From: a virus
IMG/VR virus record: IMGVR_UViG_3300037264_003623
Coordinates: 45,084 to 109,083 of that record
DNA: 64,000 nt
Reading direction: 5' to 3' (one strand)
Both the position numbers and the translations under genes were made by a program. Positions 1 to 64,000 of this stretch are shown here, in pieces (within the stretch, counting starts at the first letter, position 1; each line of letters starts with the position of its first letter). The notes beneath the pieces are model-generated. The model had not been told where the DNA came from. It did no database searches and saw only the letters and a program-made list of their open reading frames with translations.

Positions 1-78
1 GACTATTTGTCGAAGGCTCGAACATGGAAGAGCACCTGGGATGACAGTAGTGCAGCCAAGAGGCTCTACGAGGAGTAG
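1..78 (+). CDS. C-terminal end of a gene cut by the window edge
   Basis: Frame 1 is open from the first base and ends at TAG 76-78 with ...KRLYEE. Only 25 residues are visible, so no function can be given. It points the same way as the next gene and ends 20 bases before it, which suggests one operon. Confidence 0.6.
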   Translation, partial: DYLSKARTWKSTWDDSSAAKRLYEE

Positions 79-98
79 AGCGGGTCAGGAGGAGAAAC

Positions 99-416
99 AT
101 GCTCATCGGGATGAGGGTTCGGAAGGACACGGATAAGGGCGAGGCTACCGTGTTCGAGTACCGGATGGGCCAGAATGGCAGGGTGGCCCTTACGGTCGGG
201 GATCCGAACGAGATCGTCTCGGAGATCACGCTGGGGTCGGGGGACAACACGATGATCGAGGACATGGGCGGGTCATACGGGGTGAGGATGCCCCCGTTCG
301 CGAAGGGGGCCGAGAAGACATACACCCCCGCCGACGGGGTGAGCTTCATCCTTGCGCTCCTCGTCCAGTTCAGCAGGAACAACGGCTACTCGTGGGCGGA
401 GCCGATCCTCTCATGA
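99..416 (+). CDS. Hypothetical protein, paralogue of the gene at 1603
   Basis: A 105-residue protein. A ribosome site (GGAGGAG) lies just before the ATG. It aligns along its length with the 1603-1923 product: both open with ...IGxRxxRDxDxGx...FEYR and end with DGVxFxLAxLVxxxRNxGYxxxEPI. The two copies bracket the kinase-like gene, so the block looks like a duplication around it. The stop overlaps the next ATG (ATGA). No known domain is recognised; a small virion-associated role is possible from context only. Confidence 0.8.
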   Translation: MLIGMRVRKDTDKGEATVFEYRMGQNGRVALTVGDPNEIVSEITLGSGDNTMIEDMGGSYGVRMPPFAKGAEKTYTPADGVSFILALLVQFSRNNGYSWAEPILS

Positions 417-1606
417 AGACGTTCTACTCCAGGAAGTTCGCGAGGTTCATGGGTTCCATCCTGGCGAAGGCCACATGGGACCCGGATCTCCACCCGAGGA
501 GCGAGGGCGGGAAGTTCTCCAGGACCGAGGGAGTCTCTGAGGAGAGGCGGGTCGCGGAGAGGCTCATGGGGACCTCGGCGGATCAGCTTGAGGCGGAGGC
601 ACGGGAGACCGAGCGGGAGGCTTCCGCGCTGAGGGCGATGGGGAAGGGCGAGAAGGCCGCGATGGCCGACGCCGTGGCGAGGGACCTGATGGAGAGGGCG
701 AAACTGGCGAGGGAGCCGGTCAGGGTGTTCAGGCCGGGATCGGAGCCGAGGAGGCCCGCCCCGCCGATAGATCCCACGAGGCATCCGCAGGAGTCCGTGA
801 GGGGGAGGGCAGAGACGATGAGAAAAGCCTCGGGGAAGCCTGAGGCTTTCATCATGAACACGCGCAGGGTCATGGGGGGCAAGGGAGAGTGCCACCGAGT
901 CCTCTTCGACGACGGGACCAGGGCCGCCTACAAGCCGACGGCGGGGTCCGTCCTTGTGCAGATGGAGAAGCAGGGCCGGGGTGAGGAGATCACGATCGAC
1001 CCGAAGATCCCGGAATCGAAGCGCGAACGGGCCGTCTTCGATCTCAGCGCGATGGCCGGGTTCGACGTGGTGCCCCCGGTCGAGCTCGTGGACTACGATG
1101 GGGTGGGGTCCCCCGGGGGCGGGCACGCTATGGCATGGGTGGACGGGCAGGAGGCCATTGACATCGAGGACCAGTACTACAAGGACATCTCCGCGAACCA
1201 TCCCGACCTTCACCGGATTGCGGCGCTCGACTTCATCACGGGCAATGTAGACCGGCACCAGGGGAACTTCATGAGGGGGAAGGACGGGCGCTGGTACGCG
1301 ATCGACAATGGCCTCTGCTTCACCAGGGACATGGAGCTCGGGATGTCGTGGTCCGATGTCATGCGGAAGCTCATGATGCACGTCACGCCGCCGGAGGTGC
1401 GGGCGGAGATCGCCTCGATCGACAAGGACGCTATGGGCGGAATCATGAAGGAGGCGGGCTTCGACGCCGTGGACATCAAGGCCGCGCAGACGAGGCTGGA
1501 TGTGCTCAAGGCCTTGGGCGGGTGGGGGACGGAGGGGCAAATGTACGGGGCGGCCGAGGACGCCTACTTCCAGGCGGGTGGGCGCAGGCGGCCAGGGAGG
1601 GAATGA
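413..1606 (+). CDS. PI3/4-kinase-like (HipA-like fold) protein with HPR motif
   Basis: A 397-residue protein starting at the ATG that overlaps the previous stop. The C-terminal half carries the catalytic signature of PI3/4-kinase-like and HipA-like enzymes: DRHQGN at residues 280-285 (catalytic loop D, H, N) followed by AIDNG with D298 as the metal-binding aspartate, preceded by the hydrophobic DFITGN segment. An upstream YKP within a beta-strand-like stretch may be the nucleotide-binding lysine. Near the N terminus, HPRSEGGKF (from residue 27) matches a motif in other proteins of this window. Family knowledge predicts ATP-dependent phosphorylation of a protein or small molecule; the substrate is unknown. 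A second kinase of this kind lies at 49996. Coupled to the next gene by ATGA. Confidence 0.75.
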   Translation: MKTFYSRKFARFMGSILAKATWDPDLHPRSEGGKFSRTEGVSEERRVAERLMGTSADQLEAEARETEREASALRAMGKGEKAAMADAVARDLMERAKLAREPVRVFRPGSEPRRPAPPIDPTRHPQESVRGRAETMRKASGKPEAFIMNTRRVMGGKGECHRVLFDDGTRAAYKPTAGSVLVQMEKQGRGEEITIDPKIPESKRERAVFDLSAMAGFDVVPPVELVDYDGVGSPGGGHAMAWVDGQEAIDIEDQYYKDISANHPDLHRIAALDFITGNVDRHQGNFMRGKDGRWYAIDNGLCFTRDMELGMSWSDVMRKLMMHVTPPEVRAEIASIDKDAMGGIMKEAGFDAVDIKAAQTRLDVLKALGGWGTEGQMYGAAEDAYFQAGGRRRPGRE

Positions 1607-1923
1607 TCGTGCTCATTGGGGTAAGATGGGTGAGGGACGTGGACACCGGGCGGGATGTGTCGTTCGAGTACAGGCTGGACCCGAGGACCGGCAAGGCTGT
1701 CCAGGTCGCGGGGCCCGCGAGGGCGAACGACGAGGTGATCCTCTCCCCGTGGGATGGGGTGATGGGCCCCGAGATCGCCAAGTATCACGGGATGGATTTC
1801 AAGCCGGTTCCGAAGGGCGGGAGGAGGCTGACCCCGGACGACGGGGTTGACTTCCTTCTCGCCGTTCTCGTCAAGTACGCGAGGAACACCGGCTACGGCA
1901 GGGTCGAGCCGATCAGCCGATAG
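1603..1923 (+). CDS. Hypothetical protein, paralogue of the gene at 99
   Basis: A 106-residue protein. The ATG at 1603 overlaps the kinase stop (ATGA) and follows GGGAGG. A longer open frame runs upstream inside the kinase gene, but that part is a shadow. The pair with 99-416 is clear from the shared FEYR, DGVDFLLAVLV and RNTGY segments. Function unknown; its place in the operon suggests the same role as its paralogue. Confidence 0.8.
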   Translation: MIVLIGVRWVRDVDTGRDVSFEYRLDPRTGKAVQVAGPARANDEVILSPWDGVMGPEIAKYHGMDFKPVPKGGRRLTPDDGVDFLLAVLVKYARNTGYGRVEPISR

Positions 1924-1932
1924 GAGGATCAG

Positions 1933-3258
1933 ATGGAGACGCCGTCGAGCAGGGCCACGAGCAATCTGATTTCCAAGTCCCTGGAGACCGTCCAGGAGAC
2001 GCCGGGCCAGGTGTCCTCGAAGGAGATGCAGGACCTCTCCGCGATGATCCTGAAGGCGATGGACGACCCCGCCTTCGTCGAGACGGTCTGCCCGAGCGGC
2101 GGCTGCCCCGAGCTCCGCGGCCTCCTCCTGGAGGTGGTCGAGCGGGCCAAGGAGGAGGACGACTCCCCCGAGGTCAAGGCGTGCGTCTCGAAGAAGATCC
2201 CGATCCTCATCGAAGAGGGATATCCGAGAGCCCAAAGTGTCGCGATCGCGTTCTCGGTTTGCCGCAAGGACCCGTCCGTCGCCGACAAGGCGGTGAAGGT
2301 CGAGGGGACGCCCCGCTACATGACCGAGGCGGAGCTCCGCGCCATGAAGCCGAAGAAGCCGGAGACCGACACGGACACGGAGATCGAGTCCGCGATCGGG
2401 TGCGATCTCGACGCGCTCAACAGGACGACTTCCGTCCTGATTTCCAAGGCCGGGACCTCTGATGGCGCGAAGCTGGGGTGGGAGACCCGTAGGGGCGGAG
2501 CGCCCACTGATGAACCCAAGGCTGGGATGCCCTCCAGGCAGGAGTGGGATGGGTTCCAATCGAACGCTGATGCGGTATTCGATGTCAGCAGGGGCGCGGT
2601 CAAAGAGGTTGAACGGATCGAGGAGAGGGCCATAGAAGCGGAAGAGGAGGGTAGATCCCGCCTACATCCGTTCGGCGTGAAAGAGCCGACGACGCCGAAG
2701 GGCGTGGAGCAGGCTCTGAACAAGCTGGCGGATGTCGCGCCGAAGGCCGCTGACCTCGCGGCGAGACTGAAAGGCGTCCCTGGGGTGGACGAGGGGAAGA
2801 GGAAGGCCGCTGAGGACAAGATGCGGGGATGGAAAGGTGGGGTGCCCCGTGAGGAGATGCAGGATTTCAACGACATCGTGTCCGACATCTACACGATGGT
2901 AGACAGCGCCAGGGCGGACCATGACCCGAAGTACATGGAGGGGTCCGAGCCCGTGACGCGGCCTTCCGTGGGCAAGGAGCTCGTTCTGAACCTGGGCGTG
3001 CAGAAGCGGTTCTTGTCCCTGCAAGACCTTGAGGGATTCAAGCCGACGAAACCGGAGGACGTCCGCCCGCCACGGGAGAGCACCAGGCACGAGGGCGAGC
3101 CGGAAGACTCGGGGCTTCGTCGCCTCATCATGCCGGGATGGGCCCGAAAGGGCGGCCAGGTTGCGCCTCCCGGTGACGTCCCGAAGGATAGGATCAGGGG
3201 CGATGGCTTGACCGAGATGCTCATGCCGAGCAGGAAAGAGGACGAGCCCAAGGAATAG
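1933..3258 (+). CDS. Hypothetical virion-associated protein with GTSxGAKxGWETRR motif
   Basis: A 441-residue protein with a ribosome site (AGGAGG) before ATG 1933. The N-terminal third has paired cysteines around residues 56-80 and a compact helical look; the remainder is charged and probably extended. At residues 174-187 it has GTSDGAKLGWETRR, one of six copies of this motif in five proteins of the window. No enzymatic domain is recognised. It sits between the kinase block and other motif-bearing genes, all in one direction, which suggests a shared destination (virion or injected proteins) rather than metabolism. That role is inference. Confidence 0.75.
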   Translation: METPSSRATSNLISKSLETVQETPGQVSSKEMQDLSAMILKAMDDPAFVETVCPSGGCPELRGLLLEVVERAKEEDDSPEVKACVSKKIPILIEEGYPRAQSVAIAFSVCRKDPSVADKAVKVEGTPRYMTEAELRAMKPKKPETDTDTEIESAIGCDLDALNRTTSVLISKAGTSDGAKLGWETRRGGAPTDEPKAGMPSRQEWDGFQSNADAVFDVSRGAVKEVERIEERAIEAEEEGRSRLHPFGVKEPTTPKGVEQALNKLADVAPKAADLAARLKGVPGVDEGKRKAAEDKMRGWKGGVPREEMQDFNDIVSDIYTMVDSARADHDPKYMEGSEPVTRPSVGKELVLNLGVQKRFLSLQDLEGFKPTKPEDVRPPRESTRHEGEPEDSGLRRLIMPGWARKGGQVAPPGDVPKDRIRGDGLTEMLMPSRKEDEPKE

Positions 3259-3273
3259 CGCACACGATGTGCG
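3259..3273. promoter_or_regulatory. Intergenic palindrome, copy 1 (CGCACA-CGA-TGTGCG)
   Basis: Perfect 6-base arms around a 3-base centre, immediately after the 3258 stop and before the ribosome site of the next gene. Three similar copies occur at 6790, 23909 and 48517. Its centre supplies an ATG (3267) opening a 9-codon frame that ends on the GTG start of the next gene, so a translational role is as possible as protein binding. Confidence 0.6.
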
Positions 3274-3292
3274 GAAACCGGAGGAATACCCC

Positions 3293-3976
3293 GTGAAAGA
3301 GCGCAAGGACAAGGACCTGGGCTCGATTTTCAACGCCAAGTCCCTCCTCGACGGGCAGGGGACCCCACAGCGGGACACCGCCCAGAGCAGGAAGGTCGCC
3401 CTGGACTTCGCCGGGATGCTCGCGAAGGATGGCACGAGCGAGGGTGCGAAGAAGGGCTGGGAAACTCGACGCGGCGCGGCAGCCCTGTCCGAGGGCCCCA
3501 AGGAGTTCAGAGACTTCATGGTAGGAGCCATCGCCCAGCGCGACACCCCTGATGCCAAGGCGACGAAGGAGATGGCGGAGAATCTCAAGGACAGTGATGT
3601 TCCCCTGAAGGATGCTTTTACCGCCGCTCAGAAACGGGTTGACCAGGCCGACGCCCTCGCCGGGGAGACCCTCAAGCGGTTCGGCTCCGCCCTTTCCCAG
3701 TATCACGTCGACAACATCAATCGCGAGCGGGAGACGATCAAGCGGGCCATGGATGTCGCCGACAGGCATGTCCGGGAGAACAGCCGGGGGTATGCCGCCG
3801 ACGCCATCAGCAACGCCGTCGAGGGCGCGGACCTCATGTCGATCTGGGCATCTTCCGCGGTCGGAGAAGTCTGGAAAAAGCAGACCCGGGAGAGGGGGGT
3901 GGGGAAGTCCGGCACTTCCGAGGGGGTCCCGAAGACCCTCAAGGGGTCGTTCCTGACCGAAGGCGACACACAATAG
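3293..3976 (+). CDS. Hypothetical virion-associated protein with GTSEGAKKGWETRR motif
   Basis: A 227-residue product if started at GTG 3293, which has GGAGG eight bases upstream; an in-frame GTG at 3269 lies inside the palindrome and has no ribosome site. The motif GTSEGAKKGWETRR occupies about residues 47-60. The rest is helical and charged, with no recognised domain. It is the third gene in a row in the motif-bearing block. Confidence 0.72.
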   Translation: MKERKDKDLGSIFNAKSLLDGQGTPQRDTAQSRKVALDFAGMLAKDGTSEGAKKGWETRRGAAALSEGPKEFRDFMVGAIAQRDTPDAKATKEMAENLKDSDVPLKDAFTAAQKRVDQADALAGETLKRFGSALSQYHVDNINRERETIKRAMDVADRHVRENSRGYAADAISNAVEGADLMSIWASSAVGEVWKKQTRERGVGKSGTSEGVPKTLKGSFLTEGDTQ

Positions 3977-4001
3977 GTTGCGTTTCCCATCCGGTTCCTT
4001 C

Positions 4002-4029
4002 TTGGCGAATACGCTAAAGGGTGTATAAT
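4002..4029 (+). promoter_or_regulatory. Promoter of the JAMM-domain gene, start on the ATG
   Basis: TTGGCG at 4002-4007, a 16-base spacer, and TATAAT at 4024-4029. Six bases separate the -10 box from ATG 4036, so the predicted +1 is the A of the start codon and the mRNA would be leaderless. No ribosome site lies in front of this ATG. Confidence 0.65.
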
Positions 4030-4035
4030 AGGATC

Positions 4036-5598
4036 ATGGAAGTGGGCGCGATCTATGACGTCCAGAAGGAAGGCACCTCCGAGGGTGCCTACCGCGGGTG
4101 GGAGACTAGGAGAGACGGCCCGAGGGCCGCCCCTTTCGTCGAAGCGCGGAGGAAGATTGGGAGCATGGTGGAGGAGGCCAACGAGGAGTTCAAGAGGGAG
4201 GTTGCTCTTCACCTGAAGGGTATCCCGAGCGACTACGCGGGGATGACACGCAGGGACAGGGAGAACAGAGCCGAAGGCCTGAGGCTCGTTCGGGATGCAG
4301 TCGAGAGACTGAGGGGGGCCGAGGTCGCGGAGGCGGACAGGGGTACGCTCGCCAGGATGATCGACTACGCGGAGCGGGAAGCCCCCATCATCAGCGAGCG
4401 CGACAAGGGGGACCGGAGGTGGCACGAGGAGTTCGACGCCTTCCTCGCCGAAGCCGAGGAGGTCGCGTCCAGGGCGAAGGAGCCCGAGGGAATGGAAAAG
4501 GGCGAGGTCGTCGTCTGGGAGCCGAGCAGGCATCCCCGGGGGGAGGGGGGCCGGTTCGCCCAGGCCGAGGCCAGGGATCCCGAGGAGAGGCGGAGGCTGG
4601 TCGAGTCCGCGGCGTCCGAGGCCGCCAGGCGGGTTATCGACAGCATGGGCCGAGACGCGAACAGGGTGATCTACGATACGGTGAGCGAGTTCGGCCTGTC
4701 CGGCAACGACGCGGCCGAGGCGTTCCAGATGGCCGACCGGAGGCTGCGGAAGGAGCGGGAGCTGGATGTGCTCCGCAAGGCCACTGGGGACCTGCTCTCG
4801 AAGGTCGAGTTCGAGGAGGACGAGCACCCGAGGGACCCCGCAGGCAGGTTCGCCTCCAGGGGAGAAGGGGTCGCGCCGAGGGCCGATGCCGTCTCGAAGG
4901 AGGAGATCGACAGGGTGTTCGACGGCAGGGCGAAGAACCCGAGCACGCCCGATGAGCAGAGCCGCCTGCACCAGGAGATCGAGGCCTCGGCGGACAGGGC
5001 GAGTCGGATGTCGCAGGAGGACCACATCTCCGGGGTGCCCGAGAGGATGACCAAGGTATCCGAGAGGGCGGAGGCCGTCGTGATGTCCCTCGGCAGGAGG
5101 ATCATGGAGGAGGGCGCAGCTAACTGGAAGGAGTTCGTCTTCGCGGTGGAGAACGGGAGCGGGGACGTGGTGGGGATGAGGGAGGGCGACAAGGAATCAG
5201 CGTCGTGCGTCGGGATCTACGGGGGGATGGACAGGGATAGGGGATACACGTTCGTCCACAACCATCCCACAAGCAACTCCTTCTCGGACGTGGACGTGAT
5301 CATATTCACTAGGATCCCCCAGTTTACGAGGGCGGTGGTGGTCAGCGGGATGTGGACGTACATTCTGGAGAAGCCGCCGGGGTGGAACTTCAGGAAGGTT
5401 TGGGGCGTGGACGATGCCAGGGCGGAGTACCTCCGCCAGAGCGACGTGCTGACGCCCAAGTACAAGCCCCCCGCCAACCCGGACGGGACGAGGGACGACG
5501 CCAGGGACAGGGTCGCGTGGCGGGAGCAGGGCCATGAGGTGATATCCAACCTGGCGAAGCTCTACGGGCTGTCCTACAGGAGGGAGAAGAGGGCATGA
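4036..5598 (+). CDS. JAMM/JAB-domain protein with GTSEGA and two HPR motifs
   Basis: A 520-residue protein. ATG 4036 is preferred over an in-frame GTG at 4021 because that GTG forms part of the -10 box. Order of parts: GTSEGAYRGWETRR at residues 13-26; HPRGEGGRFAQ near 166; HPRDPAGRFAS near 264; and a C-terminal JAB/MPN-like domain with HNHP at 408-411 followed by SFSDVD at 415-420. This matches the HxHP...SxxD zinc-binding pattern of JAMM isopeptidases and RadC-like proteins. Known members cleave isopeptide or peptide bonds or act as structural MPN domains; which applies here is not visible. The combination of two virion-type motifs with an enzyme domain suggests a protein carried in the capsid (inference). 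Confidence 0.75.
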   Translation: MEVGAIYDVQKEGTSEGAYRGWETRRDGPRAAPFVEARRKIGSMVEEANEEFKREVALHLKGIPSDYAGMTRRDRENRAEGLRLVRDAVERLRGAEVAEADRGTLARMIDYAEREAPIISERDKGDRRWHEEFDAFLAEAEEVASRAKEPEGMEKGEVVVWEPSRHPRGEGGRFAQAEARDPEERRRLVESAASEAARRVIDSMGRDANRVIYDTVSEFGLSGNDAAEAFQMADRRLRKERELDVLRKATGDLLSKVEFEEDEHPRDPAGRFASRGEGVAPRADAVSKEEIDRVFDGRAKNPSTPDEQSRLHQEIEASADRASRMSQEDHISGVPERMTKVSERAEAVVMSLGRRIMEEGAANWKEFVFAVENGSGDVVGMREGDKESASCVGIYGGMDRDRGYTFVHNHPTSNSFSDVDVIIFTRIPQFTRAVVVSGMWTYILEKPPGWNFRKVWGVDDARAEYLRQSDVLTPKYKPPANPDGTRDDARDRVAWREQGHEVISNLAKLYGLSYRREKRA

Positions 5599-6704
5599 AG
5601 GATCCGAAGGTGCCGATCACCGAGTGGGACATCGACGACCGCGGCAACGTGCCTCCCTACGGGAACGCCGTCGCGAAGGAGGGCACTTCTGAAGGGGCGA
5701 AGCTGGGATGGGAAACGAGGCGGGAGGGCGGACAGGCGGAGGAGAAGAAGCCGGACGCCTCATCCTTCGAGACGCCCCCCGAGAATTGGCAGCAAAGTCT
5801 GCCGTACCAGCATCGGCTGAACTTGGGTGCATGGACGGAGTGGCTCACCAACCTGAGGATGTCCCATGTCTACCGCCAGGGGGGCGAGGCCAAGCCCTAC
5901 CGGCCAGAGTTCGCCGACGTCGCGGCTCGGCGCGAGGTCGGGCGGTGGCTCGATCGCAACGACGATAAGATGATCTACCACATCTCGCGGAAGGTGGACA
6001 TCTCGCATGGGCCGAGGGACGAGAAGATCGGCGAGGCGGTCGGGCTGGTTCAGGAGATCGTTCGCATGGCCCAGGCCGAGGCGCGGAGGGAGGCCGAGAC
6101 GCAGGCCAAGAAGAACCCTCTGTCCGGCGTCCTGTTCGGGAAGGCCAGGGTCGTGGGCGGATTCCCACTCACGCAGGAGGACGCGCTCGCGAAGGAAGGC
6201 ACGTCCGAAGGCGCCAAGAAAGGGTGGGAGACCAGGCGCGAGGGCGGCGGGGCGCTATCCGAAGAGGAGCGCAAGAGGGCCATTCGATCCCTTGAGGTGC
6301 GGGGCGCGGCGGACAGGGGCGACGTGTCCGTGAAGATCGTCCCCCTTCTTACCGGGGAGGGGTTCGGGGTGGAGACCACGGTGGCTGGCGACAGGAGGAA
6401 CCCGAGGGAGCCCGCCATGACGATGGAGGAGGCACGCAGGTTCGCCCTGGAGCAGCTCCAGAGCCCCCGCCCGACCCAGACCCCCGAGATGAAGCCGAAG
6501 CCCGAGGCGGAGGAGAAGAAGCCCTCTCCGACGCCCGTGAGGCCCTACAGGAACCCCGGAGACTTGGCCGCCGACTACAAGCGGCAAGGTATCCCGAAGC
6601 AACGTGCCTGGGATCAGTTCATCATCGACACTGTCCTCTCCCCGAAGTTCCGGTCGGAGCAGGTGGACGCGAGGGAGTTCTTCCAGGCCTACGATAGGGC
6701 GTAG
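5595..6704 (+). CDS. Hypothetical virion-associated protein with two GTSEGAKxGWETRR motifs
   Basis: A 369-residue protein coupled to the preceding gene by ATGA. It carries the motif twice, at residues 30-43 (GTSEGAKLGWETRR) and 202-215 (GTSEGAKKGWETRR), each followed by EGG and a different sequence. The protein therefore looks like two motif-plus-domain units, followed by a proline-rich linker and a short C-terminal helical segment. No enzyme domain is recognised. The repeat inside one polypeptide suggests the motif is a movable tag or binding element. Confidence 0.75.
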   Translation: MKDPKVPITEWDIDDRGNVPPYGNAVAKEGTSEGAKLGWETRREGGQAEEKKPDASSFETPPENWQQSLPYQHRLNLGAWTEWLTNLRMSHVYRQGGEAKPYRPEFADVAARREVGRWLDRNDDKMIYHISRKVDISHGPRDEKIGEAVGLVQEIVRMAQAEARREAETQAKKNPLSGVLFGKARVVGGFPLTQEDALAKEGTSEGAKKGWETRREGGGALSEEERKRAIRSLEVRGAADRGDVSVKIVPLLTGEGFGVETTVAGDRRNPREPAMTMEEARRFALEQLQSPRPTQTPEMKPKPEAEEKKPSPTPVRPYRNPGDLAADYKRQGIPKQRAWDQFIIDTVLSPKFRSEQVDAREFFQAYDRA

Positions 6705-6789
6705 GTCGCGGGGAGATGGAACGGTGGAGGCAGACTGCATCCTATCTCTGCTTCTTGCCCTACCAGATCCTGCGGCTTGAGCACAGAGG

Positions 6790-6804
6790 CGCACACGGTG
6801 TGCG
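6790..6804. promoter_or_regulatory. Intergenic palindrome, copy 2 (CGCACA-CGG-TGTGCG)
   Basis: Six-base arms with centre CGG, between the 6704 stop and the ATG at 6819. The GTG in its right arm (6798) is in frame with the next gene, as also seen for copies 3 and 4. Confidence 0.6.
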
Positions 6805-6818
6805 GGAATGGGTGTCAC

Positions 6819-7397
6819 ATGGCGGAGGCGGGAGGAAGGGTTTGCTCGTGCGGCCATCCCGAGTCGTCGCACGACCGGTTCGGCTGCCACTATGGCGGCT
6901 GCCCTTGTCCCCGCTTCGACCCCTTGCCTTCCTTGGCAGAGAACTTCAAGGAGGTCATCGACCTTGTGCGCCTCGCAATCGAGCTGCACCCACAGCTCAA
7001 GATGTACTGGTATTACTCTCCTCGGGGTCACCGGCGCTACCTGATGCCCACCCGGGTTGGGAAGTCGAGGCGCTACTCGACGGGCACCCTGAAAGGTGAC
7101 ACGGAAGCGGCCCCCGTAGGGCTCGGATCCGGGTCGGCCGCGCCCTCAAACCCCTCCGGAATCGGTCGCGGGGCCGTCCAGGCTGCCCCCAGGAACCAGC
7201 GCGAAGCCTCTTGGGCCACTTCCCCGCATGGGCGCGGCGGCCTCCTCGCTCCGGGCCGCGGGCGCCGTCTCCCCTTCTCCATCAACGACTTGCATCCCAC
7301 CAGGAACCAGGACGCACACGCATACCCCCTCGATGGGTATGCGCCGGCTCTCAAAAACGTCGCAAGTCCTCGCGCACGAGGGATTTACGTCAGATAG
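6819..7397 (+). CDS. Small zinc-binding protein (CxCGH...H...CxC), long uncertain tail
   Basis: A 192-residue frame from ATG 6819; GTG 6798 inside the palindrome is an alternative start. The first 30 residues hold CSCGHPESSH then C...C-x-C followed by RFD, a compact Cys/His zinc-binding layout known from small bacterial and phage proteins. Residues about 40-75 (DLVRLAIELHPQLKMYW) are duplicated as a fragment at 8035-8136. The last 100 residues are low in complexity and may not be a folded domain. Function unknown; nucleic-acid or protein binding is the usual guess for such knuckles. Confidence 0.6.
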   Translation: MAEAGGRVCSCGHPESSHDRFGCHYGGCPCPRFDPLPSLAENFKEVIDLVRLAIELHPQLKMYWYYSPRGHRRYLMPTRVGKSRRYSTGTLKGDTEAAPVGLGSGSAAPSNPSGIGRGAVQAAPRNQREASWATSPHGRGGLLAPGRGRRLPFSINDLHPTRNQDAHAYPLDGYAPALKNVASPRARGIYVR

Positions 7398-7417
7398 AGA
7401 AGTCATAGGAGGAGGCT

Positions 7418-7627
7418 ATGAGAGCGGAAACGAGTGAGGAAACGAGGTCCCCGACGAGGGTGATGTCGTCTGCCCTGGAGAAGGCGGGGTTCCGGGACCT
7501 GGGGGCGTACTTCCGGGCGAGGACGAGGGCGACGTTCGTCGTAATGTCAAGGGAGATGGGGGTTTCGGGCGAGACAGTGAGGCGGTGGTACAGGGATTGG
7601 TCGGGGGTGAACTCGGACTGCTCGTAG
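7418..7627 (+). CDS. Small helix-turn-helix-like protein
   Basis: A 69-residue protein with AGGAGG just before ATG 7418. The C-terminal half (MSREMGVSGETVRRWYRDW) reads as a short helix-turn-helix with the usual small residue and turn, so DNA binding is likely. It is divergent from any named repressor I know. It lies directly upstream of the ribbon-helix-helix repressor and its triple operator, so the two may form a small control unit. Confidence 0.65.
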   Translation: MRAETSEETRSPTRVMSSALEKAGFRDLGAYFRARTRATFVVMSREMGVSGETVRRWYRDWSGVNSDCS

Positions 7628-7652
7628 GAAGACGATTCCCAACTCTCCGTCT

Positions 7653-7756
7653 TTGCATGCCTCTTGGAGAGGCGTGTTATTCCCTTGATCCGCCTCTGGG
7701 AGAGGCGTATTATCCCCAGGAAAGCACTTGACCAGCCTCTCGGAGAGGCGTATAAT
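7653..7756 (+). promoter_or_regulatory. Three tandem promoter-operators of the RHH repressor
   Basis: Three copies of CCTCTNGGAGAGGCG followed by a -10-like hexamer lie at 7660-7680 (TGTTAT), 7693-7713 (TATTAT) and 7736-7756 (TATAAT). Each copy is an inverted repeat CCTCT-N-GGAGAGG filling the spacer between a -35-like hexamer (TTTGCA or TTGCAT, TTGATC, TTGACC) and the -10 box. Copy starts are 33 and 43 bases apart, close to three and four helical turns, so the sites face the same side of the DNA. The last -10 box is six bases from ATG 7763. This is a layout expected for autorepression by the adjacent protein. Confidence 0.75.
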
Positions 7757-7762
7757 AGAGAC

Positions 7763-8029
7763 ATGACCAGAACGAGGAAGCACACGAAGGAGATCCGGGT
7801 CTGGGTCACGCCGGAGCTCGACGCTCTGTTGGGGGAGAAGGCAGGGACGGAGGGCCGGAGCAAGTCCGATTTCGTGAGGAGGCTGTTGGAGGGGGTGCTG
7901 TCTCCAGGCCAGGCGGATTCCCATCGAGCGGCCCCCGCTGATGCTTCCTCCCGCGCCGCGCCTTGGGGGACATCGGTGAAGTTGACGCGGACCAGCATGA
8001 GCTCGGACGAGTTCCTGAAGGACACGTAG
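7763..8029 (+). CDS. Ribbon-helix-helix (Arc/MetJ-type) transcriptional regulator
   Basis: An 88-residue protein. The first 45 residues match the RHH fold: a basic start, the strand KEIRVWVTPEL, helix A, the turn GRSKSDFV, and helix B RRLLEGVL. The tail is alanine/proline-rich and then polar. The ATG is exactly where transcription from the third promoter should begin, so translation is probably leaderless; a longer open frame upstream runs through the operators and is not coding. Known RHH proteins bind as dimers of dimers to short inverted repeats in their own promoters, which fits the three operators directly upstream. Confidence 0.85.
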   Translation: MTRTRKHTKEIRVWVTPELDALLGEKAGTEGRSKSDFVRRLLEGVLSPGQADSHRAAPADASSRAAPWGTSVKLTRTSMSSDEFLKDT

Positions 8030-8034
8030 GATTC

Positions 8035-8136
8035 GACCTAGTGCGCCTCGCACTGGATCTGCACCCGCAACTCAAGATGTATTGGGATCACTCTCCACGT
8101 CGATGGAGGCGTCACCTGATCTGGAGGACGCGATGA
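8035..8136 (+). pseudogene. Duplicated fragment of the zinc-protein gene at 6819
   Basis: Read in frame, this stretch gives DLVRLALDLHPQLKMYW and a further 14 residues, closely matching the 6819 product (DLVRLAIELHPQLKMYW). It has no start codon of its own, begins straight after the RHH stop, and ends at a TGA overlapping the next ATG. It is probably the remnant of a tandem copy into which the repressor block was inserted. Confidence 0.65.
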
Positions 8137-8549
8137 GGAAGGCTCGGTTCAAGGTGAAGAAGGCGGAGCCCTGGCTGTGCCTGCTGTGCGGGAAGCCCGT
8201 GTCCCAGCCCGTGCTCCTGAGGGGGAGGGGCGGGGCGAACGTGGTCTCCCACGAGTTCGGCCAGGCCCTGCACTTCTACATGCCGGGGAACTGGGGCTCG
8301 GGCATCTGGGACCCCTGCTCTACGAGCTCCACGCAGACGAGGCTGGAGGGCGCGATCTGCGACGTCTGCCTGATGCCTCTGCTCAAGAGGGTGCGCGTGG
8401 TGCGCTTCAGGGAGGAGTACCACGAGGTCTACAGCGAGCCGCACCCTGTGTGGGAGAAGGAGCAGAAGAGGCTGCACAGGGAGAGGCTCAAACACGAGAG
8501 GCGCGAGAAGGCCAGGAGGGGGAGATGCCGGGTGAAGAAGAGTTCGTGA
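8133..8549 (+). CDS. Hypothetical zinc-binding protein (CxxC pairs)
   Basis: A 138-residue protein from ATG 8133, which overlaps the stop of the fragment before it. CLLCG near residue 17 and CDVC near residue 79 form two CxxC knuckles about 60 residues apart, consistent with one zinc site, followed by a long basic helix rich in R, K and E. No family is recognised. Overlaps the next gene by 25 bases. Confidence 0.7.
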   Translation: MRKARFKVKKAEPWLCLLCGKPVSQPVLLRGRGGANVVSHEFGQALHFYMPGNWGSGIWDPCSTSSTQTRLEGAICDVCLMPLLKRVRVVRFREEYHEVYSEPHPVWEKEQKRLHRERLKHERREKARRGRCRVKKSS

Positions 8550-8773
8550 AGTGCGCGTGCTGCAAGGAAGAGGTCGCGGGCGAGGACATCATCAAGTGCT
8601 CGCGCTGCAAGCGCGGTGTGTGTGACGAGTGCTACCTCGTGACGTGCGCGGGCAGCATGTGTGAGGACTGCGCCGCGGGCGAGGAAGAGGACGACGAGGA
8701 TCCCGGCGATAGTGATGAGCGTGATGAGTGGGATGAAGAGGAAGAAGAGGAAGAGGACACTGACGAGGACTGA
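8525..8773 (+). CDS. RING/B-box-like cysteine-rich protein with acidic tail
   Basis: An 82-residue protein. Residues 10-50 contain CACC, CSRC, CDEC and CEDC pairs in alternation, the cross-brace spacing seen in treble-clef, B-box or RING-like zinc domains. The last 30 residues are almost all D and E. An acidic tail on a zinc domain often means protein or DNA mimicry, but that is only suggestion here. Confidence 0.7.
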   Translation: MPGEEEFVKCACCKEEVAGEDIIKCSRCKRGVCDECYLVTCAGSMCEDCAAGEEEDDEDPGDSDERDEWDEEEEEEEDTDED

Positions 8774-9015
8774 CAGTGCTGACTCCGAGTGACAGGAGGA
8801 GGCATCTTCTACACGGGCATGAGACCAGGGGGGTGGTCAAACTTTCCTCCGCATGCCGATCGATCGCCCCCTGCACCGCCTCCCATCGCCCCTCCCGCCT
8901 TGCACATACTGGGCGGAATTATGCGGGGTCGGGGCGTGTCGGCCTGCCCACAATGTTCCCTCCTGTGGATCGGATCGGCTCCCCGGATGGCCTCCGGAAA
9001 TTTCGGTGGATTTCC

Positions 9016-9031
9016 CCCCGGTTTTTCGGGG
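9016..9031 (+). terminator. Short hairpin before a class I promoter
   Basis: CCCCG and CGGGG arms with a GTTTTT loop, just upstream of the 9039 promoter. There is no run of T after it, so termination is uncertain. From 8774 to 9015 there are open frames, but I see no convincing gene. Confidence 0.35.
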
Positions 9032-9038
9032 ATTCTAC

Positions 9039-9066
9039 TTGACGAAAGGCCAGAAACACATATAAT
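9039..9066 (+). promoter_or_regulatory. Class I promoter
   Basis: TTGACG, 16-base spacer beginning AAAGG, and TATAAT at 9061-9066, followed by ATGTGTGTCAAG and the ribosome site AAAGGAG. One of nine near-identical cassettes in the window. Confidence 0.85.
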
Positions 9067-9093
9067 ATGTGTGTCAAGATAAAGGAGTCAGAG

Positions 9094-9369
9094 ATGAGCG
9101 AGACGAACGTGGACTTGGGGACGGCGTACATCGCGGTGCGTAGGGAGGGGGCGACGGGGATCGAGTTCGGCGACTCCTCGACGTTGAGCCGCTACTTGGT
9201 GGACGCGGTTCGGTCCGCGAGAAGGCATGACAAGCTTCGTGATTCTGCGTCCAGCGACTACCCTGTGGTGCGGTTCGCCACGGTGCAGTTGGTCGAGGTG
9301 GCGGACGCGACGAAGGATGCCTGCATGGAGGAGATCGAGGCGGCTATGGGCCTGCGGGGGGAGGGGTAG
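9094..9369 (+). CDS. Hypothetical protein, first gene of a class I operon
   Basis: A 91-residue protein starting at ATG 9094, seven bases after AAAGGAG and 28 bases after the -10 box. It is soluble and mixed alpha/beta, with one cysteine. No known domain. A GTG-initiated longer form starting at 9067 would lie in the leader and is unlikely. Confidence 0.75.
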   Translation: MSETNVDLGTAYIAVRREGATGIEFGDSSTLSRYLVDAVRSARRHDKLRDSASSDYPVVRFATVQLVEVADATKDACMEEIEAAMGLRGEG

Positions 9370-9438
9370 GGGGAGATCAATCCGAGGTGCCACTGGTTCA
9401 AGAACACGAGGGAGAGGGCGGCATAGCCGGTCTTTCTT

Positions 9439-9466
9439 TTGACGAAGGCGGGAAAACGCCTATAAC
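9439..9466 (+). promoter_or_regulatory. Class I promoter, variant
   Basis: TTGACG, spacer AAGGCGGGAAAACGCC (16), TATAAC at 9461-9466. The downstream leader is diverged (GGGTGTTGTTTCAAGG) but still ends in GGGAGGA before ATG 9499. Confidence 0.75.
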
Positions 9467-9498
9467 ATGGGTGTTGTTTCAAGGCAAGGGAGGAAGCG

Positions 9499-9756
9499 AT
9501 GGTGATCAAGCTGAGGTCCGAGCGCAAGGGCGGGCACGTCCACGAGCGGGTGTTCGTCGGCCCCGACGAGGGGCACCTCGCCCTGGCGGGGACTCTGGTG
9601 CTCGACGTCGGGCAGTGGCAGGAGCTCGGGGCCGCGCTGCTCCTCGGGGCGGGCAGGATGCACGGGAGAGTGAAGGTGCTGCTGGAGGGGGATCGGCAGG
9701 TCGTCGGCGGGTTCGACGAGATCCCGGAGGTCACCGAGGGGAGGGTCGAGGGGTGA
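9499..9756 (+). CDS. Hypothetical small protein
   Basis: An 85-residue protein with GGGAGGA seven bases before ATG 9499. Short beta-rich sequence with no cysteine cluster and no recognised family. Coupled to the next gene by GTGA. Confidence 0.75.
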   Translation: MVIKLRSERKGGHVHERVFVGPDEGHLALAGTLVLDVGQWQELGAALLLGAGRMHGRVKVLLEGDRQVVGGFDEIPEVTEGRVEG

Positions 9757-10235
9757 GCAAGGGCCGGAGGATCTTCAGGCGGGTCAACCCGTTCGTCGGT
9801 CGCTCGAAGTGCGCGCCGAAGTCGAAGGTCGACCACTACCTAGATCTCCCCGGCGGGCTCTTCGTCGTCTACAAGGACGGGACGAAGATCAGGTCCGGCT
9901 ACTCGCTCTACGACCTCCTTGGGCCGGACAAGCCGGAGGGCGACATCATCGAGGTCGACGGGCAGGGCCGGGAGATCAAGGCGTGGCGGGGGCTGGGCGA
10001 GGATCGGGAGGGGGAGAGGATGACCGAGGAACGGAAGACCCTGATCAGGCGGGCGAGGCGCGAGTGCTCTAAGTGCTACCGCGGGCCGAAGATCGTGGGG
10101 CATGCGTTCACGGCCTTCATCTGCTCCCTGTGCGGGGAGGAGAAGTCTTACCCAAACACGGGCGTCCCGAAGGTCTGCGACGAGTGTTGCGAGAAGAAGG
10201 GGGTCTGCTGTAGATGCGGCGGGCCTATGGATTGA
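9753..10235 (+). CDS. Hypothetical protein with C-terminal zinc ribbon
   Basis: A 160-residue frame from the GTG that overlaps the previous stop. Residues 1-88 have a small beta-rich part (DLPGGLFVVYKDGTKIRSGY). From M90, which follows GGGGAGAG, a second unit carries CSKC, CSLC, CDEC and CRCG pairs of a double zinc ribbon. It may really be two genes, the second starting at 10020. No family is named. Confidence 0.65.
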   Translation: MSKGRRIFRRVNPFVGRSKCAPKSKVDHYLDLPGGLFVVYKDGTKIRSGYSLYDLLGPDKPEGDIIEVDGQGREIKAWRGLGEDREGERMTEERKTLIRRARRECSKCYRGPKIVGHAFTAFICSLCGEEKSYPNTGVPKVCDECCEKKGVCCRCGGPMD

Positions 10236-10236
10236 C

Positions 10237-10494
10237 ATGAGCGCCAAGAAGAAGCGGATGTCGCTGCAAGAGGTCGTCAATGAACTTGAGAGGAGAACCG
10301 GCAGGACCCCGGTGTTCGTTGACGGTCAGTTCAGGGACCCCAAGACGTGCTCGAAGTCCAAGGACAGGAGGTGCCCGAAGTGCAAGTCGGTCCTGAGGCT
10401 AGGCTACGGCTTCGCCGGGGGCTACGGACTCGGGGGGTACAACTACTGTGAGAAGTGCCACAAGGTCTACGATTTCGTCGAGGACAAGGAGTAG
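10237..10494 (+). CDS. Hypothetical zinc-ribbon protein
   Basis: An 85-residue protein: a helical N terminus (LQEVVNELERRTG), then CPKC and CEKC separated by a glycine/tyrosine-rich loop, a typical zinc ribbon. No strong ribosome site; translation may rely on coupling to the gene ending two bases upstream. Confidence 0.7.
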   Translation: MSAKKKRMSLQEVVNELERRTGRTPVFVDGQFRDPKTCSKSKDRRCPKCKSVLRLGYGFAGGYGLGGYNYCEKCHKVYDFVEDKE

Positions 10495-10497
10495 GGG

Positions 10498-11010
10498 ATG
10501 GTCGAGTACACCCACAAGTCGGCGGTCCTGTCCGAGGACGGGAAGTACCGGTACGTGTTGCGTCGCCAGTGGTCGATGTGCGATGCGACCCAGTTCTTCA
10601 CCCCCGTCTTCATATGCTTAAATCCTTCGACCGCCGACGAATCGGTGGACGACCCGACCGTCCGCAGGTGCGTGGGGTTCGCGAAGGCGTGGGGCTGGTG
10701 TGAGGTGACCATCCTGAACCTCTTCGCCCTGCGCTGCACCGACCCGAGGGGCCTGGTCGGCCATCCCGATCCTCGTGGCCCCGAGAACGAGAAACACCTC
10801 CTGGAGTTCGGAAAGTTCAACCAGGCGATCGCGTGCTGGGGCGTCGGTGGGGCGCTGATGGGAGAGGGGAAGAGGGTAAGCCAGATGCTCGCGTTCCACG
10901 GGTGCGAGCTTCTGCACCTCGGGCTGACGAAGGATGGGTATCCCAGGCACCCGCTGTATCTCCCATCCTCGGCGAGGCCGGTCTCGTGGGTGTGGCGAAG
11001 GAGGATTTGA
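10498..11010 (+). CDS. DUF1643 family protein
   Basis: A 170-residue protein matching the DUF1643 pattern: CLNPSTADESVDDPTVRRC, then GFAKAWGW, NLFALRCTDPRGL and a central GPEN. Length and order of these blocks fit the family, which is common in phages and bacteria but has no established activity. The stop overlaps the next ATG by one base (TGATG). Confidence 0.85.
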   Translation: MVEYTHKSAVLSEDGKYRYVLRRQWSMCDATQFFTPVFICLNPSTADESVDDPTVRRCVGFAKAWGWCEVTILNLFALRCTDPRGLVGHPDPRGPENEKHLLEFGKFNQAIACWGVGGALMGEGKRVSQMLAFHGCELLHLGLTKDGYPRHPLYLPSSARPVSWVWRRRI

Positions 11011-11495
11011 TGGACAGCTACGGTGACACGATGAAGCACATCGGCAGGGTGAGGGAGATCCTGTCGATCGTGGCGGAGAGGCTGAAGAATAGGGGAGTGG
11101 GCCACGACCGGTCCAAGCTGGAGTCTCCGGAGAAGGATGTCCTCGACGAGTTCACCCCGAAGCTGGCTGGGTCCGAGTACGGGGGCGAGGAGTACAAGGG
11201 CTTCCTCAAGGCGATGAAGCCTGCCCTGGACCACCACTACGCGGAGAGCCCTCACCACCCGGAACATTACCCGAACGGAATCAACGACATGACCCTGATC
11301 GATCTGGTGGAGATGATGGCGGACTGGGCCGCCGCGTCAGAAAGACACCAGAGCGGAAGTGTGGCACGGTCGGTCGAGGTGAACCGGAAACGGTTCGGGC
11401 TAACGGACCAGCTTGCCACCATCTTCCTCAACACCTACAGGGAACTGGGACTGCTTCCGAAACCGAACGATGCTGGCGCACAAGTCAAGGAATAG
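11010..11495 (+). CDS. DUF5662 family protein with a substituted 3' end
   Basis: A 161-residue protein. Residues 1-108 fit DUF5662 well: HIGRVREIL, HDRSKLESPE, YKGFLKAMKPALDHHY, HHPEHYPNGI, LIDLVEMMADW. From ASERH onward (base 11334) the sequence QSGSVARSVEVNRKRFGL still resembles the family but differs from the orphan tail at 12246-12380, which continues the same segment. The gene therefore appears to have received a replacement 3' end together with the antisense HNH gene. The end overlaps the HNH gene by 96 bases on the other strand. It is probably still functional. Biochemical role of the family unknown. Confidence 0.85.
   Translation: MDSYGDTMKHIGRVREILSIVAERLKNRGVGHDRSKLESPEKDVLDEFTPKLAGSEYGGEEYKGFLKAMKPALDHHYAESPHHPEHYPNGINDMTLIDLVEMMADWAAASERHQSGSVARSVEVNRKRFGLTDQLATIFLNTYRELGLLPKPNDAGAQVKE
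11334..11344 (+). repeat. 11-base repeat at the left junction of the HNH insertion
   Basis: GCGTCAGAAAG here and at 12246-12256. Both copies are in the same reading frame of the DUF5662 gene; the distance is 912 bases, exactly 304 codons. Joining at the repeat restores one uninterrupted DUF5662 frame. Confidence 0.7.
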
Positions 11496-12185
11496 CGGCT
11501 CATGAATCTTATTCTTCATGACATTCACGATCGAGCAGACGAACTGGAAGTTGCCGATCTCGTACCCGAGCCCGGAATCTATCCTATCAATGGACGGGCG
11601 GTACGGGGATGCCTTGTCCACGATCATCGTGATGCCGGACAGGGCGCAGATTCCTCCCTGGAGGAGGAACTGATGGTCGAGATCCTCCTTTGTCAGATTC
11701 CACTCGTGGCCCCGGCGTGCGGCGCTGAACTTCCAGGCGAAGATCAATCGTCCCGCAAAGTTCTCGGAGCCGGTCCAGTTCGCGGTTCGACCGCCGTGCA
11801 TCTTCATGACGGCGTGGCGAACGCACCGGGGGCACAGATTCCGGTCGAACACCTTCTTTCCGTGCTGGGGCGTATTCCTGATCAGATGCTTGCCGCAATC
11901 TTCGCAGGTGTACTCGATCAGAACGGTTCGGTCCCTGGAGGCGAAGCAGGAGCGGCACCACGACGAAAGACCGTCGCTGGAGCGAGAGTTCTTCGTAAAC
12001 GACGCGGCGGGTCTCATGACCCCGCAATGACTGCATGTCTTGGACTTTACCAAGCGCGGCGGTTGTCTCTGCGCCTCGACTTGGCACCGGTGCGAGCAGT
12101 AGACGCGGGTGTGGCACCTCGGATGGAAGACTTCTTTGCATGTGGGACAGATGATCGACGTGAGGTGATGATAGATTCGGGCCAT
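11400..12185 (-). CDS. HNH homing-type endonuclease, antisense in the DUF5662 gene
   Basis: A 261-residue protein on the minus strand with AAGGAGG before its ATG. The N-terminal two thirds contain several CxxC pairs (CPTC, CSHC, CSHCG, CRSC, CEDCG, CPRC) that form small zinc domains for DNA recognition. The C terminus has the HNH block CALSG followed by PSIDRIDSGLGYEIGN and N...KN, typical of phage free-standing HNH nucleases. Its coding sequence ends inside the substituted 3' end of the DUF5662 gene. It has its own promoter. Composition is visibly less GC-rich than the flanking genes, consistent with recent arrival. Confidence 0.85.
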   Translation of the reverse strand: MARIYHHLTSIICPTCKEVFHPRCHTRVYCSHRCQVEAQRQPPRLVKSKTCSHCGVMRPAASFTKNSRSSDGLSSWCRSCFASRDRTVLIEYTCEDCGKHLIRNTPQHGKKVFDRNLCPRCVRHAVMKMHGGRTANWTGSENFAGRLIFAWKFSAARRGHEWNLTKEDLDHQFLLQGGICALSGITMIVDKASPYRPSIDRIDSGLGYEIGNFQFVCSIVNVMKNKIHEPLFLDLCASIVRFRKQSQFPVGVEEDGGKLVR

Positions 12186-12215
12186 GCTTCCTCCTTGTTA
12201 AAAGTTCCTATCTCT

Positions 12216-12243
12216 ATTATACCTGATAGCAGCTACAAGGCAA
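12216..12243 (-). promoter_or_regulatory. Promoter of the antisense HNH gene
   Basis: On the minus strand TTGCCT (12243-12238), 16 bases, TATAAT (12221-12216), then a leader with AAGGAGG and ATG at 12185. Confidence 0.6.
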
Positions 12244-12245
12244 TA

Positions 12246-12380
12246 GCGTCAGAAAGGCACATCACGGGGGATGTGCTCAAGAGCATCGAGATCAACACGA
12301 AGCGGTTCTCGATCTCTCCCCAGCTCGCGGCGATTCTGGTGAACACGGTGAGGGAGATATGGCCGAAGAAGGAGGGGTAG
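12246..12380 (+). pseudogene. Orphaned original 3' end of the DUF5662 gene
   Basis: Starts with the second GCGTCAGAAAG and reads ASERHITGDVLKSIEIN, then KRFSISPQL and a normal family C terminus, ending at TAG. It has no start codon of its own and continues exactly the frame interrupted at 11344. It marks the right edge of the HNH insertion. Confidence 0.8.
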
Positions 12381-12617
12381 ATGCCGATTCTCAGCATCGA
12401 GATCACCTGCTTGAAGACGCGGTGCGAGGGGTGCTACCACTGCCACTATGGGAAGGAGCGCAGGCTTGTCCCGGACATCACCTGTTCTCTCTTCGGTAGG
12501 GCGCTCCAGGCCCCGGGCGGGAGCCCGCTGCGCCTGAAGCAGTGCGTAGCGGCGGAGGCAAGGGCGCACCTTACCGAGACGGCGCGTAAGGCCCTGGCGA
12601 TGTGCGGGGTGGTGTGA
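12381..12617 (+). CDS. Hypothetical cysteine-rich protein
   Basis: A 78-residue protein starting directly after the orphan tail, with GGAGGGG in front. The pattern C...CEGCYHCHYG in the first 26 residues suggests a metal-binding knuckle; two more cysteines follow. No family recognised. One-base overlap with the next gene. Confidence 0.65.
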   Translation: MPILSIEITCLKTRCEGCYHCHYGKERRLVPDITCSLFGRALQAPGGSPLRLKQCVAAEARAHLTETARKALAMCGVV

Positions 12618-12799
12618 TGTGGACCGTGATCCGCGACGAGAAGGGGATGGCCGTTGCCCTCGGGTGGGACCCGAGGCCGGATCCCCCGAAACTGAGGATT
12701 CCCAAGCAGCGGCCCTACCCTCAGGCGGAGCGGTGGTGCCGTGAACGCGGGATGCTCGACGGGGACGGGTGCCTCAAGGAGGAGGAGAAGTCGAAGTGA
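12617..12799 (+). CDS. Hypothetical small protein
   Basis: A 60-residue protein, ATG 12617 overlapping the previous stop. Basic, proline-rich centre and lysine/glutamate end. No recognisable domain; kept because of the tight start-stop overlaps on both sides. Confidence 0.55.
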   Translation: MWTVIRDEKGMAVALGWDPRPDPPKLRIPKQRPYPQAERWCRERGMLDGDGCLKEEEKSK

Positions 12800-12840
12800 A
12801 CATCATCGACGGGAAGTGGCGGAAGTACAAGCGGGACTAG
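12796..12840 (+). CDS. Possible 14-residue minigene
   Basis: GTG overlapping the previous stop (GTGA), then NIIDGKWRKYKRD and TAG immediately before the next ATG. GGAGGAGAAG lies upstream. It fits the stop-start chain of this operon but is too short to prove. Confidence 0.35.
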   Translation: MNIIDGKWRKYKRD

Positions 12841-13524
12841 ATGGTCGCGCTGAAGGAGCCGGTCCAGGTCGTGAAGGTCGGCTACGAGGTTGGCCGGGAC
12901 GAGATCATGGAGCAGCTCGCGAGGGAGGCGAGCCCGGTGCCCGCGGATGCTCCGACCGGTTTCGAGGGGGACTACTTCCCGTTCAAGGACTTCGTCTTCC
13001 ATGTCGTGTCGGGGCACAACCTTCTCTGGAAGTACTGGAACGATAGGGAGAACTTCAGGAAGCATCTCGACTCGCTCCTGGGGGACGCCCTTGGATCCGC
13101 CGACATCGGCGAGGTCCTCCAGTCCATCGACATGGCGGTGGTGAGGCGGATGGTCCGGGCGCGGGTCCGGCAGGAGCTTGTCGGGAATCGAAAGCGGATC
13201 CTCTGGACCGAGCCGATCGAAGGTGATGCGGATGAATCGTGGAGGGGGCCCTGGGCGGTGCGCGGGTGGAGGATGGCGACCACCGGGACGTACACCCCCG
13301 GGTATGGGGGTGGGTATGGGGGTGGGGAGGATGAGGAGGGACCCTCGATCAGGAACGTGAAGCACCATGTCCTTCTGCTGGTCGAATGGGTCGGGGAAGG
13401 CGGGCTTAGGGGGGGCAGTTACGTCGTCGAAAAGGGGAACACTTACCCCTGGACGAATGTGGCGACGGCGAACACCCTGATGGAGGAGGATCGGTCATTG
13501 ATGTTGGTCGATCCGTTTGCATGA
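12841..13524 (+). CDS. Hypothetical protein
   Basis: A 227-residue protein. A helical N-terminal half (residues 15-115) leads to a glycine/tyrosine-rich insert (TYTPGYGGGYGGG) and a beta-rich C terminus. The ATG directly follows the minigene stop without a clear ribosome site, so translation is probably coupled. No family recognised. Confidence 0.7.
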   Translation: MVALKEPVQVVKVGYEVGRDEIMEQLAREASPVPADAPTGFEGDYFPFKDFVFHVVSGHNLLWKYWNDRENFRKHLDSLLGDALGSADIGEVLQSIDMAVVRRMVRARVRQELVGNRKRILWTEPIEGDADESWRGPWAVRGWRMATTGTYTPGYGGGYGGGEDEEGPSIRNVKHHVLLLVEWVGEGGLRGGSYVVEKGNTYPWTNVATANTLMEEDRSLMLVDPFA

Positions 13525-13901
13525 TGAGCGAGTGCGTGAGGTGCGGGTACTGCTGCACGGTAGCCTCGTGTGGTTTCGGGGAGTGGAACCCGACGCTGGG
13601 GCAGTGCAGGTTCCTGACCGGCGACAACCTCTGTGGCAAGCACGAGGAGATCTTCGTCATGGAAGGATCCGACGTCAGCCCCGCGTTCGGGAAGGGGTGT
13701 CCCTCCTCGCTGTTCAACGAGCGGCGGGACGCGAAGATTAGGGGGGACTGGCCCAAGACATCGCAGGGGAAGGACATCGACATGAGCTTGGAGTTCGTTG
13801 GCCGGTTTCTCCGGTTCCCGGACGTGAACGAGGATTTCGAGTTCGGAGGGTACGCCTACGTCTACAAGGGCAACCGGGTGTGGGAAAGGAAGAAGGGATG
13901 A
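13521..13901 (+). CDS. CxxCxxCC-type cysteine-cluster protein (YkgJ-like)
   Basis: A 126-residue protein beginning with CVRCGYCCTVASCG, then C...CGKHE and GCPSSLFNERR. The CxxCxxCC start followed by three spaced cysteines is the pattern of the YkgJ-like zinc or iron-cluster family and of a common phage subgroup. Biochemical activity is not established. Coupled by ATGA on both sides, next to RNase HII. Confidence 0.75.
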   Translation: MMSECVRCGYCCTVASCGFGEWNPTLGQCRFLTGDNLCGKHEEIFVMEGSDVSPAFGKGCPSSLFNERRDAKIRGDWPKTSQGKDIDMSLEFVGRFLRFPDVNEDFEFGGYAYVYKGNRVWERKKG

Positions 13902-14470
13902 GCCTACTTGTGGGGATCGACGAGGTGGGGCTCGGGCCTCTCGCGGGTCCCGTTGTGGCGGCGGCGGTCCTGATCGAGGACGGCGCGGTGCCCGGGGTGC
14001 GCGACTCGAAGAAGGTGCCGGAAGGGCGGCGGTACGCCCTGGCGGAGGAGATCCGGCAGAAGGCCAAGTGGTTCCACATCGCCCGGCGGGGGCCGGAGGA
14101 CGTGAACGCCCACAACACGATCTGGTGCTGGCGGGCGGTCCTATACGAGGCGGCGAAGGCGGCGCACCTCGCCTGGCCGGAGGTGGAAATCCTGATCGAC
14201 GGGCCGGGGAAGAAGGAGTGGCGGGGGACGCTGACCTACGCCCGGTTCGTCCCCGGCGGCGACGACAACGTGTACCAGGTTGCGGCGGCCTCCCTGTTGG
14301 CGAAGGCGGCGAGGGACCTGGAGATGATCGAGATGGGGGAGAAGTTCCCGAAGTACACCTTCGGCCACCACAAGGGATATGGAGTTCCGGCCCATCTGGC
14401 CGAGATCCGGCGGTGGGGACTGTGCGAGATCCACCGGCGCGTGCCCGCGATGCACGCGATCGAACGGTGA
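13898..14470 (+). CDS. rnhB: Ribonuclease HII
   Basis: A 190-residue protein with the RNase HII signature: GIDEVGLGPLAGPVVAA (catalytic D and E), DSKKV, a central ILIDG aspartate, DDNVYQVAAASLLAKAARD, and FGHHKGYG. The length is normal for the family. It cleaves RNA in RNA-DNA hybrids, removing primers or single ribonucleotides, and together with the ligase at 36339 suggests the phage provides part of its own lagging-strand repair. ATG 13898 overlaps the previous stop. A Thr tRNA follows four bases after the stop. Confidence 0.93.
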   Translation: MSLLVGIDEVGLGPLAGPVVAAAVLIEDGAVPGVRDSKKVPEGRRYALAEEIRQKAKWFHIARRGPEDVNAHNTIWCWRAVLYEAAKAAHLAWPEVEILIDGPGKKEWRGTLTYARFVPGGDDNVYQVAAASLLAKAARDLEMIEMGEKFPKYTFGHHKGYGVPAHLAEIRRWGLCEIHRRVPAMHAIER

Positions 14471-14474
14471 GGAC

Positions 14475-14546
14475 GCCAGCGTGGCGCAACGGTAGCGCGG
14501 CGGTTTTGTAAATCGCAGGTTGGGAGTTCGAGTCTCCCCGCTGGCT
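14475..14546 (+). tRNA. tRNA-Thr(UGU)
   Basis: Seven-base acceptor GCCAGCG pairs with CGCTGGC, D arm GCGC...GCGC, anticodon loop TTTGTAA gives UGU, T loop TTCGAGT. CCA is not encoded. A run of six T follows (14552-14557). It stands apart from the main tRNA operon. Confidence 0.92.
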
Positions 14547-14662
14547 CTCGGTTTTTTCAGGATTCCTTGCCCAATCCCCGGGTTCTCCGTCATTCCTTGT
14601 CACGGATTCTCGTACATAGGGATGTGAGGGGCGAAGTGAAACGCCCCGAAAGGAGGACGGAG

Positions 14663-14872
14663 ATGGGCAGGTTCTACGACTTTTTCGATGAGGTGGACGG
14701 GATCGGCAACCTAGTCAACGCCGAGGCGATCCTGGGGGAGAGGTACTTCCAGGAGGGGTACAGGGGCAAGGCGCTCCGCCGGAAGGTCCGGTGGGCGATG
14801 ATCATGATCCGGCACATGGATCGGCTCGACATGGCCGACGTTGTCCCCCTCTGGGAGATGGAGGTGGGGTAG
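14663..14872 (+). CDS. Hypothetical small protein
   Basis: A 69-residue protein. AAAGGAGG lies seven bases before ATG 14663, which decides the start over upstream in-frame codons. Helical, with a basic centre (RKVRWAMIMIRHMDRLD). No known family. Confidence 0.7.
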   Translation: MGRFYDFFDEVDGIGNLVNAEAILGERYFQEGYRGKALRRKVRWAMIMIRHMDRLDMADVVPLWEMEVG

Positions 14873-14902
14873 AATGGGAGGTGGACCTTCGGGGGCCGAC
14901 CG

Positions 14903-15073
14903 ATGGAAGACAGAGACAAGCCCTGGTACCACTGGCAGATCCGGTGCCAGGAGGATGGGGACGACGGGTGGACGTGCATCGCTAACATCAACGGGGGCAA
15001 GGCGGGCCCCTGCATGTTCAGGAGCAGGGGTGAGGCGGAGAGGAAGTGCCCCGTCTACAAGCCGGAGGGATGA
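14903..15073 (+). CDS. Hypothetical 56-residue protein
   Basis: Starts MEDRDKPWYHWQIRCQ and ends CPVYKPEG, with four cysteines spaced across the chain that could bind a metal. Codon choice (GC in third position) matches neighbours. Its stop lies in the loop of the terminator hairpin. Confidence 0.6.
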   Translation: MEDRDKPWYHWQIRCQEDGDDGWTCIANINGGKAGPCMFRSRGEAERKCPVYKPEG

Positions 15074-15088
15074 CCTCCGATTTTTTTT
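15063..15088 (+). terminator. Rho-independent terminator
   Basis: CGGAGG (15063-15068) pairs with CCTCCG (15074-15079) around the stop codon, followed by A and eight T. It closes the preceding operon directly in front of the next promoter. Confidence 0.8.
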
Positions 15089-15098
15089 GTTTTCCCCC

Positions 15099-15126
15099 TT
15101 GACGAAAGGGACGAAACGCATATAAT
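15099..15126 (+). promoter_or_regulatory. Class I promoter
   Basis: TTGACG, spacer AAAGGGACGAAACGCA, TATAAT, then ATGAGTGTCAAGAGCGAAGGAG. Contains the direct repeat GACGAAA-GG-GACGAAA. Confidence 0.88.
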
Positions 15127-15154
15127 ATGAGTGTCAAGAGCGAAGGAGATGATG

Positions 15155-15385
15155 ATGGCCGAGACGACGACCCTGACGGCGGAACAGCAGAAGGAGTTCG
15201 TGAGGCTGGTGGGGGCGCTCTCCCCGGAGAACCTGTACTGCGACGGCGAGATCTCGCACGCCCAGGGCGTCAAGAAGTACAAGGCCCTGCGGAAGCAGTG
15301 GTGGGCCCTGGAGATCAGGGTCGGCCGCAAGGTGACCGAGGACGAGGTGTGGGCGGCCCACATGGCCGAGAATCGAAAGGAGTAG
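15155..15385 (+). CDS. Hypothetical protein, class I operon leader gene
   Basis: A 76-residue protein. Three in-frame ATGs lie at 15149, 15152 and 15155; the third has the best distance from GAAGGAG. Helical and charged, no cysteine cluster beyond one residue, no known family. Confidence 0.7.
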   Translation: MAETTTLTAEQQKEFVRLVGALSPENLYCDGEISHAQGVKKYKALRKQWWALEIRVGRKVTEDEVWAAHMAENRKE

Positions 15386-15741
15386 AGGCCCCCTGGAAGA
15401 GGGGAGGGAGGGGCGCTGGCCGATCCGCAGGTAGCCGGTGCCCTATGCTCCGGGGGATGCGGGCCCCTGGCTTGTCCTTCCACGCAGGCCTCCGTCGCCC
15501 CTACGGTGGCGGAGGACCTGCGGGTGGGCTCGGTTCTCCTCTCTTTCAGCGGGCTTCTGGGGAAGCGGACAGAAAATGATCTCAGGGGGCCAGCCAGCGC
15601 CGGTTCCCGCCACGGTACTTGGAGTCGTGGGATCGGGGCCGATAAGCGTGGGCCGTGGAGGCCAGCGGCAGGAGGGGGGCCAAGCCTCTGAATGTCGTCG
15701 CGGGTTCGAGGCCCGTCCCTGGGGCCAGATGCGTGGGGGTC
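15386..15741 (+). ncRNA. Gene-free structured segment, possible non-coding RNA
   Basis: No convincing gene over 356 bases on either strand. A long hairpin at 15483-15522 pairs CGCAGG and an adjoining 11-base arm with GGTGGCGGAGG and CCTGCG (17 pairs, one bulged A, five-base loop). Near the right end, GCGGG-TTCGAGG-CCCGT (15700-15716) is a perfect tRNA T arm followed by CCCTGGG-G-CCA, but I could not fold a matching D or anticodon arm. It would be transcribed from the 15099 promoter. A tRNA-like or tmRNA-like relic and a new small RNA are both possible. Confidence 0.35.
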
Positions 15742-15879
15742 ATGATGAAGCGGTTCGAGAACAAGGTCGATACCGACGCGGACTGCGTCCGGGCCGGGCC
15801 TCCGATTCCCCCTCCGGGGTGCGAACTCTCGTTCGTGAGGAGGATGGTGGCCTTGTGGCGGGAGAGGAGCAAGCGATGA
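15742..15879 (+). CDS. Hypothetical 45-residue protein
   Basis: Starts MMKRFENKVDTDADC (ATG 15742 or 15745) after GGGGGT and overlaps the next ATG. A proline-rich centre is followed by a basic helix. Accepted mainly because of the ATGA overlap. Confidence 0.5.
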   Translation: MMKRFENKVDTDADCVRAGPPIPPPGCELSFVRRMVALWRERSKR

Positions 15880-16139
15880 CCGAATCCAAGGGAGAGCCGA
15901 CGGGATTCCTGGCGGGGAAGCGGTACCGCAGGATGGCGCTGGCGCAGCACGTCATGGTGGTCGCCGTGTTCGACCTGGAAGTGGGGGACTGGTCGGCCTA
16001 CATCGACGCCGTGCCGGGGAACGACCACGCGGCGGAGTGGGGGTCCGTGGTGGACCATGGCGACAAGATCCCGAAGGACGTAGCGGCGGTGCTGTTCCCC
16101 GGCCTCGCGGCGGACAAGGGGCTGAAGTGGAGAGAGTGA
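15876..16139 (+). CDS. Hypothetical protein
   Basis: An 87-residue protein with a beta-rich core (MVVAVFDLEVGDWSAYIDAV). Start overlaps the previous stop, and its stop overlaps a GTG start (GTGA). The open frame continues far upstream but that part is the structured segment. No known domain. Confidence 0.68.
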   Translation: MTESKGEPTGFLAGKRYRRMALAQHVMVVAVFDLEVGDWSAYIDAVPGNDHAAEWGSVVDHGDKIPKDVAAVLFPGLAADKGLKWRE

Positions 16140-16405
16140 CGGAGGAAGAGATGGCCTTGCCGATGGAAGGGGCGAAGCTCGACCTCTGCCGGGAGGCGGT
16201 GAAGACGCTCCCCGAGAGGGCCTGTGCCTACTACGCCGAGAGGTTTCGGCGGGGTTTCATGGAACAACATCGCCCAAGCCCCGACGACGCGGCCCTGGAG
16301 ATCTACCGCTACGCCTTCTTAGGGGAGAAGCCCCCGAGGCGGTTCCGTGAACTGGTCAGGCCGATCCTGGTGGCGTTGAGGTTCGCGGCAGATGGAGATG
16401 ATTGA
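16136..16405 (+). CDS. Hypothetical protein
   Basis: An 89-residue helical protein started at GTG 16136 (ATG 16151 is possible). Segments CREAVKTLPERACAYYAERF and RFRELVRPILVALRF recall the 16655 product (EEHLQPVLDRLRAL), so the two may be distant paralogues. Function unknown. Confidence 0.65.
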   Translation: MTEEEMALPMEGAKLDLCREAVKTLPERACAYYAERFRRGFMEQHRPSPDDAALEIYRYAFLGEKPPRRFRELVRPILVALRFAADGDD

Positions 16406-16658
16406 GATCCTGCGGCGGCTGGGTACCGTCGAGAAGAGGAAGGGGGGAGTCCTGCGAGACGGGATGCAGATAGGGATGATCCGTCTTGTTCTTTTCTCGG
16501 ACGGGAGCGGGGAGGTGCAGGCGGACTGGGCCAAGTATGACGAGGAAATGTGCCGGGAGGAGAAACTTCTTCATGCGATATTCTCGGTCGACGGTCCTAT
16601 CTTCGAGTTTGAGAAGATCGAGCAGTTAGAGGCGTGGCTGGTGGAGCAGAGCGGATGA
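16392..16658 (+). CDS. Hypothetical protein
   Basis: An 88-residue protein overlapping the previous gene by 14 bases (8 if ATG 16398 is used). Mixed alpha/beta, acidic C terminus. No recognised family. Confidence 0.65.
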   Translation: MEMIEILRRLGTVEKRKGGVLRDGMQIGMIRLVLFSDGSGEVQADWAKYDEEMCREEKLLHAIFSVDGPIFEFEKIEQLEAWLVEQSG

Positions 16659-16942
16659 ATGAGCATGGAGGGCCGGACTCGAAGGTGATGTCCAGGTGGG
16701 AGGAGTGCTACTTCGCCGCCAAGGATCTCCCGTCGTTTGTCTGCGTCCGTCTTGCCAGGAGGACTCGGGCGAGGATGAACTGGACGGCGGGGGGGTCGAC
16801 GGAGAGCGTTGCGGCCTCGGAGATCTACGCGATCGCCTTCGAGGGGGTTCCGATCCTTCGTAGCGTCGAGGAGCATCTTCAGCCGGTCCTCGACCGGCTC
16901 AGGGCGTTGCAAGTGGCCGAGAGGATGATGGGCGATGAGTAG
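16655..16942 (+). CDS. Hypothetical protein
   Basis: A 95-residue protein, ATGA overlap at its start. C-terminal helix EEHLQPVLDRLRALQ resembles the end of the 16136 product. No named domain. Confidence 0.65.
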   Translation: MNEHGGPDSKVMSRWEECYFAAKDLPSFVCVRLARRTRARMNWTAGGSTESVAASEIYAIAFEGVPILRSVEEHLQPVLDRLRALQVAERMMGDE

Positions 16943-17171
16943 AGACCTCAAGTGCAGGACATGCGGGGAGTGGATGAAGGAGATTGCCTGTCACGAGGAC
17001 TCCAACGCTCGCGACTGGATCACGATGTGGTGCCCGGAGTGCGGGACCATCTGCGGATCCTTCGAGTCGGTGTCAGGTCCGCAGGATTACCACTGGGAGT
17101 TCCCGAAGATGGCATCCCTCCCCGAGGTCGGGGCCGCACTTTCTCTCATGCGTGACAGGAACAAGGGTTGA
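16935..17171 (+). CDS. Hypothetical zinc-ribbon protein
   Basis: A 78-residue protein with CRTCG near the start and CPECG about 27 residues later, a plain zinc ribbon. The last codons contain the -35 box of the tRNA promoter (TTGACG overlaps the stop). Confidence 0.7.
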   Translation: MSRDLKCRTCGEWMKEIACHEDSNARDWITMWCPECGTICGSFESVSGPQDYHWEFPKMASLPEVGAALSLMRDRNKG

Positions 17172-17195
17172 CGGAGAGGCGAAACCGCCTATAAT
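17168..17195 (+). promoter_or_regulatory. Promoter of the tRNA operon
   Basis: TTGACG, spacer GAGAGGCGAAACCGCC (16), TATAAT. The next ATG (17202) lies six bases after the -10 box, the same distance as at the four other start-on-ATG promoters. Confidence 0.8.
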
Positions 17196-17201
17196 AGGGT
17201 C

Positions 17202-17312
17202 ATGAAGATCGGTGCTGACATCCGCGAGGGAAACCGGGGGGCGGCCACGCTCCTCTGGTCCAGCACCACGCCAACATCATGCCTTAGCTTCCACTACCCG
17301 CTGTCCTTGTAG
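17202..17312 (+). CDS. Possible leaderless 36-residue peptide in the tRNA operon leader
   Basis: ATG on the predicted +1, then MKIGADIREGNRG and a serine/threonine-rich end, stop TAG 17310-17312. There is no ribosome site. It may be a short translated leader or chance. After it, from 17314 to 17353, GCCGCCAG pairs with CTGGCGGC, and CCC-CTTC-GGG forms a small hairpin, so the leader RNA is structured up to the first tRNA. Confidence 0.35.
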   Translation: MKIGADIREGNRGAATLLWSSTTPTSCLSFHYPLSL

Positions 17313-17377
17313 GGCCGCCAGGCCTCTTCGACTCGGTTCCTTGGTCTGGCGGCGGAAACCCCTTCGGGAACCACTGC

Positions 17378-17462
17378 GGGCAGGTCGGATAGCGGCAAGT
17401 CCACCTGGCTGTAAACCAGGCGCCTCAGGCTTACGTGAGTTCGAGTCTCACCCTGCCCACCA
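17378..17462 (+). tRNA. tRNA-Tyr(GUA)
   Basis: Acceptor GGGCAGG/CCTGCCC, anticodon arm CCTGG-CTGTAAA-CCAGG, long variable arm as in bacterial tRNA-Tyr, T loop TTCGAGT, discriminator A and encoded CCA. Confidence 0.95.
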
Positions 17463-17537
17463 CGCGCTGTGGCCCAGTCTGGCTAGGGCGCCTGCTTCGG
17501 GAGCAGGAAAACGCCGGTTCGATTCCGGCCAGCGCGA
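17463..17537 (+). tRNA. tRNA-Pro(CGG)
   Basis: Acceptor CGCGCTG/CAGCGCG, D stem GCCC/GGGC, anticodon arm CCTGC-TTCGGGA-GCAGG, T arm GCCGG-TTCGATT-CCGGC. CCA not encoded. Starts on the base after the Tyr CCA. Confidence 0.93.
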
Positions 17538-17538
17538 T

Positions 17539-17615
17539 GCTGGGATAGCTCAGACGGTAGTAGCACTGGACTGAAAATCCAGGTGTCGCCGGTTCGATTC
17601 CGGCTCCCAGCGCCA
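17539..17615 (+). tRNA. tRNA-Phe(GAA)
   Basis: Acceptor GCTGGGA/TCCCAGC, D arm GCTC...GAGC-like, anticodon arm CTGGA-CTGAAAA-TCCAG, T arm GCCGG-TTCGATT-CCGGC, encoded CCA. Confidence 0.92.
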
Positions 17616-17703
17616 GCGGAAGTGGCGGAACGGCTAACGCACCCGGTTCAAGGCCGGGCGGCTCGAAAGGGCCTTGCGGGTTCGAGTCCCGCCTTCCGCA
17701 CCA
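17616..17703 (+). tRNA. tRNA-Leu(CAA)
   Basis: Acceptor GCGGAAG/CTTCCGC, anticodon arm CCCGG-TTCAAGG-CCGGG, long variable arm, T loop TTCGAGT, encoded CCA. Confidence 0.92.
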
Positions 17704-17787
17704 GGGCGAGTGGTGGAGTTGGCAGACACCTGTGTTTGAGGGGCACAGGCCCGAAAGGGCATGCGGGTTCGACCCCCGCCTCGCCCA
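17704..17787 (+). tRNA. tRNA-Leu(GAG)
   Basis: Acceptor GGGCGAG/CTCGCCC, anticodon arm TGTGT-TTGAGGG-GCACA with a terminal U-G pair, long variable arm, T loop TTCGACC. CCA not encoded. Same anticodon as the disrupted copy that begins two bases later. Confidence 0.88.
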
Positions 17788-17789
17788 TT

Positions 17790-17823
17790 GCCGGGGTGGT
17801 GAAGTTGGCAGACGCGCTGGCAT
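17790..17823 (+). pseudogene. 5' half of a split tRNA-Leu
   Basis: GCCGGGG acceptor strand, leucine-type D arm and the 5' anticodon stem CTGGC, then an abrupt end where the next tRNA begins. The matching 3' half lies at 18501-18555. Confidence 0.85.
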
Positions 17824-17907
17824 GTTGGAGTGGCGTAATGGCTAACGCACCGGACTCAGGATCCGGGTCCGAAAGGACACCTGTGGGTTCGACTCCCACC
17901 TCCGACA
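17824..17907 (+). tRNA. tRNA-Leu(CAG)
   Basis: Acceptor GTTGGAG/CTCCGAC (one U-G pair), anticodon arm CCGGA-CTCAGGA-TCCGG, variable arm GTCC/GGAC, T loop TTCGACT. CCA not encoded. It lies between the two halves of the split tRNA-Leu, just before the HNH promoter. Confidence 0.92.
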
Positions 17908-17915
17908 TTAAAGAC

Positions 17916-17944
17916 TTGGCAGACTCATAGGAACGGGTTATAAT
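17916..17944 (+). promoter_or_regulatory. Promoter of the HNH gene in the tRNA operon
   Basis: TTGGCA, 17-base spacer, TATAAT, then a 26-base leader with AGGAGG before ATG 17971. Confidence 0.7.
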
Positions 17945-17970
17945 ATGTCGTCCAAGTAGGAGGACGACAG

Positions 17971-18504
17971 ATGAGAAGGGAAGAGGATCTGCGAAGGGTG
18001 GTTTCCGAGTGCGTGTCTTTTGCCCAGGTTCTTCGACGTTTGGGATTGAAGCAGGCTGGCGGAAGTCAGAGCGAGTTGAAGAAGAGGGTGGAGGCGCTCG
18101 GGATAAGCACAAGTCATTTCCTTGGCAGGAGGACGAACTCGGGGGCGCACCATCGCGGCGGGTGCCCCAAGAAGGCTTGCTCGGAGGTATTGGTTCGTAG
18201 CGTGAGGCGGCATCCCTACCTTCTTCGCCGGGCCTTGCTCGAATCGGGGAGGGAGTACCGCTGCCAAGGAGACGGTTGCCCGGTAAGGGATGAATGGCTT
18301 GGGAAGAAGATCGTCTTGCAGGTGGATCACGTTGATGGAGACAGGAGCAACAATAGGGCTTCCAACCTTCGATTCCTTTGCCCCAACTGTCATTCGCAGA
18401 CAGGCAACTGGGGAAAGAACGAAGGGGGAACGGATCTGACCACTAACGCGAGGCAGTGCCAGAACTGGAGACGGAAACGCCGGGAAGCATCGGGCACGGT
18501 TTGA
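17971..18504 (+). CDS. HNH homing-type endonuclease inside tRNA-Leu
   Basis: A 177-residue protein. The N terminus (FAQVLRRLGLKQAGGSQSEL) reads as a small helix-turn-helix-type DNA-reading part. The C terminus holds the HNH block LQVDHVDGDRSNNR, NLRFLCPNCHSQT with H-N-N residues and a CxxC zinc knuckle partner (CQGDGC). The stop codon falls within the first bases of the 3' tRNA half, so the gene fits tightly between the halves. The gene is less GC-rich than flanking genes. Confidence 0.9.
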   Translation: MRREEDLRRVVSECVSFAQVLRRLGLKQAGGSQSELKKRVEALGISTSHFLGRRTNSGAHHRGGCPKKACSEVLVRSVRRHPYLLRRALLESGREYRCQGDGCPVRDEWLGKKIVLQVDHVDGDRSNNRASNLRFLCPNCHSQTGNWGKNEGGTDLTTNARQCQNWRRKRREASGTV

Positions 18505-18555
18505 GGAGCCAGTGCCCGAAAGGGCGTGCGAGTTCGACCCTCGCCCCCGGCACCA
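18501..18555 (+). pseudogene. 3' half of a split tRNA-Leu
   Basis: Loop end TTGAGGA, stem GCCAG (pairs with CTGGC at the 5' half), long variable arm, T arm GCGAG-TTCGACC-CTCGC, CCCCGGC (pairs with GCCGGGG of the 5' half), discriminator A, CCA. Joining the halves gives a normal tRNA-Leu with anticodon GAG whatever exact junction is chosen. Confidence 0.85.
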
Positions 18556-18556
18556 T

Positions 18557-18630
18557 GTGGTCGTGGTCCAGCGGTAGGGCGCTTGGTTGTGCCCCAAGAG
18601 ATGGCGGTTCGACTCCGCCCGATCACCCCA
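18557..18630 (+). tRNA. tRNA-His(GUG)
   Basis: Acceptor GTGGTCG/CGATCAC with one G-U pair, anticodon arm CTTGG-TTGTGCC-CCAAG, T arm GGCGG-TTCGACT-CCGCC, C73 and encoded CCA. The base before G1 is T, so the usual genome-encoded G-1 facing C73 is absent. Confidence 0.9.
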
Positions 18631-18706
18631 GCCCTCGTAGCTCAGTTGGTAGAGCGGCGCTTTCGTAAAGCGCAGGCCGCAGGTCCGATGCCTGCCGGGG
18701 GCTCCA
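18631..18706 (+). tRNA. tRNA-Thr(CGU)
   Basis: Acceptor GCCCTCG/CGGGGGC, D arm GCTC...GAGC, anticodon arm GCGCT-TTCGTAA-AGCGC, T arm GCAGG-TCCGATG-CCTGC, encoded CCA. The T loop has C instead of the near-universal U55. Confidence 0.9.
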
Positions 18707-18719
18707 GGGGCATGGAAAT

Positions 18720-18738
18720 CGCGGATAGCCTATCCGCG
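18720..18738. repeat. 19-base perfect dyad after the tRNA operon
   Basis: CGCGGATAG-C-CTATCCGCG: nine-base arms around one base. No T run follows, so it is as likely to be a protein site as a terminator. The remaining bases to 18950 hold no gene that I can support; they include a T run at 18801-18805 and the ribosome site of the next gene. Confidence 0.6.
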
Positions 18739-18950
18739 CCGCTATACCGCATCTATATCCGGAACGGTGAGTTCACCCCTCGGGACCTACCCCCGGCGAT
18801 CTTTTTCCCCCTTCTCCAGATGTGGATTCCTGTCGAACTTCGCACTTCTCGCGGAATAGGAGGGAATCAGAGGACGATTCCTGTAAGAAACGCGATCGAC
18901 AGGTGTTCAGGAGGGATGAAGTGAGGTTGAAGTGAGGCTGGAGGTGGCTG

Positions 18951-19466
18951 ATGAACGAGGTCAGGGCGAGGATCAGGTGCTCCGGGACGTTCCACACGAT
19001 CGGGATCGACCGCGACGGGATGCCTTTCGCCGCCCACCACTCCCGCGAGGAGATGGAGGCGGCCAGGGTCGCCGAGCAGATCGGAGGGGTCCAGGTGGAC
19101 GTGCCCTGCGTCAGGATGCTGGCGGAGATCGAGGAGTGCCTGCGGAGGAAGTCCTCGCCCCCGTCCGACATGCCCAGGGCGATCCTCGATTTCCTCCTCC
19201 GGCGGAGAGCGCAGGCGGTGGTCGAGCTGCGGGACCGGCAGAGGTACCTGGAGAGGAGGGTCAAGCGGGTGATGCGGCAGGCCGAGCTGGCGGCCAAGGG
19301 GGACCTCTCCTGCCTGGAGGACATCCTGGAGGGGGTGGAGGACGAGATCTACGACCGGTTCCACGGGGAGGGCACCAACGTCCTCCTGGACGTCTTTACC
19401 GAGGCCGAGGCCAGGATCATGCACCGGAGGCAGGATTTCGACCTGCGGAACTTCGAGTCCGTGTGA
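18951..19466 (+). CDS. Hypothetical protein, helical
   Basis: A 171-residue protein with GGAGG before ATG 18951. Long helices rich in E, R and L (residues 55-125) suggest a coiled coil. Two cysteines near residues 10 and 53. The stop is followed at once by a run of eight T. No family recognised. Confidence 0.7.
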   Translation: MNEVRARIRCSGTFHTIGIDRDGMPFAAHHSREEMEAARVAEQIGGVQVDVPCVRMLAEIEECLRRKSSPPSDMPRAILDFLLRRRAQAVVELRDRQRYLERRVKRVMRQAELAAKGDLSCLEDILEGVEDEIYDRFHGEGTNVLLDVFTEAEARIMHRRQDFDLRNFESV

Positions 19467-19484
19467 TTTTTTTTGCTTTTACCC

Positions 19485-19512
19485 TTGACGAAGACCGTGA
19501 TATGTGTATAAT
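19485..19512 (+). promoter_or_regulatory. Class I promoter of the sigma-factor operon
   Basis: TTGACG, spacer AAGACCGTGATATGTG (diverged, 16), TATAAT, then ACAGGTGTCGAG. A T run at 19467-19474 lies just upstream. Confidence 0.78.
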
Positions 19513-19539
19513 ACAGGTGTCGAGTTTGAGGTACGCGAG

Positions 19540-19854
19540 ATGGACGAGACGAACGGGCGCAAGACACTCCGGGAGGCTCATGCCGAGTACTGCCGTGAGG
19601 CGGGGATGGCCGAGGAGGCGATAGCCCGGGACTGGGCCGAGTTCCAGACCGACTACGACGCCTGGCTCGACGATCGCCGGGCGCAGGAAGACGCTGATGA
19701 CCCAAGGTTCGCCGACGCGGACTGCGATGAGGAGTCCGAGGATCTGGAGGAGGTCCTCACCGGATCGGGATGGGACCATGACGATTACCGCAACATCATC
19801 ACGGGATCCTTCGACGACGAGACACCATTCGGCCACGAATTAGAGGGCGAGTGA
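19540..19854 (+). CDS. Hypothetical acidic protein upstream of the sigma factor
   Basis: A 104-residue protein, strongly acidic (DEESEDLEEVL and similar). The start ATG 19540 follows a weak GAGGTACG site. Its stop overlaps the sigma-factor ATG, so the two are translationally coupled. An acidic partner made with a sigma factor could be an anti-sigma or DNA mimic, but nothing in the sequence proves it. Confidence 0.68.
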   Translation: MDETNGRKTLREAHAEYCREAGMAEEAIARDWAEFQTDYDAWLDDRRAQEDADDPRFADADCDEESEDLEEVLTGSGWDHDDYRNIITGSFDDETPFGHELEGE

Positions 19855-20378
19855 TGACGACGACTGAGATCACGGCCAACGACGTGGCCCTCGCGCAGGC
19901 GGGGGATTCCGAGGCGAAGGAACGGCTGATCGCCCGGATCGAGCCCCTGATCGGCTGGTGGCTCAAGCGGGTGAGGTGGGCGGGGGCATGGGAGGAAGGG
20001 ATGCAGGAGGGGCGCGTGGGCGTCCTGGAGGCCCTCCGGCGGTTCGATGCTGGTCGTGGGGCCAGGTTCACGACCTTCGCGGGCTGGTGGATCCGCCAGG
20101 CGGTCGAGAGCGCGATGACCCATGCTCCGCTCTCGGTCGAGGAAGTCCCGGAGCGGGAGTCAGGCATGGACGTGGTGGTGGACGCCGCTGCCGCCGCCGA
20201 GATCGTCGGGGCGGTCGGACTGCTTCCTGAGAGGGAGGCCGACCTTCTTCGGTGGCGGTTCTGGGAGGAGGAGTCCCTGGAGGCGATAGGCAAGCGGCTG
20301 GGCCGCCACAAGTACAGCGTGTCCCTGATGATCCAGAAGTCCCTCCGCAAGGTGCGGGGGCTGGTCGGCAAGTGCTGA
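19854..20378 (+). CDS. Sigma-70 family RNA polymerase sigma factor
   Basis: A 174-residue protein with two sigma regions. Region 2, residues about 20-85: LIARIEPLIGWWLKRV, EGMQEGRVGVLEALRRFD, GARFTTFAGWWIRQAVESAM, the FxTxAxWWIRQA core-binding and -10 reading helix. Region 4, about 120-170: LPEREADLLRWRF, EESLEAIGKRLGRHKYSVS with a helix-turn-helix. Regions 1.1 and most of 3 are missing, as in short alternative or phage sigmas. It presumably redirects host polymerase to a set of phage promoters; whether to class I or to late genes beyond the window is not visible. Confidence 0.9.
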   Translation: MTTTEITANDVALAQAGDSEAKERLIARIEPLIGWWLKRVRWAGAWEEGMQEGRVGVLEALRRFDAGRGARFTTFAGWWIRQAVESAMTHAPLSVEEVPERESGMDVVVDAAAAAEIVGAVGLLPEREADLLRWRFWEEESLEAIGKRLGRHKYSVSLMIQKSLRKVRGLVGKC

Positions 20379-20388
20379 GAGGTGCAGG

Positions 20389-20628
20389 ATGTTCTGTGCA
20401 AAGTGTGCCAGGGATTTCACCGGCGGACGGATGGGCGTGGTCGTGAAGACCGTCCGCAAGGTCACCCGGCGCAACGAGAAGACGAAGCAGGACGTCGTGA
20501 TCGAAAAGGCATCCTTCCGTCGCGGCGACGAGTGCGTTTGTCCCGGGTGTGGGGCGGTCGTGATCGCCCATTTCGGGGATTCTTACGAGGGCGAGACGCG
20601 GACGCCGGACTACACGGTCCAGGCGTAG
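20389..20628 (+). CDS. Hypothetical zinc-ribbon protein
   Basis: A 79-residue protein with CAKC at residues 3-6 and CPGCG near 51, around a basic beta-rich middle (VVVKTVRKVTRR). A zinc ribbon is likely; family not recognised. Confidence 0.7.
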   Translation: MFCAKCARDFTGGRMGVVVKTVRKVTRRNEKTKQDVVIEKASFRRGDECVCPGCGAVVIAHFGDSYEGETRTPDYTVQA

Positions 20629-20638
20629 GGGGTCCTTC

Positions 20639-20971
20639 ATGCTCTACGGGAGGATGGCGAGGCGCGTCTACAGTCATCATCCATTAGGCAGGATGACGAA
20701 CTTCCCTGAGACGGGGAAGATAGTACACGCTTTCATTGTGGACGAACCCGTCCGCCACGACTCCAGCAAGTCCCCGCTTCTGGAGATGACTTCTCTGTGC
20801 GGCAAGGTCGTGGCTAGGAGGTGGACTGTTGATGTATGGGATGTGTCGTGGCCGAAGCGTCTGGTCAAGACGTGCAAACAGTTCGACTTTTACATGCACC
20901 CGTGCCGGTCGTGCAAGAAGAGGCACTACGATGCGAGGGTTGTGGAGATATTGGCTGGAGTAGAGACATGA
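20639..20971 (+). CDS. Hypothetical protein with C-terminal cysteines
   Basis: A 110-residue protein. Residues 30-60 (FIVDEPV...SLCGK) and the C-terminal CKQF...HPCRSCKKRHYD look like a small zinc-bound fold, similar in layout to the product at 21333 (CGLTKRR...LCKKCRWEEV) and at 22646. These three may be diverged copies. Stop overlaps the next start. Confidence 0.65.
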   Translation: MLYGRMARRVYSHHPLGRMTNFPETGKIVHAFIVDEPVRHDSSKSPLLEMTSLCGKVVARRWTVDVWDVSWPKRLVKTCKQFDFYMHPCRSCKKRHYDARVVEILAGVET

Positions 20972-21336
20972 GGATCCTCATCCTTGATGACGACCCGACT
21001 CGTGGGATGGCCTTCCGGAGGGTACTGATCGGACACCTCGTCACGGTCGTGACGACGGCCCCGGAGGCGATCCAGAGACTCGCCGCGGAGGACTGGGACG
21101 CGACATCCCTGGACCACGACCTGGGCGACGAGCAGATGGTCGACTCCGGGCCGGGGACCGGGTGGGAGGTGGCGAGGTGGCTCGCCGAGAACCCCACCAG
21201 GATTCCCAAGGCGGTCGTCCTGCACTCCTTCAACCCCCCGGGGCGGGCGAGGATGAGGGACCTGCTCCCGGACTCCGTGCTGGCCCCGGGGTGGTGGATG
21301 ACCGGGAAGTGGCCGCTGGAGGCGGATGTCGGATGA
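20968..21336 (+). CDS. Cyclic-phosphate processing receiver domain protein (cREC)
   Basis: A 122-residue protein: ILILDDDPTRGMAFR, TTAPEAIQRLAAEDWDATSLDHDLG, WEVARWLAENP, VLHSFNPPGRARMRDLL. This is the cREC pattern, a receiver-like fold with the DDD start and LDHDLG, found in phages and defence-related loci and named for predicted handling of cyclic phosphates. Activity is a prediction of the family, not shown here. Complete, normal length. Confidence 0.8.
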   Translation: MRILILDDDPTRGMAFRRVLIGHLVTVVTTAPEAIQRLAAEDWDATSLDHDLGDEQMVDSGPGTGWEVARWLAENPTRIPKAVVLHSFNPPGRARMRDLLPDSVLAPGWWMTGKWPLEADVG

Positions 21337-21674
21337 GCGGATGTGCGCCGGACGATAGCGCGAACCGGTTCTACATCGGGGATCTGATGATCTCCGCCGA
21401 GCCCTTGTATCACGTCTGGACCCTGATCGACGGCAACCTTGGGGAGGGGACTCTGCGCTCGATGTGCGGACTCACGAAACGGCGCGATGAGATATCGCTG
21501 TATCGGGGAATGTGGAGAAAGTTGAAGCGGTACAGGGGTGGTCTCTGCAAGAAGTGTCGGTGGGAGGAAGTCCAGGCCGCTGCCATACTTTCGGATGTCG
21601 ACAGGAACGTGACTCTGGACGAGCATGATTTTCTGGCGGCCATGTTCGATGAGGAGGATGAGGGTCTGCCGTGA
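21333..21674 (+). CDS. Hypothetical protein
   Basis: A 113-residue protein, ATGA overlap at the start. CGLTKRRDE and LCKKCRW form a possible metal site like that in the 20639 and 22646 products. Acidic C terminus. Confidence 0.65.
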   Translation: MSGCAPDDSANRFYIGDLMISAEPLYHVWTLIDGNLGEGTLRSMCGLTKRRDEISLYRGMWRKLKRYRGGLCKKCRWEEVQAAAILSDVDRNVTLDEHDFLAAMFDEEDEGLP

Positions 21675-21997
21675 GGATGTTCATCTACGTCAAGGACACG
21701 CCGGAGCAGCGGAAGGCCCGACGCCGGTTTCGGAACCGGTCCCCGAGGCGGGTGGTCCACACCACGACATCTTTCGCATCGGCCGGGGTCTACCTCTGCG
21801 GCTGCGGCCTGAAGGCCCGTGTAGACGACGTCAAGGACTTCGAGTCGGTCGCCGGGAGGGTGTCCAACTCCTTCGACATGGACAGGGCCGGGGGGGTCGA
21901 GTGCATCGACCAGATGTCGTGCTGGGAGTGGTGCCCAGGCTGCCGTGAGGACTATATGACGGAGGTGACGGCGGAGATCCTGGCTGGGAAGAGGTGA
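21671..21997 (+). CDS. Hypothetical zinc-binding protein
   Basis: A 108-residue protein started at GTG 21671 (ATG 21677 possible). Cysteines CGCG and C...CWEWCPGC suggest a zinc ribbon. Stop TGA is followed directly by seven T and a class I promoter. Confidence 0.65.
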   Translation: MRMFIYVKDTPEQRKARRRFRNRSPRRVVHTTTSFASAGVYLCGCGLKARVDDVKDFESVAGRVSNSFDMDRAGGVECIDQMSCWEWCPGCREDYMTEVTAEILAGKR

Positions 21998-22014
21998 TTT
22001 TTTTAGGTTGGGTC

Positions 22015-22042
22015 TTGACGAAAGGACGAAAACATCTATAAT
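22015..22042 (+). promoter_or_regulatory. Class I promoter
   Basis: TTGACG, spacer AAAGGACGAAAACATC, TATAAT, then ATGGGTGTCGG. T run at 21998-22004 upstream. Direct repeat GACGAAA-G-GACGAAA. Confidence 0.85.
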
Positions 22043-22088
22043 ATGGGTGTCGGTTTGAGGTAAGTACCGTGAAGATGATGGAGGGTGC

Positions 22089-22310
22089 ATGAGGCCGATC
22101 TGCGTGAGGTGTCGCCGGGAGATGGCCCCGGGGGTCAACGAGTTCCTGGTCAAGGACAAGGCTGTCGGCAATTCCCCGTCGACCTACCGGTTCGGAGACC
22201 TGTTCGAGTGCCCCGACTGTGGGGCCCAGGTCGTCGTCGGATTCGGGAAGGGGCTGACGGAGTCGGAGGTCGGGGGCAGGGCGAAGGACGCGCTGGAGTT
22301 CATTCGATGA
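22089..22310 (+). CDS. Hypothetical zinc-ribbon protein
   Basis: A 73-residue protein: CVRC at 5-8 and CPDCG near 41 with a short beta part between, as in single zinc ribbons. GGAGG lies five bases before the ATG. First gene of its operon. Confidence 0.7.
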   Translation: MRPICVRCRREMAPGVNEFLVKDKAVGNSPSTYRFGDLFECPDCGAQVVVGFGKGLTESEVGGRAKDALEFIR

Positions 22311-22642
22311 GACGGTCCTTCTTCAGCAGCCACGATAAGGAGTTCGCCGCCGTTCATGCCCTGGAGCGCAGGGGATGGTGCCGGGCGTGCTCCGCTGCCC
22401 CGTCTCTGCGGAGCCTGAGGGTGCCGGTCGAGATGGTCCCGATGCCGTACCGGGGGAAGAACTGGTTCCATCTCCGAATCGTTCCGTGGGCACCCAAGTG
22501 GGCGGTGGGACTGGTTAAGCGCATGAAGGGGCTCAAGGTCAGGCGGTCGGACAGGGCCGCCGCCTTCAAGGAGGCGCTGGAACTGGGGGGAGCGGGCCCC
22601 CTTGCCGAGGCTATTATCGTGGCCGGGAAGATGATGAGGTAG
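22307..22642 (+). CDS. Hypothetical protein
   Basis: A 111-residue basic protein (CRAC near residue 25, then several K/R-rich helices). ATGA overlap at the start. No known family. Confidence 0.65.
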   Translation: MRRSFFSSHDKEFAAVHALERRGWCRACSAAPSLRSLRVPVEMVPMPYRGKNWFHLRIVPWAPKWAVGLVKRMKGLKVRRSDRAAAFKEALELGGAGPLAEAIIVAGKMMR

Positions 22643-22645
22643 GCC

Positions 22646-22912
22646 ATGCATTATGTGTTGATCGCGAGGAAGAGAGGGTTGAACCTCCATCTCCCACCCG
22701 GCGCCAGGAGATGTGGGAAGATCCACGCCTATGAGGAGGAACCTAATGTGGGGGAGCCCATCGTGTCTTTGTGCGGTCAGCGGGCCGTGTCCCATAGGTG
22801 CGACTTCCCGGGGAATCCGCTTCCCAACCGCCGCTGGAAGGTCTGCAAGAGGTGCCTCCCGGCGATCGAAGCGGAGACGGTGGGCAAGATTTTGGCAGAG
22901 AGGCCGCCATGA
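22646..22912 (+). CDS. Hypothetical protein with two cysteine pairs
   Basis: An 88-residue protein with RRCGKIH, SLCGQ, and VCKRCLP near the C terminus. The SLCG...CKxC layout resembles the 20639 product. Stop overlaps the next ATG. Confidence 0.65.
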   Translation: MHYVLIARKRGLNLHLPPGARRCGKIHAYEEEPNVGEPIVSLCGQRAVSHRCDFPGNPLPNRRWKVCKRCLPAIEAETVGKILAERPP

Positions 22913-23121
22913 CCGACGCGGACATCTTCTACAGGGAGCCCGGCACTGGATGGAGGAAGTACTGCATCCGGTCGGGGACGCGGAAGGAGATCGAGGAGAC
23001 GGCCAGGGATCTCCTCAAGAGCCTGCGGGAGGAGAGCGCGAGGTCCTCGGTCAAGATCGTGTGGCCGGGGAACCGGACGACGATGGTGCGGCTCCAGAGT
23101 GGTGCCGCGAAGGGGGCGTGA
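22909..23121 (+). CDS. Hypothetical small protein
   Basis: A 70-residue protein, mixed alpha/beta, ATGA overlap at the start and TGATG at the end. No known domain. Confidence 0.62.
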   Translation: MTDADIFYREPGTGWRKYCIRSGTRKEIEETARDLLKSLREESARSSVKIVWPGNRTTMVRLQSGAAKGA

Positions 23122-23579
23122 TGGACCAGAAGATGAAGGCTCTCATCAAGAAGTTCGCCGACTTCTTCCTGATGGATCCGGCGTTCAAGGACATCCCGGA
23201 CGACATCATGGGGGCGGTCTCCGACCCGGCTTTGGCCCCTATCCTGGCCTCGACGGCGCACGTCTTCCTCTTGGGGAAGGAGGACAACGGGACGGACGAG
23301 GAGCTGGAGAAGGAAGGGGACGCCCTTTTCCATGCGTTCTATCTGGAGAGCCTCAGGCGGATGTTCGCCTCCGACCGGCCGAAGACCTTCGCCTTTCGGG
23401 ACCGGAAGGTCCGCGACTTCATGAAGGTCTTGGAGTTCGCGTTCGACGAGGACGAGGCGATCCACTCGATGCGTCTGAAGATCCAGGGGCTTATCGGCAT
23501 CGAGCTCTCGGTCGAGAAGATGCGGGAGATCATGCAGGAGACGATCGCGGACGCGATCAGGCCCCACGAGGGAAGATGA
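23121..23579 (+). CDS. Hypothetical helical protein
   Basis: A 152-residue all-helical acidic protein, e.g. KFADFFLMDPAFKDIPDDIM and EFAFDEDEAIHSM. ATG 23121 shares a base with the preceding stop. No cysteine, unlike its neighbours. No known family. Confidence 0.68.
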   Translation: MDQKMKALIKKFADFFLMDPAFKDIPDDIMGAVSDPALAPILASTAHVFLLGKEDNGTDEELEKEGDALFHAFYLESLRRMFASDRPKTFAFRDRKVRDFMKVLEFAFDEDEAIHSMRLKIQGLIGIELSVEKMREIMQETIADAIRPHEGR

Positions 23580-23794
23580 TCGAGCAGGGCGAGCCGGTGA
23601 AGGCAAGGTTCGGGAGGACCGCGCCTGTCGGGGATGGGTGGGTCTACGGGTGCATCGTCTGCAAAGTCAGGCCGAGAACCCTGACGATATGCAAGTGTCT
23701 CTCCGACGGGAACGAGTACGCCTTGTGCTTCCCGTGCCTGGACGCGATGGGCGACCTCGGGATGGTCGAGGAGAGGATCGAGACATACGTCTAG
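23576..23794 (+). CDS. Small zinc-finger protein, tandem family member 1
   Basis: A 72-residue protein with GCIVC, CKC and CFPCL. It shares the CxxC ... CxC ... CxxC order with the three genes at 23918, 24184 and 24399 but lacks their common C-terminal helix. Between 23795 and 23908 only a 30-codon frame without a good start is seen. Confidence 0.65.
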   Translation: MIEQGEPVKARFGRTAPVGDGWVYGCIVCKVRPRTLTICKCLSDGNEYALCFPCLDAMGDLGMVEERIETYV

Positions 23795-23908
23795 GAGTCC
23801 GGCAACAACTTCACTTTGAGGCATACGACGACAGTCAACAAGCACGACCTGACCCGGTGTCCAAGGGACGAGGGCCTCCGGGCGGCGGTCATGCTGGCGA
23901 GGCGGTGA

Positions 23909-23925
23909 GCGCACACCGTGTGCGC
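23909..23925. promoter_or_regulatory. Intergenic palindrome, copy 3 (GCGCACAC-C-GTGTGCGC)
   Basis: Eight-base arms around one base, the longest of the four copies. Its right arm supplies the GTG (23918) that is the most likely start of the next gene. Confidence 0.6.
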
Positions 23926-24187
23926 GGATCAGAGGAAGTGCGGGTACTGCGGAATGACGGGCGATCGGCGCACACGGTGGAAGATGTTCCAGTGCTCGTG
24001 CGGGAAGATCCACTACTTCTGCGAGCTCTGCTACAGGGACCTCCTGAGCAAGGGGATCATCGTCCGCAGGGGGCGGAGGGGCGGGGGGAAGAAGGACTTC
24101 CTGAAGGCGTGCCCGGCGGAGGTCCGTGTCGCCGAGGCGATTATGCGGGAGAACCGCAGGGTGGACTGGGAGGTCACGAACCTGTGA
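23918..24187 (+). CDS. Small zinc-finger protein, tandem family member 2
   Basis: An 89-residue protein. The GTG in the palindrome is preferred because ATG 23954 would remove the first CGYC pair. Layout: CGYCG, CSCGKIHYFCELCYRDLL, and a C-terminal CPAEVRVAEAIM helix shared with members 3 and 4. Function unknown. Confidence 0.68.
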   Translation: MCADQRKCGYCGMTGDRRTRWKMFQCSCGKIHYFCELCYRDLLSKGIIVRRGRRGGGKKDFLKACPAEVRVAEAIMRENRRVDWEVTNL

Positions 24188-24402
24188 TCTGCGATCTATG
24201 CAAGACGGCTTTCATCTCCAGGGGGTCGGTTCGGGACCTCCAGTGCGGGTGCGGGAGCGTCTACCGGGCGTGCCTGACGTGCAGGCGTGCCCTGCTGAGG
24301 CAGGACTTCGCCTACTACGAGGGCAAGGGGATGGTCCTCAAGATATGCCCGACGGCATTAGAGGTCGCCCAGAGGCTGATGGATGGTGGGGACGGCGGAT
24401 GA
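24184..24402 (+). CDS. Small zinc-finger protein, tandem family member 3
   Basis: A 72-residue protein from the GTG overlapping the previous stop: ICDLC, CGCGSVYRACLTCRRALL, then CPTALEVAQRLM. It aligns with member 2 throughout. The segment FAYYEGKGMVLK also resembles LAYYEGIGLALK in the 30466 product. Confidence 0.7.
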   Translation: MICDLCKTAFISRGSVRDLQCGCGSVYRACLTCRRALLRQDFAYYEGKGMVLKICPTALEVAQRLMDGGDGG

Positions 24403-24650
24403 GCGAGTCTCTATGCGTGATCTGCGGGAAGGGGCAGTACCAGCCCGACGAGCAGGGGGGGTACATCGGGATGCGCGACGTGTTGTGCGCGTGCGGGGAT
24501 GTCCACCGCGTCTGCAAGCGGTGCTGGACGAACCCCGGGAGCAAAGTCCTGGCCGAGGCGTTCTCCTGGGATTCCAAAACCTGGATGGGGGACGCCAAGT
24601 TCGACGTGTGCCCGAAGGATATTCTGGTGGCCTGGAGGTTGATGGGATGA
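24399..24650 (+). CDS. Small zinc-finger protein, tandem family member 4
   Basis: An 83-residue protein: CVICG, CACGDVHRVCKRCW, and CPKDILVAWRLM. ATGA overlap. The family is best read as a tandem duplication with the zinc knuckles and final helix conserved. Confidence 0.7.
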   Translation: MSESLCVICGKGQYQPDEQGGYIGMRDVLCACGDVHRVCKRCWTNPGSKVLAEAFSWDSKTWMGDAKFDVCPKDILVAWRLMG

Positions 24651-24805
24651 TCAGGTTCAAGAAGAGCATGTTCGGGTTAGGGGCCAACTCCTGCGTCTCG
24701 CCGACGAAGGGGACGGCGGACAAATGCGAGGGGTGCCCGGTCAAGGGCCTGGTCGGGATCGTGGTCGTGGTGAAGGTGGGGCCGAGGCCGATCGGGAGGG
24801 GATGA
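24647..24805 (+). CDS. Hypothetical 52-residue protein
   Basis: ATGA overlap at the start. CVSPTKG and CEGCPVKG give three cysteines in 12 residues, possibly an iron or zinc site. Ends in a short hydrophobic stretch (LVGIVVVVKV) too short for a sure membrane helix. Confidence 0.5.
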   Translation: MIRFKKSMFGLGANSCVSPTKGTADKCEGCPVKGLVGIVVVVKVGPRPIGRG

Positions 24806-25272
24806 TGCCCAGGGAAGACCCGATCCGCGAGTACTTCGAGATCGATCTCCCCGACAAGAGATTCCGTGAGCAGAACGAGCGCCTTCAGCGGAAGATCGAC
24901 GAGGGCATCGGGATGAGGGGGAGTCCGCCGCGTTTGAGGAAGACATGGTGGATCTCCACTCCAGGGATGGATTCCAAACGTGCGTTCGGTCTCTCCGATG
25001 CCATTGAGGCGCTCGACTCCCCGGACATGATCTCGGATATGGGCCACATCCCTCTGGTCCGGTGGAGCGGGTGTTTGTGGCACCTGATGGTTTCCTCCCA
25101 CTGCAACCCGGCCAGGGTGGTGTCGGCGTGCGGAGAAACCTTCCCGATGGGAGAGAGGGTGGAGGGGAAACTGGAGATCGAGCCGAACCGGAACCTGACC
25201 TGCATGGGGTGCTGGACCCACGTCGAGGCGGCCAAGGTCGCCCTGATCCTGGCGGGGGAGAGCGATGAGTGA
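24802..25272 (+). CDS. Hypothetical protein
   Basis: A 156-residue protein with GGGAGGGG before ATG 24802/24805. The C-terminal half has VSACGET and CMGCWTH, again the CG...CxxC order found in neighbouring small proteins. Overlaps the methyltransferase start by eight bases. Confidence 0.65.
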   Translation: MMPREDPIREYFEIDLPDKRFREQNERLQRKIDEGIGMRGSPPRLRKTWWISTPGMDSKRAFGLSDAIEALDSPDMISDMGHIPLVRWSGCLWHLMVSSHCNPARVVSACGETFPMGERVEGKLEIEPNRNLTCMGCWTHVEAAKVALILAGESDE

Positions 25273-26896
25273 GGCCGACCGCTTCGCCGGATTTCCATCG
25301 CCCTCGTGGGCATCGCCCGCTGGCTGGGCCCGGCTTCACCTGGGGAACTGCGTCGAGGTGATGAGGTCCCTGCCTGAGTCCTCGATCGACGCGATCGTGA
25401 CCGACCCCCCGTATGGTATTGAGTTCATGGGGAGGGATTTCGACAAGTTGGGGCAGGGGCCGCAGATGCAGGAATGGCACCGGGCGTGGGCGGTCGAGGC
25501 TCTTCGAGTGGCTAAACCCGGTGCCTTCCTTCTTGCCTTTGGCGGAACCCGGACTTGGCATCGACTTGCGTGCGCGATTGAGGATGCAGGATGGGAGATC
25601 AGGGATACTCTCATGTGGATGTACGGGCAGGGATTTTCTAAAAGCATGGATGTCTCGAAGGCGATCGATAAGGCGGCGGGGTCTGATCGGGAGAAGATCC
25701 CGGAGGGGAACTCCGTAAAGCGGATGGTGCCGGGGGCGGACCAATACAAGACTAATTCCTGGATCAAAAGCGACGATCACATGTACCAGTCGGGGCGGGA
25801 GGTTCCGGTGACGGAGGCCGCGAGGACTTGGGAGGGCTATGGCACATCGCTAAAACCAGCCTGGGAGCCGGTCGTGGTCGCCCGGAAGCCCCTGGCCGGG
25901 ACGGTGGTTGATAACGTCCTGAAGCACGGGACGGGGGCGCTGAACATCGATGGGACGAGAATCAGGATCGCGCCCACTTCTCAGGATGGCTCTCGTAGTA
26001 GTCCTGATGATAGCATTTGCGACACATGCCCTTCGCGTGAGGTTTCCCATACTGTCCGCAGCGAGGACATTCACATGGAGGCCTCGTCTGCTCCTCAACG
26101 CGACGGTCGTAGCGTCCTTCGACCCAGTGAATCCGAATATGAGATCGAGAATCAATCACGCATAGATTCTCGGGCGAGTCGTCGTCCTTCCTACCGTTTA
26201 GATGATGGACTTGCTCATGCGGAAGAAGAGCCCGACCAAGCATACGTTCAGCAACGACTCGGTGATACCGAGTCTCCCGTCCGTCAACTAAGCAGCAGGT
26301 GTATCCACGCGGGTCTTTCCACATGTTTACATCGTACTACACCACATGTTGAAAGTCAAGGCCGCTTCCCCGCGAACGTGATCCACGACGGGAGCGAGGA
26401 GGTGGTAGGGATGTTCCCCGATCGCAAGACGACCTGGATCGATCCGTCTCATGCGAACAACCGGGGCGGGGATTTCCTGGGGGCTCTTGGGCATCCCGGG
26501 ATGCAGGGGTTCAACGACTCCGGCTCCGCCGCCCGCTTTTTCTACACGTCGAAGGCTGATGCGTCCGAGCGGTGGTTCTACTGCCGGATCTGCCAGGGGG
26601 CCTACCCCGCGTCCGCGGAGCAGGGGCACCACCACGGGAAGGGGCTGGGGAAGTGCCAGCACATCTTTAGACACCCGACCGTGAAGCCCTTGTCTCTATG
26701 CTCTTGGCTCTGCCGCCTCGTCTCGATGCCAGGGGGGAGCGTGATCCTCGATCCGTTCATGGGGTCGGGCTCGACGGGCGTGGCGGCCCTCGTGGAGGGC
26801 CAGCGGTTCGTTGGGGTGGAGATGGACGGGGAGTTCTTCGCCCTATCGGCGGCCCGGGTCGCGGACGCGAAGCGCCAGCCGGGCCTCTTCGACTGA
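25265..26896 (+). CDS. DNA methyltransferase (beta-type N6A/N4C) with an in-frame antisense HNH insertion
   Basis: A 543-codon frame. The N-terminal part has motif IV TDPPY at residues 46-50; the C-terminal part has HPTVKPL and motif I DPFMGSGSTG at 496-505, with VGVEMD after it. Motif IV before motif I is the beta-class order; known enzymes of this class methylate adenine N6 or cytosine N4. Residues about 236-360 do not look like a methyltransferase: they are polar, compositionally foreign, and are the reverse reading of an HNH gene. Joining ...NIDGTRI to GRFPANVIHD gives the normal family sequence. The frame stays open across the insertion, so a full-length, interrupted enzyme could still be made. 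Confidence 0.88.
   Translation: MSEADRFAGFPSPSWASPAGWARLHLGNCVEVMRSLPESSIDAIVTDPPYGIEFMGRDFDKLGQGPQMQEWHRAWAVEALRVAKPGAFLLAFGGTRTWHRLACAIEDAGWEIRDTLMWMYGQGFSKSMDVSKAIDKAAGSDREKIPEGNSVKRMVPGADQYKTNSWIKSDDHMYQSGREVPVTEAARTWEGYGTSLKPAWEPVVVARKPLAGTVVDNVLKHGTGALNIDGTRIRIAPTSQDGSRSSPDDSICDTCPSREVSHTVRSEDIHMEASSAPQRDGRSVLRPSESEYEIENQSRIDSRASRRPSYRLDDGLAHAEEEPDQAYVQQRLGDTESPVRQLSSRCIHAGLSTCLHRTTPHVESQGRFPANVIHDGSEEVVGMFPDRKTTWIDPSHANNRGGDFLGALGHPGMQGFNDSGSAARFFYTSKADASERWFYCRICQGAYPASAEQGHHHGKGLGKCQHIFRHPTVKPLSLCSWLCRLVSMPGGSVILDPFMGSGSTGVAALVEGQRFVGVEMDGEFFALSAARVADAKRQPGLFD
25962..26324 (-). CDS. HNH endonuclease nested antisense in the methyltransferase
   Basis: A 120-residue protein on the minus strand. 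Residues 1-70 carry the HNH block: YHRVVAERMLGRALLPHEQVHHLNG, DDDSPENLCV, SHIRIH in separate pieces. A C-terminal zinc knuckle CPRCGQYGKPHAKGMCRKC may bind DNA. It has its own promoter and an ATG on the predicted +1. Its stop lies in the methyltransferase sequence, so the gene fills the insertion. Less GC-rich than flanks. Confidence 0.85.
   Translation of the reverse strand: MWKDPRGYTCCLVDGRETRYHRVVAERMLGRALLPHEQVHHLNGRKDDDSPENLCVIDSRSHIRIHWVEGRYDRRVEEQTRPPCECPRCGQYGKPHAKGMCRKCYHQDYYESHPEKWARS
26331..26359 (-). promoter_or_regulatory. Promoter of the nested HNH gene, start on the ATG
   Basis: Minus strand TTGACT (26359-26354), 17 bases, TACGAT (26336-26331), six bases, ATG at 26324. No ribosome site. 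Confidence 0.5.
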
Positions 26897-26974
26897 GACA
26901 TCCCCGTCGGATTTCGGGAAAGAATCTCGCCGGTTCGCCGTAAGTCATTCCCTGTCAACCGATAAAAACTTGCG

Positions 26975-27021
26975 GGGGAAAACGGATTTCCCCTTGACGA
27001 AAGGGACGAAACGTATATAAT
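26975..27021 (+). promoter_or_regulatory. Hairpin plus class I promoter
   Basis: GGGGAAA/TTTCCCC hairpin (26975-26993) touches TTGACG at 26994; spacer AAAGGGACGAAACGTA, TATAAT at 27016-27021, then ATGGGTGTCAAGAG and GGAGGAG. The spacer has the GACGAAA direct repeat. Confidence 0.85.
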
Positions 27022-27049
27022 ATGGGTGTCAAGAGTGGAGGAGAAAGAG

Positions 27050-27544
27050 ATGAGCGAGACGATGACGAGAAGCGGCCTGGTGGACCTGATCAACGCCAAG
27101 GGCGGCGCCTTCCCGGTGGGGCTCCTCACGAAGACCCAGCCGAAGGTCCGCAAGACCGGCAACCCCTACCCCGAGATCAGCCGGGTCACCCGGCGCAACA
27201 TGTTCCTCGGCGCCTCCTACGAGTCCTGCGTGAACAACAAGCAGGAGCGGCAGGGCGGAGAGCGGGACTTCGAGGCCGAGTCCCTTCCCTGGGGCGAGCA
27301 CAGGGGCCGGTTCCTCATCGAGCATAAGGGCAAGACCTACCTCGCCGCCTACCCGGTCGCGAGCGGCTGCCACGGCGAGGACAAGTGGATCACCCCGGAC
27401 GGGGTCGAGGTGGACTTCTCCGTGGTCGAGCCCTTCCTTCCCAAGTCGAACGAGCCCAAGTCGGGCGTGGCCTGGAGGACGATCGCCCTGGAGAACATCC
27501 TGGAGGTCTCCCTCGACGGGCGGACGATCACCCTGGTCGGCTAA
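27050..27544 (+). CDS. Hypothetical protein, class I operon leader gene
   Basis: A 164-residue protein starting MSETMTRSGL, after GGAGGAG. The middle (GNPYPEISRVTRRNMFLGASY, then KGKTYLAAYPV) is beta-rich and basic, compatible with nucleic-acid binding; I do not recognise a family. From 27545 to 27663 the DNA is GC-rich and can fold, but holds no gene. Confidence 0.75.
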   Translation: MSETMTRSGLVDLINAKGGAFPVGLLTKTQPKVRKTGNPYPEISRVTRRNMFLGASYESCVNNKQERQGGERDFEAESLPWGEHRGRFLIEHKGKTYLAAYPVASGCHGEDKWITPDGVEVDFSVVEPFLPKSNEPKSGVAWRTIALENILEVSLDGRTITLVG

Positions 27545-27663
27545 ATAGGGGCGGGGAGGCTTCCCGCCACCCGGCCCCCCTCGGCCTTCGGTCTCTGACT
27601 GGGGGGTACCGAGATAAGGGGGTCGGGCGGCAGGGGGCCTCGGGCCCCGAGATGGAGGATACG

Positions 27664-27843
27664 ATGGACGAGCGCGAGAGCAACGAGGCGGCGGACGAGC
27701 TCCTGGCGGGGATCCGGCGGGTCGAGACGGAGCGGTGCAGGCGGGACCGCCGGAATTGGCGCCGCAGGGAGCGCGAGCAGTGCCTCCGCGACCTGGGGCT
27801 CACGAAGGTCAAGGGCACCCTGGGCGGCACCTACTGGGAGTGA
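27664..27843 (+). CDS. Hypothetical basic small protein
   Basis: A 59-residue protein. GGAGG five bases before ATG 27664 decides this start over ATG 27652. Very rich in R and E in one helix (TERCRRDRRNWRRREREQ). Confidence 0.6.
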   Translation: MDERESNEAADELLAGIRRVETERCRRDRRNWRRREREQCLRDLGLTKVKGTLGGTYWE

Positions 27844-27848
27844 TCGCC

Positions 27849-28118
27849 ATGAAGAACCCCTGCGGCAAGCTGCGTCCCATCGAGGACCCCTACGCCGTCT
27901 ACTGGTCGGCGGACGGGTGGGAGTGGAGGGTCCTGAAGAAGAACCTGTCTCCCGACCAGGAGGCGAGGAACCCCTTCGCGGCCTGGTTCTGCGCCACGAA
28001 GTCTCCCTTCACGTTCGGGCGGTACGAGTACGGGGACGTGTACGCGGCCGATGTGCTCAAGAACGGGGTGGACGTCACGGAGGAGACGATGGTGGCGGAT
28101 AGGATCGCCGGGGGGTGA
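27849..28118 (+). CDS. Hypothetical protein
   Basis: An 89-residue protein with aromatic-rich segments (YAVYWSADGWEWRVLKK, PFAAWFCATKSPFTFG). No family recognised. The stop is followed by TTTT and a class I promoter. Confidence 0.65.
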   Translation: MKNPCGKLRPIEDPYAVYWSADGWEWRVLKKNLSPDQEARNPFAAWFCATKSPFTFGRYEYGDVYAADVLKNGVDVTEETMVADRIAGG

Positions 28119-28135
28119 TCTTTTCGGATTTCCCT

Positions 28136-28163
28136 TTGACGAAAGGGGGAAAATACCTATAAT
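28136..28163 (+). promoter_or_regulatory. Class I promoter
   Basis: TTGACG, spacer AAAGGGGGAAAATACC, TATAAT. The downstream leader is diverged (ATACACAGTGAGAG) but keeps GGGAG before ATG 28191. Confidence 0.8.
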
Positions 28164-28190
28164 ATACACAGTGAGAGTGGGGGACGGGAG

Positions 28191-28456
28191 ATGCCAAAGG
28201 TTGCAAAGACGTACATCCGGCCCTCTCCGAGCGGACAGGGCTGGAGGTCCGCCGGGAGGGCGGGGAGTCGCATCACGTCCGGGCGGTCGGGCATGACCGG
28301 GACACGGGCGAGCCCCGTCTGGCGTGCGACTGCGAGGGGTTCCGGTTCCGGCGGCGCTGCTGCCACATCGAGGAGGCCGAGGCCGCCGCGAACTTCGACG
28401 AGGAGATGATGCACGGCGAGATCGAGGTCGACTGGCCGTGGCCGTTCACGGATTGA
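28191..28456 (+). pseudogene. SWIM zinc-finger protein with a frameshift
   Basis: The start MPKVAKTYIRPSPSGQGW reads from ATG 28191. The continuation in the -1 frame gives VRREGGESHH, then CDCEGFRFRRRCCHIEEA, the CxC...CxH pattern of a SWIM finger, and an acidic end at TGA 28454-28456. One missing G near 28242 (TGGAGG instead of TGGGAGG) would explain the break. SWIM fingers bind DNA or proteins. It may be a real mutation, a recoding site or a sequence error. Confidence 0.6.
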
Positions 28457-28466
28457 GGAGGACGCG

Positions 28467-29099
28467 ATGATCACCAGGTCGAGCGACTGGCTGAAGAACG
28501 ACTCCAGGTTCAAGTCCTGGGGCAAGAAGGTCCGCCCCCAGGACGTGGACCTCTCGAAAGAGAACGGATACGCCCTCGGGGGCGCGTGGGCCCGGTGGGA
28601 CGAGAGCGTGGCCCTGGGGGCCGGGGAGTTCCTGGTCGTGGCGGCGGAGACGGGGAGCAGGGCGAGCCACGACTACGACTACGCCCTCATCGAGGGAGGA
28701 GAGACGGCGCGGTGCCTGTTCAACGGGCAGGACAAGGCCAAGGGCCTTCCGGCGGAGGAGTGGAGGGCACTGAAGGAAGCGGCCCTGAAGGACCTGCCCG
28801 AGGATCAGCGGGCCAAGGCGATGAACTCGACCCTGTATCGGTTCGCGGCGGTCATCCATCACCTGGGCCAGTCGGAGCGCGTGGCGAAGGCCCTCGGGGA
28901 CATCCAGGAGGAGGTCCGGGGATCGGCCTGGTGCGGGATCTTCAGGGGGAAGGACGGCAACGGCACCCCCCGGACGATCCTCGGCACGCACGCGGTCGCC
29001 GAGACGCGGGACGAGGCATACGAGAAGGGTAACGCCGATCCGGACTTCCTCGGGGTGGTGAAGGTCGAGGTCGTGTGGGGCGGCAAGATGCCGGAATGA
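28467..29099 (+). CDS. Hypothetical protein
   Basis: A 210-residue protein with GAGGAG before ATG 28467. Parts ASHDYDYALIEG and FAAVIHHLGQSERVAKAL read as mixed alpha/beta; the C terminus has TILGTHAVAETRDEAYEKG. No family recognised. ATGA overlap with the next gene. Confidence 0.7.
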   Translation: MITRSSDWLKNDSRFKSWGKKVRPQDVDLSKENGYALGGAWARWDESVALGAGEFLVVAAETGSRASHDYDYALIEGGETARCLFNGQDKAKGLPAEEWRALKEAALKDLPEDQRAKAMNSTLYRFAAVIHHLGQSERVAKALGDIQEEVRGSAWCGIFRGKDGNGTPRTILGTHAVAETRDEAYEKGNADPDFLGVVKVEVVWGGKMPE

Positions 29100-29386
29100 C
29101 GATGACGAAAGAAGAGCTGGATCTTTGCTTCCACCGGGCGCATCAGGAGGTGGAGGACTTCGCGGTGAAAGCCGCGATCCCGTGGGAGGACGGGAAGAAG
29201 GTCGAGGTCACCACGGAGCAGGCGGCGGCCTTCCTCCGGTGGCAGGCCCTCCAGCTCAACGGCGAGTGGGATGCCGAGGCGCTGAAGGATGCCCGCTGGT
29301 GTCTCTGTACCAAGACGGAGCTTATCAAGGGAGGGCCGGGCTGGGTCCTAGTATGGGACGGGGGCGTCCAGGGGGCGGTTCGATGA
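29096..29386 (+). CDS. Hypothetical protein
   Basis: A 96-residue protein, helical with two tryptophans and a CLC segment. Start and stop both overlap neighbours by ATGA. No known domain. Confidence 0.62.
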   Translation: MTMTKEELDLCFHRAHQEVEDFAVKAAIPWEDGKKVEVTTEQAAAFLRWQALQLNGEWDAEALKDARWCLCTKTELIKGGPGWVLVWDGGVQGAVR

Positions 29387-29673
29387 TCGTCTTCAAGCAT
29401 CTTGAGTACCGGATCTACAAGGTGAAACGGCACCGTCAGTACAGCTACGACCTCCACCGGTACGTCGAGAAGCGGGAGTACGACTACGAGCATCCCGTCG
29501 TGAAGACGCGGGCGCATTCGCATCTCTTCATCCGGGAGGAGGGGATAGGTGGATGTCCCCGTGCGGGCACGAGATCGAGCACAAGGCGGCCTTCGGGGGT
29601 ATCCGCCCCGAAGACCTTGATCACGCAGTGGAGATTTTCGTCGGTAGGGAATCGGTCATCCTTCCCTGCCTGA
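29383..29673 (+). CDS. Hypothetical protein with uncertain 3' end
   Basis: The first 58 residues (MIVFKHLEYRIYKVKRHR...) look genuine: basic, tyrosine-rich and beta-like. The remaining 38 overlap the next gene in another frame and look like shadow sequence, so a frameshift or a truncated stop near 29545 is likely. Confidence 0.5.
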   Translation: MIVFKHLEYRIYKVKRHRQYSYDLHRYVEKREYDYEHPVVKTRAHSHLFIREEGIGGCPRAGTRSSTRRPSGVSAPKTLITQWRFSSVGNRSSFPA

Positions 29674-29741
29674 AGTGCAGGGATTGGCTGCGGAGGAACA
29701 AGGAGGCGGTGCTCGCCGCGGAGCACCTGAATAGAGAATGA
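29553..29741 (+). CDS. Hypothetical small zinc-type protein
   Basis: A 62-residue protein starting MSPCGHEIEHK after GGGAGGAGGGG. CLKC near residue 40 with the N-terminal CGH may bind zinc. ATGA overlap with the next gene. Confidence 0.6.
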   Translation: MSPCGHEIEHKAAFGGIRPEDLDHAVEIFVGRESVILPCLKCRDWLRRNKEAVLAAEHLNRE

Positions 29742-30016
29742 TCGTGATCAGAAACAAGGGGACGATCTTCGAACGTGGGGTAGTGCATGTCTTCGTCCGG
29801 CAGGGATCCGAGTTCAGGGCTCTGTGTGGGGTCAAGGCCGACTTCCCCGCCTCCGAAATGCGGACGCTTGCCGAGGACATCCTGTCAGAGGACGGGGCCG
29901 AGCGGGCCGTCGAGAGGTTCAAGAGGGTTCGGGATGGGTGCGAGAGGTGCGCGGTCTGGCTGGAGAAGAACTGGGATGCCCTGGTCGTGGCGGAGCGCCT
30001 GGCGGCGACGAGGTGA
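29738..30016 (+). CDS. Hypothetical protein
   Basis: A 92-residue protein: beta-rich start (GVVHVFVRQGSEFRALCG) and a C-terminal CERC in a helix. ALCG...CERC is the same spacing type as the small proteins at 20639 and 22646. Confidence 0.65.
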   Translation: MIVIRNKGTIFERGVVHVFVRQGSEFRALCGVKADFPASEMRTLAEDILSEDGAERAVERFKRVRDGCERCAVWLEKNWDALVVAERLAATR

Positions 30017-30019
30017 TTC

Positions 30020-30469
30020 ATGTTCGTCCTGGTGGGGAAGGATCTGGTGGACCTGGTGACCCGGCGCATCCCCGAGGTCGTCGAGAAGGTGATGCAGAGG
30101 GGCCACTCGAAGTGGTGCGATAGCGCGAGGATCGTCCCCTGGTCGGCGGGTGACGAGGTGGGGGCGACCCTTCGGGTTTCCATCAAGCCTTCCTCCGTTC
30201 GGGCCTCGCGTGGGGACTTCGCCCTCTCATGGGGCGTGGCGCTCAACGGGCAATCGAAGATGGAGATCGCCCTCTATGACGGGGACATGGCGGGCCTTCT
30301 TCACGAGTCACTGTTCGGTCGGGATGGGCAGGTGGACGACGTGAGGCTCGACCTCGACTCGGCCATCAAGGGGAGGGTGGGGTGCGCGGACGTGAATGTC
30401 CTCGTGAGCAGGGTCGTCGAGAAAGTCCGGAACGCGGTGGTGGCCCACAAGATGATGGAGGGGGCATGA
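30020..30469 (+). CDS. Hypothetical protein
   Basis: A 149-residue protein, mixed alpha/beta without a cysteine cluster. Helical ends (DLVTRRIPEVVEKVMQRG; LVSRVVEKVRNAVVAHKM) flank a beta-rich centre. No family recognised. Confidence 0.68.
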   Translation: MFVLVGKDLVDLVTRRIPEVVEKVMQRGHSKWCDSARIVPWSAGDEVGATLRVSIKPSSVRASRGDFALSWGVALNGQSKMEIALYDGDMAGLLHESLFGRDGQVDDVRLDLDSAIKGRVGCADVNVLVSRVVEKVRNAVVAHKMMEGA

Positions 30470-30738
30470 CGAGGTGCAAGTTCGACCGGTCGAACAAGGG
30501 GGGCGTGACCTACGAGAAGCCCTGCCGCGTATGCGGGCTGGGGATCATGCGGGCGCTTCGGGACGACTGCCCGTACCGCAAGCTCGAAGGGAAGCTCGCG
30601 GTCCTCATCAAACGGCACCTCGCCTACTACGAGGGGATCGGGTTGGCGCTGAAGGACGTGAGGAAGTATCGGAGCACCGGGGAACCGGCGCTGTCGGACC
30701 GAGAGGAGATCGAGAGGTTGAAGGGGAGGAAGTCATGA
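30466..30738 (+). CDS. Hypothetical zinc-type protein
   Basis: A 90-residue protein: PCRVCGLG, DDCPYRK and LAYYEGIGLALKDV. The last segment resembles member 3 of the tandem zinc family. ATGA overlaps on both sides. Confidence 0.65.
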   Translation: MTRCKFDRSNKGGVTYEKPCRVCGLGIMRALRDDCPYRKLEGKLAVLIKRHLAYYEGIGLALKDVRKYRSTGEPALSDREEIERLKGRKS

Positions 30739-31076
30739 GCGAGCAGGGTGTCAGTCTGGAGTTCTTCGCCGGGGCGTGCAAGTTGCTCGCCAGGAGCTTC
30801 GGGAACCGGCTCATGGACGTGTCCACGGCGAACGCGATCAAGGACCATTTCGCCGACATCGAGGCCCTCTACAAGACGCTGGAGATGGTCCCCAGGCGGA
30901 AGCCGGGGCACAAGGGCAAGAACGCCTACTACTGCACCTGCTGGGACAGGGACGCCTGGGTGGAGCCGATAGGCGGGGATGCGGTGAAAGACAAGAGCGT
31001 CCGGCGGGGCCGTTCCGACGGGCCCCTCCACGAGCGCGGGAGCGAGAAGTGCTGGGTCGGGAAGGAGAAAAAGTGA
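30735..31076 (+). CDS. Hypothetical protein
   Basis: A 113-residue protein: helical first half, then NAYYCTCWDRDAWVEP with CTC, and a basic tail. No family recognised. Confidence 0.62.
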   Translation: MSEQGVSLEFFAGACKLLARSFGNRLMDVSTANAIKDHFADIEALYKTLEMVPRRKPGHKGKNAYYCTCWDRDAWVEPIGGDAVKDKSVRRGRSDGPLHERGSEKCWVGKEKK

Positions 31077-31483
31077 ACGAGGAGAGGCTGTTCTCGATGC
31101 TCCAAGAGCTGACGGAGGCCGTCGTCGCCCTCGCGAAGGCGGTCGAGGCCGGGCGCAAGGAGACGGAGCGTCTCTGTGACCTGATCCAGCCGATCACCGA
31201 GAAGGTATTGGATTCCGAGGACGAGGGGAGGGTTGCCAGGGCCATCATGGGCCCCCCGAAAGTGGGGATGATGCTTCGCAACGACTACGCGGCCCTCAAG
31301 GACGCGATCGAGAATCCCCCCGATGCGGGCAAGAAGATCAGTGCCATAAAGGCCGTCCGGTCGGCGACGAGAAGTAGCCTGAAGGACGCGAAGGACCTGG
31401 TCGACAAGTATTGGGACACGCTGGAGAGAAGGCGGAATCTCCTCGACATGTTCGATGTTGGTGAGGCACCTTCCCCCGTATGA
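31073..31483 (+). CDS. Protein with ribosomal L7/L12 C-terminal-like segment
   Basis: A 136-residue protein started at the GTG overlapping the previous stop. Residues about 88-115, KKISAIKAVRSATRSS then LKDAKDLVDKYW, resemble the KxxxIKxVRxxTxLxLKEAKDLV core of the L7/L12 C-terminal domain, which contacts translation factors. The N-terminal half is a helix rich in E and A that could form a coiled coil. A role in acting on host translation is possible but unproven. Confidence 0.6.
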   Translation: MNEERLFSMLQELTEAVVALAKAVEAGRKETERLCDLIQPITEKVLDSEDEGRVARAIMGPPKVGMMLRNDYAALKDAIENPPDAGKKISAIKAVRSATRSSLKDAKDLVDKYWDTLERRRNLLDMFDVGEAPSPV

Positions 31484-31728
31484 CGAGGCAGTGCGCGTGG
31501 TGCGGGAACTTCGACGGCCAGTCTTACTGGAAGGTCGTCGGCGGGATCCTGGGCGGGAAGAGCGGCAGGGCGCGGGGCGTCTGCCGCCTACGGGATTTCC
31601 ATGCGATCGTCGTGGACGAGCTGGGTAATAGGAATGAGATTGATGTCTCCTGCTGCTCGAAGAAGGAGGCGGACCTCTGGGCGAAGGCTCTCGGGAAGGG
31701 GGAGATCAAGTGGGTCCTGGGGCTCTGA
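31480..31728 (+). CDS. Hypothetical zinc-type protein
   Basis: An 82-residue protein with CAWCG near the start, VCRL, and SCCSKKEADLWAKAL near the end. Overlaps the next gene by 19 bases. Confidence 0.62.
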   Translation: MTRQCAWCGNFDGQSYWKVVGGILGGKSGRARGVCRLRDFHAIVVDELGNRNEIDVSCCSKKEADLWAKALGKGEIKWVLGL

Positions 31729-32018
31729 TCCTGCCGAAGGCGTTCTTCGACGCCCTGACTGCCGGGAGCCTGCATCGGAGGGACGTCGGGTTGTCGGTCG
31801 CGTTGCGCGACGATGCGACGATCCTCGAAGTCATCGCCGGAGGGGAGACTCATTCGTTCGCGATCTCCCGCGCCAAGAAGAACGGGAAGATCCACATCAG
31901 CGCCCTCTTCACCGAGCATCTATGGGCGGAGGATGCGAGGGGGTGGGAGGTGGCGGGCAGGACCATACGCGGGGCGGTGGAGGCGGCATGGGTCGGATCC
32001 GTCTTCGCCAACGATTGA
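31710..32018 (+). CDS. Hypothetical protein
   Basis: A 102-residue protein from GTG 31710. Basic beta-rich centre (FAISRAKKNGKIHIS). No other start gives a longer conserved-looking frame. Followed by a T run and a class I promoter. Confidence 0.6.
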   Translation: MGPGALILPKAFFDALTAGSLHRRDVGLSVALRDDATILEVIAGGETHSFAISRAKKNGKIHISALFTEHLWAEDARGWEVAGRTIRGAVEAAWVGSVFAND

Positions 32019-32040
32019 CCTGCTTTTTTTCGGTTTCCTA

Positions 32041-32068
32041 TTGACGAAAGGGAGAAAACAGATATAAT
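32041..32068 (+). promoter_or_regulatory. Class I promoter
   Basis: TTGACG, spacer AAAGGGAGAAAACAGA, TATAAT, then ATCGGTGTCAAGAGCGAGGAGG. A T run lies at 32024-32030. Confidence 0.88.
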
Positions 32069-32095
32069 ATCGGTGTCAAGAGCGAGGAGGATGAA

Positions 32096-32497
32096 ATGGG
32101 CTGGTTGTTCATGTTCGAGATGGCGACCCGCAAGGCGATGATCGCCGATCGGATCGCCCCCCAGGAATGGGTGAACCCGGACGGGACCAAGTGCTCCCAA
32201 ACGACCCTCGCCCACACGTTCAAGGGGTCCCCCTTCGCGGGGGTCCTCTACTACGTGCGCGAGACCCGGATCGGCGAGAAGACCGATCGGTTCATCCAGA
32301 TCGACCTCCTCAGGTACTCCAAGACAGACGGCCCCGGGTGCTGGGGCTACAAGGACATGACAGAAGAATGCGGACCAAACCACGTATCATGCCCCCGCAG
32401 TTATTTGGGCATGGTTCCTTGCCCTGACAATCAGATCGCAAGAGCATGGCGGGGTAGAGTATTGGCATGGCATGATGAAAGATACAAAATTACTTGA
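32096..32497 (+). CDS. DUF6927-like protein with a substituted 3' end
   Basis: A 133-residue protein. The start MGWLFMFEMATRKAMI, the middle LAHTFKG...FIQIDLLRY and WGYKDMTEE fit the small family I know as DUF6927 (name from memory). After TEE (base 32368) the sequence changes to CGPNHVSCPRSYLGMVPC in an AT-richer style, whereas the expected family end MGPCYYGCPLKYLEMVPC lies orphaned at 33114. So the gene has a replacement tail delivered with the HNH gene that follows. Probably still functional. Confidence 0.82.
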   Translation: MGWLFMFEMATRKAMIADRIAPQEWVNPDGTKCSQTTLAHTFKGSPFAGVLYYVRETRIGEKTDRFIQIDLLRYSKTDGPGCWGYKDMTEECGPNHVSCPRSYLGMVPCPDNQIARAWRGRVLAWHDERYKIT

Positions 32498-32523
32498 CAG
32501 CGGGGGGAATGATTTTGTATCCT
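32494..32523 (+). promoter_or_regulatory. Promoter of the HNH gene at 32530, start on the ATG
   Basis: Consensus TTGACA at 32494-32499, 18-base spacer, TATCCT at 32518-32523, six bases, ATG 32530. The -35 box overlaps the stop of the preceding gene. No ribosome site. Confidence 0.6.
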
Positions 32524-32529
32524 AAACAC

Positions 32530-33114
32530 ATGAAAACAAAAACATGTAGCCGATGCGGCAGGAACCTTCCGGCCACAGAGGAATTTTTCTTCAGAAAAAG
32601 CAAGAGGACCGGCTGGTTGTCGGGGTGCCGGGACTGCCGAAGAGTTTTGTCGAGGGATGCTTATCGCAATCGCAACAGAATCAATCACGGAAGGCTGCAA
32701 AAACTGGAGGAGCTTAGAGTCTGGAGGAGCAAGTACGGCCTCCGGAAAAAGGCGGCACAGAGGTCACATGACCCAATCGGTTATTATGCGTCTGTCATGT
32801 TCAATTCTTCTTACAGGGCATCTCTTCGTAAGAAGATACCGCATACCATTACCAGGGCATGGATCCGGCAACAGTTAGACAAGGGGATATGCTCGGCAAC
32901 TGGGCTACATTTTAGATTTCCGAAACCAGAGGAAGGGAACCTTATAGGGCGGGATCCTTACCGGCCTTCACTTGACAGAATAGACAACACCAAGGGGTAC
33001 ACCCCGGATAATAGCAGAGTAGTTCTTTGGTGGTACAACGTCGCCAAGGGGCCTTGGTCGGACGAAGAGATGCTGGTCTTGGCGGAGGCGGTAGTCCGTT
33101 ACGTAAGACGATGA
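32530..33114 (+). CDS. HNH homing-type endonuclease behind the DUF6927-like gene
   Basis: A 194-residue protein. N-terminal CSRCGRNLPATEEFFFRKSK and CRDCRR form a zinc domain of the type seen in phage HNH enzymes; the C terminus has CSATGLHF, then PSLDRIDNTKGYTPDN and WWYN.AKG, the HNH block. ATG 32530 is preferred; an earlier TTG is part of the -35 box. The gene is clearly AT-richer than its surroundings, as is the substituted tail upstream. Related in layout to the 11400-12185 enzyme. Confidence 0.88.
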   Translation: MKTKTCSRCGRNLPATEEFFFRKSKRTGWLSGCRDCRRVLSRDAYRNRNRINHGRLQKLEELRVWRSKYGLRKKAAQRSHDPIGYYASVMFNSSYRASLRKKIPHTITRAWIRQQLDKGICSATGLHFRFPKPEEGNLIGRDPYRPSLDRIDNTKGYTPDNSRVVLWWYNVAKGPWSDEEMLVLAEAVVRYVRR

Positions 33115-33269
33115 TGGGGCCCTGCTACTACGGGTGCCCCCTCAAGTACCTGGAGATGGTGCCCTGCCCGGACAGTCAGTACGCCCGCGAGTGGCGGGAG
33201 GTGGTGAAGCGGTGGTGGGCGGTCCAGCGGGAGCGGAGGCAGGAGCGCAAGGCGAGGCAATCGGCGTGA
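33111..33269 (+). pseudogene. Orphaned original 3' end of the DUF6927-like gene
   Basis: From ATG 33111/33114 it reads MGPCYYGCPLKYLEMVPC and then a basic helix, the normal end of the family. The first ATG overlaps the HNH stop, so it might be translated as a 51-52-residue peptide. Removing 32369-33113 restores one continuous gene. Confidence 0.78.
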
Positions 33270-33490
33270 GGTGTTGGATGCCCGAGATGCCCGAGATGCC
33301 CTTAGAAGTGAAGCTGGCCATCGGACGGTTGTTCAGGATGATGAGCCGCCCCAGTCAGCCTGGCGATGTGGACATGTTCTACAAGTGCCGATCCATCATC
33401 CTGAACGCCGCGGAGGCCGGGGGTGTCTCTGTGGATGACTATCAGCCGAACTGGGTCCGAGATCGGTTGAAGGGTGCCCAGGGCGATTGA
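33266..33490 (+). CDS. Hypothetical small protein
   Basis: A 74-residue helical protein from GTG 33266 (ATG 33278 possible). It has the odd repeat MPEMPEMP near the start. No family recognised. Confidence 0.58.
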   Translation: MRCWMPEMPEMPLEVKLAIGRLFRMMSRPSQPGDVDMFYKCRSIILNAAEAGGVSVDDYQPNWVRDRLKGAQGD

Positions 33491-33502
33491 GGGGGGTGGG
33501 AG

Positions 33503-33682
33503 ATGAGGCGGTTGGCGGTATGGATTCTCAGGAGAGCGGCCTTGCTCTGCTACCGGGGCGAGGTCATCTTTCGGATCGGATGCTGGCCGGGGCCGAATGG
33601 TTCCGGAGAAAGAGTTACGGAGGGAGGGGCAGGTGAAGATTCTCGACATGTCGGTGGTGGCGGTTCGGAAGCCACTAATTAG
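33503..33682 (+). CDS. Possible 59-residue protein
   Basis: ATG 33503 after GGGGGTGGGAG; basic hydrophobic start (MRRLAVWILRRAALLCYRG) that could be a signal or membrane anchor, then a glycine-rich end overlapping the next gene. Weak candidate. Confidence 0.35.
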   Translation: MRRLAVWILRRAALLCYRGEVIFRIGCWPGPNGSGERVTEGGAGEDSRHVGGGGSEATN

Positions 33683-33911
33683 CGACACGAGGGAGTGCGA
33701 CTGCTGCGGCAAGACGATACCTCGCAAGACGAAGGCGTTGCGGGGCAAAGTTAGGGAGGGTTACGCAACCACGACGCTGTACGTCTGCGGAGACTGCGAG
33801 ACGGCTTACGGGGGAGAGGAAGCGATCAAGAGGGCCCACGCGAAACTAGTCAGCGACATCCGGACGATGCTCGCCAACGCGAAGCCCGCGACGGACATGG
33901 ATTTGAGGTGA
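33633..33911 (+). CDS. Hypothetical zinc-type protein
   Basis: A 92-residue protein from GTG 33633, chosen for GGAGGGG upstream. CDCCGK and CGDCETAYGG form a zinc ribbon. Confidence 0.65.
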   Translation: MKILDMSVVAVRKPLISDTRECDCCGKTIPRKTKALRGKVREGYATTTLYVCGDCETAYGGEEAIKRAHAKLVSDIRTMLANAKPATDMDLR

Positions 33912-33914
33912 TAC

Positions 33915-34727
33915 GTGACCTGGTTCAAGATCGAGTGGCCGAAGATGGTCGAGGTGGTTCCCGAGGGGCAGATCGGGGAGGCCAAGGTTATGCACTTCGA
34001 GGTGTCGGAGAAGATGAGCCGCATGACGTCCATCCGTGCGGCCCTCAACTCCAGCCGGAACGAGTACGTCCCCGGGGGCCGATACGCGAAGCTCATCGTC
34101 GGCCAGGACTTGATGATGAGCGACACGCTCATGGAGCAGTCCACGAACGCCAGGGCCGTGATGGAGGCCAACGGTGACGTTCTGATTGCGGGTATGGGGC
34201 TCGGGGTCATGCTGATCCCGGTCTGCCGCAAGCCTGATGTCAGGAGCGTCCTGGTCGTCGAGAAGTCCGCCGACGTGATCGTCCTGATCGAGCCCCACGT
34301 CCGCCGGTTCCTGGGCGCGGACGCCGCGAAGCTCACGGTGGTCCAGGGGGACATCTTCGACTTCAAGCCCCCCAAGGGGCAGAAGTGGGATGTTCTGTGG
34401 TTCGATATATGGGCGCAAAAGTGCGAAGACAACCTGGACGAGATGAGCGTCCTGAAGCGCCGGTTCGCCCGGCGGCTCAATCGCGGGAATCCGAAGTGCT
34501 GGATGGGTGCGTGGGAGGAGGCACGCCTCCGCTACCTCCGACGGCAGAGTAGGCGCGAGAACGCATACCAGATGGCGAGGGGCCTCGATAGCGAGGAGAA
34601 GATCGCCGACTTCGTGTCGGCGTTCGCCGAGGCCACGGGGGAGGACCAGGGGGATGTCCGGAGGGAGGTCGTCGGGATCATCCGGGACGTGCGGATGTCC
34701 GACCGGGCGGTGGTGGCTAGGGTGTGA
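33915..34727 (+). CDS. Class I SAM-dependent methyltransferase-like protein
   Basis: A 270-residue protein. GDVLIAGMGLGVMLIPV is a glycine-rich SAM-binding loop; VRSVLVVEKSADVI follows as the acidic strand end, then VVQGDIFDF and WDVLWFDIW as later Rossmann strands. The order resembles small methyltransferases and spermidine-synthase-like folds. There is no NPPY or DPPY, so a DNA-base methylase is less likely. Substrate unknown. GTG start at 33915. Confidence 0.75.
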   Translation: MTWFKIEWPKMVEVVPEGQIGEAKVMHFEVSEKMSRMTSIRAALNSSRNEYVPGGRYAKLIVGQDLMMSDTLMEQSTNARAVMEANGDVLIAGMGLGVMLIPVCRKPDVRSVLVVEKSADVIVLIEPHVRRFLGADAAKLTVVQGDIFDFKPPKGQKWDVLWFDIWAQKCEDNLDEMSVLKRRFARRLNRGNPKCWMGAWEEARLRYLRRQSRRENAYQMARGLDSEEKIADFVSAFAEATGEDQGDVRREVVGIIRDVRMSDRAVVARV

Positions 34728-34748
34728 TCGTTTTTTTTTGCTTTCCTC

Positions 34749-34776
34749 TTGACGAAAGGGAACAAACGGATATAAT
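34749..34776 (+). promoter_or_regulatory. Class I promoter
   Basis: TTGACG, spacer AAAGGGAACAAACGGA, TATAAT, then ATGAGTGTCAAGAGTGAGGAG. Nine T in a row lie at 34731-34739, right after the upstream stop. Confidence 0.88.
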
Positions 34777-34804
34777 ATGAGTGTCAAGAGTGAGGAGTAG
34801 GACG

Positions 34805-35236
34805 ATGATCTGGAACACCGAAGCGACGAAGAAAGCGAAGAAGGTCCTGGTCCAGGACGTCCTGGAGCGGTCCGACGATTTCGTGGTCAGGGCGCTCAAG
34901 GCCGTCTACGCCCGGCAGACCGCCGACGAGCGGGGGGCCGAGATCACCGTCCACCAGAACGGGAGGGGCTTCACCGGCTTCGACGCCCACATCCTCTCCT
35001 CCTTCGCCAAGCAGGTCGAGAAGTGGGAGGCTGCCGCCGAGAGGCAGTTCCCCTCCCCTCTGTCCCCCAAGCAGATGGCGACTGCCCGCAAGATGATGGG
35101 CAAGTACTGGGCACAGCTTATCGAGGTGGCCGACGAGAAGGCGAAGACCGCCCCTGCCCCGGTCGTACCCGTCCAGGCTCCCGCGGTCCTGCGGGTGTCC
35201 CCCTACAAGGGGCGGCGGATAGCCGAGGCGAGTTAG
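34805..35236 (+). CDS. Protein with the NGxGFxGxDA...KYxxQL motif
   Basis: A 143-residue protein from ATG 34805 after GAGGAG. Residues 50-105 (QNGRGFTGFDAHILSSFAKQ, then LSPKQMATARKMMGKYWAQL) match a segment found at the end of some phage helicases and as small separate phage and plasmid proteins. Its job is not established. An alanine/proline tail follows. Confidence 0.72.
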   Translation: MIWNTEATKKAKKVLVQDVLERSDDFVVRALKAVYARQTADERGAEITVHQNGRGFTGFDAHILSSFAKQVEKWEAAAERQFPSPLSPKQMATARKMMGKYWAQLIEVADEKAKTAPAPVVPVQAPAVLRVSPYKGRRIAEAS

Positions 35237-35251
35237 GACGTGAGGACGGAC

Positions 35252-35851
35252 ATGTACGCGAATCGAATCGATTTGACCGAGGACGAGATCCTGCTCCTCG
35301 ACGGGAGGAGTCGGGCGGAGGTCCAGTCCGAGGTAGATAGGATCAAGTCCTTCCGGGCCAAGGTCGCGGGGGGGATGAGCATCTACATGGCCCGGATCAT
35401 CTCTGACGCTGAGACGACGGGTATCCTGGACTTCAAGAACTCATCAGGAGGGAAATGCGCCCGGTGCGGGGAGCCGGGGTCGTCTGATGCCGTGTACCTT
35501 CGGGGGCCGAATAGGGGCCAGAGGAAGAAGCGCAACCCCACCATCTATCACACGACCTCTTATGTGGGGAGTCAGAGCTTCTGTATGGGGTGCTGGCCGA
35601 CCGTCATGAAGGAGCTCAGGGAGATGGACCACGCCCCGCTTTACGAGATCAAGATACAGGGGATCGTCAACAAGGTGATCCTCGATTTGGAGATGAAGTG
35701 CTACGGTTGCGAGCTGGTGTATTGGAAGACAGAGACGAAGGCCGGGTGGGATTGCCCTAGCTGCGGGAGGAGTATGAGACCGTTCAATGGGTCAGGCAAG
35801 AGGATCATCGAGATCGCCGCGCTGAACGCGGCTAATATACTGATGAGGTGA
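35252..35851 (+). CDS. Hypothetical protein with two zinc ribbons
   Basis: A 199-residue protein; ATG 35252 has GAGGA upstream (GTG 35240 is possible). First ribbon: CARCGEPG and CMGC; second: CYGCELVYW and CPSCGRSM. Helices between. Layout suggests nucleic-acid binding. Confidence 0.7.
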   Translation: MYANRIDLTEDEILLLDGRSRAEVQSEVDRIKSFRAKVAGGMSIYMARIISDAETTGILDFKNSSGGKCARCGEPGSSDAVYLRGPNRGQRKKRNPTIYHTTSYVGSQSFCMGCWPTVMKELREMDHAPLYEIKIQGIVNKVILDLEMKCYGCELVYWKTETKAGWDCPSCGRSMRPFNGSGKRIIEIAALNAANILMR

Positions 35852-35854
35852 CCG

Positions 35855-36325
35855 GTGGACCCGAGACACGATCCGAGGCGGATTCGGGAGGCCAGGCAGG
35901 CTGTCAGGGATGCCCGTGAGGAGATCAGGGCCGCCGCGGGGCGGCAGAGGAACGGCTCCATCCTGGCCCTGGTCGAGGGCTTCCTCTGCGCGTCGGTCCT
36001 GGCGGGGGTATCGGACGCCGACCTCCCCCTTCTCGGGCTCATCAAGGACTACTTGATCAAGGGCCTCCAGGTGTCCCGGAATCTCAGGGAGTTCATCGAT
36101 GTGCTGCTGGACGGGGGGAGCGTCCAGGAAGGGGAGGAGCGCGAGATCATCCTCGACATGCTCAAGGGGGCGGTGGGCCTGCTGTCAGGGGCGAGGAAGG
36201 AGTCCGTCTACGGGCTGCTCAGGATGAGAGAGAAGTTCCTGTGTCTTCGCGGCGAGGAGTGGGATCGGGTCATTATTCTTCTGGATGAGGCGCTCGGTAG
36301 GGGCGTGTTCGCTTTCCGGTGCTGA
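35855..36325 (+). CDS. Hypothetical helical protein
   Basis: A 156-residue protein from GTG 35855. Almost entirely helical; no cysteine cluster and no recognised family. Lies directly before the ligase. Confidence 0.65.
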   Translation: MDPRHDPRRIREARQAVRDAREEIRAAAGRQRNGSILALVEGFLCASVLAGVSDADLPLLGLIKDYLIKGLQVSRNLREFIDVLLDGGSVQEGEEREIILDMLKGAVGLLSGARKESVYGLLRMREKFLCLRGEEWDRVIILLDEALGRGVFAFRC

Positions 36326-36338
36326 CAGGAGGTGGTCC

Positions 36339-37475
36339 GTGGTAAAGGTTGATGAGCGGGTGAATCCGGTCTCACTTTTTTGCACGGAGGGGAACTCCAA
36401 CAAGCAGTACACGGTGTGGATGGAGAAGTCCGGGTCCGGCTGGCTCGTGAACTTCCAGTTCGGGCCCGTGGGCGGATGGGTTCAGGGCGGCACCAAGACG
36501 CCGTCTCCGGTGTCCCGCGCCCAGGCGGAGAAGGTCTTCGAGGGCCTCCTCAAGCAGAAGCGGGCGAAGGGCTACTCCGAGGGCGAGGATGCCCCGGCTT
36601 TCTCGCATCCGGCCGTCAAAGCCGTGGCTGCATCGGTCCCCAATGTCTCCGCGAAGGCGGAGGAGGACTCCGGCCTGCGACCCATGCTCCTGACCTGGGC
36701 CGAGGAAAGCGACCTGGAGTGGCTTATCGGGGACGACGGGTGGGGTGCCCAGGAGAAGATCAACGGCAATCGCATCCAGATCAAGGTGATGCCGGACGGA
36801 GTGGTCGGGTCGAACAAGCGGGGTCTGCCCTGCCCGATCCCGGAGGCCGTGGCCCGCGAGATGTCCGGGCTGCTCGGAGAGTTCGACGGGGAGATGGTCG
36901 GGGACGTCTACAACGACTTCGACATGACGATGAACTCGATCTCGGCCGACTTCAAGCGCGAGCGGTGTGACTACCGGCACGAGCGGCTCGCGTCGCGGCT
37001 GGCGAACAGGCCGATGGCCCATGTGAGGCTCGTCCCGCTCGTGGTGGGAGCGGGGCAGAAGAGGGCGCTGGTCGAGAGCCTGCGGGCGAACAGGAAGGAA
37101 GGGGTGGTCTTCAAGCGGCTGGACGCGCCCTACGAGGCCGGGAGGCGTCCGAGCTTGGGGAAAGCGATCGCCGTGAAGGTCAAGTTCTACGCCGAGATCG
37201 CGGTTGAGGTCCTGCGCTGGAACAAGGACAAGTCCTCCGTCGAGGTCGCGGCCTTGGACTCCGGGCGGCTCGTTTCGGTGGGGAAGGTCACGATCCACAA
37301 CAAGTACGTCAGCCAGGTGGTGCCGGGGGTGGTGGTCCGGGTGAAGTACCTGTACGCGACCGAGGCCGCGCAACTGTACCAGGCGAACCTGGACCCGACC
37401 GACGATGGGTCGGTGGTCGCTGACCAGGTGGCAGCGGACCCGATCGGGCGGCTGAAGTTCGAGAACAAGGATTAA
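36339..37475 (+). CDS. ATP-dependent DNA ligase with N-terminal WGR domain
   Basis: A 378-residue protein from GTG 36339, with AGGAGG upstream. Residues 10-85 (SNKQYTVWMEKSGSGWLVNF, FGPVGG, QAEKVFEGLLKQK) form a WGR domain, otherwise known from PARPs and some bacterial DNA-binding proteins. The ligase part has motif I EKINGNRI with the predicted adenylated K140, GEFDGEMVGD (motif III-like), KEGVVFKR (motif IV) and AVKVKFY (motif V), then an OB-fold-like end. It should seal nicks using ATP. The WGR unit may help hold nicked DNA. With RNase HII it gives the phage its own nick-repair steps. Confidence 0.88.
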   Translation: MVKVDERVNPVSLFCTEGNSNKQYTVWMEKSGSGWLVNFQFGPVGGWVQGGTKTPSPVSRAQAEKVFEGLLKQKRAKGYSEGEDAPAFSHPAVKAVAASVPNVSAKAEEDSGLRPMLLTWAEESDLEWLIGDDGWGAQEKINGNRIQIKVMPDGVVGSNKRGLPCPIPEAVAREMSGLLGEFDGEMVGDVYNDFDMTMNSISADFKRERCDYRHERLASRLANRPMAHVRLVPLVVGAGQKRALVESLRANRKEGVVFKRLDAPYEAGRRPSLGKAIAVKVKFYAEIAVEVLRWNKDKSSVEVAALDSGRLVSVGKVTIHNKYVSQVVPGVVVRVKYLYATEAAQLYQANLDPTDDGSVVADQVAADPIGRLKFENKD

Positions 37476-37489
37476 GAAGGGGGGGTAAC

Positions 37490-37690
37490 ATGGGGGCGTG
37501 GAAGAGGTGTCCGTACTGCGGGGGGAGGATCAGGATCCTCATGGTCATGGGGAGCAGGGAGGAACGCTGTGCCGCCGTGCTGCGGGACGAGGTCGATCCG
37601 AGCCGGGAGGCGTGGGAGTGCCTCAACCCGGCCTGCAAGCAGATCATGATCGTCAAGAAAGGCGCGATTCTGGCGCACCAGGGGAAGTAG
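37490..37690 (+). CDS. Hypothetical zinc-ribbon protein
   Basis: A 66-residue protein: CPYCGGRIRI at 7-16 and CLNPACK near 47. A plain zinc ribbon following the ligase. Confidence 0.68.
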   Translation: MGAWKRCPYCGGRIRILMVMGSREERCAAVLRDEVDPSREAWECLNPACKQIMIVKKGAILAHQGK

Positions 37691-37700
37691 GAGGATTTCC

Positions 37701-38258
37701 ATGCCCGACTTCGGCTTCAGGGTCGAGGAGAAGGACCTCGACTCTCTTGCCCCTTTGGACGGGAACCCGAGGACGATCATCGATGAGTCTCTCGACGGTC
37801 TGGAGAGGTGCATCCTCAAGTATGGGTTGGTCCAGCCGATCGTGTGGAACGAGAGGACGGGCCACATCGTCGGAGGCCACCAGCGGCTGAAGGTGCTGCG
37901 TAGGAACGGGGCGGCCAGGACGCAGGTCGTCGTGGTGGACCTACCGATCGATGATGAGAGGTCCCTCGCCGTCGCCCTGAACAACGAGAAGCTTCAGGGC
38001 CGGTGGACGGACGGCCTCTCCGCTTTCCTGGCAAGCATCGGGGATGGGAAGGCCATCGAGGGCCTGATGACGGACGAGCTGGTCGAGTCCCTGGGTGGGC
38101 ACGACGAGGGCGTGGTTCGCCCCGTGAACGTGTCCAGGCCCCCTCGCATGGTGTGGACGGTCGTCGCCGTGCCTGAGGACAAGGCCGGGGAGGCTACCCC
38201 CTACATCGATAGGTTGTCGAGGATCGAGGGGGCCTTCGTCGAATCGGTGAAGAGATGA
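37701..38258 (+). CDS. ParB-like nuclease/CTPase-fold domain protein
   Basis: A 185-residue protein: GNPRTIIDESLDGLERCI, KYGLVQPIVWNERTGHIVGG, HQRLKVLRRNG, VVVVDLPIDDE, ALNNEKLQGRW. This is the phage type of the ParB N-terminal domain, usually found as a separate protein beside methyltransferases or terminases. Family members bind nucleotides or cut DNA; which holds here is unknown. Close to TerS. Confidence 0.85.
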   Translation: MPDFGFRVEEKDLDSLAPLDGNPRTIIDESLDGLERCILKYGLVQPIVWNERTGHIVGGHQRLKVLRRNGAARTQVVVVDLPIDDERSLAVALNNEKLQGRWTDGLSAFLASIGDGKAIEGLMTDELVESLGGHDEGVVRPVNVSRPPRMVWTVVAVPEDKAGEATPYIDRLSRIEGAFVESVKR

Positions 38259-38881
38259 GCCAGGTCGAGGCATTCGTTCTCCTTCGGAAGCACTTCATCG
38301 ACCGGCACCACCAGGACGGCGATGTGCGGGTACTCGATTGCGCCGGGAACGGGGCGGTGTGGGATCGCCTGGCGTGCGGGCGCGTGATATACCTGGGGTA
38401 CGACGCGGGGAAGGCCGCCGCGGAGGGGCTCGCGCTCGACTTCGGGAAGGTGGACGCCGACATCGTTGACATCGGGGGAGGGAACCCGTGGGGGATGTAC
38501 GCCGACGTTTTGGATGGCTTCGCGGGCAGGAGTCTCACCGTCTTCCTCCTCATCCCGGACACCACGCTGAGGGTCAAGGACGGGCTGCCCAAGTACGTGT
38601 GGGAGCGAACCGGGATACCGATTGACTGGAGCCGATGGGAGGGCCCGGGCTTCGACTCCCTTGTTATGAGGGCCGGGCTGTCCTACGCTCTTGACAAGGG
38701 GTTCGAGATTGAGGACGCCCAAGCGGTTCAATTCGTAGGCAAGCCGTTCCCTTGGCGTTACAATCATGTCGGGATAAGACTTCGTTCAATGGGTGAGGAT
38801 GGACGAGAAGGAATCAGTCCTGCTGGAGTTCAAGGCCCGGGAGGAGCTTCGGGCGGAGAACCTCCATCCTCTCATCCGTGA
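38255..38881 (+). CDS. Methyltransferase-fold-like hypothetical protein
   Basis: A 208-residue frame coupled to the ParB-like gene. RVLDCAGNGAVWDRLACG, YLGYDAG and ADIVDIGGGNPWG in order resemble a SAM-fold core, but typical catalytic residues are not evident. The last 27 residues overlap the next gene in another frame and are probably shadow sequence. Confidence 0.6.
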   Translation: MSQVEAFVLLRKHFIDRHHQDGDVRVLDCAGNGAVWDRLACGRVIYLGYDAGKAAAEGLALDFGKVDADIVDIGGGNPWGMYADVLDGFAGRSLTVFLLIPDTTLRVKDGLPKYVWERTGIPIDWSRWEGPGFDSLVMRAGLSYALDKGFEIEDAQAVQFVGKPFPWRYNHVGIRLRSMGEDGREGISPAGVQGPGGASGGEPPSSHP

Positions 38882-39224
38882 CCCCATCCTGCGGAACCTC
38901 GTCACCGCCTGGGCCATGTACCCCGTGAGGTTTGGGGACCCGGAGGGGGCCAAGCCCGCCGACGAGAAGGGTCAGTGGCAGTGGCTCTGGTCGAACGTCG
39001 AGTTCGACTCCGAGGAGCTCGCCGACATCCTCCGGCTCGACTCCCTGAAGATAGGGAAGATCGTGAAGCGGGCTGCCGCCTTCCGGTTGATCTATCCGGA
39101 TGGGTCATCCTCCGGGCTTGCCCTCCAGTTCGTCAGGAGAGAGATCGAGAAGGCGGTCGCCAAGAAGCCGGGGCGTCCGAAGAAGGAGGACAAGGAGGAC
39201 AAGTCAGAGGGGAAGGAGAAGTAG
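38799..39224 (+). CDS. Hypothetical protein upstream of TerS
   Basis: A 141-residue protein from ATG 38799 (GTG 38793 possible). Helical, with EELADILRLDSLKIGKIVKRA reading as a helix-turn-helix, and a lysine-rich tail (GRPKKEDKEDK). DNA binding is plausible; a part in packaging is suggested by position only. Confidence 0.65.
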   Translation: MDEKESVLLEFKAREELRAENLHPLIRDPILRNLVTAWAMYPVRFGDPEGAKPADEKGQWQWLWSNVEFDSEELADILRLDSLKIGKIVKRAAAFRLIYPDGSSSGLALQFVRREIEKAVAKKPGRPKKEDKEDKSEGKEK

Positions 39225-39225
39225 G

Positions 39226-39729
39226 ATGTACGCGACCAAGCCATCGACGCAGGAGACCTACGAGCGCAGGATCAAGGTCTTCCGCATGAAGATGCGGGGC
39301 CTGAGCCACACGTCGATCGCCAAGGAGCTGAGTGTCACTCGGAACGCGATCATCAGGGACGCGAAGTGGATCCAGGAGCACTTCACCCAGCTCGCGGCGG
39401 ATGCCGATCGAAACTCCGAGATGGGCATGGCGATGGCGAAGCTGGAGGAGATCGAGAAGGAGGCCATGTTCAACTATTCCGAGACGGAGAACCCGAAGGC
39501 CAAGAACGACTTCCTCCTGACCGCCATCACCGCCTGCGAGAAGCGGATCAAGCTGATGATGGACGCCGGGATCATCTCGAAGGCCCCTGTGGACCTGAAC
39601 CTCACGATGGACTTCTCGAAGATGTCCACCGAGGAGTTGGTCCAGCGCAGGCGCGAGGTCGTGAACCGTCTCGCCACGTTCGGTGTGGCGGCGGCTATGG
39701 GGGCTGATGGTGAGCAAGCCCAAAACTAA
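39226..39729 (+). CDS. terS: Probable terminase small subunit
   Basis: A 167-residue protein with an N-terminal helix-turn-helix (KMRGLSHTSIAKELSVTRNA) and long C-terminal helices, the usual plan of TerS proteins. It directly precedes and overlaps TerL. TerS binds packaging sites and hands DNA to the large subunit. The family match is not strong by eye, so the call rests on plan plus position. Confidence 0.68.
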   Translation: MYATKPSTQETYERRIKVFRMKMRGLSHTSIAKELSVTRNAIIRDAKWIQEHFTQLAADADRNSEMGMAMAKLEEIEKEAMFNYSETENPKAKNDFLLTAITACEKRIKLMMDAGIISKAPVDLNLTMDFSKMSTEELVQRRREVVNRLATFGVAAAMGADGEQAQN

Positions 39730-42700
39730 GGTCCCGAAGCCGGACATGGCGGCGCTCCGGAACGACCTGACCTACCTCGCCCGCCTCGACGGCGAGATCT
39801 CGGGGCGGATCAAGTCTCAGGACCCGAGGACGTATGGCCTTCCTGACCTCCTCCGACCCAAGGAGGACGGTGAGACGGAGGAGCAGCTTGTCGATCGGCA
39901 GAACCGGGAGATCAAGGACCTGATCGAGAAGCAGCTCTGGGTCCTGAAGGACGCGAGAAGGCTCGCGATCAAGCTCTCGCCCCCGATGGTCGACTTCATC
40001 GCCACGATGTTCTACCGGCGGGCGAACCTCGCGATCCTGTGGAAGGGGCGCGGCTCCGGCGGGACCCTGTGCGCGGCCATCCTCGTCTGGCTCTGCCTCG
40101 TCTACCACCGGATGTCGTTCACCAGCATGGCCGGGTGCCTCCTGCCGGGCACGCTCGTCTCCACAAGGAGGAGGGGGTGGGTGCCGGTGGAGGACGTGTC
40201 TGATGATGATGAGGTGGTGGGGCGGGACGGGGTGGTCCGCAGGGTAGTCTCGAAGACCTCGAAGGAGTGGGACGGTCCGATCACTAAGTTGGAGCCCCAC
40301 GGTTTCGACGGGAACTTCTTCACCTCTGACCACCGAATCTGGGTCCTTCGTGATGCGGTCGAAGAGGATAAGCGCGGGCATCTTGTTGGGCAGGATATTC
40401 GGCGGTGGGACACCATGTCTCCGGAATGGGTCCCGTGCGGAGAGGTCACGAGGCGGGACGTGTTTGTCCTCCCGAGGCCGAAGCGGACGGGCGTCCTGCT
40501 GCCGTCCCTGATGGTGTCGACCGGCGTCGGGGGCAAGGGGGAGAAGGTGGAGGTGCCTTGGACGCCGGATCTCTGCCGATTCATCGGGTACTGGCTTGCC
40601 GAGGGTAGCGTCTATCGACTCAAGGATGGGGGTCGATTTGTTCGGTTCGATGTGGGGAAGCGGGATCAGTGGCTTGATGACCTTCAGGATCTGATCGTGC
40701 GGTTGTTCGGCAGGAAGCCTTCCTACGATGAGCCGGGGGGGGATCTGACACTTGAGGCGAGGGTGCGGTTCGGGTCGAAGGATGTGGCCCAGTTCCTGGA
40801 GGACAACTTCGGGACCGGGGCGGTCGGAAAGCGCATCCCGTGGGAGATGGTGGTGGGTCTCGACGACGAGTGCGCGATGGCCCTACTCGCCGGTTTCCTT
40901 CGGGGAGATGGGGCCGTGGACATGACGAGCCGAGGGGGGCTCGACGTGTCTCTTTATACGGTCTCCCCTGCCCTCTCGTCCGGGATCTACTGGCTGTCTT
41001 TGCGCCTTGGCCTGGTCCCGTCGCTGGGGATCTCGAAGCCGAAGAATCGCAGCGGCTTTCACAAGGTTCACGACGGGTGGAGGATGCGGTACGGGTCCAT
41101 CGACGCCGATCGTCTTCTGGAGGAGGCGTTCGGTTGGCGCTCTCAGAAGGAGAGGGTTTCGAGGCAGCGTAGGGTGTGGGTCTCCGAGGACCGGGTGTAC
41201 GTCGGCGTGAGGGACGTGAAGCACTCGACCTATCAGGGCGAGGTGTGGGACCTTGAAGTCGAGGGGGACCCGTCGTTCTCCGTTCCGATGATGGAGGTTC
41301 ACAACTCCACCGAGCAGGCTAAGCTGATCTACCAGTACACCAAGTCCTTCTGGGAGTGCTTCCCGGTCCTGTCGGAGTCGCTCCTTGAGGTGGACCCCCT
41401 CCAGACCGAGACCAGGCTGAAGAACGGGGTCATCCTCAAGATCATCAGCGCGTCGGAGAAGCAGACACGCGGCAAGCACAACCCCGGGTTCATCGTTGAC
41501 GAGTCCTGCCAGTCGTCGCAGAACGTGGACTACCTGATCCAGGCCGCCATGCAGGGCTCGATGTCCGAGCCCAACCACATGGTGGTGGTGCTCTCGACCT
41601 TCCACTACCCGATTGGTCTGTTCCAGGAGCTGTGGGACTACGCCGAGGAGCGCGGGTTCAAGCGGTTCAACTGGGACTGCGTCCTGCCCGGAACGTGGAT
41701 CATCACTGCCAGGGGCCTCATCAAGATCGAGGAGGTGGTGGCGGGGGATCTCGTCCTTGCCGAGAACGGCAGGTTCGAGACGGTGGAGAGGGCGTGGTCG
41801 TCGCAGGTCTCGGGCGGGGCTGTCCGAATCTTTCCGTATGGATGGACCGAGGGGATCGAGACTACACCAGACCATCGTTTCAAGGTTCGTAGGGATGGCC
41901 GGGACGATTGGGTCGAGGCGTCGAAGATCCGCGAGGGGGACGATCTTGTTTTCCCGCGTCCGCAGAGGGCGGGGGTTTCGGTCGATCATCTGGGGTCGCA
42001 GATCTCGCCGGACTTCGCCCGTTTTCTCGGGTACTGGTACGGGGACGGGTGGCTTGATGGGAACCGGGTCGGCATCTCGTTCGGAGATCCCGAGAAGTTC
42101 AAGGAGGACTACCTGTCGCTCGTGGGCGGGCTGTTCAAGGCCGACGTTCGTCTGAGGCATAGGGAGCCCAACGAGCAGGGCAGGTTCGACAATGGGCCGC
42201 TCGCTGACTGGATGAGGACGGTTGGGTATCGGGGCGGGGAGAAGCATGTCCCGATCGAGATGGTCCTTGGGATGTCGGACGACGCGCTTCGGGAGTTCGT
42301 GACCGGGATGCTCAGGACGGATGGGTGCGTGACGTTGGCGAACGGGGTGCCGGTCGTGAAGTTCACCCAGGTCTCCTCAAGCGTGACGTGCGCCGTGTTT
42401 CTTGCGTGCGCCAGGCTTGGGGTGTTCATGGCCGTGGACAGGAGGCGGCAGTCCACCTTTGTCATCGAGGGGAGGGAAGTATCGGGCCAGGACTGGTGGA
42501 TGCTTCGGTCGGGGGGGAGGGACACGGATCGGCTCATGGGGTGGCTCGGGGAGTCTACGGATAGGGTTATGAGGAATGGGCAGCACTCCCTGGATGGGGA
42601 CGTGTATCTTACGCGGGTGAGGAAGGTCGAGCGGAGAGAGTACGCCGGACTCGTATTCGATCTGGCGGTCAAGGACGTCCACTCGTTCTCGATGCCCTGG

Positions 42701-45079
42701 GCGGTGGCCCACAACTGTTACGACTCGATGTCCCCCTGCAACGAGGGGCTGCTGACCGCCACGGAAGGAGACCCGGACGCCCTGGAATTCTGTCGGACGC
42801 AGTGCCCGCTGACGGAGAAGCGGTCGAACCTCGACGCCGAAGGCAACCAGGATGGGTGGAAATACATCGGGTGCGGCGGGAAGGCACGGCACTCCGAGGG
42901 GTTCCAGACCAGGGCCAACATGATCCTGGCGAAGAAGATGAACCGGGGGACGGACGTCTTCGAGAACGAGTACGAGAACAACCGGCCCAAGTGGATGCAG
43001 CCGATCTACAACCCCGAGCTCGTCGACCAGATTCTCGTGCCCGAGACGTGGCCGCTGCCATCGGCCTCGGACGCGGAGGCCCCTGACGTCGTGGCGGGTA
43101 GGGTCATGGGTGATAGCGGGTTCGAGATCGTCGAGAAGTCGGTGGGGATCGACTGGGGGTTGGAGGGGCAGACCGCTCTGGTCCTGGCGGCCCTGATTCG
43201 GTTCCATCGTTCGAGGCCGGTGGTGCCCTCCAAGGGTCTCCCGGATGGACCGCCGGTCGACTGGTGCATCGGGATCCTGGAATCCGAGTTCCTGTCGGGG
43301 AAGCTCACGTCCGAGGCCATTAAGGTCCTCATGATGTGGCAGGAGATGTACGGGGAGAACAACTTCTTCGTCTACGGCGACGCGAGCCACCCATTCAACA
43401 ACCTGGAGGTCGAGCAGGCCGGGTTCAACACCAACAACGTGCAGTTCGCCAAGTGGAAGGACTATGGGGTGGGGAACTGCATCAAGTATCTCGTGACGCC
43501 GGGCAAGCTGTTCATCAGGGAGAACCTGCACACCCTCCTGGATCAGATGAAGCGGTACAGGAGGGACAAGTTCGGGAGGCCGATTAAGAAGGACGACCAC
43601 GGTCCTGACGCATGGATGTCCTATCTCGATGCCAAGACGAGAGTTATAACACGTTCGGGATGGACCCCGGTGGGAAGGCTGGGTGTGGGGGTTGAAGTTC
43701 TGACGCATGCCGGAAGGTTTCGTCCGATCGTCAGGTATGAGCCCGCCCGCTACACGAGAGGGAGTCTTGTGGAGGTGAACTTTGCGGGTCAGACGCATCC
43801 GGTCGATGCCCATCGAGTGACTCTTGAACATCCGTTCCAGCTTGATGATGGTTCATGGGTTGAGGCTGAGAACCTGAAGTCGGGGATGAGGGTCCGGTGT
43901 CTGGCCTCTCGATGTGCTAGGTGCGGGATGAAGATCCCCTGGTCGCGCAAGTTTTGTGACGGGTGCGTAGGGAAGGGACGTAACGTGAGATGGAAAAATC
44001 CTGGGGAGCGCGAGCGGGTAGAGGCCGAAAAGAAGGCGGAGGCTCTCCGATCCGAATACGCGACGGGAGCGCGAGACGCGGCCACGAACGCAAGGGCTGC
44101 GACAGCGGCTCGGGCCGACATGATCCGGTCGAACCCTGGGGAGAGAGAGAAGGTCCGAGAACATCTGAGAGCGATTCTTCCGCTGGTGAATACGCCCGAG
44201 AAGAGGGTACGGCAGTCACATCTGATGAAGATGCTTCACGCCAGGGAGGGATTCTTTGATCATCTTCGTACCCTTGAAGGGAGGGAGAATGCCCGTCAGC
44301 GGGTCATCGCACGGATGCTTGCTGATCGTCAGATTCCCTTCAACTGCCGTTTGAGGCACTTCACCGACATCGAGCGGGAGATGTTCGACTCGTTCGTGAG
44401 GGCGGGATTCGAGCCGGTTCATAATCTTCGGGTTGGACGATGGTTTCTTGACGTTGCTCTCCCGGAGTTGAAGGTCGCGGTGGAGTGCGACGGGGGAAAC
44501 TGGCACAACTCGAAGCAGGCTCGGGAGAGGGACGCCAAGAAGGACGCCTACTTGAGGGGACACGGATGGGAGGTGTTCCGGTTTTCAGGGAAACGGATCA
44601 AGGACGACGTGGACGGGTGCCGGGACGATGTTCTGCGGGTTGCGGCCAACCACGAGGGTCTCTACGAGTTCACTTCGATCGAGGTCGTCTCGGTGAAGAT
44701 CGTCGAGATGAAACGGCCACGGACGGCGTACCACTTTGAGGTGGAGGAGGACCGGAGCTACGTGGCCCGTGGGATCGTCTCCCATAACTGCTCGATGCTC
44801 CACTACCGGTTCGAGGAGAGGTTCCACGAGGTGTACGACATCGAGGCGGCCCCGCCGAAGGCCGCTTCCAGCGCGATGCCCATCCCCGCCCCCGTGGCGG
44901 GGGCGTTCGGGGTTGCCCCAGTCACCTGTTCGCCCGACTTCGGGGGGGATTCCTTCTCCCAGCCGGTCCTGTTCGGCGGCGTCCAGGCCCCTGCGATGGA
45001 TCGTCCGGCTGGTTCTCCTATTGACACAAGGGGCAAATCACGGAAGACTGGTGGTAACGGTTCCGTGGTCGTCATCTGA
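39707..45079 (+). CDS. terL: Terminase large subunit interrupted by three inteins
   Basis: A 1790-codon gene that would give about 664 residues after splicing. Extein 1 has the ATPase start with K113-G-R-G-S-G-G-T, a deviant Walker A with the lysine in front, as in lambda gpA, instead of GK(S/T). Extein 2 has Walker B FIVDE and the coupling motif VVLSTFH. Extein 3 has the nuclease aspartates in VGIDWG, YGDASH and DHGPDAWM. Extein 4 is the C-terminal end with a proline/alanine-rich tail. Packages DNA into proheads and cuts it. Each intein sits beside a conserved motif, so splicing is required for activity. ATG 39707 overlaps the TerS end; GTG 39710 is possible. Confidence 0.92.
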   Translation: MVSKPKTKVPKPDMAALRNDLTYLARLDGEISGRIKSQDPRTYGLPDLLRPKEDGETEEQLVDRQNREIKDLIEKQLWVLKDARRLAIKLSPPMVDFIATMFYRRANLAILWKGRGSGGTLCAAILVWLCLVYHRMSFTSMAGCLLPGTLVSTRRRGWVPVEDVSDDDEVVGRDGVVRRVVSKTSKEWDGPITKLEPHGFDGNFFTSDHRIWVLRDAVEEDKRGHLVGQDIRRWDTMSPEWVPCGEVTRRDVFVLPRPKRTGVLLPSLMVSTGVGGKGEKVEVPWTPDLCRFIGYWLAEGSVYRLKDGGRFVRFDVGKRDQWLDDLQDLIVRLFGRKPSYDEPGGDLTLEARVRFGSKDVAQFLEDNFGTGAVGKRIPWEMVVGLDDECAMALLAGFLRGDGAVDMTSRGGLDVSLYTVSPALSSGIYWLSLRLGLVPSLGISKPKNRSGFHKVHDGWRMRYGSIDADRLLEEAFGWRSQKERVSRQRRVWVSEDRVYVGVRDVKHSTYQGEVWDLEVEGDPSFSVPMMEVHNSTEQAKLIYQYTKSFWECFPVLSESLLEVDPLQTETRLKNGVILKIISASEKQTRGKHNPGFIVDESCQSSQNVDYLIQAAMQGSMSEPNHMVVVLSTFHYPIGLFQELWDYAEERGFKRFNWDCVLPGTWIITARGLIKIEEVVAGDLVLAENGRFETVERAWSSQVSGGAVRIFPYGWTEGIETTPDHRFKVRRDGRDDWVEASKIREGDDLVFPRPQRAGVSVDHLGSQISPDFARFLGYWYGDGWLDGNRVGISFGDPEKFKEDYLSLVGGLFKADVRLRHREPNEQGRFDNGPLADWMRTVGYRGGEKHVPIEMVLGMSDDALREFVTGMLRTDGCVTLANGVPVVKFTQVSSSVTCAVFLACARLGVFMAVDRRRQSTFVIEGREVSGQDWWMLRSGGRDTDRLMGWLGESTDRVMRNGQHSLDGDVYLTRVRKVERREYAGLVFDLAVKDVHSFSMPWAVAHNCYDSMSPCNEGLLTATEGDPDALEFCRTQCPLTEKRSNLDAEGNQDGWKYIGCGGKARHSEGFQTRANMILAKKMNRGTDVFENEYENNRPKWMQPIYNPELVDQILVPETWPLPSASDAEAPDVVAGRVMGDSGFEIVEKSVGIDWGLEGQTALVLAALIRFHRSRPVVPSKGLPDGPPVDWCIGILESEFLSGKLTSEAIKVLMMWQEMYGENNFFVYGDASHPFNNLEVEQAGFNTNNVQFAKWKDYGVGNCIKYLVTPGKLFIRENLHTLLDQMKRYRRDKFGRPIKKDDHGPDAWMSYLDAKTRVITRSGWTPVGRLGVGVEVLTHAGRFRPIVRYEPARYTRGSLVEVNFAGQTHPVDAHRVTLEHPFQLDDGSWVEAENLKSGMRVRCLASRCARCGMKIPWSRKFCDGCVGKGRNVRWKNPGERERVEAEKKAEALRSEYATGARDAATNARAATAARADMIRSNPGEREKVREHLRAILPLVNTPEKRVRQSHLMKMLHAREGFFDHLRTLEGRENARQRVIARMLADRQIPFNCRLRHFTDIEREMFDSFVRAGFEPVHNLRVGRWFLDVALPELKVAVECDGGNWHNSKQARERDAKKDAYLRGHGWEVFRFSGKRIKDDVDGCRDDVLRVAANHEGLYEFTSIEVVSVKIVEMKRPRTAYHFEVEEDRSYVARGIVSHNCSMLHYRFEERFHEVYDIEAAPPKAASSAMPIPAPVAGAFGVAPVTCSPDFGGDSFSQPVLFGGVQAPAMDRPAGSPIDTRGKSRKTGGNGSVVVI
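40136..41305 (+). mobile_element. TerL intein 1 with LAGLIDADG endonuclease
   Basis: 390 residues: begins C-LLPGTLV (block A), FTSDHRIWV (block B), two dodecapeptide motifs FIGYWLAEGSVY and LLAGFLRGDGAV, and ends EVWDLEVEGDPSFSVPMMEVHN in two blocks, with Ser as +1. All splicing residues (C1, TxDH, HN, S+1) are present. Confidence 0.92.
41678..42715 (+). mobile_element. TerL intein 2 with LAGLIDADG endonuclease
   Basis: 346 residues: C-VLPGTWI start, TTPDHRFKV block B, FLGYWYGDGWLD and FVTGMLRTDGCV dodecapeptides, LVFDLAVKDVHSFSMP and VAHN end, Cys as +1. It is diverged from intein 1 although both are LAGLIDADG types. Complete. Confidence 0.92.
43619..44788 (+). mobile_element. TerL intein 3 with Vsr-like (EDxHD-type) endonuclease and unusual first residue
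   Basis: About 389 residues. The start reads DAWM-SYLDAKTRVIT, so residue 1 is Ser or Tyr, not Cys; aligning TRV with block A of other inteins favours Tyr. Block B is VTLEHPF, the end is SYVARGIVSHN with Cys +1. Between lie a zinc knuckle (CARCGMK, CDGC), two NPGERE repeats and a nuclease domain GRWFLDVALPELKVAVECDG, NWHN, YLRGHGWEVFRF, the layout of Vsr/EDxHD homing nucleases. Block F has YHFEV where Asp is usual. Confidence 0.82.
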
Positions 45080-45096
45080 TCCGAAGGAGAACAGCG

Positions 45097-45393
45097 ATGA
45101 AGAACGTGTACGTTTCGTTCCCTCAGATGGGGGTGTCGGGCCCCGAGGCCGATTTCCTGGAGCCGATCGCCGAGGCGCTCGCCGACGCGGTCGCCGAGAG
45201 ATCGTTCACCATGTTCTTCCGCGACCGGGTCGGCGCGGTCCGGGTCCTCCTGGAGGACGCGGACAATCGCGACGACGCCGCCCTCGCGGTCGCCACAGGC
45301 GTCAACGCCATCACGGGAGGGACCTCCTTCAAGGCCGTCGAGATCGACTCGACGGGCACGAGGACCGAGCTCACCGACCCCGTCGTCCCGTAA
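45097..45393 (+). CDS. Hypothetical protein after TerL
   Basis: A 98-residue protein with GAAGGAG before ATG 45097. Acidic, alanine-rich, with a VRVLLEDADNRDDAAL centre. No family recognised; first of the virion accessory block. Confidence 0.7.
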   Translation: MKNVYVSFPQMGVSGPEADFLEPIAEALADAVAERSFTMFFRDRVGAVRVLLEDADNRDDAALAVATGVNAITGGTSFKAVEIDSTGTRTELTDPVVP

Positions 45394-45434
45394 CGGGGTC
45401 GCCGTAGGTCCTTGCTGACATCGAAGAGGATCGT

Positions 45435-46142
45435 ATGGTTCCATCGCGGGGCGAGGACGGCCTGTCCGTCCTGAAGTCTGTCACCAGGGGGATGGTCGAG
45501 AAGTTCAATCCCTTCCACGACGAGCAGGGGCGTTTCACCAGCGCGTCGGGTGGGGAGAAGGAGTCGATGGGGCGCTCCGAGCGTGAGCTGGAGCAGAAGC
45601 ACGTCGACTACATCCACGCCAACGAGAAGGCGGGCAAGACGCCGGGCCCCCGCGGCCACTTCCTCCATTACACGACCAAGGCGGAGATGACCGGAAGGGA
45701 GCCAGAGGGCTGGAAGAAGTTGAACACCAAGATCGGCAACTACGAGGGGATGGCGAACGCCTACATCAAGAGGGGGACGGAGAAGGGGGCGGAGGGTTGG
45801 CAGAGGAAGCTCAATCTGGCGCGTGCCGAGACCATGCGGAAGGCCTCCGATCAGTACAAGAGGCAGAGGGACAAGATCGAGGTCCCGAAGGCCGAGGCCG
45901 CTCCTGCGTCCGCCGTTCCGAAGCCGGAGGAGAAGTCGATGGAAGCTGCCAAGGCCAAGATCCATCCGCTTCTTGCGGCGGACTTCAAGCTGATCGAGGA
46001 GGCGCACGGGTACAGCGCGGAGGAGGAGAGCAAGCTCCCACCCGAGGAGATCAAGCAGGTCAAGGTCGGTGCCGTGAAGGACGCCGTTCGGATCGGGATG
46101 ATCACGGCCGAAGAGGGCAAGGAAATCATCGACGGGCTGTAA
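45435..46142 (+). CDS. Hypothetical virion-associated protein with HxxxxGRF motif
   Basis: A 235-residue protein. FNPFHDEQGRFTSASGG at residues 25-41 is a variant of the HPRxxxGRFA motif found in the 413 and 4036 products. The rest is helical and lysine-rich, with KPEEKSMEAAKAKIHPLL leading to an acidic C-terminal segment. Similar short linkers occur in phage head-associated proteins; function unknown. Confidence 0.7.
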   Translation: MVPSRGEDGLSVLKSVTRGMVEKFNPFHDEQGRFTSASGGEKESMGRSERELEQKHVDYIHANEKAGKTPGPRGHFLHYTTKAEMTGREPEGWKKLNTKIGNYEGMANAYIKRGTEKGAEGWQRKLNLARAETMRKASDQYKRQRDKIEVPKAEAAPASAVPKPEEKSMEAAKAKIHPLLAADFKLIEEAHGYSAEEESKLPPEEIKQVKVGAVKDAVRIGMITAEEGKEIIDGL

Positions 46143-46152
46143 GGAGGGATAG

Positions 46153-47298
46153 ATGTCCACCGAGAAGACTCCGTGGGAAGGACGCCTCGGGATCGAGGTG
46201 ATGGGCAAGATGCACGGATGCTGCGTCGGGACCATCGCCAAGTGGCGGCCCCAGATGATCGGGGTCAAGAAGGAGTGCTCCTACTGCGGCTCCTTCCTGA
46301 AGACGATCCGGGCGGGCGAGGTACTCTCCCCCGTCTTCACGGGCGGCATGCTGGAGCACCACCGGGACGTCGAAGAGCCCCCGATGGTCATCGGCGGGCT
46401 CTACTTCGCCTCGTACAAGTTCCCGACCGAGGAGGCCGTGAAGGCGTGGATGGGCGAGCGGGAGATCCCGGGGGACTTCGTCGGCAAGATCGACGACCAT
46501 GCCTTCTACCACCCCATCGACGACTCCCTCATGGTGAACTCCGTCCGGCTGATCTGGGTCGCCCCCGGCGTCGTGGGAGAGATCGGGGTGTCCGAGAAGC
46601 AGGTCGCCACGGGTGGGGGCCAGGCGTCCATGTCGTCCCCCGGAATGACGACCACATCCATCGCGTCCGGGGGTGATCTCTTCCCGGCCCAGGGCCCGGC
46701 GCAGGCTGCCGCCGAAGTCCCTGGCGTGCCGTCCGTGATCCAGGGGATCACCGACGTGCAGGACGGGCACCAGCACGAGTTCTTCCTGACGCCTACCCCC
46801 GAGGTCGGCGGGTGGAGGGTCAAGTCGTTCACGTCCTACAACAGCGGGCACGCGCACATGGTGGAGTGCTCCATCGGGGCGGGCGGAGAGATCGATACCA
46901 GGACGGCCCCGGACCAGACCCCCGTGGGCGGGCACGCGCACGCGCACCGGATCGCGTGGCCGGTCGGCAAGTCCTTCGGCGAGACGAAGCCCTACGAGAG
47001 GCAGTTCCGGGTCACCTCCGGCGACGTGGTCCTGCTCCGCCGGGCGGCGGGGATGGTGGACAACTTCTGCAAGAACATCCAGAATGGCAGGAGTGTCCTC
47101 GACTCCGCGAGCGACTTCCAGGCCCAGCTCTCCAGCGCGATCGAGAGGGCCAGGGGGCAGGTCACGGGCATGGAGGGGGTGGTCGCCATCAAGACCGCGG
47201 ACATCGAGCGCCTCCAGGGGTGCGCGAAGTTCATCGACGACATGGGCGACGGCCTCGCCATAAACATCGGGATGGAGAAGGGGAAGGAGCAACCATGA
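46153..47298 (+). CDS. Hypothetical protein with HxH motifs
   Basis: A 381-residue protein: an N-terminal CSYCG-containing part, a low-complexity T/S/G linker (170-195), then DGHQHEF, GHAHMV and GHAHAHRI, three close-set HxH motifs in a beta-rich stretch, and a helical C terminus. The 49001 product has the same kind of motifs. They probably bind metal or form beta repeats. ATGA coupling to the next gene. Confidence 0.68.
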   Translation: MSTEKTPWEGRLGIEVMGKMHGCCVGTIAKWRPQMIGVKKECSYCGSFLKTIRAGEVLSPVFTGGMLEHHRDVEEPPMVIGGLYFASYKFPTEEAVKAWMGEREIPGDFVGKIDDHAFYHPIDDSLMVNSVRLIWVAPGVVGEIGVSEKQVATGGGQASMSSPGMTTTSIASGGDLFPAQGPAQAAAEVPGVPSVIQGITDVQDGHQHEFFLTPTPEVGGWRVKSFTSYNSGHAHMVECSIGAGGEIDTRTAPDQTPVGGHAHAHRIAWPVGKSFGETKPYERQFRVTSGDVVLLRRAAGMVDNFCKNIQNGRSVLDSASDFQAQLSSAIERARGQVTGMEGVVAIKTADIERLQGCAKFIDDMGDGLAINIGMEKGKEQP

Positions 47299-48515
47299 AC
47301 GAGGGACGCGACGTATGGAGCGGGGGCAACCTCTCCGAGAAGGGTGTCCAGGTCAACAAGTCGCTCCGCAGGGGCCTCGACATCCACAAGGGCATGGAGC
47401 TCTTCCCGAAGAAGGCGAAGCCCTCCGAGATCGATCAGACCCTCGAAGATCTCCAGGATGCCCAGGATTACATCGAGAAGGAGAGGAGACTCCGCAAGGT
47501 CGGAGGCCCTTTCGTCAATAGCCCCCTCGTCGAGAAGGAAGGTACCTCCGAGGGGGCGAAGCGCGGATGGGAGACCCGTCGAGAGGGTGGGGCCGGAGAT
47601 GAGGAGAAACCGACGGGTTCCTCCAAGGCCGAGCGTATGGGCATCCAGAACCCCGACTCCTCCGGCATGGGATCCCACCCGGACCACGACAAGCATCCCC
47701 TTCACGAGACCCTCGCCAACGCGGGGCTTGAGTATTCCCACTCGGTGGTGGTCAACCACGGGTCGGGGGACGACCGCGTCCATCACGCCTACAAGATCCC
47801 CGGAACCGACCGCCAGGTCGGGGTACACCAGACGGCGAAGGGCGACTGGATGTGGGAGTCGAGCAAGGCCGGTTCGGGCCGCATGAAGACGGGGGGAGAC
47901 GCGGCCTCCCTGGCCTCCCACCTCAAGAGGGCGGAGAAGGGCCTCGATGGCGACGAGTCGGTGCGGATCTCCAAGGACCAGGTCGAGAAGATCCTGAAGG
48001 ACGCAGGGTGGGACAAGCTCCCGCTCCCCGACAAGGCGAAGGAGGCACTGGAGGATCTGGTCAGCAACGGGGCGAAGCCGGTGTCCGAGTACACCGGGAA
48101 GATCATGGTGGAGCATGGGATTCCCGAGGAGCCACCGGCGTTCGTCAGGCCGAAGAAGCTGGAAGTCGGGGACATGGTGATCCCGATCGACTGGAGGTCC
48201 GTCGGGGCGTTCGGGGGAAAGTTCGACATGCCGATGGTGCCCCAGGCCGCCAAGGTGAAGAAGATCTACATGGGCCCCGCGAGGGTCTCGAAGAACGCCT
48301 ATCCGTTCGGAAGGACGCCTGCTGATCTCTCCAAGGTCGAGATGGTCACCGAGGATCGGATGTGGGGACTCGACCTGGAGGAGGGGAAGGTCAAGAAGGA
48401 CGACGACACTTTCCCCTCCCCTGTTTCTACCCGGGACACTACAATGGTACTTCGGATGGAGGCGCTGGCCTCGCCAGAAGGGGAGATCAACCCCGGCGCG
48501 GCATCGCCTCGTTGA
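47295..48515 (+). CDS. Hypothetical virion-associated protein with GTSEGAKRGWETRR motif
   Basis: A 406-residue protein. The sixth copy of the motif is at residues 83-96, far from the first five. Upstream is a helical part; downstream is a histidine-rich domain (SHPDHDKHPLHETL, then VVVNHGSGDDRVHHAYKI, VGVHQTAKGDWMW) and a C-terminal beta-rich part (LEVGDMVIPIDW). No enzyme recognised. Confidence 0.72.
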   Translation: MNEGRDVWSGGNLSEKGVQVNKSLRRGLDIHKGMELFPKKAKPSEIDQTLEDLQDAQDYIEKERRLRKVGGPFVNSPLVEKEGTSEGAKRGWETRREGGAGDEEKPTGSSKAERMGIQNPDSSGMGSHPDHDKHPLHETLANAGLEYSHSVVVNHGSGDDRVHHAYKIPGTDRQVGVHQTAKGDWMWESSKAGSGRMKTGGDAASLASHLKRAEKGLDGDESVRISKDQVEKILKDAGWDKLPLPDKAKEALEDLVSNGAKPVSEYTGKIMVEHGIPEEPPAFVRPKKLEVGDMVIPIDWRSVGAFGGKFDMPMVPQAAKVKKIYMGPARVSKNAYPFGRTPADLSKVEMVTEDRMWGLDLEEGKVKKDDDTFPSPVSTRDTTMVLRMEALASPEGEINPGAASPR

Positions 48516-48516
48516 A

Positions 48517-48531
48517 CGCACACGGTGTGCG
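48517..48531. promoter_or_regulatory. Intergenic palindrome, copy 4 (CGCACA-CGG-TGTGCG)
   Basis: Between the 48515 stop and ATG 48549, followed by GGTTTTT and then the ribosome site GGAGGAG. GTG 48525 in its right arm is in frame with the next gene. Confidence 0.6.
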
Positions 48532-48548
48532 GTTTTTCGGAGGAGCCC

Positions 48549-48968
48549 ATGAACCTTGGAAACTACGCGAGATCGGGGGCTGGCAAGGTGTCCAAGTCCC
48601 AGCGGGCGCGGGAGGGCGACGTCAACAAGCAGTTCGACCCGACCAAGCAGCCCCGCGTGCCGTCGAACATCCCCGGGGCGGGGCCGCAGGGCGTCCCCCC
48701 GGCGGATCGCGACGAGATGGCCGCCTTCGCCAGGACCGGGAACGCGGAGATGATCCCGCAGGTGGTCGCGGCTCAGACGGGCCTCGCCTCCCACGGGCCC
48801 GCGCTGGCCTCCTCGCTCGCCCGGATGGGCGGGCAGGTGCGCCTGTCGCCGGGGCAGTTCCGCGCCTGGGCGAACCCGCAGGACCCGGCCCCGAAGCCCT
48901 CGACGCAGGTCACGAGCGATGCGTCGAAGCCGGGTTCGCTGCCGCCTCCGGCCCCCCCGGTGTACTAG
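48549..48968 (+). CDS. Hypothetical protein, alanine/proline-rich
   Basis: A 139-residue protein; GGAGGAG before ATG 48549 decides the start over GTG 48525. Polar N terminus, Ala/Gly-rich helices, and a proline-rich end (LPPPAPPVY). No domain seen. Confidence 0.68.
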   Translation: MNLGNYARSGAGKVSKSQRAREGDVNKQFDPTKQPRVPSNIPGAGPQGVPPADRDEMAAFARTGNAEMIPQVVAAQTGLASHGPALASSLARMGGQVRLSPGQFRAWANPQDPAPKPSTQVTSDASKPGSLPPPAPPVY

Positions 48969-49000
48969 CTGGGCGGGAACCTGAATGACGGAGTGGAGCG

Positions 49001-49588
49001 ATGGCCCAGAGCCATGTCTACAAGGTGATCCCCGCGTCAAAGGCGGCGGAGGACGAGGCCGCCCTGAACGCTTTCGCGAAGGAAGGCTGGAGTCTCCTCG
49101 GGGGCACCGGCGGGAACCTCTACCTCGTGAAGGCGTTGGCCCCCCATGAGACGGGGGGAAGGGTCGACCCTGATGTCAAGGTCGCCAAGGTTTGTGCGAA
49201 CTGCGGCTCCTTCGAGACCGTGAAGGACACGGACGGGGTGGGTCGATGCCCCGAATGGAATCTCCTGGTGGAGGCATCCGGAGGGTGCGGGAAGTTCAAG
49301 ACGAGGGGCATGACCGAGAAGTCCATCCCGGACGAGGTCAGCGCATGGCACTGGACGCCGAGGACGGAGATTGGCGAGAAGCGGATCGAGGCGATCACGA
49401 CCCAGGGGTCGGGGGTCGCCTCCCCGGAGCACAAGCACCGGGTCATGGTGATCCGCGCCAAGGATGGCTCCGTCGTGAGGGGAAAGACCGACGTTGTGAA
49501 TGGACACGACCACCTCATCAAGTTTATGGGGATGGTCGAGGAGGCGGACGGGCACGGTCACACTTTCCTGCTTCCGCAGGAGTCATGA
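49001..49588 (+). CDS. Hypothetical protein with cysteine site and HxH motifs
   Basis: A 195-residue protein. VCANCGSFE...GRCPEWNLLVEASGGCGKF holds four to five cysteines in order, similar to small iron-sulfur or zinc sites. The second half has EHKHRV, GHDHLI and DGHGHTF, HxH motifs like those of the 46153 product. Probably metal binding. Confidence 0.66.
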   Translation: MAQSHVYKVIPASKAAEDEAALNAFAKEGWSLLGGTGGNLYLVKALAPHETGGRVDPDVKVAKVCANCGSFETVKDTDGVGRCPEWNLLVEASGGCGKFKTRGMTEKSIPDEVSAWHWTPRTEIGEKRIEAITTQGSGVASPEHKHRVMVIRAKDGSVVRGKTDVVNGHDHLIKFMGMVEEADGHGHTFLLPQES

Positions 49589-49602
49589 AGGAGGATTGAG
49601 AG

Positions 49603-49974
49603 ATGGGAACCTTCACCACGAGTGCGACGATGGGGCTCTCGACGAGCGACGGGATCTCCCTGTCCAAGATCGTCAACGGCGACGCCATGAACGCGAAGGC
49701 GCTGCTCGACGACAACTTCGGGGCCCCGGTCAGCGTCGACCTCGCCCCGATCTGTCTCAGCATCGCCGACCCGAAGTGGGCGCTGCTGGTCTGCGACGGC
49801 GACGGGGCGCAGCTCAAGTTCGACGGCGTGGCCGCCTTCACGAACAAGGCGTACAAGGCGATGATGCTCCAGCTCACGCCGAACAGCCCCGGTCCGTCGG
49901 GCGTGCTCGACCTGGAGCTCCAGACGAACGGAACCTCCGCGCAGAGGATCCGGTTCATCTGCACAGGCGACTAA
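49603..49974 (+). CDS. Hypothetical virion-like protein
   Basis: A 123-residue beta-rich protein without cysteine clusters (ICLSIADPKWALLVCDGDGAQ split over two strands). It resembles small decoration or tail proteins in composition only. Confidence 0.62.
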   Translation: MGTFTTSATMGLSTSDGISLSKIVNGDAMNAKALLDDNFGAPVSVDLAPICLSIADPKWALLVCDGDGAQLKFDGVAAFTNKAYKAMMLQLTPNSPGPSGVLDLELQTNGTSAQRIRFICTGD

Positions 49975-49995
49975 CCCCGGCGGTAGTGAGGGATC

Positions 49996-50898
49996 ATGCA
50001 GACCCCCGAGTCTGCCAGGATGCGGCTCTTCGCGGGGGGCCTGCGGCCTGAGAACCAGGCTGTAGGCTCCCCGCTTGGTATTGGCCTTCTGTCCAAGATG
50101 AAGTCGTCCGCTGGAGGGCGTCAGTGGCCCCCGGCAGCCCCCAAGGAGGCCGACTTCACCGTGGTGGACATGATGTGCCAAGCTCTTCTTGGGGGCCAGG
50201 AGACCCTGGTCGAGCCCATCGGGGTGGGAATCCACAGGCCGTACAGGGTCGAGTTCCTCGACGGGATGGACTCCGGCCCGATGACCACGAGGCGGGCCGC
50301 CCTCAAGACGATCTACTGCCAGTACGAGAACAAGCGGTACTGCGCCTCTGTGGACTTGGATGTGACGGGGCCGGAGCGGGAGATCCTCTCCTTCGAGCTG
50401 GACCGCATGTTCGGGTTCGACCTGGTGCCCCCGACCGTGGGGAGAGAGATCGAGAAGGTCGGGTTTGGGAGCGTCCAGGCGTGGGTGGACTGTCCGACGG
50501 CGTGGCAGTGGATCGAGCGGGGCTACGACTACCGCGAGGACAAGACGAACCCCTGGCTCCACCGGCTTGCTGCCTTCGACTTCATCCGGGGTGAGATCGA
50601 TCGACACTCGAACAATTTCATCATGGACGACCAGCGGCGGGTCTACGCCATTGACAATGGGTACTCCATCGTGAAGGGTGACGACCGGACCTGGATGAGG
50701 TCGAGCGCGGGGAAGCACCTGGTGGGCACGCCCATCCATCCCGGAGTCATGGTGCAGATCCAGGCGATCGACGAGGGAAAGGCGTTCGACCTCGTGGACC
50801 GTGGCCGCTTCAAGAGCGGCGAGGCCGACGGGGTGGTCAAGCGGATCAGGGAGATGAAGGGTCTGACGGAATGGCGGAAGCTCGGCGATCTCTGGTAG
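49996..50898 (+). CDS. PI3/4-kinase-like (HipA-like fold) protein
   Basis: A 300-residue protein. Catalytic loop IDRHSNN at 201-207 (D202, H204, N207) and AIDNG with D220, both preceded by AAFDFIRGE, the same spacing as in the 413 product (D280/D298). The FGFDLVPPT segment also matches FDVVPPV of that protein. The two kinases are clearly related but diverged, and this one lacks the HPR motif. Target unknown. Overlaps the HAD gene by 28 bases. Confidence 0.75.
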   Translation: MQTPESARMRLFAGGLRPENQAVGSPLGIGLLSKMKSSAGGRQWPPAAPKEADFTVVDMMCQALLGGQETLVEPIGVGIHRPYRVEFLDGMDSGPMTTRRAALKTIYCQYENKRYCASVDLDVTGPEREILSFELDRMFGFDLVPPTVGREIEKVGFGSVQAWVDCPTAWQWIERGYDYREDKTNPWLHRLAAFDFIRGEIDRHSNNFIMDDQRRVYAIDNGYSIVKGDDRTWMRSSAGKHLVGTPIHPGVMVQIQAIDEGKAFDLVDRGRFKSGEADGVVKRIREMKGLTEWRKLGDLW

Positions 50899-51482
50899 GG
50901 GCCCCGCAGCCGGTGGTGGCCGTCGACGTGGACGGGACCATCCTGTCCGAGAAGGACGGGTCCCTTCTTCCGGGTGCCCGCGAGGCGCTCGAACGCCTGA
51001 GAGCGACCGGGTGGCGGATCGTCATCTGGACGCACCGAGTGAACCTCGACGAGGTCAAGGCCGACCTGAAGAGGCACCGGATTCCCTACGACCACATCAA
51101 TGAGGACCCGGAGACGGACGCGAACGGGTTCTCGCGCAAGGTCTACTTCGACGCCACGGTGGACGACAAGGCGGTCCCGTTCGACGGGGATTGGGCCGCC
51201 GCGATCGGGGCATTGGAGAGGAAGAGGGCTGGGTGGAGGTCGGCGGGGGAGACGAAGGTTCGGATCATGGAGGCCAGGTCGGAATCTCCTCTGGCGGTCT
51301 TCTCACTCCGGGACGGGGTGGCCGTGGAGGAAACGGGTACCACGAGCAAGGCCGTCTTGGGTATGATAGAGGGCGGCATCGAGAACGAGGAAGGTCAGGT
51401 TGTTCGCCCCGGCGACGGGGAGATGTTCCTGAAGGCGCTCTCGGCCATGCGAGGCACGTACCTCTGGGCCGAGGCACGTTGA
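50871..51482 (+). CDS. HAD-superfamily hydrolase
   Basis: A 203-residue protein. VVAVDVDGTIL is HAD motif I, VIWTHR motif II, and YFDATVDDKAVPFDGDW the acidic motif IV region. HAD enzymes remove phosphate from small molecules, nucleotides, nucleic-acid ends or proteins. The overlap with a kinase-like gene suggests a kinase-phosphatase pair. The last 80 residues are an extra, unassigned part. Confidence 0.78.
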   Translation: MAEARRSLVGAPQPVVAVDVDGTILSEKDGSLLPGAREALERLRATGWRIVIWTHRVNLDEVKADLKRHRIPYDHINEDPETDANGFSRKVYFDATVDDKAVPFDGDWAAAIGALERKRAGWRSAGETKVRIMEARSESPLAVFSLRDGVAVEETGTTSKAVLGMIEGGIENEEGQVVRPGDGEMFLKALSAMRGTYLWAEAR

Positions 51483-51496
51483 AGAGGAGGTCAAAA

Positions 51497-51742
51497 ATGC
51501 CTGTTGGCGGCGGCGATCCGAAGGTCATCGGGGACGGGAATGTCGTGAAGATCCGTCCCGAGTTCACCCGGGGCAACTGCGACGTGTGGGACCTGCGCGA
51601 CGTGGTCGTGGCCCTGCTCGAAGAGCGCGAGGATCTCCGGACGGCCCTCGCGGGAGCGGCGACCTACGCCGACTTCCAGATCGCCGTCGCGGCGCTGCCC
51701 CGCTGGGTGCAGATCATCGACTCCCTCAACAACAACCCGTAG
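51497..51742 (+). CDS. Hypothetical small protein
   Basis: An 81-residue protein with AGAGGAGG before ATG 51497. Helical C terminus with LRDVVVALLEEREDLRTAL. No domain seen. Confidence 0.65.
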   Translation: MPVGGGDPKVIGDGNVVKIRPEFTRGNCDVWDLRDVVVALLEEREDLRTALAGAATYADFQIAVAALPRWVQIIDSLNNNP

Positions 51743-51898
51743 CGGGGGCGCGGGGGGGAGGTCGAGATGGAGCCGAAGCAGCCTGTTGTTCTGCCGGTGG
51801 TCCAGCTTGGCCTTCCTCCCTATCCCGCGATCCGCGCCGTGCTCCAAGTGCGACGGGTGGTCGCGGCGACTCTGCATCGGCAATCTGGCGAGGGGAGC

Positions 51899-52234
51899 AT
51901 GTCCTCACTCGGGACAGTCCGGCAGGGGGATGTCGGTACCGTCTTCGAGATCACGATCATCGACGAGGATGGTGCGGTGGACATCAGCAACTCGGCCATC
52001 CGGGAGATACTTTTCGGCCGACCCGTGGCGGGGTGGTTCTCCCGCCATGCTGAGTTCACCACCGACGGTCAGGACGGAAAGATCAGGTACAAGTCCCAGC
52101 CTGGCGATCTCGACGTTCCGGGGGATTGGCGGCTTCAGGGGAAGGTCGCCCTCCCCACTTTCGTTGACGAGTTCCACACCGAGATGGCGAGGTTCACGGT
52201 GGAACCCATCGTCGAGGAGATGAATCATGCCTAA
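51899..52234 (+). CDS. BppU-N-like baseplate/fibre domain protein
   Basis: A 111-residue protein: VRQGDVGTVFEITIIDEDG, AIREILFGRP, FTTDGQDGKIRYKSQPGDLD, GDWRLQGKV. This is the pattern of the phage baseplate upper protein N-terminal domain. ATG 51899 has GGGGAG upstream; an in-frame ATG at 51767, also with a good ribosome site, would add 44 residues of uncertain value. Confidence 0.72.
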   Translation: MSSLGTVRQGDVGTVFEITIIDEDGAVDISNSAIREILFGRPVAGWFSRHAEFTTDGQDGKIRYKSQPGDLDVPGDWRLQGKVALPTFVDEFHTEMARFTVEPIVEEMNHA

Positions 52235-52637
52235 GTGGGGACCGAACCTCGACGAGGACTTCATCGTGGACGCGGGGAGCCCCCTCACCGCCGACTTCGC
52301 GGACAACTCCAGGGTCGGTCGCCTTGCGGGGGGTTCCGGCGTCGGCCAGATGTTCCTCTACGTGGACTACACGAAGGGGGACGAGACGGAGATGGATGTG
52401 GATGTCCGGTTCTCATCGGCTGAGGACGCCCCGCCGGGCGAGACGTTCTTCACGGAGGTCATCTCCAGCGACGTGGGTGCGCTTGGCGTCTTCCGCTACA
52501 GGCTCATCGCCACGGAGAACTATCGCATCCCGATCCAGTTCGGACGAAGCGAAGACTACGCTCAAGTATCGGTCAGGGGAACCGGGGGCGCGGGTCCGTT
52601 CACAGGAACAGCGAACCTCTTTTTCGGGATCGGATAG
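52227..52637 (+). CDS. Hypothetical virion protein
   Basis: A 136-residue beta-rich protein (MFLYVDYTKGDETEMDVDV; FRYRLIATENYRIPIQF). It lies between the BppU-like and fibre-like genes, so a small tail or fibre component is likely. Confidence 0.65.
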   Translation: MPKWGPNLDEDFIVDAGSPLTADFADNSRVGRLAGGSGVGQMFLYVDYTKGDETEMDVDVRFSSAEDAPPGETFFTEVISSDVGALGVFRYRLIATENYRIPIQFGRSEDYAQVSVRGTGGAGPFTGTANLFFGIG

Positions 52638-53552
52638 ATGGGCAGAAAAAGCCTTGACGCGAACCGAGGCGACTTCGCCCCGAGGCCCTTCGGGGCCAGG
52701 ATCGCTGTGGGTAGTGGGATTCCAGCCGCCCACGCCCCCGTGCATGAGTCCGGGGGAATCGATCCCCTTGACCTCGGGAGCATCGTGGGCGAGATCACTG
52801 ACGCCCAGCATGGGGATCGAGCAGGGGGAACTCTGCATGACCTCGTCACGCCCGATCCGGCTGGTGTGGCGGGTTTCATGGACCCCGCCGACAAGGCGAA
52901 GCTGGATGGCTTTCCTTCGAGCGTGCCTCCGACCACGCGCCAGATCATCGCGGGAGCGGGGCTCACGGGCGGAGGGGACCTGAGTGCCGACCGTACCTTG
53001 AATGCGGCGGCGAACGCGGATGGCTCTATCGTCGTGAACGCCGACGATATTCAGGTCGGGGTGCTCGCCACGGATGCTCAGCATGGTGTCAGGGGTGGGG
53101 GAACACAGCACGCGGTTGCGACGGTGCTCCTGGCCGGGTTCATATCGGCGGCAGACAAGGGGAAGCTGGACAGCATCCTGGGAACCGGGAAGACCTTCGA
53201 CTACCAGTTCGGCAGGAACACCATCATCCCCGGCGGGGGATCCCTCCAGCTTTTCGGTCCGGGTCCGACGCAGACGGCCCTCCGGCTCCTCCGGGCGGGC
53301 ATCCTCACCGCCGCCTCGATCCAGGTGGGGGTGGTGGATGCCACGCGGACCTACAATCTTGATGTCCGAGTCAACGGCATCTTGGTCCAGACCGTCCCGC
53401 TCGCCATCAGCACACTTGGGAACCAGGTCGTGTTCGCTGTCCCGACCATCGTTGCCGCGGGGGATCTTGTAACGGTGTTCATGGTCAGGACCGGGGGGGT
53501 AGGGGCCTCGACCTTCTCTGACATGCAGGCGGTCGTCGAGGTGATTAGCTGA
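52638..53552 (+). CDS. Tail-fibre-like protein
   Basis: A 304-residue protein. It has IIAGAGLTGGGDLSADRTL, a standard tail-fibre motif, and two copies of DAQHGxRxGGTxH...AGFxxxADKxKLD. The C-terminal 110 residues form a beta-rich domain that could bind a receptor. Starts one base after the previous stop. Confidence 0.8.
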   Translation: MGRKSLDANRGDFAPRPFGARIAVGSGIPAAHAPVHESGGIDPLDLGSIVGEITDAQHGDRAGGTLHDLVTPDPAGVAGFMDPADKAKLDGFPSSVPPTTRQIIAGAGLTGGGDLSADRTLNAAANADGSIVVNADDIQVGVLATDAQHGVRGGGTQHAVATVLLAGFISAADKGKLDSILGTGKTFDYQFGRNTIIPGGGSLQLFGPGPTQTALRLLRAGILTAASIQVGVVDATRTYNLDVRVNGILVQTVPLAISTLGNQVVFAVPTIVAAGDLVTVFMVRTGGVGASTFSDMQAVVEVIS

Positions 53553-54316
53553 TGATGTACTTGAAGCTCAGGTACATGGGGACGGGGCAGTACCCTCTTG
53601 TGGATGTGGGGGTCTTCATCGACCCCGATCCCGGATCGGACTTTCCCGATGTGGCGCTCATGCGTCAGCTCGCGGAGTCGGCGGCGCTCCGGGCGCTCGT
53701 TCTGGCCGGGACCGTGGAAGTTGACGCGGGGGCGGGGTGGCTGACGGCGGCAAACGGGCTGAAGCATCTGGAACTGATTCACCTGATGGCGGGAAACGAC
53801 ACAGCCCCGCAGTTCACGCACATCGAGGGGCAGATCACCGACTACCAACACGGGGCTCGCGGGGCCGGTACGTTGCATCCCGATGCTACCCCGAGCGTTG
53901 CCGGTTTCATGAGTCCGACCGACAAGGGGAAGCTGGATGGGATTGGGAACGGGGGGATGCCGCGCACCGTCTTCACCTTCGGCGACCAGTCCGGGTCGGG
54001 GATCACCAAGACGGGGACGGGGTATGCCGCGAGGCGCTACTTCCGCTTCCCAGGGACTACTGCCATCGGCAGGACGACCGGGTTCTCCTGCTACATCATC
54101 GCTTTCAGGACATCCGGGACAAACTCCTGCTCGGTCAGGCTCTACAACGAGACGAACGGGCAGGTGATCGCGGAGCAGACCGGGATCGTTGCCGTCACGC
54201 GCACGATCTACACGCCGACAGTGTCGAACCTCCCGGCTGGGCAGGCTCTTTTCAGGATTGACCTGGATGGCGGCTCTGGATCAGCCGTGAACTGCGACCA
54301 CTTGGAGATCAATTAG
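53552..54316 (+). CDS. Tail-fibre-like protein, second
   Basis: A 254-residue protein with one copy of the repeat (DYQHGARGAGTLH, AGFMSPTDKGKLD) in the middle and a distinct beta-rich C-terminal domain. Shares the module with the preceding gene, so the two may be alternative or paired fibres. Confidence 0.75.
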   Translation: MMYLKLRYMGTGQYPLVDVGVFIDPDPGSDFPDVALMRQLAESAALRALVLAGTVEVDAGAGWLTAANGLKHLELIHLMAGNDTAPQFTHIEGQITDYQHGARGAGTLHPDATPSVAGFMSPTDKGKLDGIGNGGMPRTVFTFGDQSGSGITKTGTGYAARRYFRFPGTTAIGRTTGFSCYIIAFRTSGTNSCSVRLYNETNGQVIAEQTGIVAVTRTIYTPTVSNLPAGQALFRIDLDGGSGSAVNCDHLEIN

Positions 54317-55135
54317 ATGGCCTCGACCTACAACAAGTACGCCTTGTGGTGTGATACCTGCGGGGCCACGCGGTACACGGACTACCGCAATGAGGAGGAA
54401 GGGGAGCCCACGGTCTGCCCCTTCAACGCCGCGCATACGAACATTCGGGACATCACCATCGTGGACACGTTCTCCACCGACCCCATGTCCGTCAAGATCG
54501 AGGACACGGAGGACATTGATCCCGCCAAGGCCAGGTCGAAAGTCAAGGGGGTCAACTTCGACGCCGTGCCCCAGGCTTGGACTAAGCACGGCGTTTCTTT
54601 CCCCTACAAGACAAACATCCTCTGCGGGAAGGGGTACGGTGGCTTCTGCGAAGACGGCGACAAGGTGGAGTTCTCCGTCGAGCCCCAGCAGATTGGTGCG
54701 GTCATGGCTCCCGCCGCCCAGGGCGCGACCGTGATCAACGCATTCCTTCCGCCTGAGGCGTGGGCCGTTCTTCTCCGGGGCATGTGGCTTCAGTTCGCCA
54801 GGAACCCCGGCCAGAACCCGGTGCCCGACTCCCAGCACCCCGGTGATGACGAGTACGAGATCGGGGACTTCGACGAGGTGGCGGAGACGATCACTCTCCG
54901 GACGGGGCTGGCGACGGCCCTCGCCGGAGGGGATGCCGTGTTCATGGTCGTGAAGTACGGCGAGGAGATTGAGCTCCAGAACAAGGAACTGGTGGACGTT
55001 GGGGCCGACGCCGCCGGTTCCGCCTCGCTCCCCGCGAACACGGTCTTCAACGTCTGGTACTACAACGCAGGAACGGCCCAGAAGAGGGTGCGGTTCCGCC
55101 TCTCCTTCAAGTACGGTCCCCCGAAGTCCCCGTAG
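54317..55135 (+). CDS. Hypothetical virion protein with N-terminal zinc ribbon
   Basis: A 272-residue protein. CDTCG and CPFNAAH in the first 40 residues form a zinc ribbon; the rest is beta-rich. Follows the fibre genes without a gap. Confidence 0.68.
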   Translation: MASTYNKYALWCDTCGATRYTDYRNEEEGEPTVCPFNAAHTNIRDITIVDTFSTDPMSVKIEDTEDIDPAKARSKVKGVNFDAVPQAWTKHGVSFPYKTNILCGKGYGGFCEDGDKVEFSVEPQQIGAVMAPAAQGATVINAFLPPEAWAVLLRGMWLQFARNPGQNPVPDSQHPGDDEYEIGDFDEVAETITLRTGLATALAGGDAVFMVVKYGEEIELQNKELVDVGADAAGSASLPANTVFNVWYYNAGTAQKRVRFRLSFKYGPPKSP

Positions 55136-55193
55136 GAGTATGTTCCCAACGAATCCACCCAGGGGGTAGAATGAGGCAAGACCCGGAGGATCT

Positions 55194-55517
55194 ATGGCCG
55201 CGAACGAGGGGACGATGAGAATGACGCGGGAGGACATCCTTCGGGAGCTCCATCGGATTCACCGTCTCTTCAACGCATGGGTGGAGATGAACGGAAATGG
55301 GAACGGACGACATCCTGAAGCAGATCTTGGAGGCGTTGAAGCGGCTGGAGCGGGGCCTTCCCCCGGACGAGCCCCCTCGCTCTGCTTCTTCACGACCACC
55401 GGACCCAAGGGCGACAGAGCAATTCCCAAGGGTGGAGCTGGCGATCAAGGACGCAATCGAGAAACACTCGGACAAGTGCCTCGGGGCGACGAAAGAAAGG
55501 ATTACAGAGAAGACTGA
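55194..55517 (+). CDS. Short helical protein with uncertain 3' end
   Basis: ATG 55194 has GGAGG in front. The first 35 residues (MTREDILRELHRIHRLFNAW) look real; the rest overlaps the next gene in another frame and is G/P-rich shadow. A -1 shift near 55290 would fuse it to the next gene into one coiled-coil protein. Confidence 0.45.
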   Translation: MAANEGTMRMTREDILRELHRIHRLFNAWVEMNGNGNGRHPEADLGGVEAAGAGPSPGRAPSLCFFTTTGPKGDRAIPKGGAGDQGRNRETLGQVPRGDERKDYRED

Positions 55518-55863
55518 TCCCCTGGAGGTCAGGATTGAGAAGCTGGAGACCGACCTGAAGGACGCGCTCAAGGACTTGAAGGGGCGCATTCTTACGGCCA
55601 AGGAAGACGCGGCGAAAACGGCTGCGGGGCCGGTGATTTCGTTGGAGGAGAAGGTCAGGCTCGTCATGGAAAGCCTGAAAGGAGTTCAGGGCGAGCCGGG
55701 CCTGGAGGAGATGGTCAGAGACTTGGGGCAATGGGTGGAAACCGAGGAGCAGACCAGGCGGGATGTTGCGGAGAAGTCCAAGTTCAACCTGACGACCTTC
55801 CTTGAGATCATCGGCATCCTGACGGGAATTGGTCTCGGACTTGCAGGCATTTTCTTGAAGTAG
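55297..55863 (+). CDS. Coiled-coil protein with C-terminal membrane helix
   Basis: A 188-residue protein: DDILKQILEALKRLE, a long charged coiled coil, and a final hydrophobic FLEIIGILTGIGLGLAGIFLK. One membrane helix at the very end is compatible with a holin or spanin-like lysis factor, or a tail-anchored protein. Not proven. Confidence 0.7.
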   Translation: MGTDDILKQILEALKRLERGLPPDEPPRSASSRPPDPRATEQFPRVELAIKDAIEKHSDKCLGATKERITEKTDPLEVRIEKLETDLKDALKDLKGRILTAKEDAAKTAAGPVISLEEKVRLVMESLKGVQGEPGLEEMVRDLGQWVETEEQTRRDVAEKSKFNLTTFLEIIGILTGIGLGLAGIFLK

Positions 55864-55870
55864 GTGAAGC

Positions 55871-56500
55871 ATGGCTGGAGTGGATCCCGCTTTTGTCGGC
55901 AGCGTCTTCAACAGCTTGCCCCTCGACCGAATGATCACCATCCCGCTCATGGCGATGGTGCAGGCCCAGGTCCAGGCGAGCAAGGCCTACGTGGACTTCC
56001 TCCTGGCCGTCTGCATCAAGGACGGGAAGGCCATCGCGGTCCAGTTCGACTACGACGAGACCCTGACGGACTCCGAGGGGAATATCACTGGTGTCATGAA
56101 GCGGACGATCCGGGTCCCGCTCATGGCCGCGGTGGTCCACCCCTGCATCTGCATCGAGGAAGGCACCATCGACTTCGAGTTGACGGTCTCCCAGGCGGAG
56201 GAGGAGAAGACGGCGACGGAGGGGGCCGCGACCTTGGAGGCCAGCATCGGCTGGGGGCCGTTCAAGGTGAGCGTCCACGGGTCGCTCTCCCACAAGAGCG
56301 AACAGACCAGGAAGACCGATACGAGGGCGAAGTACAGCATCCACATCACGGCCAAGCGGCAACCCGCGCCGGAGGGTCTCCAGAGGATCATCGACCATCT
56401 GGTTGACGCGGCCACGAGGCCGGGGACCCTGCCCGCGAACGCGGAGCCCCATAAGCCCGAAACCCTTGTGAACGAGATTCCACCACCGAAGCAACCTTGA
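55871..56500 (+). CDS. DUF2589 family protein
   Basis: A 209-residue protein. LPLDRMITIPLMAMVQAQVQ, YVDFLLAV, RVPLMAAVVHPCICIEEGTI match the DUF2589 pattern; the second half is a beta-rich HS-like part (YSIHITAKRQP). The family is seen in bacteria and some phages without known role. Pairs with the gene at 56659. Confidence 0.78.
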   Translation: MAGVDPAFVGSVFNSLPLDRMITIPLMAMVQAQVQASKAYVDFLLAVCIKDGKAIAVQFDYDETLTDSEGNITGVMKRTIRVPLMAAVVHPCICIEEGTIDFELTVSQAEEEKTATEGAATLEASIGWGPFKVSVHGSLSHKSEQTRKTDTRAKYSIHITAKRQPAPEGLQRIIDHLVDAATRPGTLPANAEPHKPETLVNEIPPPKQP

Positions 56501-56514
56501 CTCCCGGGGTGGGT

Positions 56515-56655
56515 ATGGATCCCGGCAGTAATCCGAGATGCAGGGATTGCGGAAAAGAGTTGCTGCCGGGGGAGGCACGGTATCTGGCAAATGGCGAGGG
56601 GCGCGGGGGTCCTTTTTGCGTAAAATGCCACGATAAGAGAAAGAAGAAAGTGTGA
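56515..56655 (+). CDS. 46-residue zinc-ribbon protein
   Basis: Starts MDPGSNPRCRDCGKELL and ends CVKCHDKRKKKV: CxxC...CxxC with basic tail. Sits between the two DUF2589-type genes. Confidence 0.62.
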   Translation: MDPGSNPRCRDCGKELLPGEARYLANGEGRGGPFCVKCHDKRKKKV

Positions 56656-56658
56656 ACC

Positions 56659-57177
56659 TTGGGCTGGTTGAAGGAATGGTGGGAAGGCAAGCCGGTCAGC
56701 AAGCATGCCTTGACCGACATCACGCGGGGGATGCAGCACGCCGCGAGCACCACGACGGCGATGCTTGGCGAGCAGTTCCTTCATCTCATCAACCAGTACT
56801 TCGACAAGGAGAAGGACGGCACCCTCCGGGCGAAGATGGTCCGGGTTGAGCTCAGCCCGGGCAACATGGTCAACGTCCCCCTGATTTCCCTCGTCCAGCC
56901 CAGCGCCATCGTCCTCAAGAAGCTTCGGATTCGGATGTCGATCCGCATTGAGGAGGCGGAGATCAAGGCTGCCCAGAAGGAGCTGATGGGCAACTCTGAG
57001 GCGACCAGGCTCTCGTTCAAGGTGAGCATGTCCCCCAGGACTGGCATCCTCGGGCGCAGGTCGGACGTGACGGACATCGAGATGGTCTTCGAGGGGACGG
57101 ACGCCCCCGAGGGGATCATGCGGCTGATCGAGCAGCACACGAACCAGATCGAGCCCCGCAAGGAGGAGAAGAAGTGA
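56659..57177 (+). CDS. DUF2589-partner-like protein
   Basis: A 172-residue protein from TTG 56659 (weak site). VNVPLISLVQPSAIVLKKLRI is the same VPL...I...P..I core as in DUF2589, here with an N-terminal helix HAASTTTAMLGEQFLHLI. The two proteins probably assemble together. Confidence 0.7.
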   Translation: MGWLKEWWEGKPVSKHALTDITRGMQHAASTTTAMLGEQFLHLINQYFDKEKDGTLRAKMVRVELSPGNMVNVPLISLVQPSAIVLKKLRIRMSIRIEEAEIKAAQKELMGNSEATRLSFKVSMSPRTGILGRRSDVTDIEMVFEGTDAPEGIMRLIEQHTNQIEPRKEEKK

Positions 57178-57761
57178 AAATCCGACTCGTGTTCGCCAGG
57201 AAGGATGACTCGATCATCTCCAGGGCGATCTGCTGGTTCAGCCAGCGGAAGAGTGAGCCCGAGCGGAGATGCTCCCATGTCATGGTGAAGTTCCAGCCGG
57301 GAGGGGTCTACGAGCAGGATTGGGCCTGTTTCGAGGCGATGGAACGGGGGGTGTGGGCGAGCCCCTACGACGTGGCCCTGGGGAAACAAACCGTGGTGGC
57401 GGAGTTCGAGGCCGTGGTCTCGGACGAGGCCGCCTACAAGACCATGAGGGTCGCCCTCAACCGCTACCTGTCGTGGTACTACGATTTCTACGGGATCGGG
57501 CTCTGGGCCATCTGGATCCTGGCGAAGAAGTGGTTCTGGACACCTCTTCATTGGCTGGGGGTCACCTTCCGTCCAGGGAAGGCGCACAAGGCCCTGTTCT
57601 GCTCCGGGCTCGCTCTCCAGGTGGTGCAGATCATGGAGCAGATGGACCCGTTCGCGGACCTCGGGATGAAGGACTTGACGGCCAGAACGTCCACCCCTCA
57701 GAACGAGATCGACATCTGCTTCGACCATACGAAGGGATGGAAGAAGATCGGGGAACCTTGA
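57174..57761 (+). CDS. Permuted papain-like (YiiX-type) amidase/peptidase
   Basis: A 195-residue protein from GTG 57174. CSHVMVKF (catalytic His type) precedes LFCSGLALQVV (catalytic Cys type); His before Cys is the permuted NlpC/P60 order. Such enzymes cut peptide or ester bonds, often in cell walls. The middle has a hydrophobic aromatic part (WYYDFYGIGLWAIWIL). It could be a virion lysin or processing enzyme. Confidence 0.7.
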   Translation: MKIRLVFARKDDSIISRAICWFSQRKSEPERRCSHVMVKFQPGGVYEQDWACFEAMERGVWASPYDVALGKQTVVAEFEAVVSDEAAYKTMRVALNRYLSWYYDFYGIGLWAIWILAKKWFWTPLHWLGVTFRPGKAHKALFCSGLALQVVQIMEQMDPFADLGMKDLTARTSTPQNEIDICFDHTKGWKKIGEP

Positions 57762-57811
57762 CGCAAGCCCCGATGGGGGATACGTTAGGATTGTCTTTTG
57801 GGGAGTAGCCG

Positions 57812-58165
57812 ATGGGAGCTTCCGAAGGAACCTACCAGCCGGAACGCGGCTACAAGAATGGGGCGGGGGATTTCATTCTCGAAGCCGGGGCGCGATATCA
57901 CCCTTTCCGCCTCACCACGGTCCTCTGGCAGCGCAAGAACGTCAACGCCGTGGACATCCATCTGGAGATGCTCGACGGCGACAAGGTGTTCACCATCGAC
58001 GAGTATCTCACCTGCACGGACAAGCACTATTCCTGGCCGAACGAGGATAGCCCATGTCCTCTCGCTCTCGTGCCTTCGCAGAGGGTTAGGCTCCGAGTGA
58101 CCGGGGCCAATGCGACGGAGGAGCAGTCGGCGGTGGTCGTATGGGCGGAGCTGGGCGCGGTGTAG
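57812..58165 (+). CDS. Hypothetical virion protein
   Basis: A 117-residue beta-rich protein with GGGGAGTAG before ATG 57812. No domain recognised; immediately upstream of the portal. Confidence 0.66.
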   Translation: MGASEGTYQPERGYKNGAGDFILEAGARYHPFRLTTVLWQRKNVNAVDIHLEMLDGDKVFTIDEYLTCTDKHYSWPNEDSPCPLALVPSQRVRLRVTGANATEEQSAVVVWAELGAV

Positions 58166-58184
58166 ACCCGGCTTGGGGGATTGC

Positions 58185-61100
58185 ATGGACGGCGACGGGA
58201 TCAGAGAAACGCTCGGGGAGGCGCTCATAGGCAAGGATGTTGGCCCCGATGCAATGGAGAACCTAGTGAAAGTTCTCCTGGTGGGCGGGGATGTCGAGGG
58301 GCAGAGTCCTCGGAAGAAGAAGAACAACGAGGAGCCGGAAGCGCCGCCCGCCACGAAACAGCTCGACGATTTTCAACAGATCGTCGGGGAGTTCGTCCCA
58401 CCCGCCTTCAACCCCGGTATATGGGCACAGACGCTCAAGGTCAACACTCGCCTCGCCAGGTGTATCCGGTCGTTCGCGAGGAACACCGTCGGCCTTGGGT
58501 GGAGCATCGAACCCATCCACCCGGTCACGGAGGAAATTCCGAAGCCGATCCGCGATCTCATCACGAAGCAGACCGAGGCGCTCCGGGAGTTCTTCAACCA
58601 CCCGAACCCGACGATACCGATGACCGAGATCTTCTACCTGGAGAAGGTGGATGAGGAGGCCACGGGCAACGGGTACATCGAGGTGGTGCGGAACAACTCG
58701 GGGAAGATCTCGAAGATGTTCCACGTCCCTTCCATCACAGTCCGGAGGAGGATCATCCGGGAGGAAGGGAAACCGGTGGTGTCGGGGTTCGTGCAGATCC
58801 GTGGGAGCCAGAAGAGATACTTCAAGGACTTTGGCGACAAGCGGGTGATGGATGCCTTCAATGGGAAGTACCATGACGGGAAGGAGCCGCTTTCGGCCGA
58901 TCATCGCGCCACCGAGATCCTCCATTTCCTGGTCTACGACCCGGGGAGCTCCTACTACGGGGCCCCGAGGTACATCCCGGCGGCGACCGCCATCGCGGGC
59001 AACCGTCAGGCCGCCATCCGCAACGTGAACTTCTTCGAGAATGACGCCGTCCCGCGCATGGCGCTCCTCATCTCCGGTGGGAAGCTCACCGGGGACTCCG
59101 TGCAGCAGATCGAGGACTTCGTTCGGGCCAAGGGCCGCGGCGTCGAGAACGCGCACAGGGTGATGATCGTCCAGGTGGAGCCGATCAAGGTCGGGTTCCA
59201 GCAGCAGAACAAGGTCATGGTGGACCTGAAGCCGCTGACCGTGGGCGTGACTGAGGACGCCAGCTTCTCCCAGTATCGGGAGGCGAACGACGAGGAGGTC
59301 CGCGAGATATTCGGGCTGGGCCAGATCTTCTTCAAGGCGGAGGGCGCGAACCGGGCGAACGCGCAGGTCTGTCTCGCGGGGCATGTCTCTATCCCCCTCC
59401 TCGATGGACGGGTTATCACGATGAGGGATCTCACCCGGGAATTCGCGGACGGGAGGAGGTTCGCCGTCTATTCCCTGGACCATGCGGGGAATGTCGTCTG
59501 CGGATGGGCTCACCATCCGAGGAAGACCAAAACCGACCAGACCTATGATGTCATTCTCGACTCGGGGCAGGCCGTCAGGGCCAACGCGAGTCATCCGTTC
59601 ATGCTCCGGGATGGGACGTATTGCCCCGTGGGCAACCTCAGGCCAGGGATGAGCCTGATGCCCTGGTATGTCCGGATGGGGTTCAAGAACGCCTTGAGCG
59701 TCGATGCGAGCACTTACGGATACTGGGAGATCTACAACCCTGCATCGGACAGATGGGATCTTGTGCATCGGAGGATCCTTGCGGGCGAGGGCGTGGACCT
59801 TCGCGGGATGTCGGTCCATCATCGAGACGGGAACCCGTTGAACAACGACTTGTCGAATCTGGACGCGCTAACGTGCTCGGAACATATCCGTCTGCACAAG
59901 GGCGGGAGGCGTGGTGAGTACTTCGGTTCGGATCACCCAGGGTTCAAGCACTTCGATTTCGATGAGGTGGTGAGGGTCGCGGCCACCTGCGGGGGTCGTC
60001 CGACGCTCCTGAGGCGACTGGAGATCGGCTCTTCGGCGCTCTACCGGGTCCTCAAGGAGCATGGACTGACCTATGAGGAGTTCCGATGGAAGCACATGGG
60101 GCCGAAGAATCGCCCTCCAGGGGGGAGGTCTCACACAAGGTTCCGGAAGGACGCGAGTTTTGAGCATCTCGCGGAGAAGGCACCGGGTTGCCGGTATCGG
60201 AGGGATTTGATCTCGGCCACGGGGTACTCCGCGAACCTCATCCTCCGTCTCATGAGGGAGCACGGGTACGACTACGCGAGATTCCGTGCGGAGTTCATGG
60301 GCATGAAAGCCCCCGTGATGAATCATCGTGTGGTGGCCGTGGTCCCCGCCGGGATCGAGGATGTGTTCGACCTCACGGTGGACCGGTATGAGAACTTCGC
60401 CGTGGCGGCGGGGGTGTTCGTCCACAATTCTCGCGAGATCACCAACGAGCAGGAGCTTGAGCCCGATCGCCTCTCGAAGGAGTACGTCATCAACCAGACC
60501 ATCGTGGAGGACATCCTCTTCCAGCAGATGGGCGTGACAGGCGATGAGTCTCCCGAGGAGGTCGAGGAGTTCCACAAGAACATCCACGTCCGGTTTCGGT
60601 TCGCCAGGCTTACGCTGACCGATCCGCTCGACGAGGCGCGGATGAACCAGATGTACGCCTCGCTCGGGGCAATCACCCCGAACGAACTCCGCGAGAGCCT
60701 CGGCAAGCCGCCGTTCCCGAAGGACTACTACTTCGCCGACAAGCCTTTGGCGATCGCGATGGCCGAGCTCACGGCAGGGCTCGCGCTTGCCATCGCCCAG
60801 AAGGACGAGGAGAAGATGCCGCAGGTCGCCGCCCCCGGTGCGCCTCCAGGGGTGGGGGTTCCAGGGGAAGAAGGCGTACCGCCGGAAGGGGTGCCTGCCG
60901 AGGAGGAACCTGAGGAAGAGGAAGCCCCGCCTGACGAGATGAATGGGCGGGAGCCGAAGGGCGTCGCTGGGATGCCTCCCATCCCTGGGGCACCGGGGGC
61001 GACACCGATCCCGGGGCTTCAGGTCATGCCGAAACCCGGTGGAGTCAAGAAGCCTTTGAGGAAACCCAGGCCCCCGAAACCAACACAGGGTATTGCATCT

Positions 61101-61250
61101 CTCCACGGGGTGCCGGTATCATCGAGGAAGACGATGGTTCCGAACCCACAGGCGTTCGGGATTCTTTCGGAGCTCATGAGCGACATCAGGAAGTTCGCCC
61201 TCGCGGGGGTGAGCTTTGCAAAGGGGGATGGAGATGGACAAGGTCGCTGA
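58185..61250 (+). CDS. Portal protein interrupted by an intein
   Basis: A 1021-residue precursor, about 668 after splicing. ARNTVGLGWSIEPI, EIFYLEKVDEEATGNGYIEV in pieces, MFHVPSITVRRR, GSSYYGAPRYIPA and REIFGLGQIFFKA are portal hallmarks (PBSX/SPP1-like rather than HK97). It forms the dodecameric entry ring that TerL docks to. The intein cuts just after NRANAQV. The C terminus has a proline/glutamate-rich tail that may extend into the head. It overlaps the protease gene by 17 bases. Confidence 0.9.
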   Translation: MDGDGIRETLGEALIGKDVGPDAMENLVKVLLVGGDVEGQSPRKKKNNEEPEAPPATKQLDDFQQIVGEFVPPAFNPGIWAQTLKVNTRLARCIRSFARNTVGLGWSIEPIHPVTEEIPKPIRDLITKQTEALREFFNHPNPTIPMTEIFYLEKVDEEATGNGYIEVVRNNSGKISKMFHVPSITVRRRIIREEGKPVVSGFVQIRGSQKRYFKDFGDKRVMDAFNGKYHDGKEPLSADHRATEILHFLVYDPGSSYYGAPRYIPAATAIAGNRQAAIRNVNFFENDAVPRMALLISGGKLTGDSVQQIEDFVRAKGRGVENAHRVMIVQVEPIKVGFQQQNKVMVDLKPLTVGVTEDASFSQYREANDEEVREIFGLGQIFFKAEGANRANAQVCLAGHVSIPLLDGRVITMRDLTREFADGRRFAVYSLDHAGNVVCGWAHHPRKTKTDQTYDVILDSGQAVRANASHPFMLRDGTYCPVGNLRPGMSLMPWYVRMGFKNALSVDASTYGYWEIYNPASDRWDLVHRRILAGEGVDLRGMSVHHRDGNPLNNDLSNLDALTCSEHIRLHKGGRRGEYFGSDHPGFKHFDFDEVVRVAATCGGRPTLLRRLEIGSSALYRVLKEHGLTYEEFRWKHMGPKNRPPGGRSHTRFRKDASFEHLAEKAPGCRYRRDLISATGYSANLILRLMREHGYDYARFRAEFMGMKAPVMNHRVVAVVPAGIEDVFDLTVDRYENFAVAAGVFVHNSREITNEQELEPDRLSKEYVINQTIVEDILFQQMGVTGDESPEEVEEFHKNIHVRFRFARLTLTDPLDEARMNQMYASLGAITPNELRESLGKPPFPKDYYFADKPLAIAMAELTAGLALAIAQKDEEKMPQVAAPGAPPGVGVPGEEGVPPEGVPAEEEPEEEEAPPDEMNGREPKGVAGMPPIPGAPGATPIPGLQVMPKPGGVKKPLRKPRPPKPTQGIASLHGVPVSSRKTMVPNPQAFGILSELMSDIRKFALAGVSFAKGDGDGQGR
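59370..60428 (+). mobile_element. Portal intein with HNH endonuclease
   Basis: 353 residues: C-LAGHVSI start, RANASHPFML block B, HNH block MSVHHRDGNPLNNDLSNL with SEHIRLH, and end VFDLTVDRYENFAVAAG with VFVHN and Ser +1. Complete splicing residues. The HNH block is unlike those of the TerL inteins. Confidence 0.9.
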
Positions 61251-62943
61251 TGTCAGCTCGGCCAACGACATCCTGTTCTCCTTCGACGCGGTGTGCGAGA
61301 AGGCGTGGCAGGACGAGAAGGGCAAGATGTTCGTTCGGGCCGTGGCCTCCGACGACCGCCTCGACCTCCAGCGCGACCGCATGAGCGCCAATGCCCTGAA
61401 GAAGATGGCCGACGCCGCCAAGAAGGGCGTCCCCTTCCTGGAAACCCACCGCTCCGTGTTCGAGTTCGGGAAGACCGTGGGCGGAGACGTGGTGGACTTC
61501 GAGGAGGGCGGGAAGAAGGTCCAGAAGTTCGTGGTGGACGTCGAGCTCGACGGTGACTTCCCTCAGGCGAGGAAGCTCTTCAAGGAGGTCGCCGGGAACA
61601 CCTGCAAGCGCCAGCTCTCGATCGGCGGGAAGCTGAACCTCAAGAACAAGGAGGCCGTCCACGTCGAGATGACTCCGACCGGCCTTGCTCGCACGATCAA
61701 CGACCTCGACCTCGATCACATCGCCTCAACCAGGGAGAGCCAGGCGGCCAATCCGCGCACCTCTTTCACCGAGGCGATTTCCAAGGCTCTCGACGATGCG
61801 GAAAAAGGGCTTGCAAAAGAAAAAGGGGATGGTCAGAATGTAACGCAGATGCAGTTCTCGCCTGAGATGCTGGCTGCGTTGAAGAAAGTGATCGAGATAG
61901 CGCAAGTTGGAGGGAAGGACATGAACAAGGCTCCGGAGACACCGGCCACTCCGGCGACGCCCGCCGAGACTCCCACGACTCCCACCGAAACGGCCCCCAC
62001 GACCGAGATCGCCTCGAAGGCTGTGGGAACGCCCCGCAACACCGAGACACCGAAGACCCCGGCGACCCGGCCGGAGCAGACGGCCCTCACGCCCGAGGCC
62101 CCCAAGTTCGGCCAGATCAAGGGCAAGGACGCCGCCTCCGCCTCCGACCTCGCCAACGACATCGCGATCCTGCTCGCCAAGAAGAAGCCCTTCCCCGGCG
62201 CGGCCACTCCCTTCGGGTCCGAGGATTCCAAGGACTCCGAGGACGAGATGACCGACGAGGAGAAGGCGGTCGTCGACTCCCTGTGGGCGACGCGCTTCGT
62301 GCTGGCGAAGCAGGCATCCGGCGCGGAGCTGGGCGCGGGCGAGAAGGCCAAGGCATCCGACATCGTGGGCGCGGGCCCCTACGCTCCGCGCTCCGGCGCG
62401 AAGGGTCTCGCCGCCGGTCCGTTCATCCCGGACAAGGCCCCGAAGGGCGACACGACGGACATGGGGACGAGCGCGGTCACCGACCACCGGAAGAACATCC
62501 AGGTGGGCGGCGAGATCAAGTCGACGGCCCCGACCGCCAAGGACGCTCTCGACCTGACCCTCCGGAACGCCAAGGAGGCCGACAGGCTCCCGCAGGGAGT
62601 CGACCTCGTCTCCTTCGGCAAGACCCTCGGCGAGGAGATCATCTCCAAGAGCGCTGAGATCACCAAGTCCCTCGTGATCGATGCCATCGAGAGGGTGGCC
62701 TCCGATAGCGTCAAGTCCGCCACCGAGATCCAGAAGTCGGTCGCGGGTCTCGGGGATGTGGTCAACGATTCCTCGAAGCGACTCGCCGCGATGGAGTCCC
62801 GGCTCGCCAGGGTGGAGAAGGCCGGGGGCGTGAGCCAGAGCGGACCGAAGGGCAAGGAGGACGCCGCTCCCGAGAGGGCTCGCGGTGGCGTGTGGGGAGG
62901 ACTCTTCAACCGGGCCGCCAAGGACGCGCTGGCCCAGTACTGA
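61234..62943 (+). CDS. Prohead protease fused to scaffold
   Basis: A 569-residue protein; ATG 61234 has AAAGGGGG at a good distance. Residues 15-180 fit the prohead serine protease: VRAVASDDRLDLQRDRMS, FLETHRSVFEFGKTVGG (catalytic His), FVVDVELDGDFPQARKLF, RQLSIGGKL (catalytic Ser), LDHIASTRESQAANP. A threonine/proline-rich linker (about 230-290) leads to an acidic helical scaffold-like part ending in a coiled coil. It should mature the capsid and be cleaved itself. Confidence 0.87.
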   Translation: MDKVADVSSANDILFSFDAVCEKAWQDEKGKMFVRAVASDDRLDLQRDRMSANALKKMADAAKKGVPFLETHRSVFEFGKTVGGDVVDFEEGGKKVQKFVVDVELDGDFPQARKLFKEVAGNTCKRQLSIGGKLNLKNKEAVHVEMTPTGLARTINDLDLDHIASTRESQAANPRTSFTEAISKALDDAEKGLAKEKGDGQNVTQMQFSPEMLAALKKVIEIAQVGGKDMNKAPETPATPATPAETPTTPTETAPTTEIASKAVGTPRNTETPKTPATRPEQTALTPEAPKFGQIKGKDAASASDLANDIAILLAKKKPFPGAATPFGSEDSKDSEDEMTDEEKAVVDSLWATRFVLAKQASGAELGAGEKAKASDIVGAGPYAPRSGAKGLAAGPFIPDKAPKGDTTDMGTSAVTDHRKNIQVGGEIKSTAPTAKDALDLTLRNAKEADRLPQGVDLVSFGKTLGEEIISKSAEITKSLVIDAIERVASDSVKSATEIQKSVAGLGDVVNDSSKRLAAMESRLARVEKAGGVSQSGPKGKEDAAPERARGGVWGGLFNRAAKDALAQY

Positions 62944-63004
62944 GAGTCCGAATCGGAGAGGTCGCCCCGTGCGGGGCATAAGTCGAGAGTAAAGAGGAGG
63001 ATTC

Positions 63005-64000
63005 ATGGAAACGGCCACTCGCGGAAGAGGGGTCGGCGGGGTCAACGAGGACATGATCGAGAAGACGATCACCACGGGCGACCTGCTGACCGGCGGACTG
63101 CTGAACCCGATCCAGCAGACGCAGTTCATCACCCTGGTCAAGAAGTTCTCGGTTCTCCTTCCCATCTCCCGGTTCATCCGCATGCCCCGCCCGCTCATGG
63201 ACGTGGACAAGCTGTGGATCGGCGAGCCGGTGACGGAGTCGGTGGACGAGGCGACGGACACGGGCAACCTGGCCCGCGCCAAGTTCCAGCGCATCGTTCT
63301 CCGCGCCCAGAAGGTGCGGAGCGCCTGGAACATCACCACCGAGGTGCTCCAGGGCAACATCGAACAGAACGAGTTCGAGCAGACCGTGATGAACACGATG
63401 ATCGAGAGGATCGCGACCGACCTCGAAGATCTCGGCATCAACGGCGACACCACCACGGTCGGCACCACGCCCCGCGACCGGCTGCTCCGCCGCCTCAACG
63501 GCTGGAACCAGTCGACCGAGGGAGCGCACATCCTCGACGTCAAGGGCTCCAGCATCCAGAAGGGCATCTTCTCCGAGATGAAGCGCCGGATGCCGAAGCA
63601 GTACAAGAACGACCCGGGCCTGCGTTGGCTGGTCGGCGACGCCATCGCGACCGACTGGGCCGACGTGGTCTCGGACCGCGGCACGATCCTCGGCGACGCG
63701 GCCCTCCAGGGAGCCGAGATGTCCCCGCTGGGCACGCCGATGATCCGCGTCCCTCTGATCCCGGACGACGCCCCGATCACCATCCTCCAGGCGACCCGTG
63801 CGGAGTTCCTGGGCTCGGAGTACGGGCCGTTCGTCATCACCGCCGCCAACGACACGCTCCTCCTCCAGGTGGGCGGGGCACCCGGCCCCGGTGTCACCGT
63901 GGTCCTGACCCACGGCACCCTGAACACGGTCGAGATCGCTCGGCAGATCAACGCCGCCCTCAAGGCCGCCATCGCCACCCTGACCCAGGACGTGGCTCGC
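63005..64000 (+). CDS. Major capsid protein, cut by the window end
   Basis: 332 residues are visible from ATG 63005, with AGAGGAGG upstream. VKKFSVLLPISRFIRMPRPL, AWNITTEVLQGNIEQ, ERIATDLEDLGINGDT and LRWLVGDAIATDW fit the HK97-fold capsid plan (P-domain helix and spine). The order portal, protease-scaffold, capsid is the classic head cassette. Confidence 0.88.
   Translation, partial: METATRGRGVGGVNEDMIEKTITTGDLLTGGLLNPIQQTQFITLVKKFSVLLPISRFIRMPRPLMDVDKLWIGEPVTESVDEATDTGNLARAKFQRIVLRAQKVRSAWNITTEVLQGNIEQNEFEQTVMNTMIERIATDLEDLGINGDTTTVGTTPRDRLLRRLNGWNQSTEGAHILDVKGSSIQKGIFSEMKRRMPKQYKNDPGLRWLVGDAIATDWADVVSDRGTILGDAALQGAEMSPLGTPMIRVPLIPDDAPITILQATRAEFLGSEYGPFVITAANDTLLLQVGGAPGPGVTVVLTHGTLNTVEIARQINAALKAAIATLTQDVAR

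Follow-up and report, generated by a model that had tools for sequence, protein, structure and literature searches.

The window analysed here is a 64,000-nucleotide stretch of a 109-kb virus record (IMGVR_UViG_3300037264_003623), in which a DNA methyltransferase gene holds, on its opposite strand, an open reading frame (ORF) for an HNH endonuclease. Both ORFs lie exactly where the original prediction had placed them, and the methyltransferase frame stays open through the reversed HNH gene, as it had also claimed. The features of the locus are as follows:

25265-26896, plus strand: β-class N6/N4 DNA methyltransferase ORF, 543 aa, open through the insert (Pfam, Foldseek)
25403-25414, plus strand: motif IV, DPPY, aa 47-50, invariant in a 54-sequence alignment
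25943-25963, plus strand: conserved NIDGTRI codons, the left boundary and probable target region
25964-26359, no strand assigned: insert between NIDGTRI and GRFPANV, 396 nt or 132 sense codons without a stop
25962-26324, minus strand: HNH_3 endonuclease ORF, 120 aa plus TGA, with an HNH core and a Cys-rich, zinc-ribbon-like C-terminus
26325-26359, minus strand: putative leaderless promoter, TTGACT (26359-26354), 17 nt, TACGAT (26336-26331), 6 nt, ATG
26360-26896, plus strand: C-terminal half of the methyltransferase, GRFPANV to stop
26750-26779, plus strand: motif I, DPFMGSGSTG (sequence, 54-sequence alignment)

The methyltransferase was identified by Pfam (N6_N4_Mtase, E = 6.9e-28) in agreement with PHROGs, and the best Foldseek match of its model was CcrM (6pbd), to which it also has a profile match at E = 3.3e-32. 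Its fold and its motif order, DPPY and then FxGxG, place it in the β-class. The order IV to I is common to CcrM and M.RsrI, both β-class N6-adenine methyltransferases, from which the window enzyme differs by a 132-residue insert between the motifs. Motif IV and motif I are both present, consistent with the earlier claim that the motifs on either flank look intact. Compared with its relatives, the window methyltransferase forms the longest terminal branch of the tree and deviates at 13 of 119 conserved columns (median, 2); given this fast evolution and these unusual residues, its activity may be relaxed or its function may be in the process of being lost.

The host of the virus is likely an actinomycete, since the window's portal protein is closest to those of Streptomyces phages (about 30% identity). 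The portal ORF (58110-61250) contains an in-frame, HNH-bearing intein (Intein_splicing, aa 429-773; HNH_3, aa 559-592). A 1798-aa ORF at 39683-45079, with Intein_splicing, LAGLIDADG, Hint and MTES_1575/DUF559-type nuclease domains and a weak terminase match, probably encodes a terminase interrupted by two or more inteins.

The HNH ORF matches HNH_3 in Pfam (E = 5.8e-8), again with PHROGs in agreement, and the H, N and H residues of the domain are conserved. Its AF2 model folds with a mean pLDDT of 85.6 (core, >94), and the best Foldseek match of that model is I-HmuI (1u3e; E = 0.023, probability 0.94). Together with its stop codon, the ORF occupies 363 of the about 396-398 nt of the insert. 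The insert itself falls between motifs IV and I, in a variable part of the β-class enzyme that presumably serves target recognition. Read in the sense direction, the insert was modelled by AlphaFold as coil with a pLDDT of about 35, compared with >90 for parts of the methyltransferase core. These ~132 extra residues are predicted to form a disordered loop, and because the loop is modelled as coil, the methyltransferase may tolerate it as a floppy addition. The earlier suggestion that an enzyme carrying a foreign loop could be produced is plausible.

Using tblastn, we found a second antisense HNH, 58% identical, inside the annotated 517-aa methyltransferase of Mycobacterium phage MKC-IRE-02 (PP711298; L008). 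A later scan with a six-sequence HNH alignment added two IMG/VR contigs with the same arrangement (L128 and L129; HNH identity 60% and 57%), both of which had been missed by tighter HNH patterns run on viral contigs, while genome contigs and plasmids scanned for the HNH yielded partial matches to the HNH domain and nothing more. The collections searched contain only four antisense copies in total, and these are related to one another. All four occupy the same site, NIDxTR(I/V) to GR(W/F)PxN, in an identical antisense phase with the first codon positions facing each other. We also looked for relatives with the loop but without an HNH on the other strand, named by the original prediction as the contrary case, and found none; nor did we find, for the methyltransferase gene of the window, a close relative that is uninvaded. 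The element is absent from mycobacteriophages closely related to MKC-IRE-02, where the loop measures 102-123 nt and varies between phages. Behind the element of L129 lie about 30 residues that are perhaps the original loop, which suggests that insertion occurred directly after NIDATR(I/V) and that the old loop was lost in the remaining copies.

Several patterns point to movement of the element between genes. In the methyltransferase tree, MKC-IRE-02 clusters with PopTart and Batiatus, neither of which is invaded, and stands well apart from the window sequence; the invaded state of the two corresponds to two changes of state. HNH proteins are 55-72% identical versus 45-60% for the methyltransferase cores, with the HNH value higher in six of six pairs. 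Around the insert, the MKC-IRE-02 gene looks like a recombinational mosaic, with a left flank nearest to StAnnes (dS 0.10) and a right flank nearest to PopTart (dS 0.18). Finally, the threonine of NIDxTR is found in all four invaded genes but in only 2 of 54 search-matched uninvaded genes, which mostly have cysteine. As sequence patterns, the shared threonine, flank mosaic, excess of HNH over methyltransferase identity and tree placement are what homing with co-conversion would be expected to leave, and the patchy distribution of the antisense HNH is compatible with homing as well.

We then asked how often an open sense frame would arise by chance, the count that the original prediction had proposed, by shuffling the synonymous codons of the HNH gene and counting stops in the methyltransferase frame. 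For the window copy, 2.3 stops were expected and none was observed (P(0) = 0.02); across the four copies the expectation was 1.8-2.6 stops per copy, with none in any (P(0) = 0.021 for the window, 0.077 for MKC-IRE-02, 0.050 for L128 and 0.025 for L129). The window and MKC-IRE-02 have a joint P of 0.0015, and all four copies combine to a Fisher p of 9.5e-4, or a plain product of about 2e-6 if independent, but the four probabilities are not independent because the copies are related. As a correction to the original prediction, the single-copy chance is only modest, since this antisense phase is intrinsically stop-poor; dipeptides where it could hold a stop number 10 in the window copy and 13 in MKC-IRE-02.

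The result draws its strength from the homologues and a set of control HNH genes. Among 16 non-hidden HNH genes, 2 of 80 alternative frames were stop-free (one itself-hidden gene was left out). None of the 98 surveyed methyltransferase loci had an HNH splitting the gene, and the host frame is also open around the same-strand hidden HNHs of this methylase family (Bipolar, Starcevich, L002, L022, L030 and cyanophage Cr-LKS3). A combined test on seven hidden HNHs gave p = 3e-4; hidden HNHs outside the surveyed family were kept out of the tests because they had been found by searching for spanning ORFs. Since the four diverged copies are all stop-free despite changes at 47-63% of HNH third positions between copies, openness of the sense frame appears to be maintained. 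The original prediction had offered selection and a stop-free nuclease frame as alternatives; the few stop-capable dipeptides and the four diverged open copies indicate that both contribute.

The most serious competing explanation is that the open frame is a by-product of a stop-poor phase in a dead or dispensable methyltransferase, with no selection for openness. Per-copy P(0) values of 2-11% under several null models are in its favour, as are the long branch and unusual conserved-column residues of the window enzyme and the dispensability of the methylase, which is not essential because close relatives of phage ShiLan lack it (PMC11855218). We nevertheless consider this unlikely, given that the frame is open in every antisense copy (four of four) and in every same-strand copy of the methylase family, that the combined tests and the 98 unsplit loci point the same way, that the catalytic motifs are intact and that the methyltransferase flanks of MKC-IRE-02 have a dN/dS of 0.06-0.49.

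Far less probable is that the methyltransferase has gained a new specificity loop in the antisense-encoded peptide, kept for altered DNA recognition. The stretch from motif IV to motif I, into which the insert falls, is indeed variable, with loops that differ even between close relatives, and sense-loop identity is slightly above the shuffle null in most pairs. Yet synonymous codons are likewise shared beyond the null (34 of 64 versus 24.6 expected), so the excess is matched by extra identical codons and is not separable from common ancestry. The sense loop also differs most at methyltransferase codon position 2, which is the HNH third position, and it is predicted to be disordered. We therefore see no good sign of selection on its amino-acid sequence, which is not clearly conserved. 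Least probable of all is splicing, with the insert as a group I intron or intein and the HNH as its mobility gene: HNH genes are frequent in introns and intein domains occur in the window's portal and terminase-like ORFs, but the HNH ORF nearly fills the insert and so leaves no space for a ribozyme or Hint domain, the insert has no Rfam intron match and almost no non-HNH sequence, Pfam gave no Hint or splicing domain in the methyltransferase ORF, and the sense loop is modelled as coil.

On the minus strand before the HNH ATG, all four copies share the pattern TCAACAT-N4-TG-N2-GTANNNT-N6-ATG. TANNNT stands exactly 6 nt before the HNH ATG in four of four copies, whereas in the window and L008 it does so at about 0.5-1% of ATGs; this promoter match was picked out after the fact. 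In the window copy, TTGACT lies 17 nt upstream of the -10. TANNNT-N6-ATG is the layout of a leaderless actinobacterial promoter. TANNNT is the principal -10 motif of M. tuberculosis, in which ~1/4 of those genes that have a primary start site are leaderless (PMC3898074). From this layout we infer that the HNH transcript is leaderless and antisense, with its own promoter. In L129 (p = 0.0007) and MKC-IRE-02 (p = 0.005), the HNH 5' end carries, across the putative promoter, an inverted and imperfect copy of the NIDACRI-coding target of uninvaded genes (AACAT..CCTGCCG). In the window and L128 this copy is absent or weak and not significant. A comparable target resemblance serves as an autorepressor operator in I-TevI (PMC2988022). 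By this analogy, self-repression of the HNH through a target-like operator is only a lead, because the match fails in two of the four copies.

We consider it rather likely that the element is a minimal homing endonuclease gene without intron or intein, lying antisense in the target-recognition region of the methyltransferase with the host gene read through it. On this reading of the sequences, a small HNH gene probably copies itself into new sites, and the DNA that it occupies probably belongs to two genes, one on each strand. The HNH protein would be produced from its own short antisense leaderless promoter and would cut methyltransferase genes that lack the element, at or close to the conserved NID(A/G)CR(I/V)-coding site, after which recombinational repair would copy the element in and co-convert the flanks. 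The methyltransferase would be read straight across, gaining a ~130-residue disordered loop and presumably retaining residual activity; the insert would be tolerated owing to the open host frame and the disorder of the added residues. The sense strand would have been kept stop-free because copies with an open host frame persisted, while its amino-acid sequence would hardly matter.

The HNH resembles I-HmuI-type homing endonucleases in its HNH core with a DNA-binding extension, but I-HmuI is intron-encoded and the window HNH has no intron. It is like the free-standing homing endonuclease gene segD of T4 in having no intron or intein and in that segD can be antisense to its neighbours, but segD is described as a free-standing gene (PMC2988022), whereas the window HNH lies wholly inside a still-open host ORF. 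The closest parallel is the "ShiLan domain", the name under which same-strand, out-of-frame HNHs in this methylase family were published, with the suggestion of leaderless translation (PMC11855218; PMC9957025). The two types share the methylase family (PopTart gp63, ShiLan gp65; PMC11855218), related HNHs (47% over 73%), an HNH ORF wholly within the methylase ORF in a different frame, an open host frame, no intron or intein and a patchy distribution. In contrast, the ShiLan HNH shares its strand, though not its frame, with the methylase, has 195 aa and a GTG start and is inserted after the LKPxxEP region, whereas the HNH of the window, MKC-IRE-02, L128 and L129 is on the minus strand, and that of the window is preceded by TANNNT-N6-ATG and sits between NIDxTRI and GRxPxN. 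We found no mention of the antisense version in either paper: PMC11855218 does not contain the words 'antisense', 'reverse' or 'opposite', and PMC9957025 does not contain 'antisense' or 'opposite'. Within the literature compared, the antisense orientation, insertion site, conserved antisense promoter and frame-openness statistics appear novel, although a prior account in a related actinophage-intein preprint is possible.

Hidden HNHs also occur in other settings. Same-strand hidden HNH ORFs with open host frames were found in C5-cytosine methyltransferases (L110, 1171-2598; L157, 1530-3713), and same-strand hidden HNHs were found at several loop sites in SNF2-type helicase and N6/N4 methyltransferase hosts, a cyanophage included (L193, 1954-4080; L200, 1714-3279; L022; L030; L109). 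In L186 and L188, the large subunit of a terminase (minus-strand ORF, 576-3188) includes an intein splicing domain, with an opposite-strand HNH_3 ORF (plus strand, 2189-2791) inside the intein, and the terminase/intein frame is stop-free across it, which suggests that the antisense arrangement is wider than one host gene. More tentatively, there may be a class of antisense, promoter-carrying homing genes that sit in open host frames without splicing and avert harm by keeping the complementary strand translatable, possibly with self-repression through a target-like operator.

Mobile genes that interrupt coding genes usually depend on a splicing device, either an intron or an intein. For the element described here, the sole device is apparently the readability of both strands, making it a clean system for studying the origin and upkeep of antisense overlapping genes. 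The putative leaderless antisense promoter is a suggested answer, for the antisense variant, to the question of how a hidden HNH is expressed, and annotators would do well to check both strands of oversized phage methyltransferases.

Follow-up and report, generated by a model that had tools for sequence, protein, structure and literature searches.

A homing endonuclease gene that occupies conserved coding sequence would be expected inside an intron or intein; failing that, it should split or break its host gene. In fungal mitochondria, mobile endonuclease ORFs replace the C-termini of atp6, atp9, cox2 and nad3, and the native ends are displaced; the hosts are Allomyces macrogynus (atp6), Glomus sp. 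(atp6, atp9, cox2 and nad3) and Rhizopus oryzae (atp9) (PMC3630166). Co-conversion of flanking sequence is established for phage homing (PMC2988022). The free-standing Seg and Mob endonucleases of T4, like the element described below, lie beside conserved genes, and their transfer is by break repair with co-conversion of the flanks (PMC2988022). Classical intronless homing in T4 places the endonuclease gene between intact genes or splits a gene, and a duplicated, displaced end is not mentioned (PMC2988022). Duplicated gene ends also go unmentioned in two reviews that deal with T4-type genomes and the homing endonucleases they carry. The accessible part of a 2025 study of Skunavirus describes where PacI-like HNH genes are inserted and no replacement of gene ends (PMC12724721); nor does that of a phage nuclease gene study from 2023 describe such a layout.

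The window analysed here is a stretch of 64,000 nucleotides, bases 45084-109083 of a 109,083-bp IMG/VR virus record. Near 32 kb it encodes an HNH endonuclease between two versions of the end of one gene, and a second example lies near 11 kb (Table 1). The 32-kb element is quite likely a homing endonuclease cassette without an intron, in which the HNH gene is paired with a divergent copy of the C-terminal end of the gene that it invaded. The fungal ORFs and the putative phage cassette have in common a divergent imported C-terminus fused in frame and a native end downstream of the ORF (PMC3630166). At 32 kb the endonuclease ORF lies between the apparently imported and displaced ends, and the former is diverged and foreign in composition. 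The nucleases differ, being LAGLIDADG or GIY-YIG enzymes in the mitochondria (PMC3630166) and PacI-like HNH enzymes in the phages. Hybrid transcripts have been demonstrated in fungal mitochondria (PMC3630166), whereas the phage hybrids are predicted from sequence.

Table 1. Features of the two gene-end replacement loci in the window.
Feature	Positions	Strand	Remarks
DUF5662 gene with substitute tail	11010..11495	+	Tail from about 11334; Pfam DUF5662, E 1e-32
HNH endonuclease gene of the 11-kb element	11400..12185	-	3' end overlaps the substitute tail
Displaced native tail of the DUF5662 gene (probable)	12240..12382	+	Second copy of the gene-end repeat
Native head of the invaded gene	32096..32368	+	91 codons; family phrog_21047
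Substitute tail, probably imported	32369..32497	+	Continues the reading frame of the head and has its own stop codon; left edge at about 32354-32371
PacI-like HNH endonuclease gene	32509..33114	+	201 aa; alternative starts TTG 32494 and ATG 32530
Displaced native tail (probable)	33114..33269	+	51 open codons; ATG start overlaps the HNH stop codon

The hybrid ORF formed by the head and the substitute tail (32096-32497) encodes 133 aa, with the C-terminal end CGPNHVSCPRSYLGMVPCPDNQ... The HNH gene closes with TGA at 33112-33114, and its last base doubles as the first base of the ATG with which the displaced tail, MGPCYYGCPLKYLEMVPCPDSQ..., begins. The two gene ends, CGPNHVSCPRSYLGMVPCPDNQIARAWRGRVLAW and MGPCYYGCPLKYLEMVPCPDSQYAREWREVVKRW, are homologous, with 19 of 33 residues identical (58%; BLASTP E 2e-13) and an alignment score of 108 against a maximum of 52 among 5000 shuffles. 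Together with the pair at 11 kb, they are among the few close gene-end repeats recovered when the window was compared with itself in six frames.

A sequence-only reading of this DNA had proposed that deleting 32369-33113 rejoins GAA GAA with ATG GGG. In-silico removal of this interval confirmed both the coordinates and the frame. The same reading took the gene to be normal up to base 32368 and to continue into an AT-richer tail; the AT-rich tail is borne out, the exact edge is not. The codons ACA GAA GAA before the junction are already of AT type and TAC AAG GAC ATG are not, so the left junction can be placed only at about 32354-32371. The naming of the target as DUF6927-like had to be given up: DUF6927 (PF21992) reaches 12.9 bits in Pfam against a gathering cut-off of 27 (E 0.11), and phrog_21047, a family of unknown function, is the better match. 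A fold search with the protein of the invaded gene gave no convincing match and no functional clue.

Sequences resembling sigma-70 promoters were identified at two places near the gene. A strong match (TTGACG, 16 nt, TATAAT; 11/12) lies at 32041-32068, just upstream of the invaded gene, and a stretch resembling it occurs again near 34729-34803. Another match (TTGACA, 18 nt, TATCCT; 10/12), at 32494-32523, bridges the substitute tail's end and the start of the HNH gene; the HNH cassette might thus possess a promoter of its own.

Codon composition distinguishes the two tails. GC at third codon positions (GC3) is 0.94 in the head (82 of 87 codons), which is the usual style of this genome, and 0.96 in the displaced tail (49 of 51). 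It is only 0.41 in the substitute tail (19 of 46), and the HNH gene has 116 of 201. The head does not differ from the displaced tail (p = 1.0) and differs strongly from the substitute tail (p = 3e-11); the two tails differ from each other (p = 1e-9), and the substitute tail and the HNH gene are close (p = 0.05). The 745-bp insert as a whole falls at the 0.2 percentile of GC in the window. The displaced tail is also the better fit in 29 of the 36 homologues from IMG/VR, all of them distant. From composition and homologue fit together we conclude that the substitute tail most likely arrived with the HNH gene and that the GC-rich tail was displaced. The two tails are more alike than either is to any homologue; therefore, the recipient lineage and the donor were probably related. 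The displaced tail, being open and in good codon style, may still be expressed.

These values also bear on whether two tandem paralogues flanked the HNH gene and the second lost its head by deletion, so that its tail only seems displaced, which is the circumstance that the sequence-only reading had named as contrary to its proposal. The same order of gene, HNH and tail would be expected from such a history. Yet it is within the upstream gene that the composition changes, the head and the second tail are alike in composition, and the second tail begins right at the HNH stop codon with nothing left of another head in front of it. We regard this history as decidedly improbable.

Uninterrupted homologues were identified in Microcystis phage Mvi-JY20, in Raoultella and Klebsiella Vequintavirinae and at 36 IMG/VR loci, a few of which are near-identical to one another. 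All read through the junction and none carries an insertion, so the comparison with intact homologues that had been suggested for this gene turned out in favour of an insertion. Together with the homology of the tails and the matching composition of head and displaced tail, it bears out the originally proposed HNH insertion with a replaced tail. Against the joined protein, the Mvi-JY20 homologue is 39.6% identical over residues 11-120. Searches yielded no close relative of this phage in which the site is empty; thus the pre-insertion state rests on distant homologues (at most about 40% identical). The junction lies within the block that is most conserved among the homologues, YKDM[TD]E[ESD]|[MC]. 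Homing sites are usually located in the most conserved block of a gene.

Precise restoration of the frame upon excision of 32369-33113 is also what a self-splicing intron or intein that carries the HNH gene would give, with splicing to rejoin the head to the native tail, and a related HNH does lie inside the annotated two-piece DNA polymerase gene of phage Bas89. No group I or group II intron was matched in the insert with Rfam, permissive filters included, and in-frame stop codons close the reading frame and exclude a simple intein. Furthermore, the first 33 codons of the insert encode a homologue of the gene's own tail, for which an intron would have no need. An intron or intein at this site is therefore very improbable. 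The 32-kb HNH instead resembles a free-standing endonuclease, as the nuclease is intact and no intron or intein was detected.

Could the head and the displaced tail both still be used? The HNH stop codon overlaps the ATG of the displaced tail, which is open and has host-style codons, so that this part might be translated by stop-start coupling (TGATG) and join the protein, the first tail being incidental. Phage genes with functional halves are known, namely the nrdA, topoisomerase and gene 43 examples split by homing endonuclease genes (PMC2988022). The split genes in that account lack a duplicated end, however, and here a complete homologous tail is fused in frame to the head. In the AlphaFold2 model of the hybrid protein (mean pLDDT 93.2), the new tail accounts for the terminal helices, with values mostly of 92-96; the protein is thus predicted to fold well with the substitute tail as a proper C-terminus. 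An open displaced tail is equally expected after a recent insertion. We consider a split gene with both parts in use to be unlikely.

The 32-kb HNH protein groups with the phrog_3322/1035 endonucleases (phrog_3322, E 1e-24). A search of IMG/VR with this single sequence recovered no close relatives. A profile built from eleven HNH relatives matches PacI (3ldy; E 8e-6), and PacI is also the top structural match of the model (pLDDT 89.9; Foldseek E 1.4e-3, probability 1.0, TM 0.37-0.50). Residues P153, S154, D156, R157, G163, Y164, N168 and N177 are invariant across 36 HNH sequences, which indicates that the D-R...GY...N core is intact and PacI-like. PacI shares this pattern and is the best fold match, but is itself a restriction enzyme.

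From the sequence we infer that the nuclease cleaves and homes and that the hybrid gene is expressed. During mixed infection, the target of the HNH enzyme would be an allele without the insertion, cut within or close to the conserved YKDM-E-E/M-G-P block. Repair of the break would then copy the HNH gene and the adjoining end of the donor gene into the recipient, with the left exchange inside the conserved block and the right side stopping at the native ATG. Insertion would cost little because the imported tail would keep the protein working. The cassette-bearing allele would be immune because its tail has diverged, with many synonymous changes, and because the native tail has been set apart, so that the cut site is no longer contiguous. 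The cassette would serve its host gene as a self-splicing intron or intein would, without splicing.

The locus at 11 kb follows the same logic in a different gene and with the HNH gene on the opposite strand, as had been claimed for it and as the six-frame self-comparison of the window confirmed. Its tail repeat (11328-11447 and 12240-12359) is 55% identical over 40 aa, and the tract of 15 bases GCGTCAGAAAGRCAC is present at both ends of the insert. The two HNH proteins of the window are 33% identical. Relatives of the DUF5662 gene were found at three loci only in IMG/VR.

The HNH family was surveyed in IMG/VR using loci collected with a DNA motif for the DRxD-GY core. About 240 loci were tested, and the left and right flanks of every HNH gene were compared at the protein level. 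Four further clear cases were identified, one in which a tail is replaced (L259) and three mirror images in which a head is replaced (L072, L106 and L205). In line with the suggestion, made from the window alone, to look for the same junctions in other phages, the layout logic recurs in unrelated phage contigs. Orderly layouts with the HNH gene exactly between the copies, at two independent sites here and on four other contigs, leave a very slim chance that the arrangement is an assembly chimera of two related phages, an origin suggested by the fact that the source record is an IMG/VR contig.

In L259, the gene for the T4-type clamp loader subunit gp62 (phrog_225, E 6e-37) has a substitute tail of 62 aa. 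The displaced gp62 tail starts at the HNH stop codon and lies directly before regA (phrog_242, E 8e-61). As this is the normal position of the gp62 end, it too speaks against the second tail being the remains of a tandem paralogue. The first 14 residues are the same in both tail copies, yet 8 of the 14 codons differ. When the joined gp62 was used as a query, at least 80% of it was matched in one place in 911 phage records.

The three mirror-image loci have the order displaced gene head, HNH, and new head, the last being fused to the remainder of the gene. Their targets are ThyX (L072), a Pyr_excise-domain protein annotated as DNA-binding (L106) and a tape measure protein (L205), the last being the weakest of the four survey cases with a head of only 13 residues. 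Head replacement is seen in the phage cases; the accessible part of the report on the fungal mitochondrial ORFs makes no mention of it (PMC3630166). Over all six pairs of ends together, there are 81 synonymous and 71 non-synonymous codon differences.

A loose flank test had a background of 13 tight matches among 1283 control ORFs, mostly paralogues or repeats, and we therefore claim no enrichment from it. Under a strict test, in which one copy must end a longer gene and the other be a stub, 3 of 241 HNH loci and 2 of 1348 controls were positive (p = 0.03), and one of the two controls is a pair of neighbouring HNH genes; these thresholds were chosen after the first cases had been seen, and they miss both window cases and L205. 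Given this background and the choice of thresholds, the claim rests on the anatomy of each case. Gene-end replacement is found at roughly 2% of the loci of this PacI-like HNH family.

Other survey loci were assigned differently. In five loose matches (L077, L081, L139, L153 and L168), the HNH gene lies between high-light-inducible (HLI)-like genes, presumably of cyanophages, which are probably ordinary paralogues, and another (L167) has two adjacent HNH domains and looks ordinary. No end duplication was seen in the annotated phage loci with related HNHs (L012-L021). At seven loci of isolated phages (L012, L013, L016, L017, L018, L020 and L021), the HNH genes end at the next start codon or overlap it by a few bases; their neighbours include the DNA polymerase region, terminase, dCMP deaminase and other genes. 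These positions fit a family that would land at gene starts or bring a new gene head.

On balance, we favour the view that these loci represent a general class in phages, in which a PacI-like HNH gene would travel with a divergent but functionally equivalent 3' or 5' gene end. The 3'-end members would plausibly be the two window loci at 32 and 11 kb and gp62, and the 5'-end members those in ThyX, the Pyr_excise-domain protein and the tape measure gene. In the literature searched, the coverage of which excluded most subscription papers, no phage precedent was found, and "undescribed in phages" is provisional. Equally provisionally, the cassette follows a known logic in a new biological setting; its nuclease is of another family, and there is also a form that replaces gene heads. 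If this is correct, a phenomenon known from a handful of genes in fungal mitochondria extends to phages, another nuclease family and both gene ends, and besides introns and inteins there would be a third means, the imported gene end, by which selfish genes could occupy conserved coding sequence harmlessly. The replacement end carried by the cassette would solve the problem of host-gene damage without splicing. Such cassettes would also make mosaic genes in one step, could explain some of the truncated fragments beside phage HNH genes, and suggest a testable route to target-site immunity.

Several other features of the window were recorded. Part of a gene is repeated at a third place (6957-7046 and 8032-8121), with copies of 30 aa about 1 kb apart (70% identity, E 7e-10). 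There is no HNH gene between these copies; a possible helix-turn-helix ORF (7418-7627) and a ribbon-helix-helix-like ORF (7664-8029) are located there, preceded by units of cctctyggagaggcgt repeated at about 7657-7755. Copies of a motif resembling AKEGTSEGAKxGWETRR, up to 85% identical, occur at several places within 4 kb (2437-6263). Also encoded, at 14475-18706, are nine tRNA genes, for Thr, Tyr, Pro, Phe, Leu (three), His and Thr.
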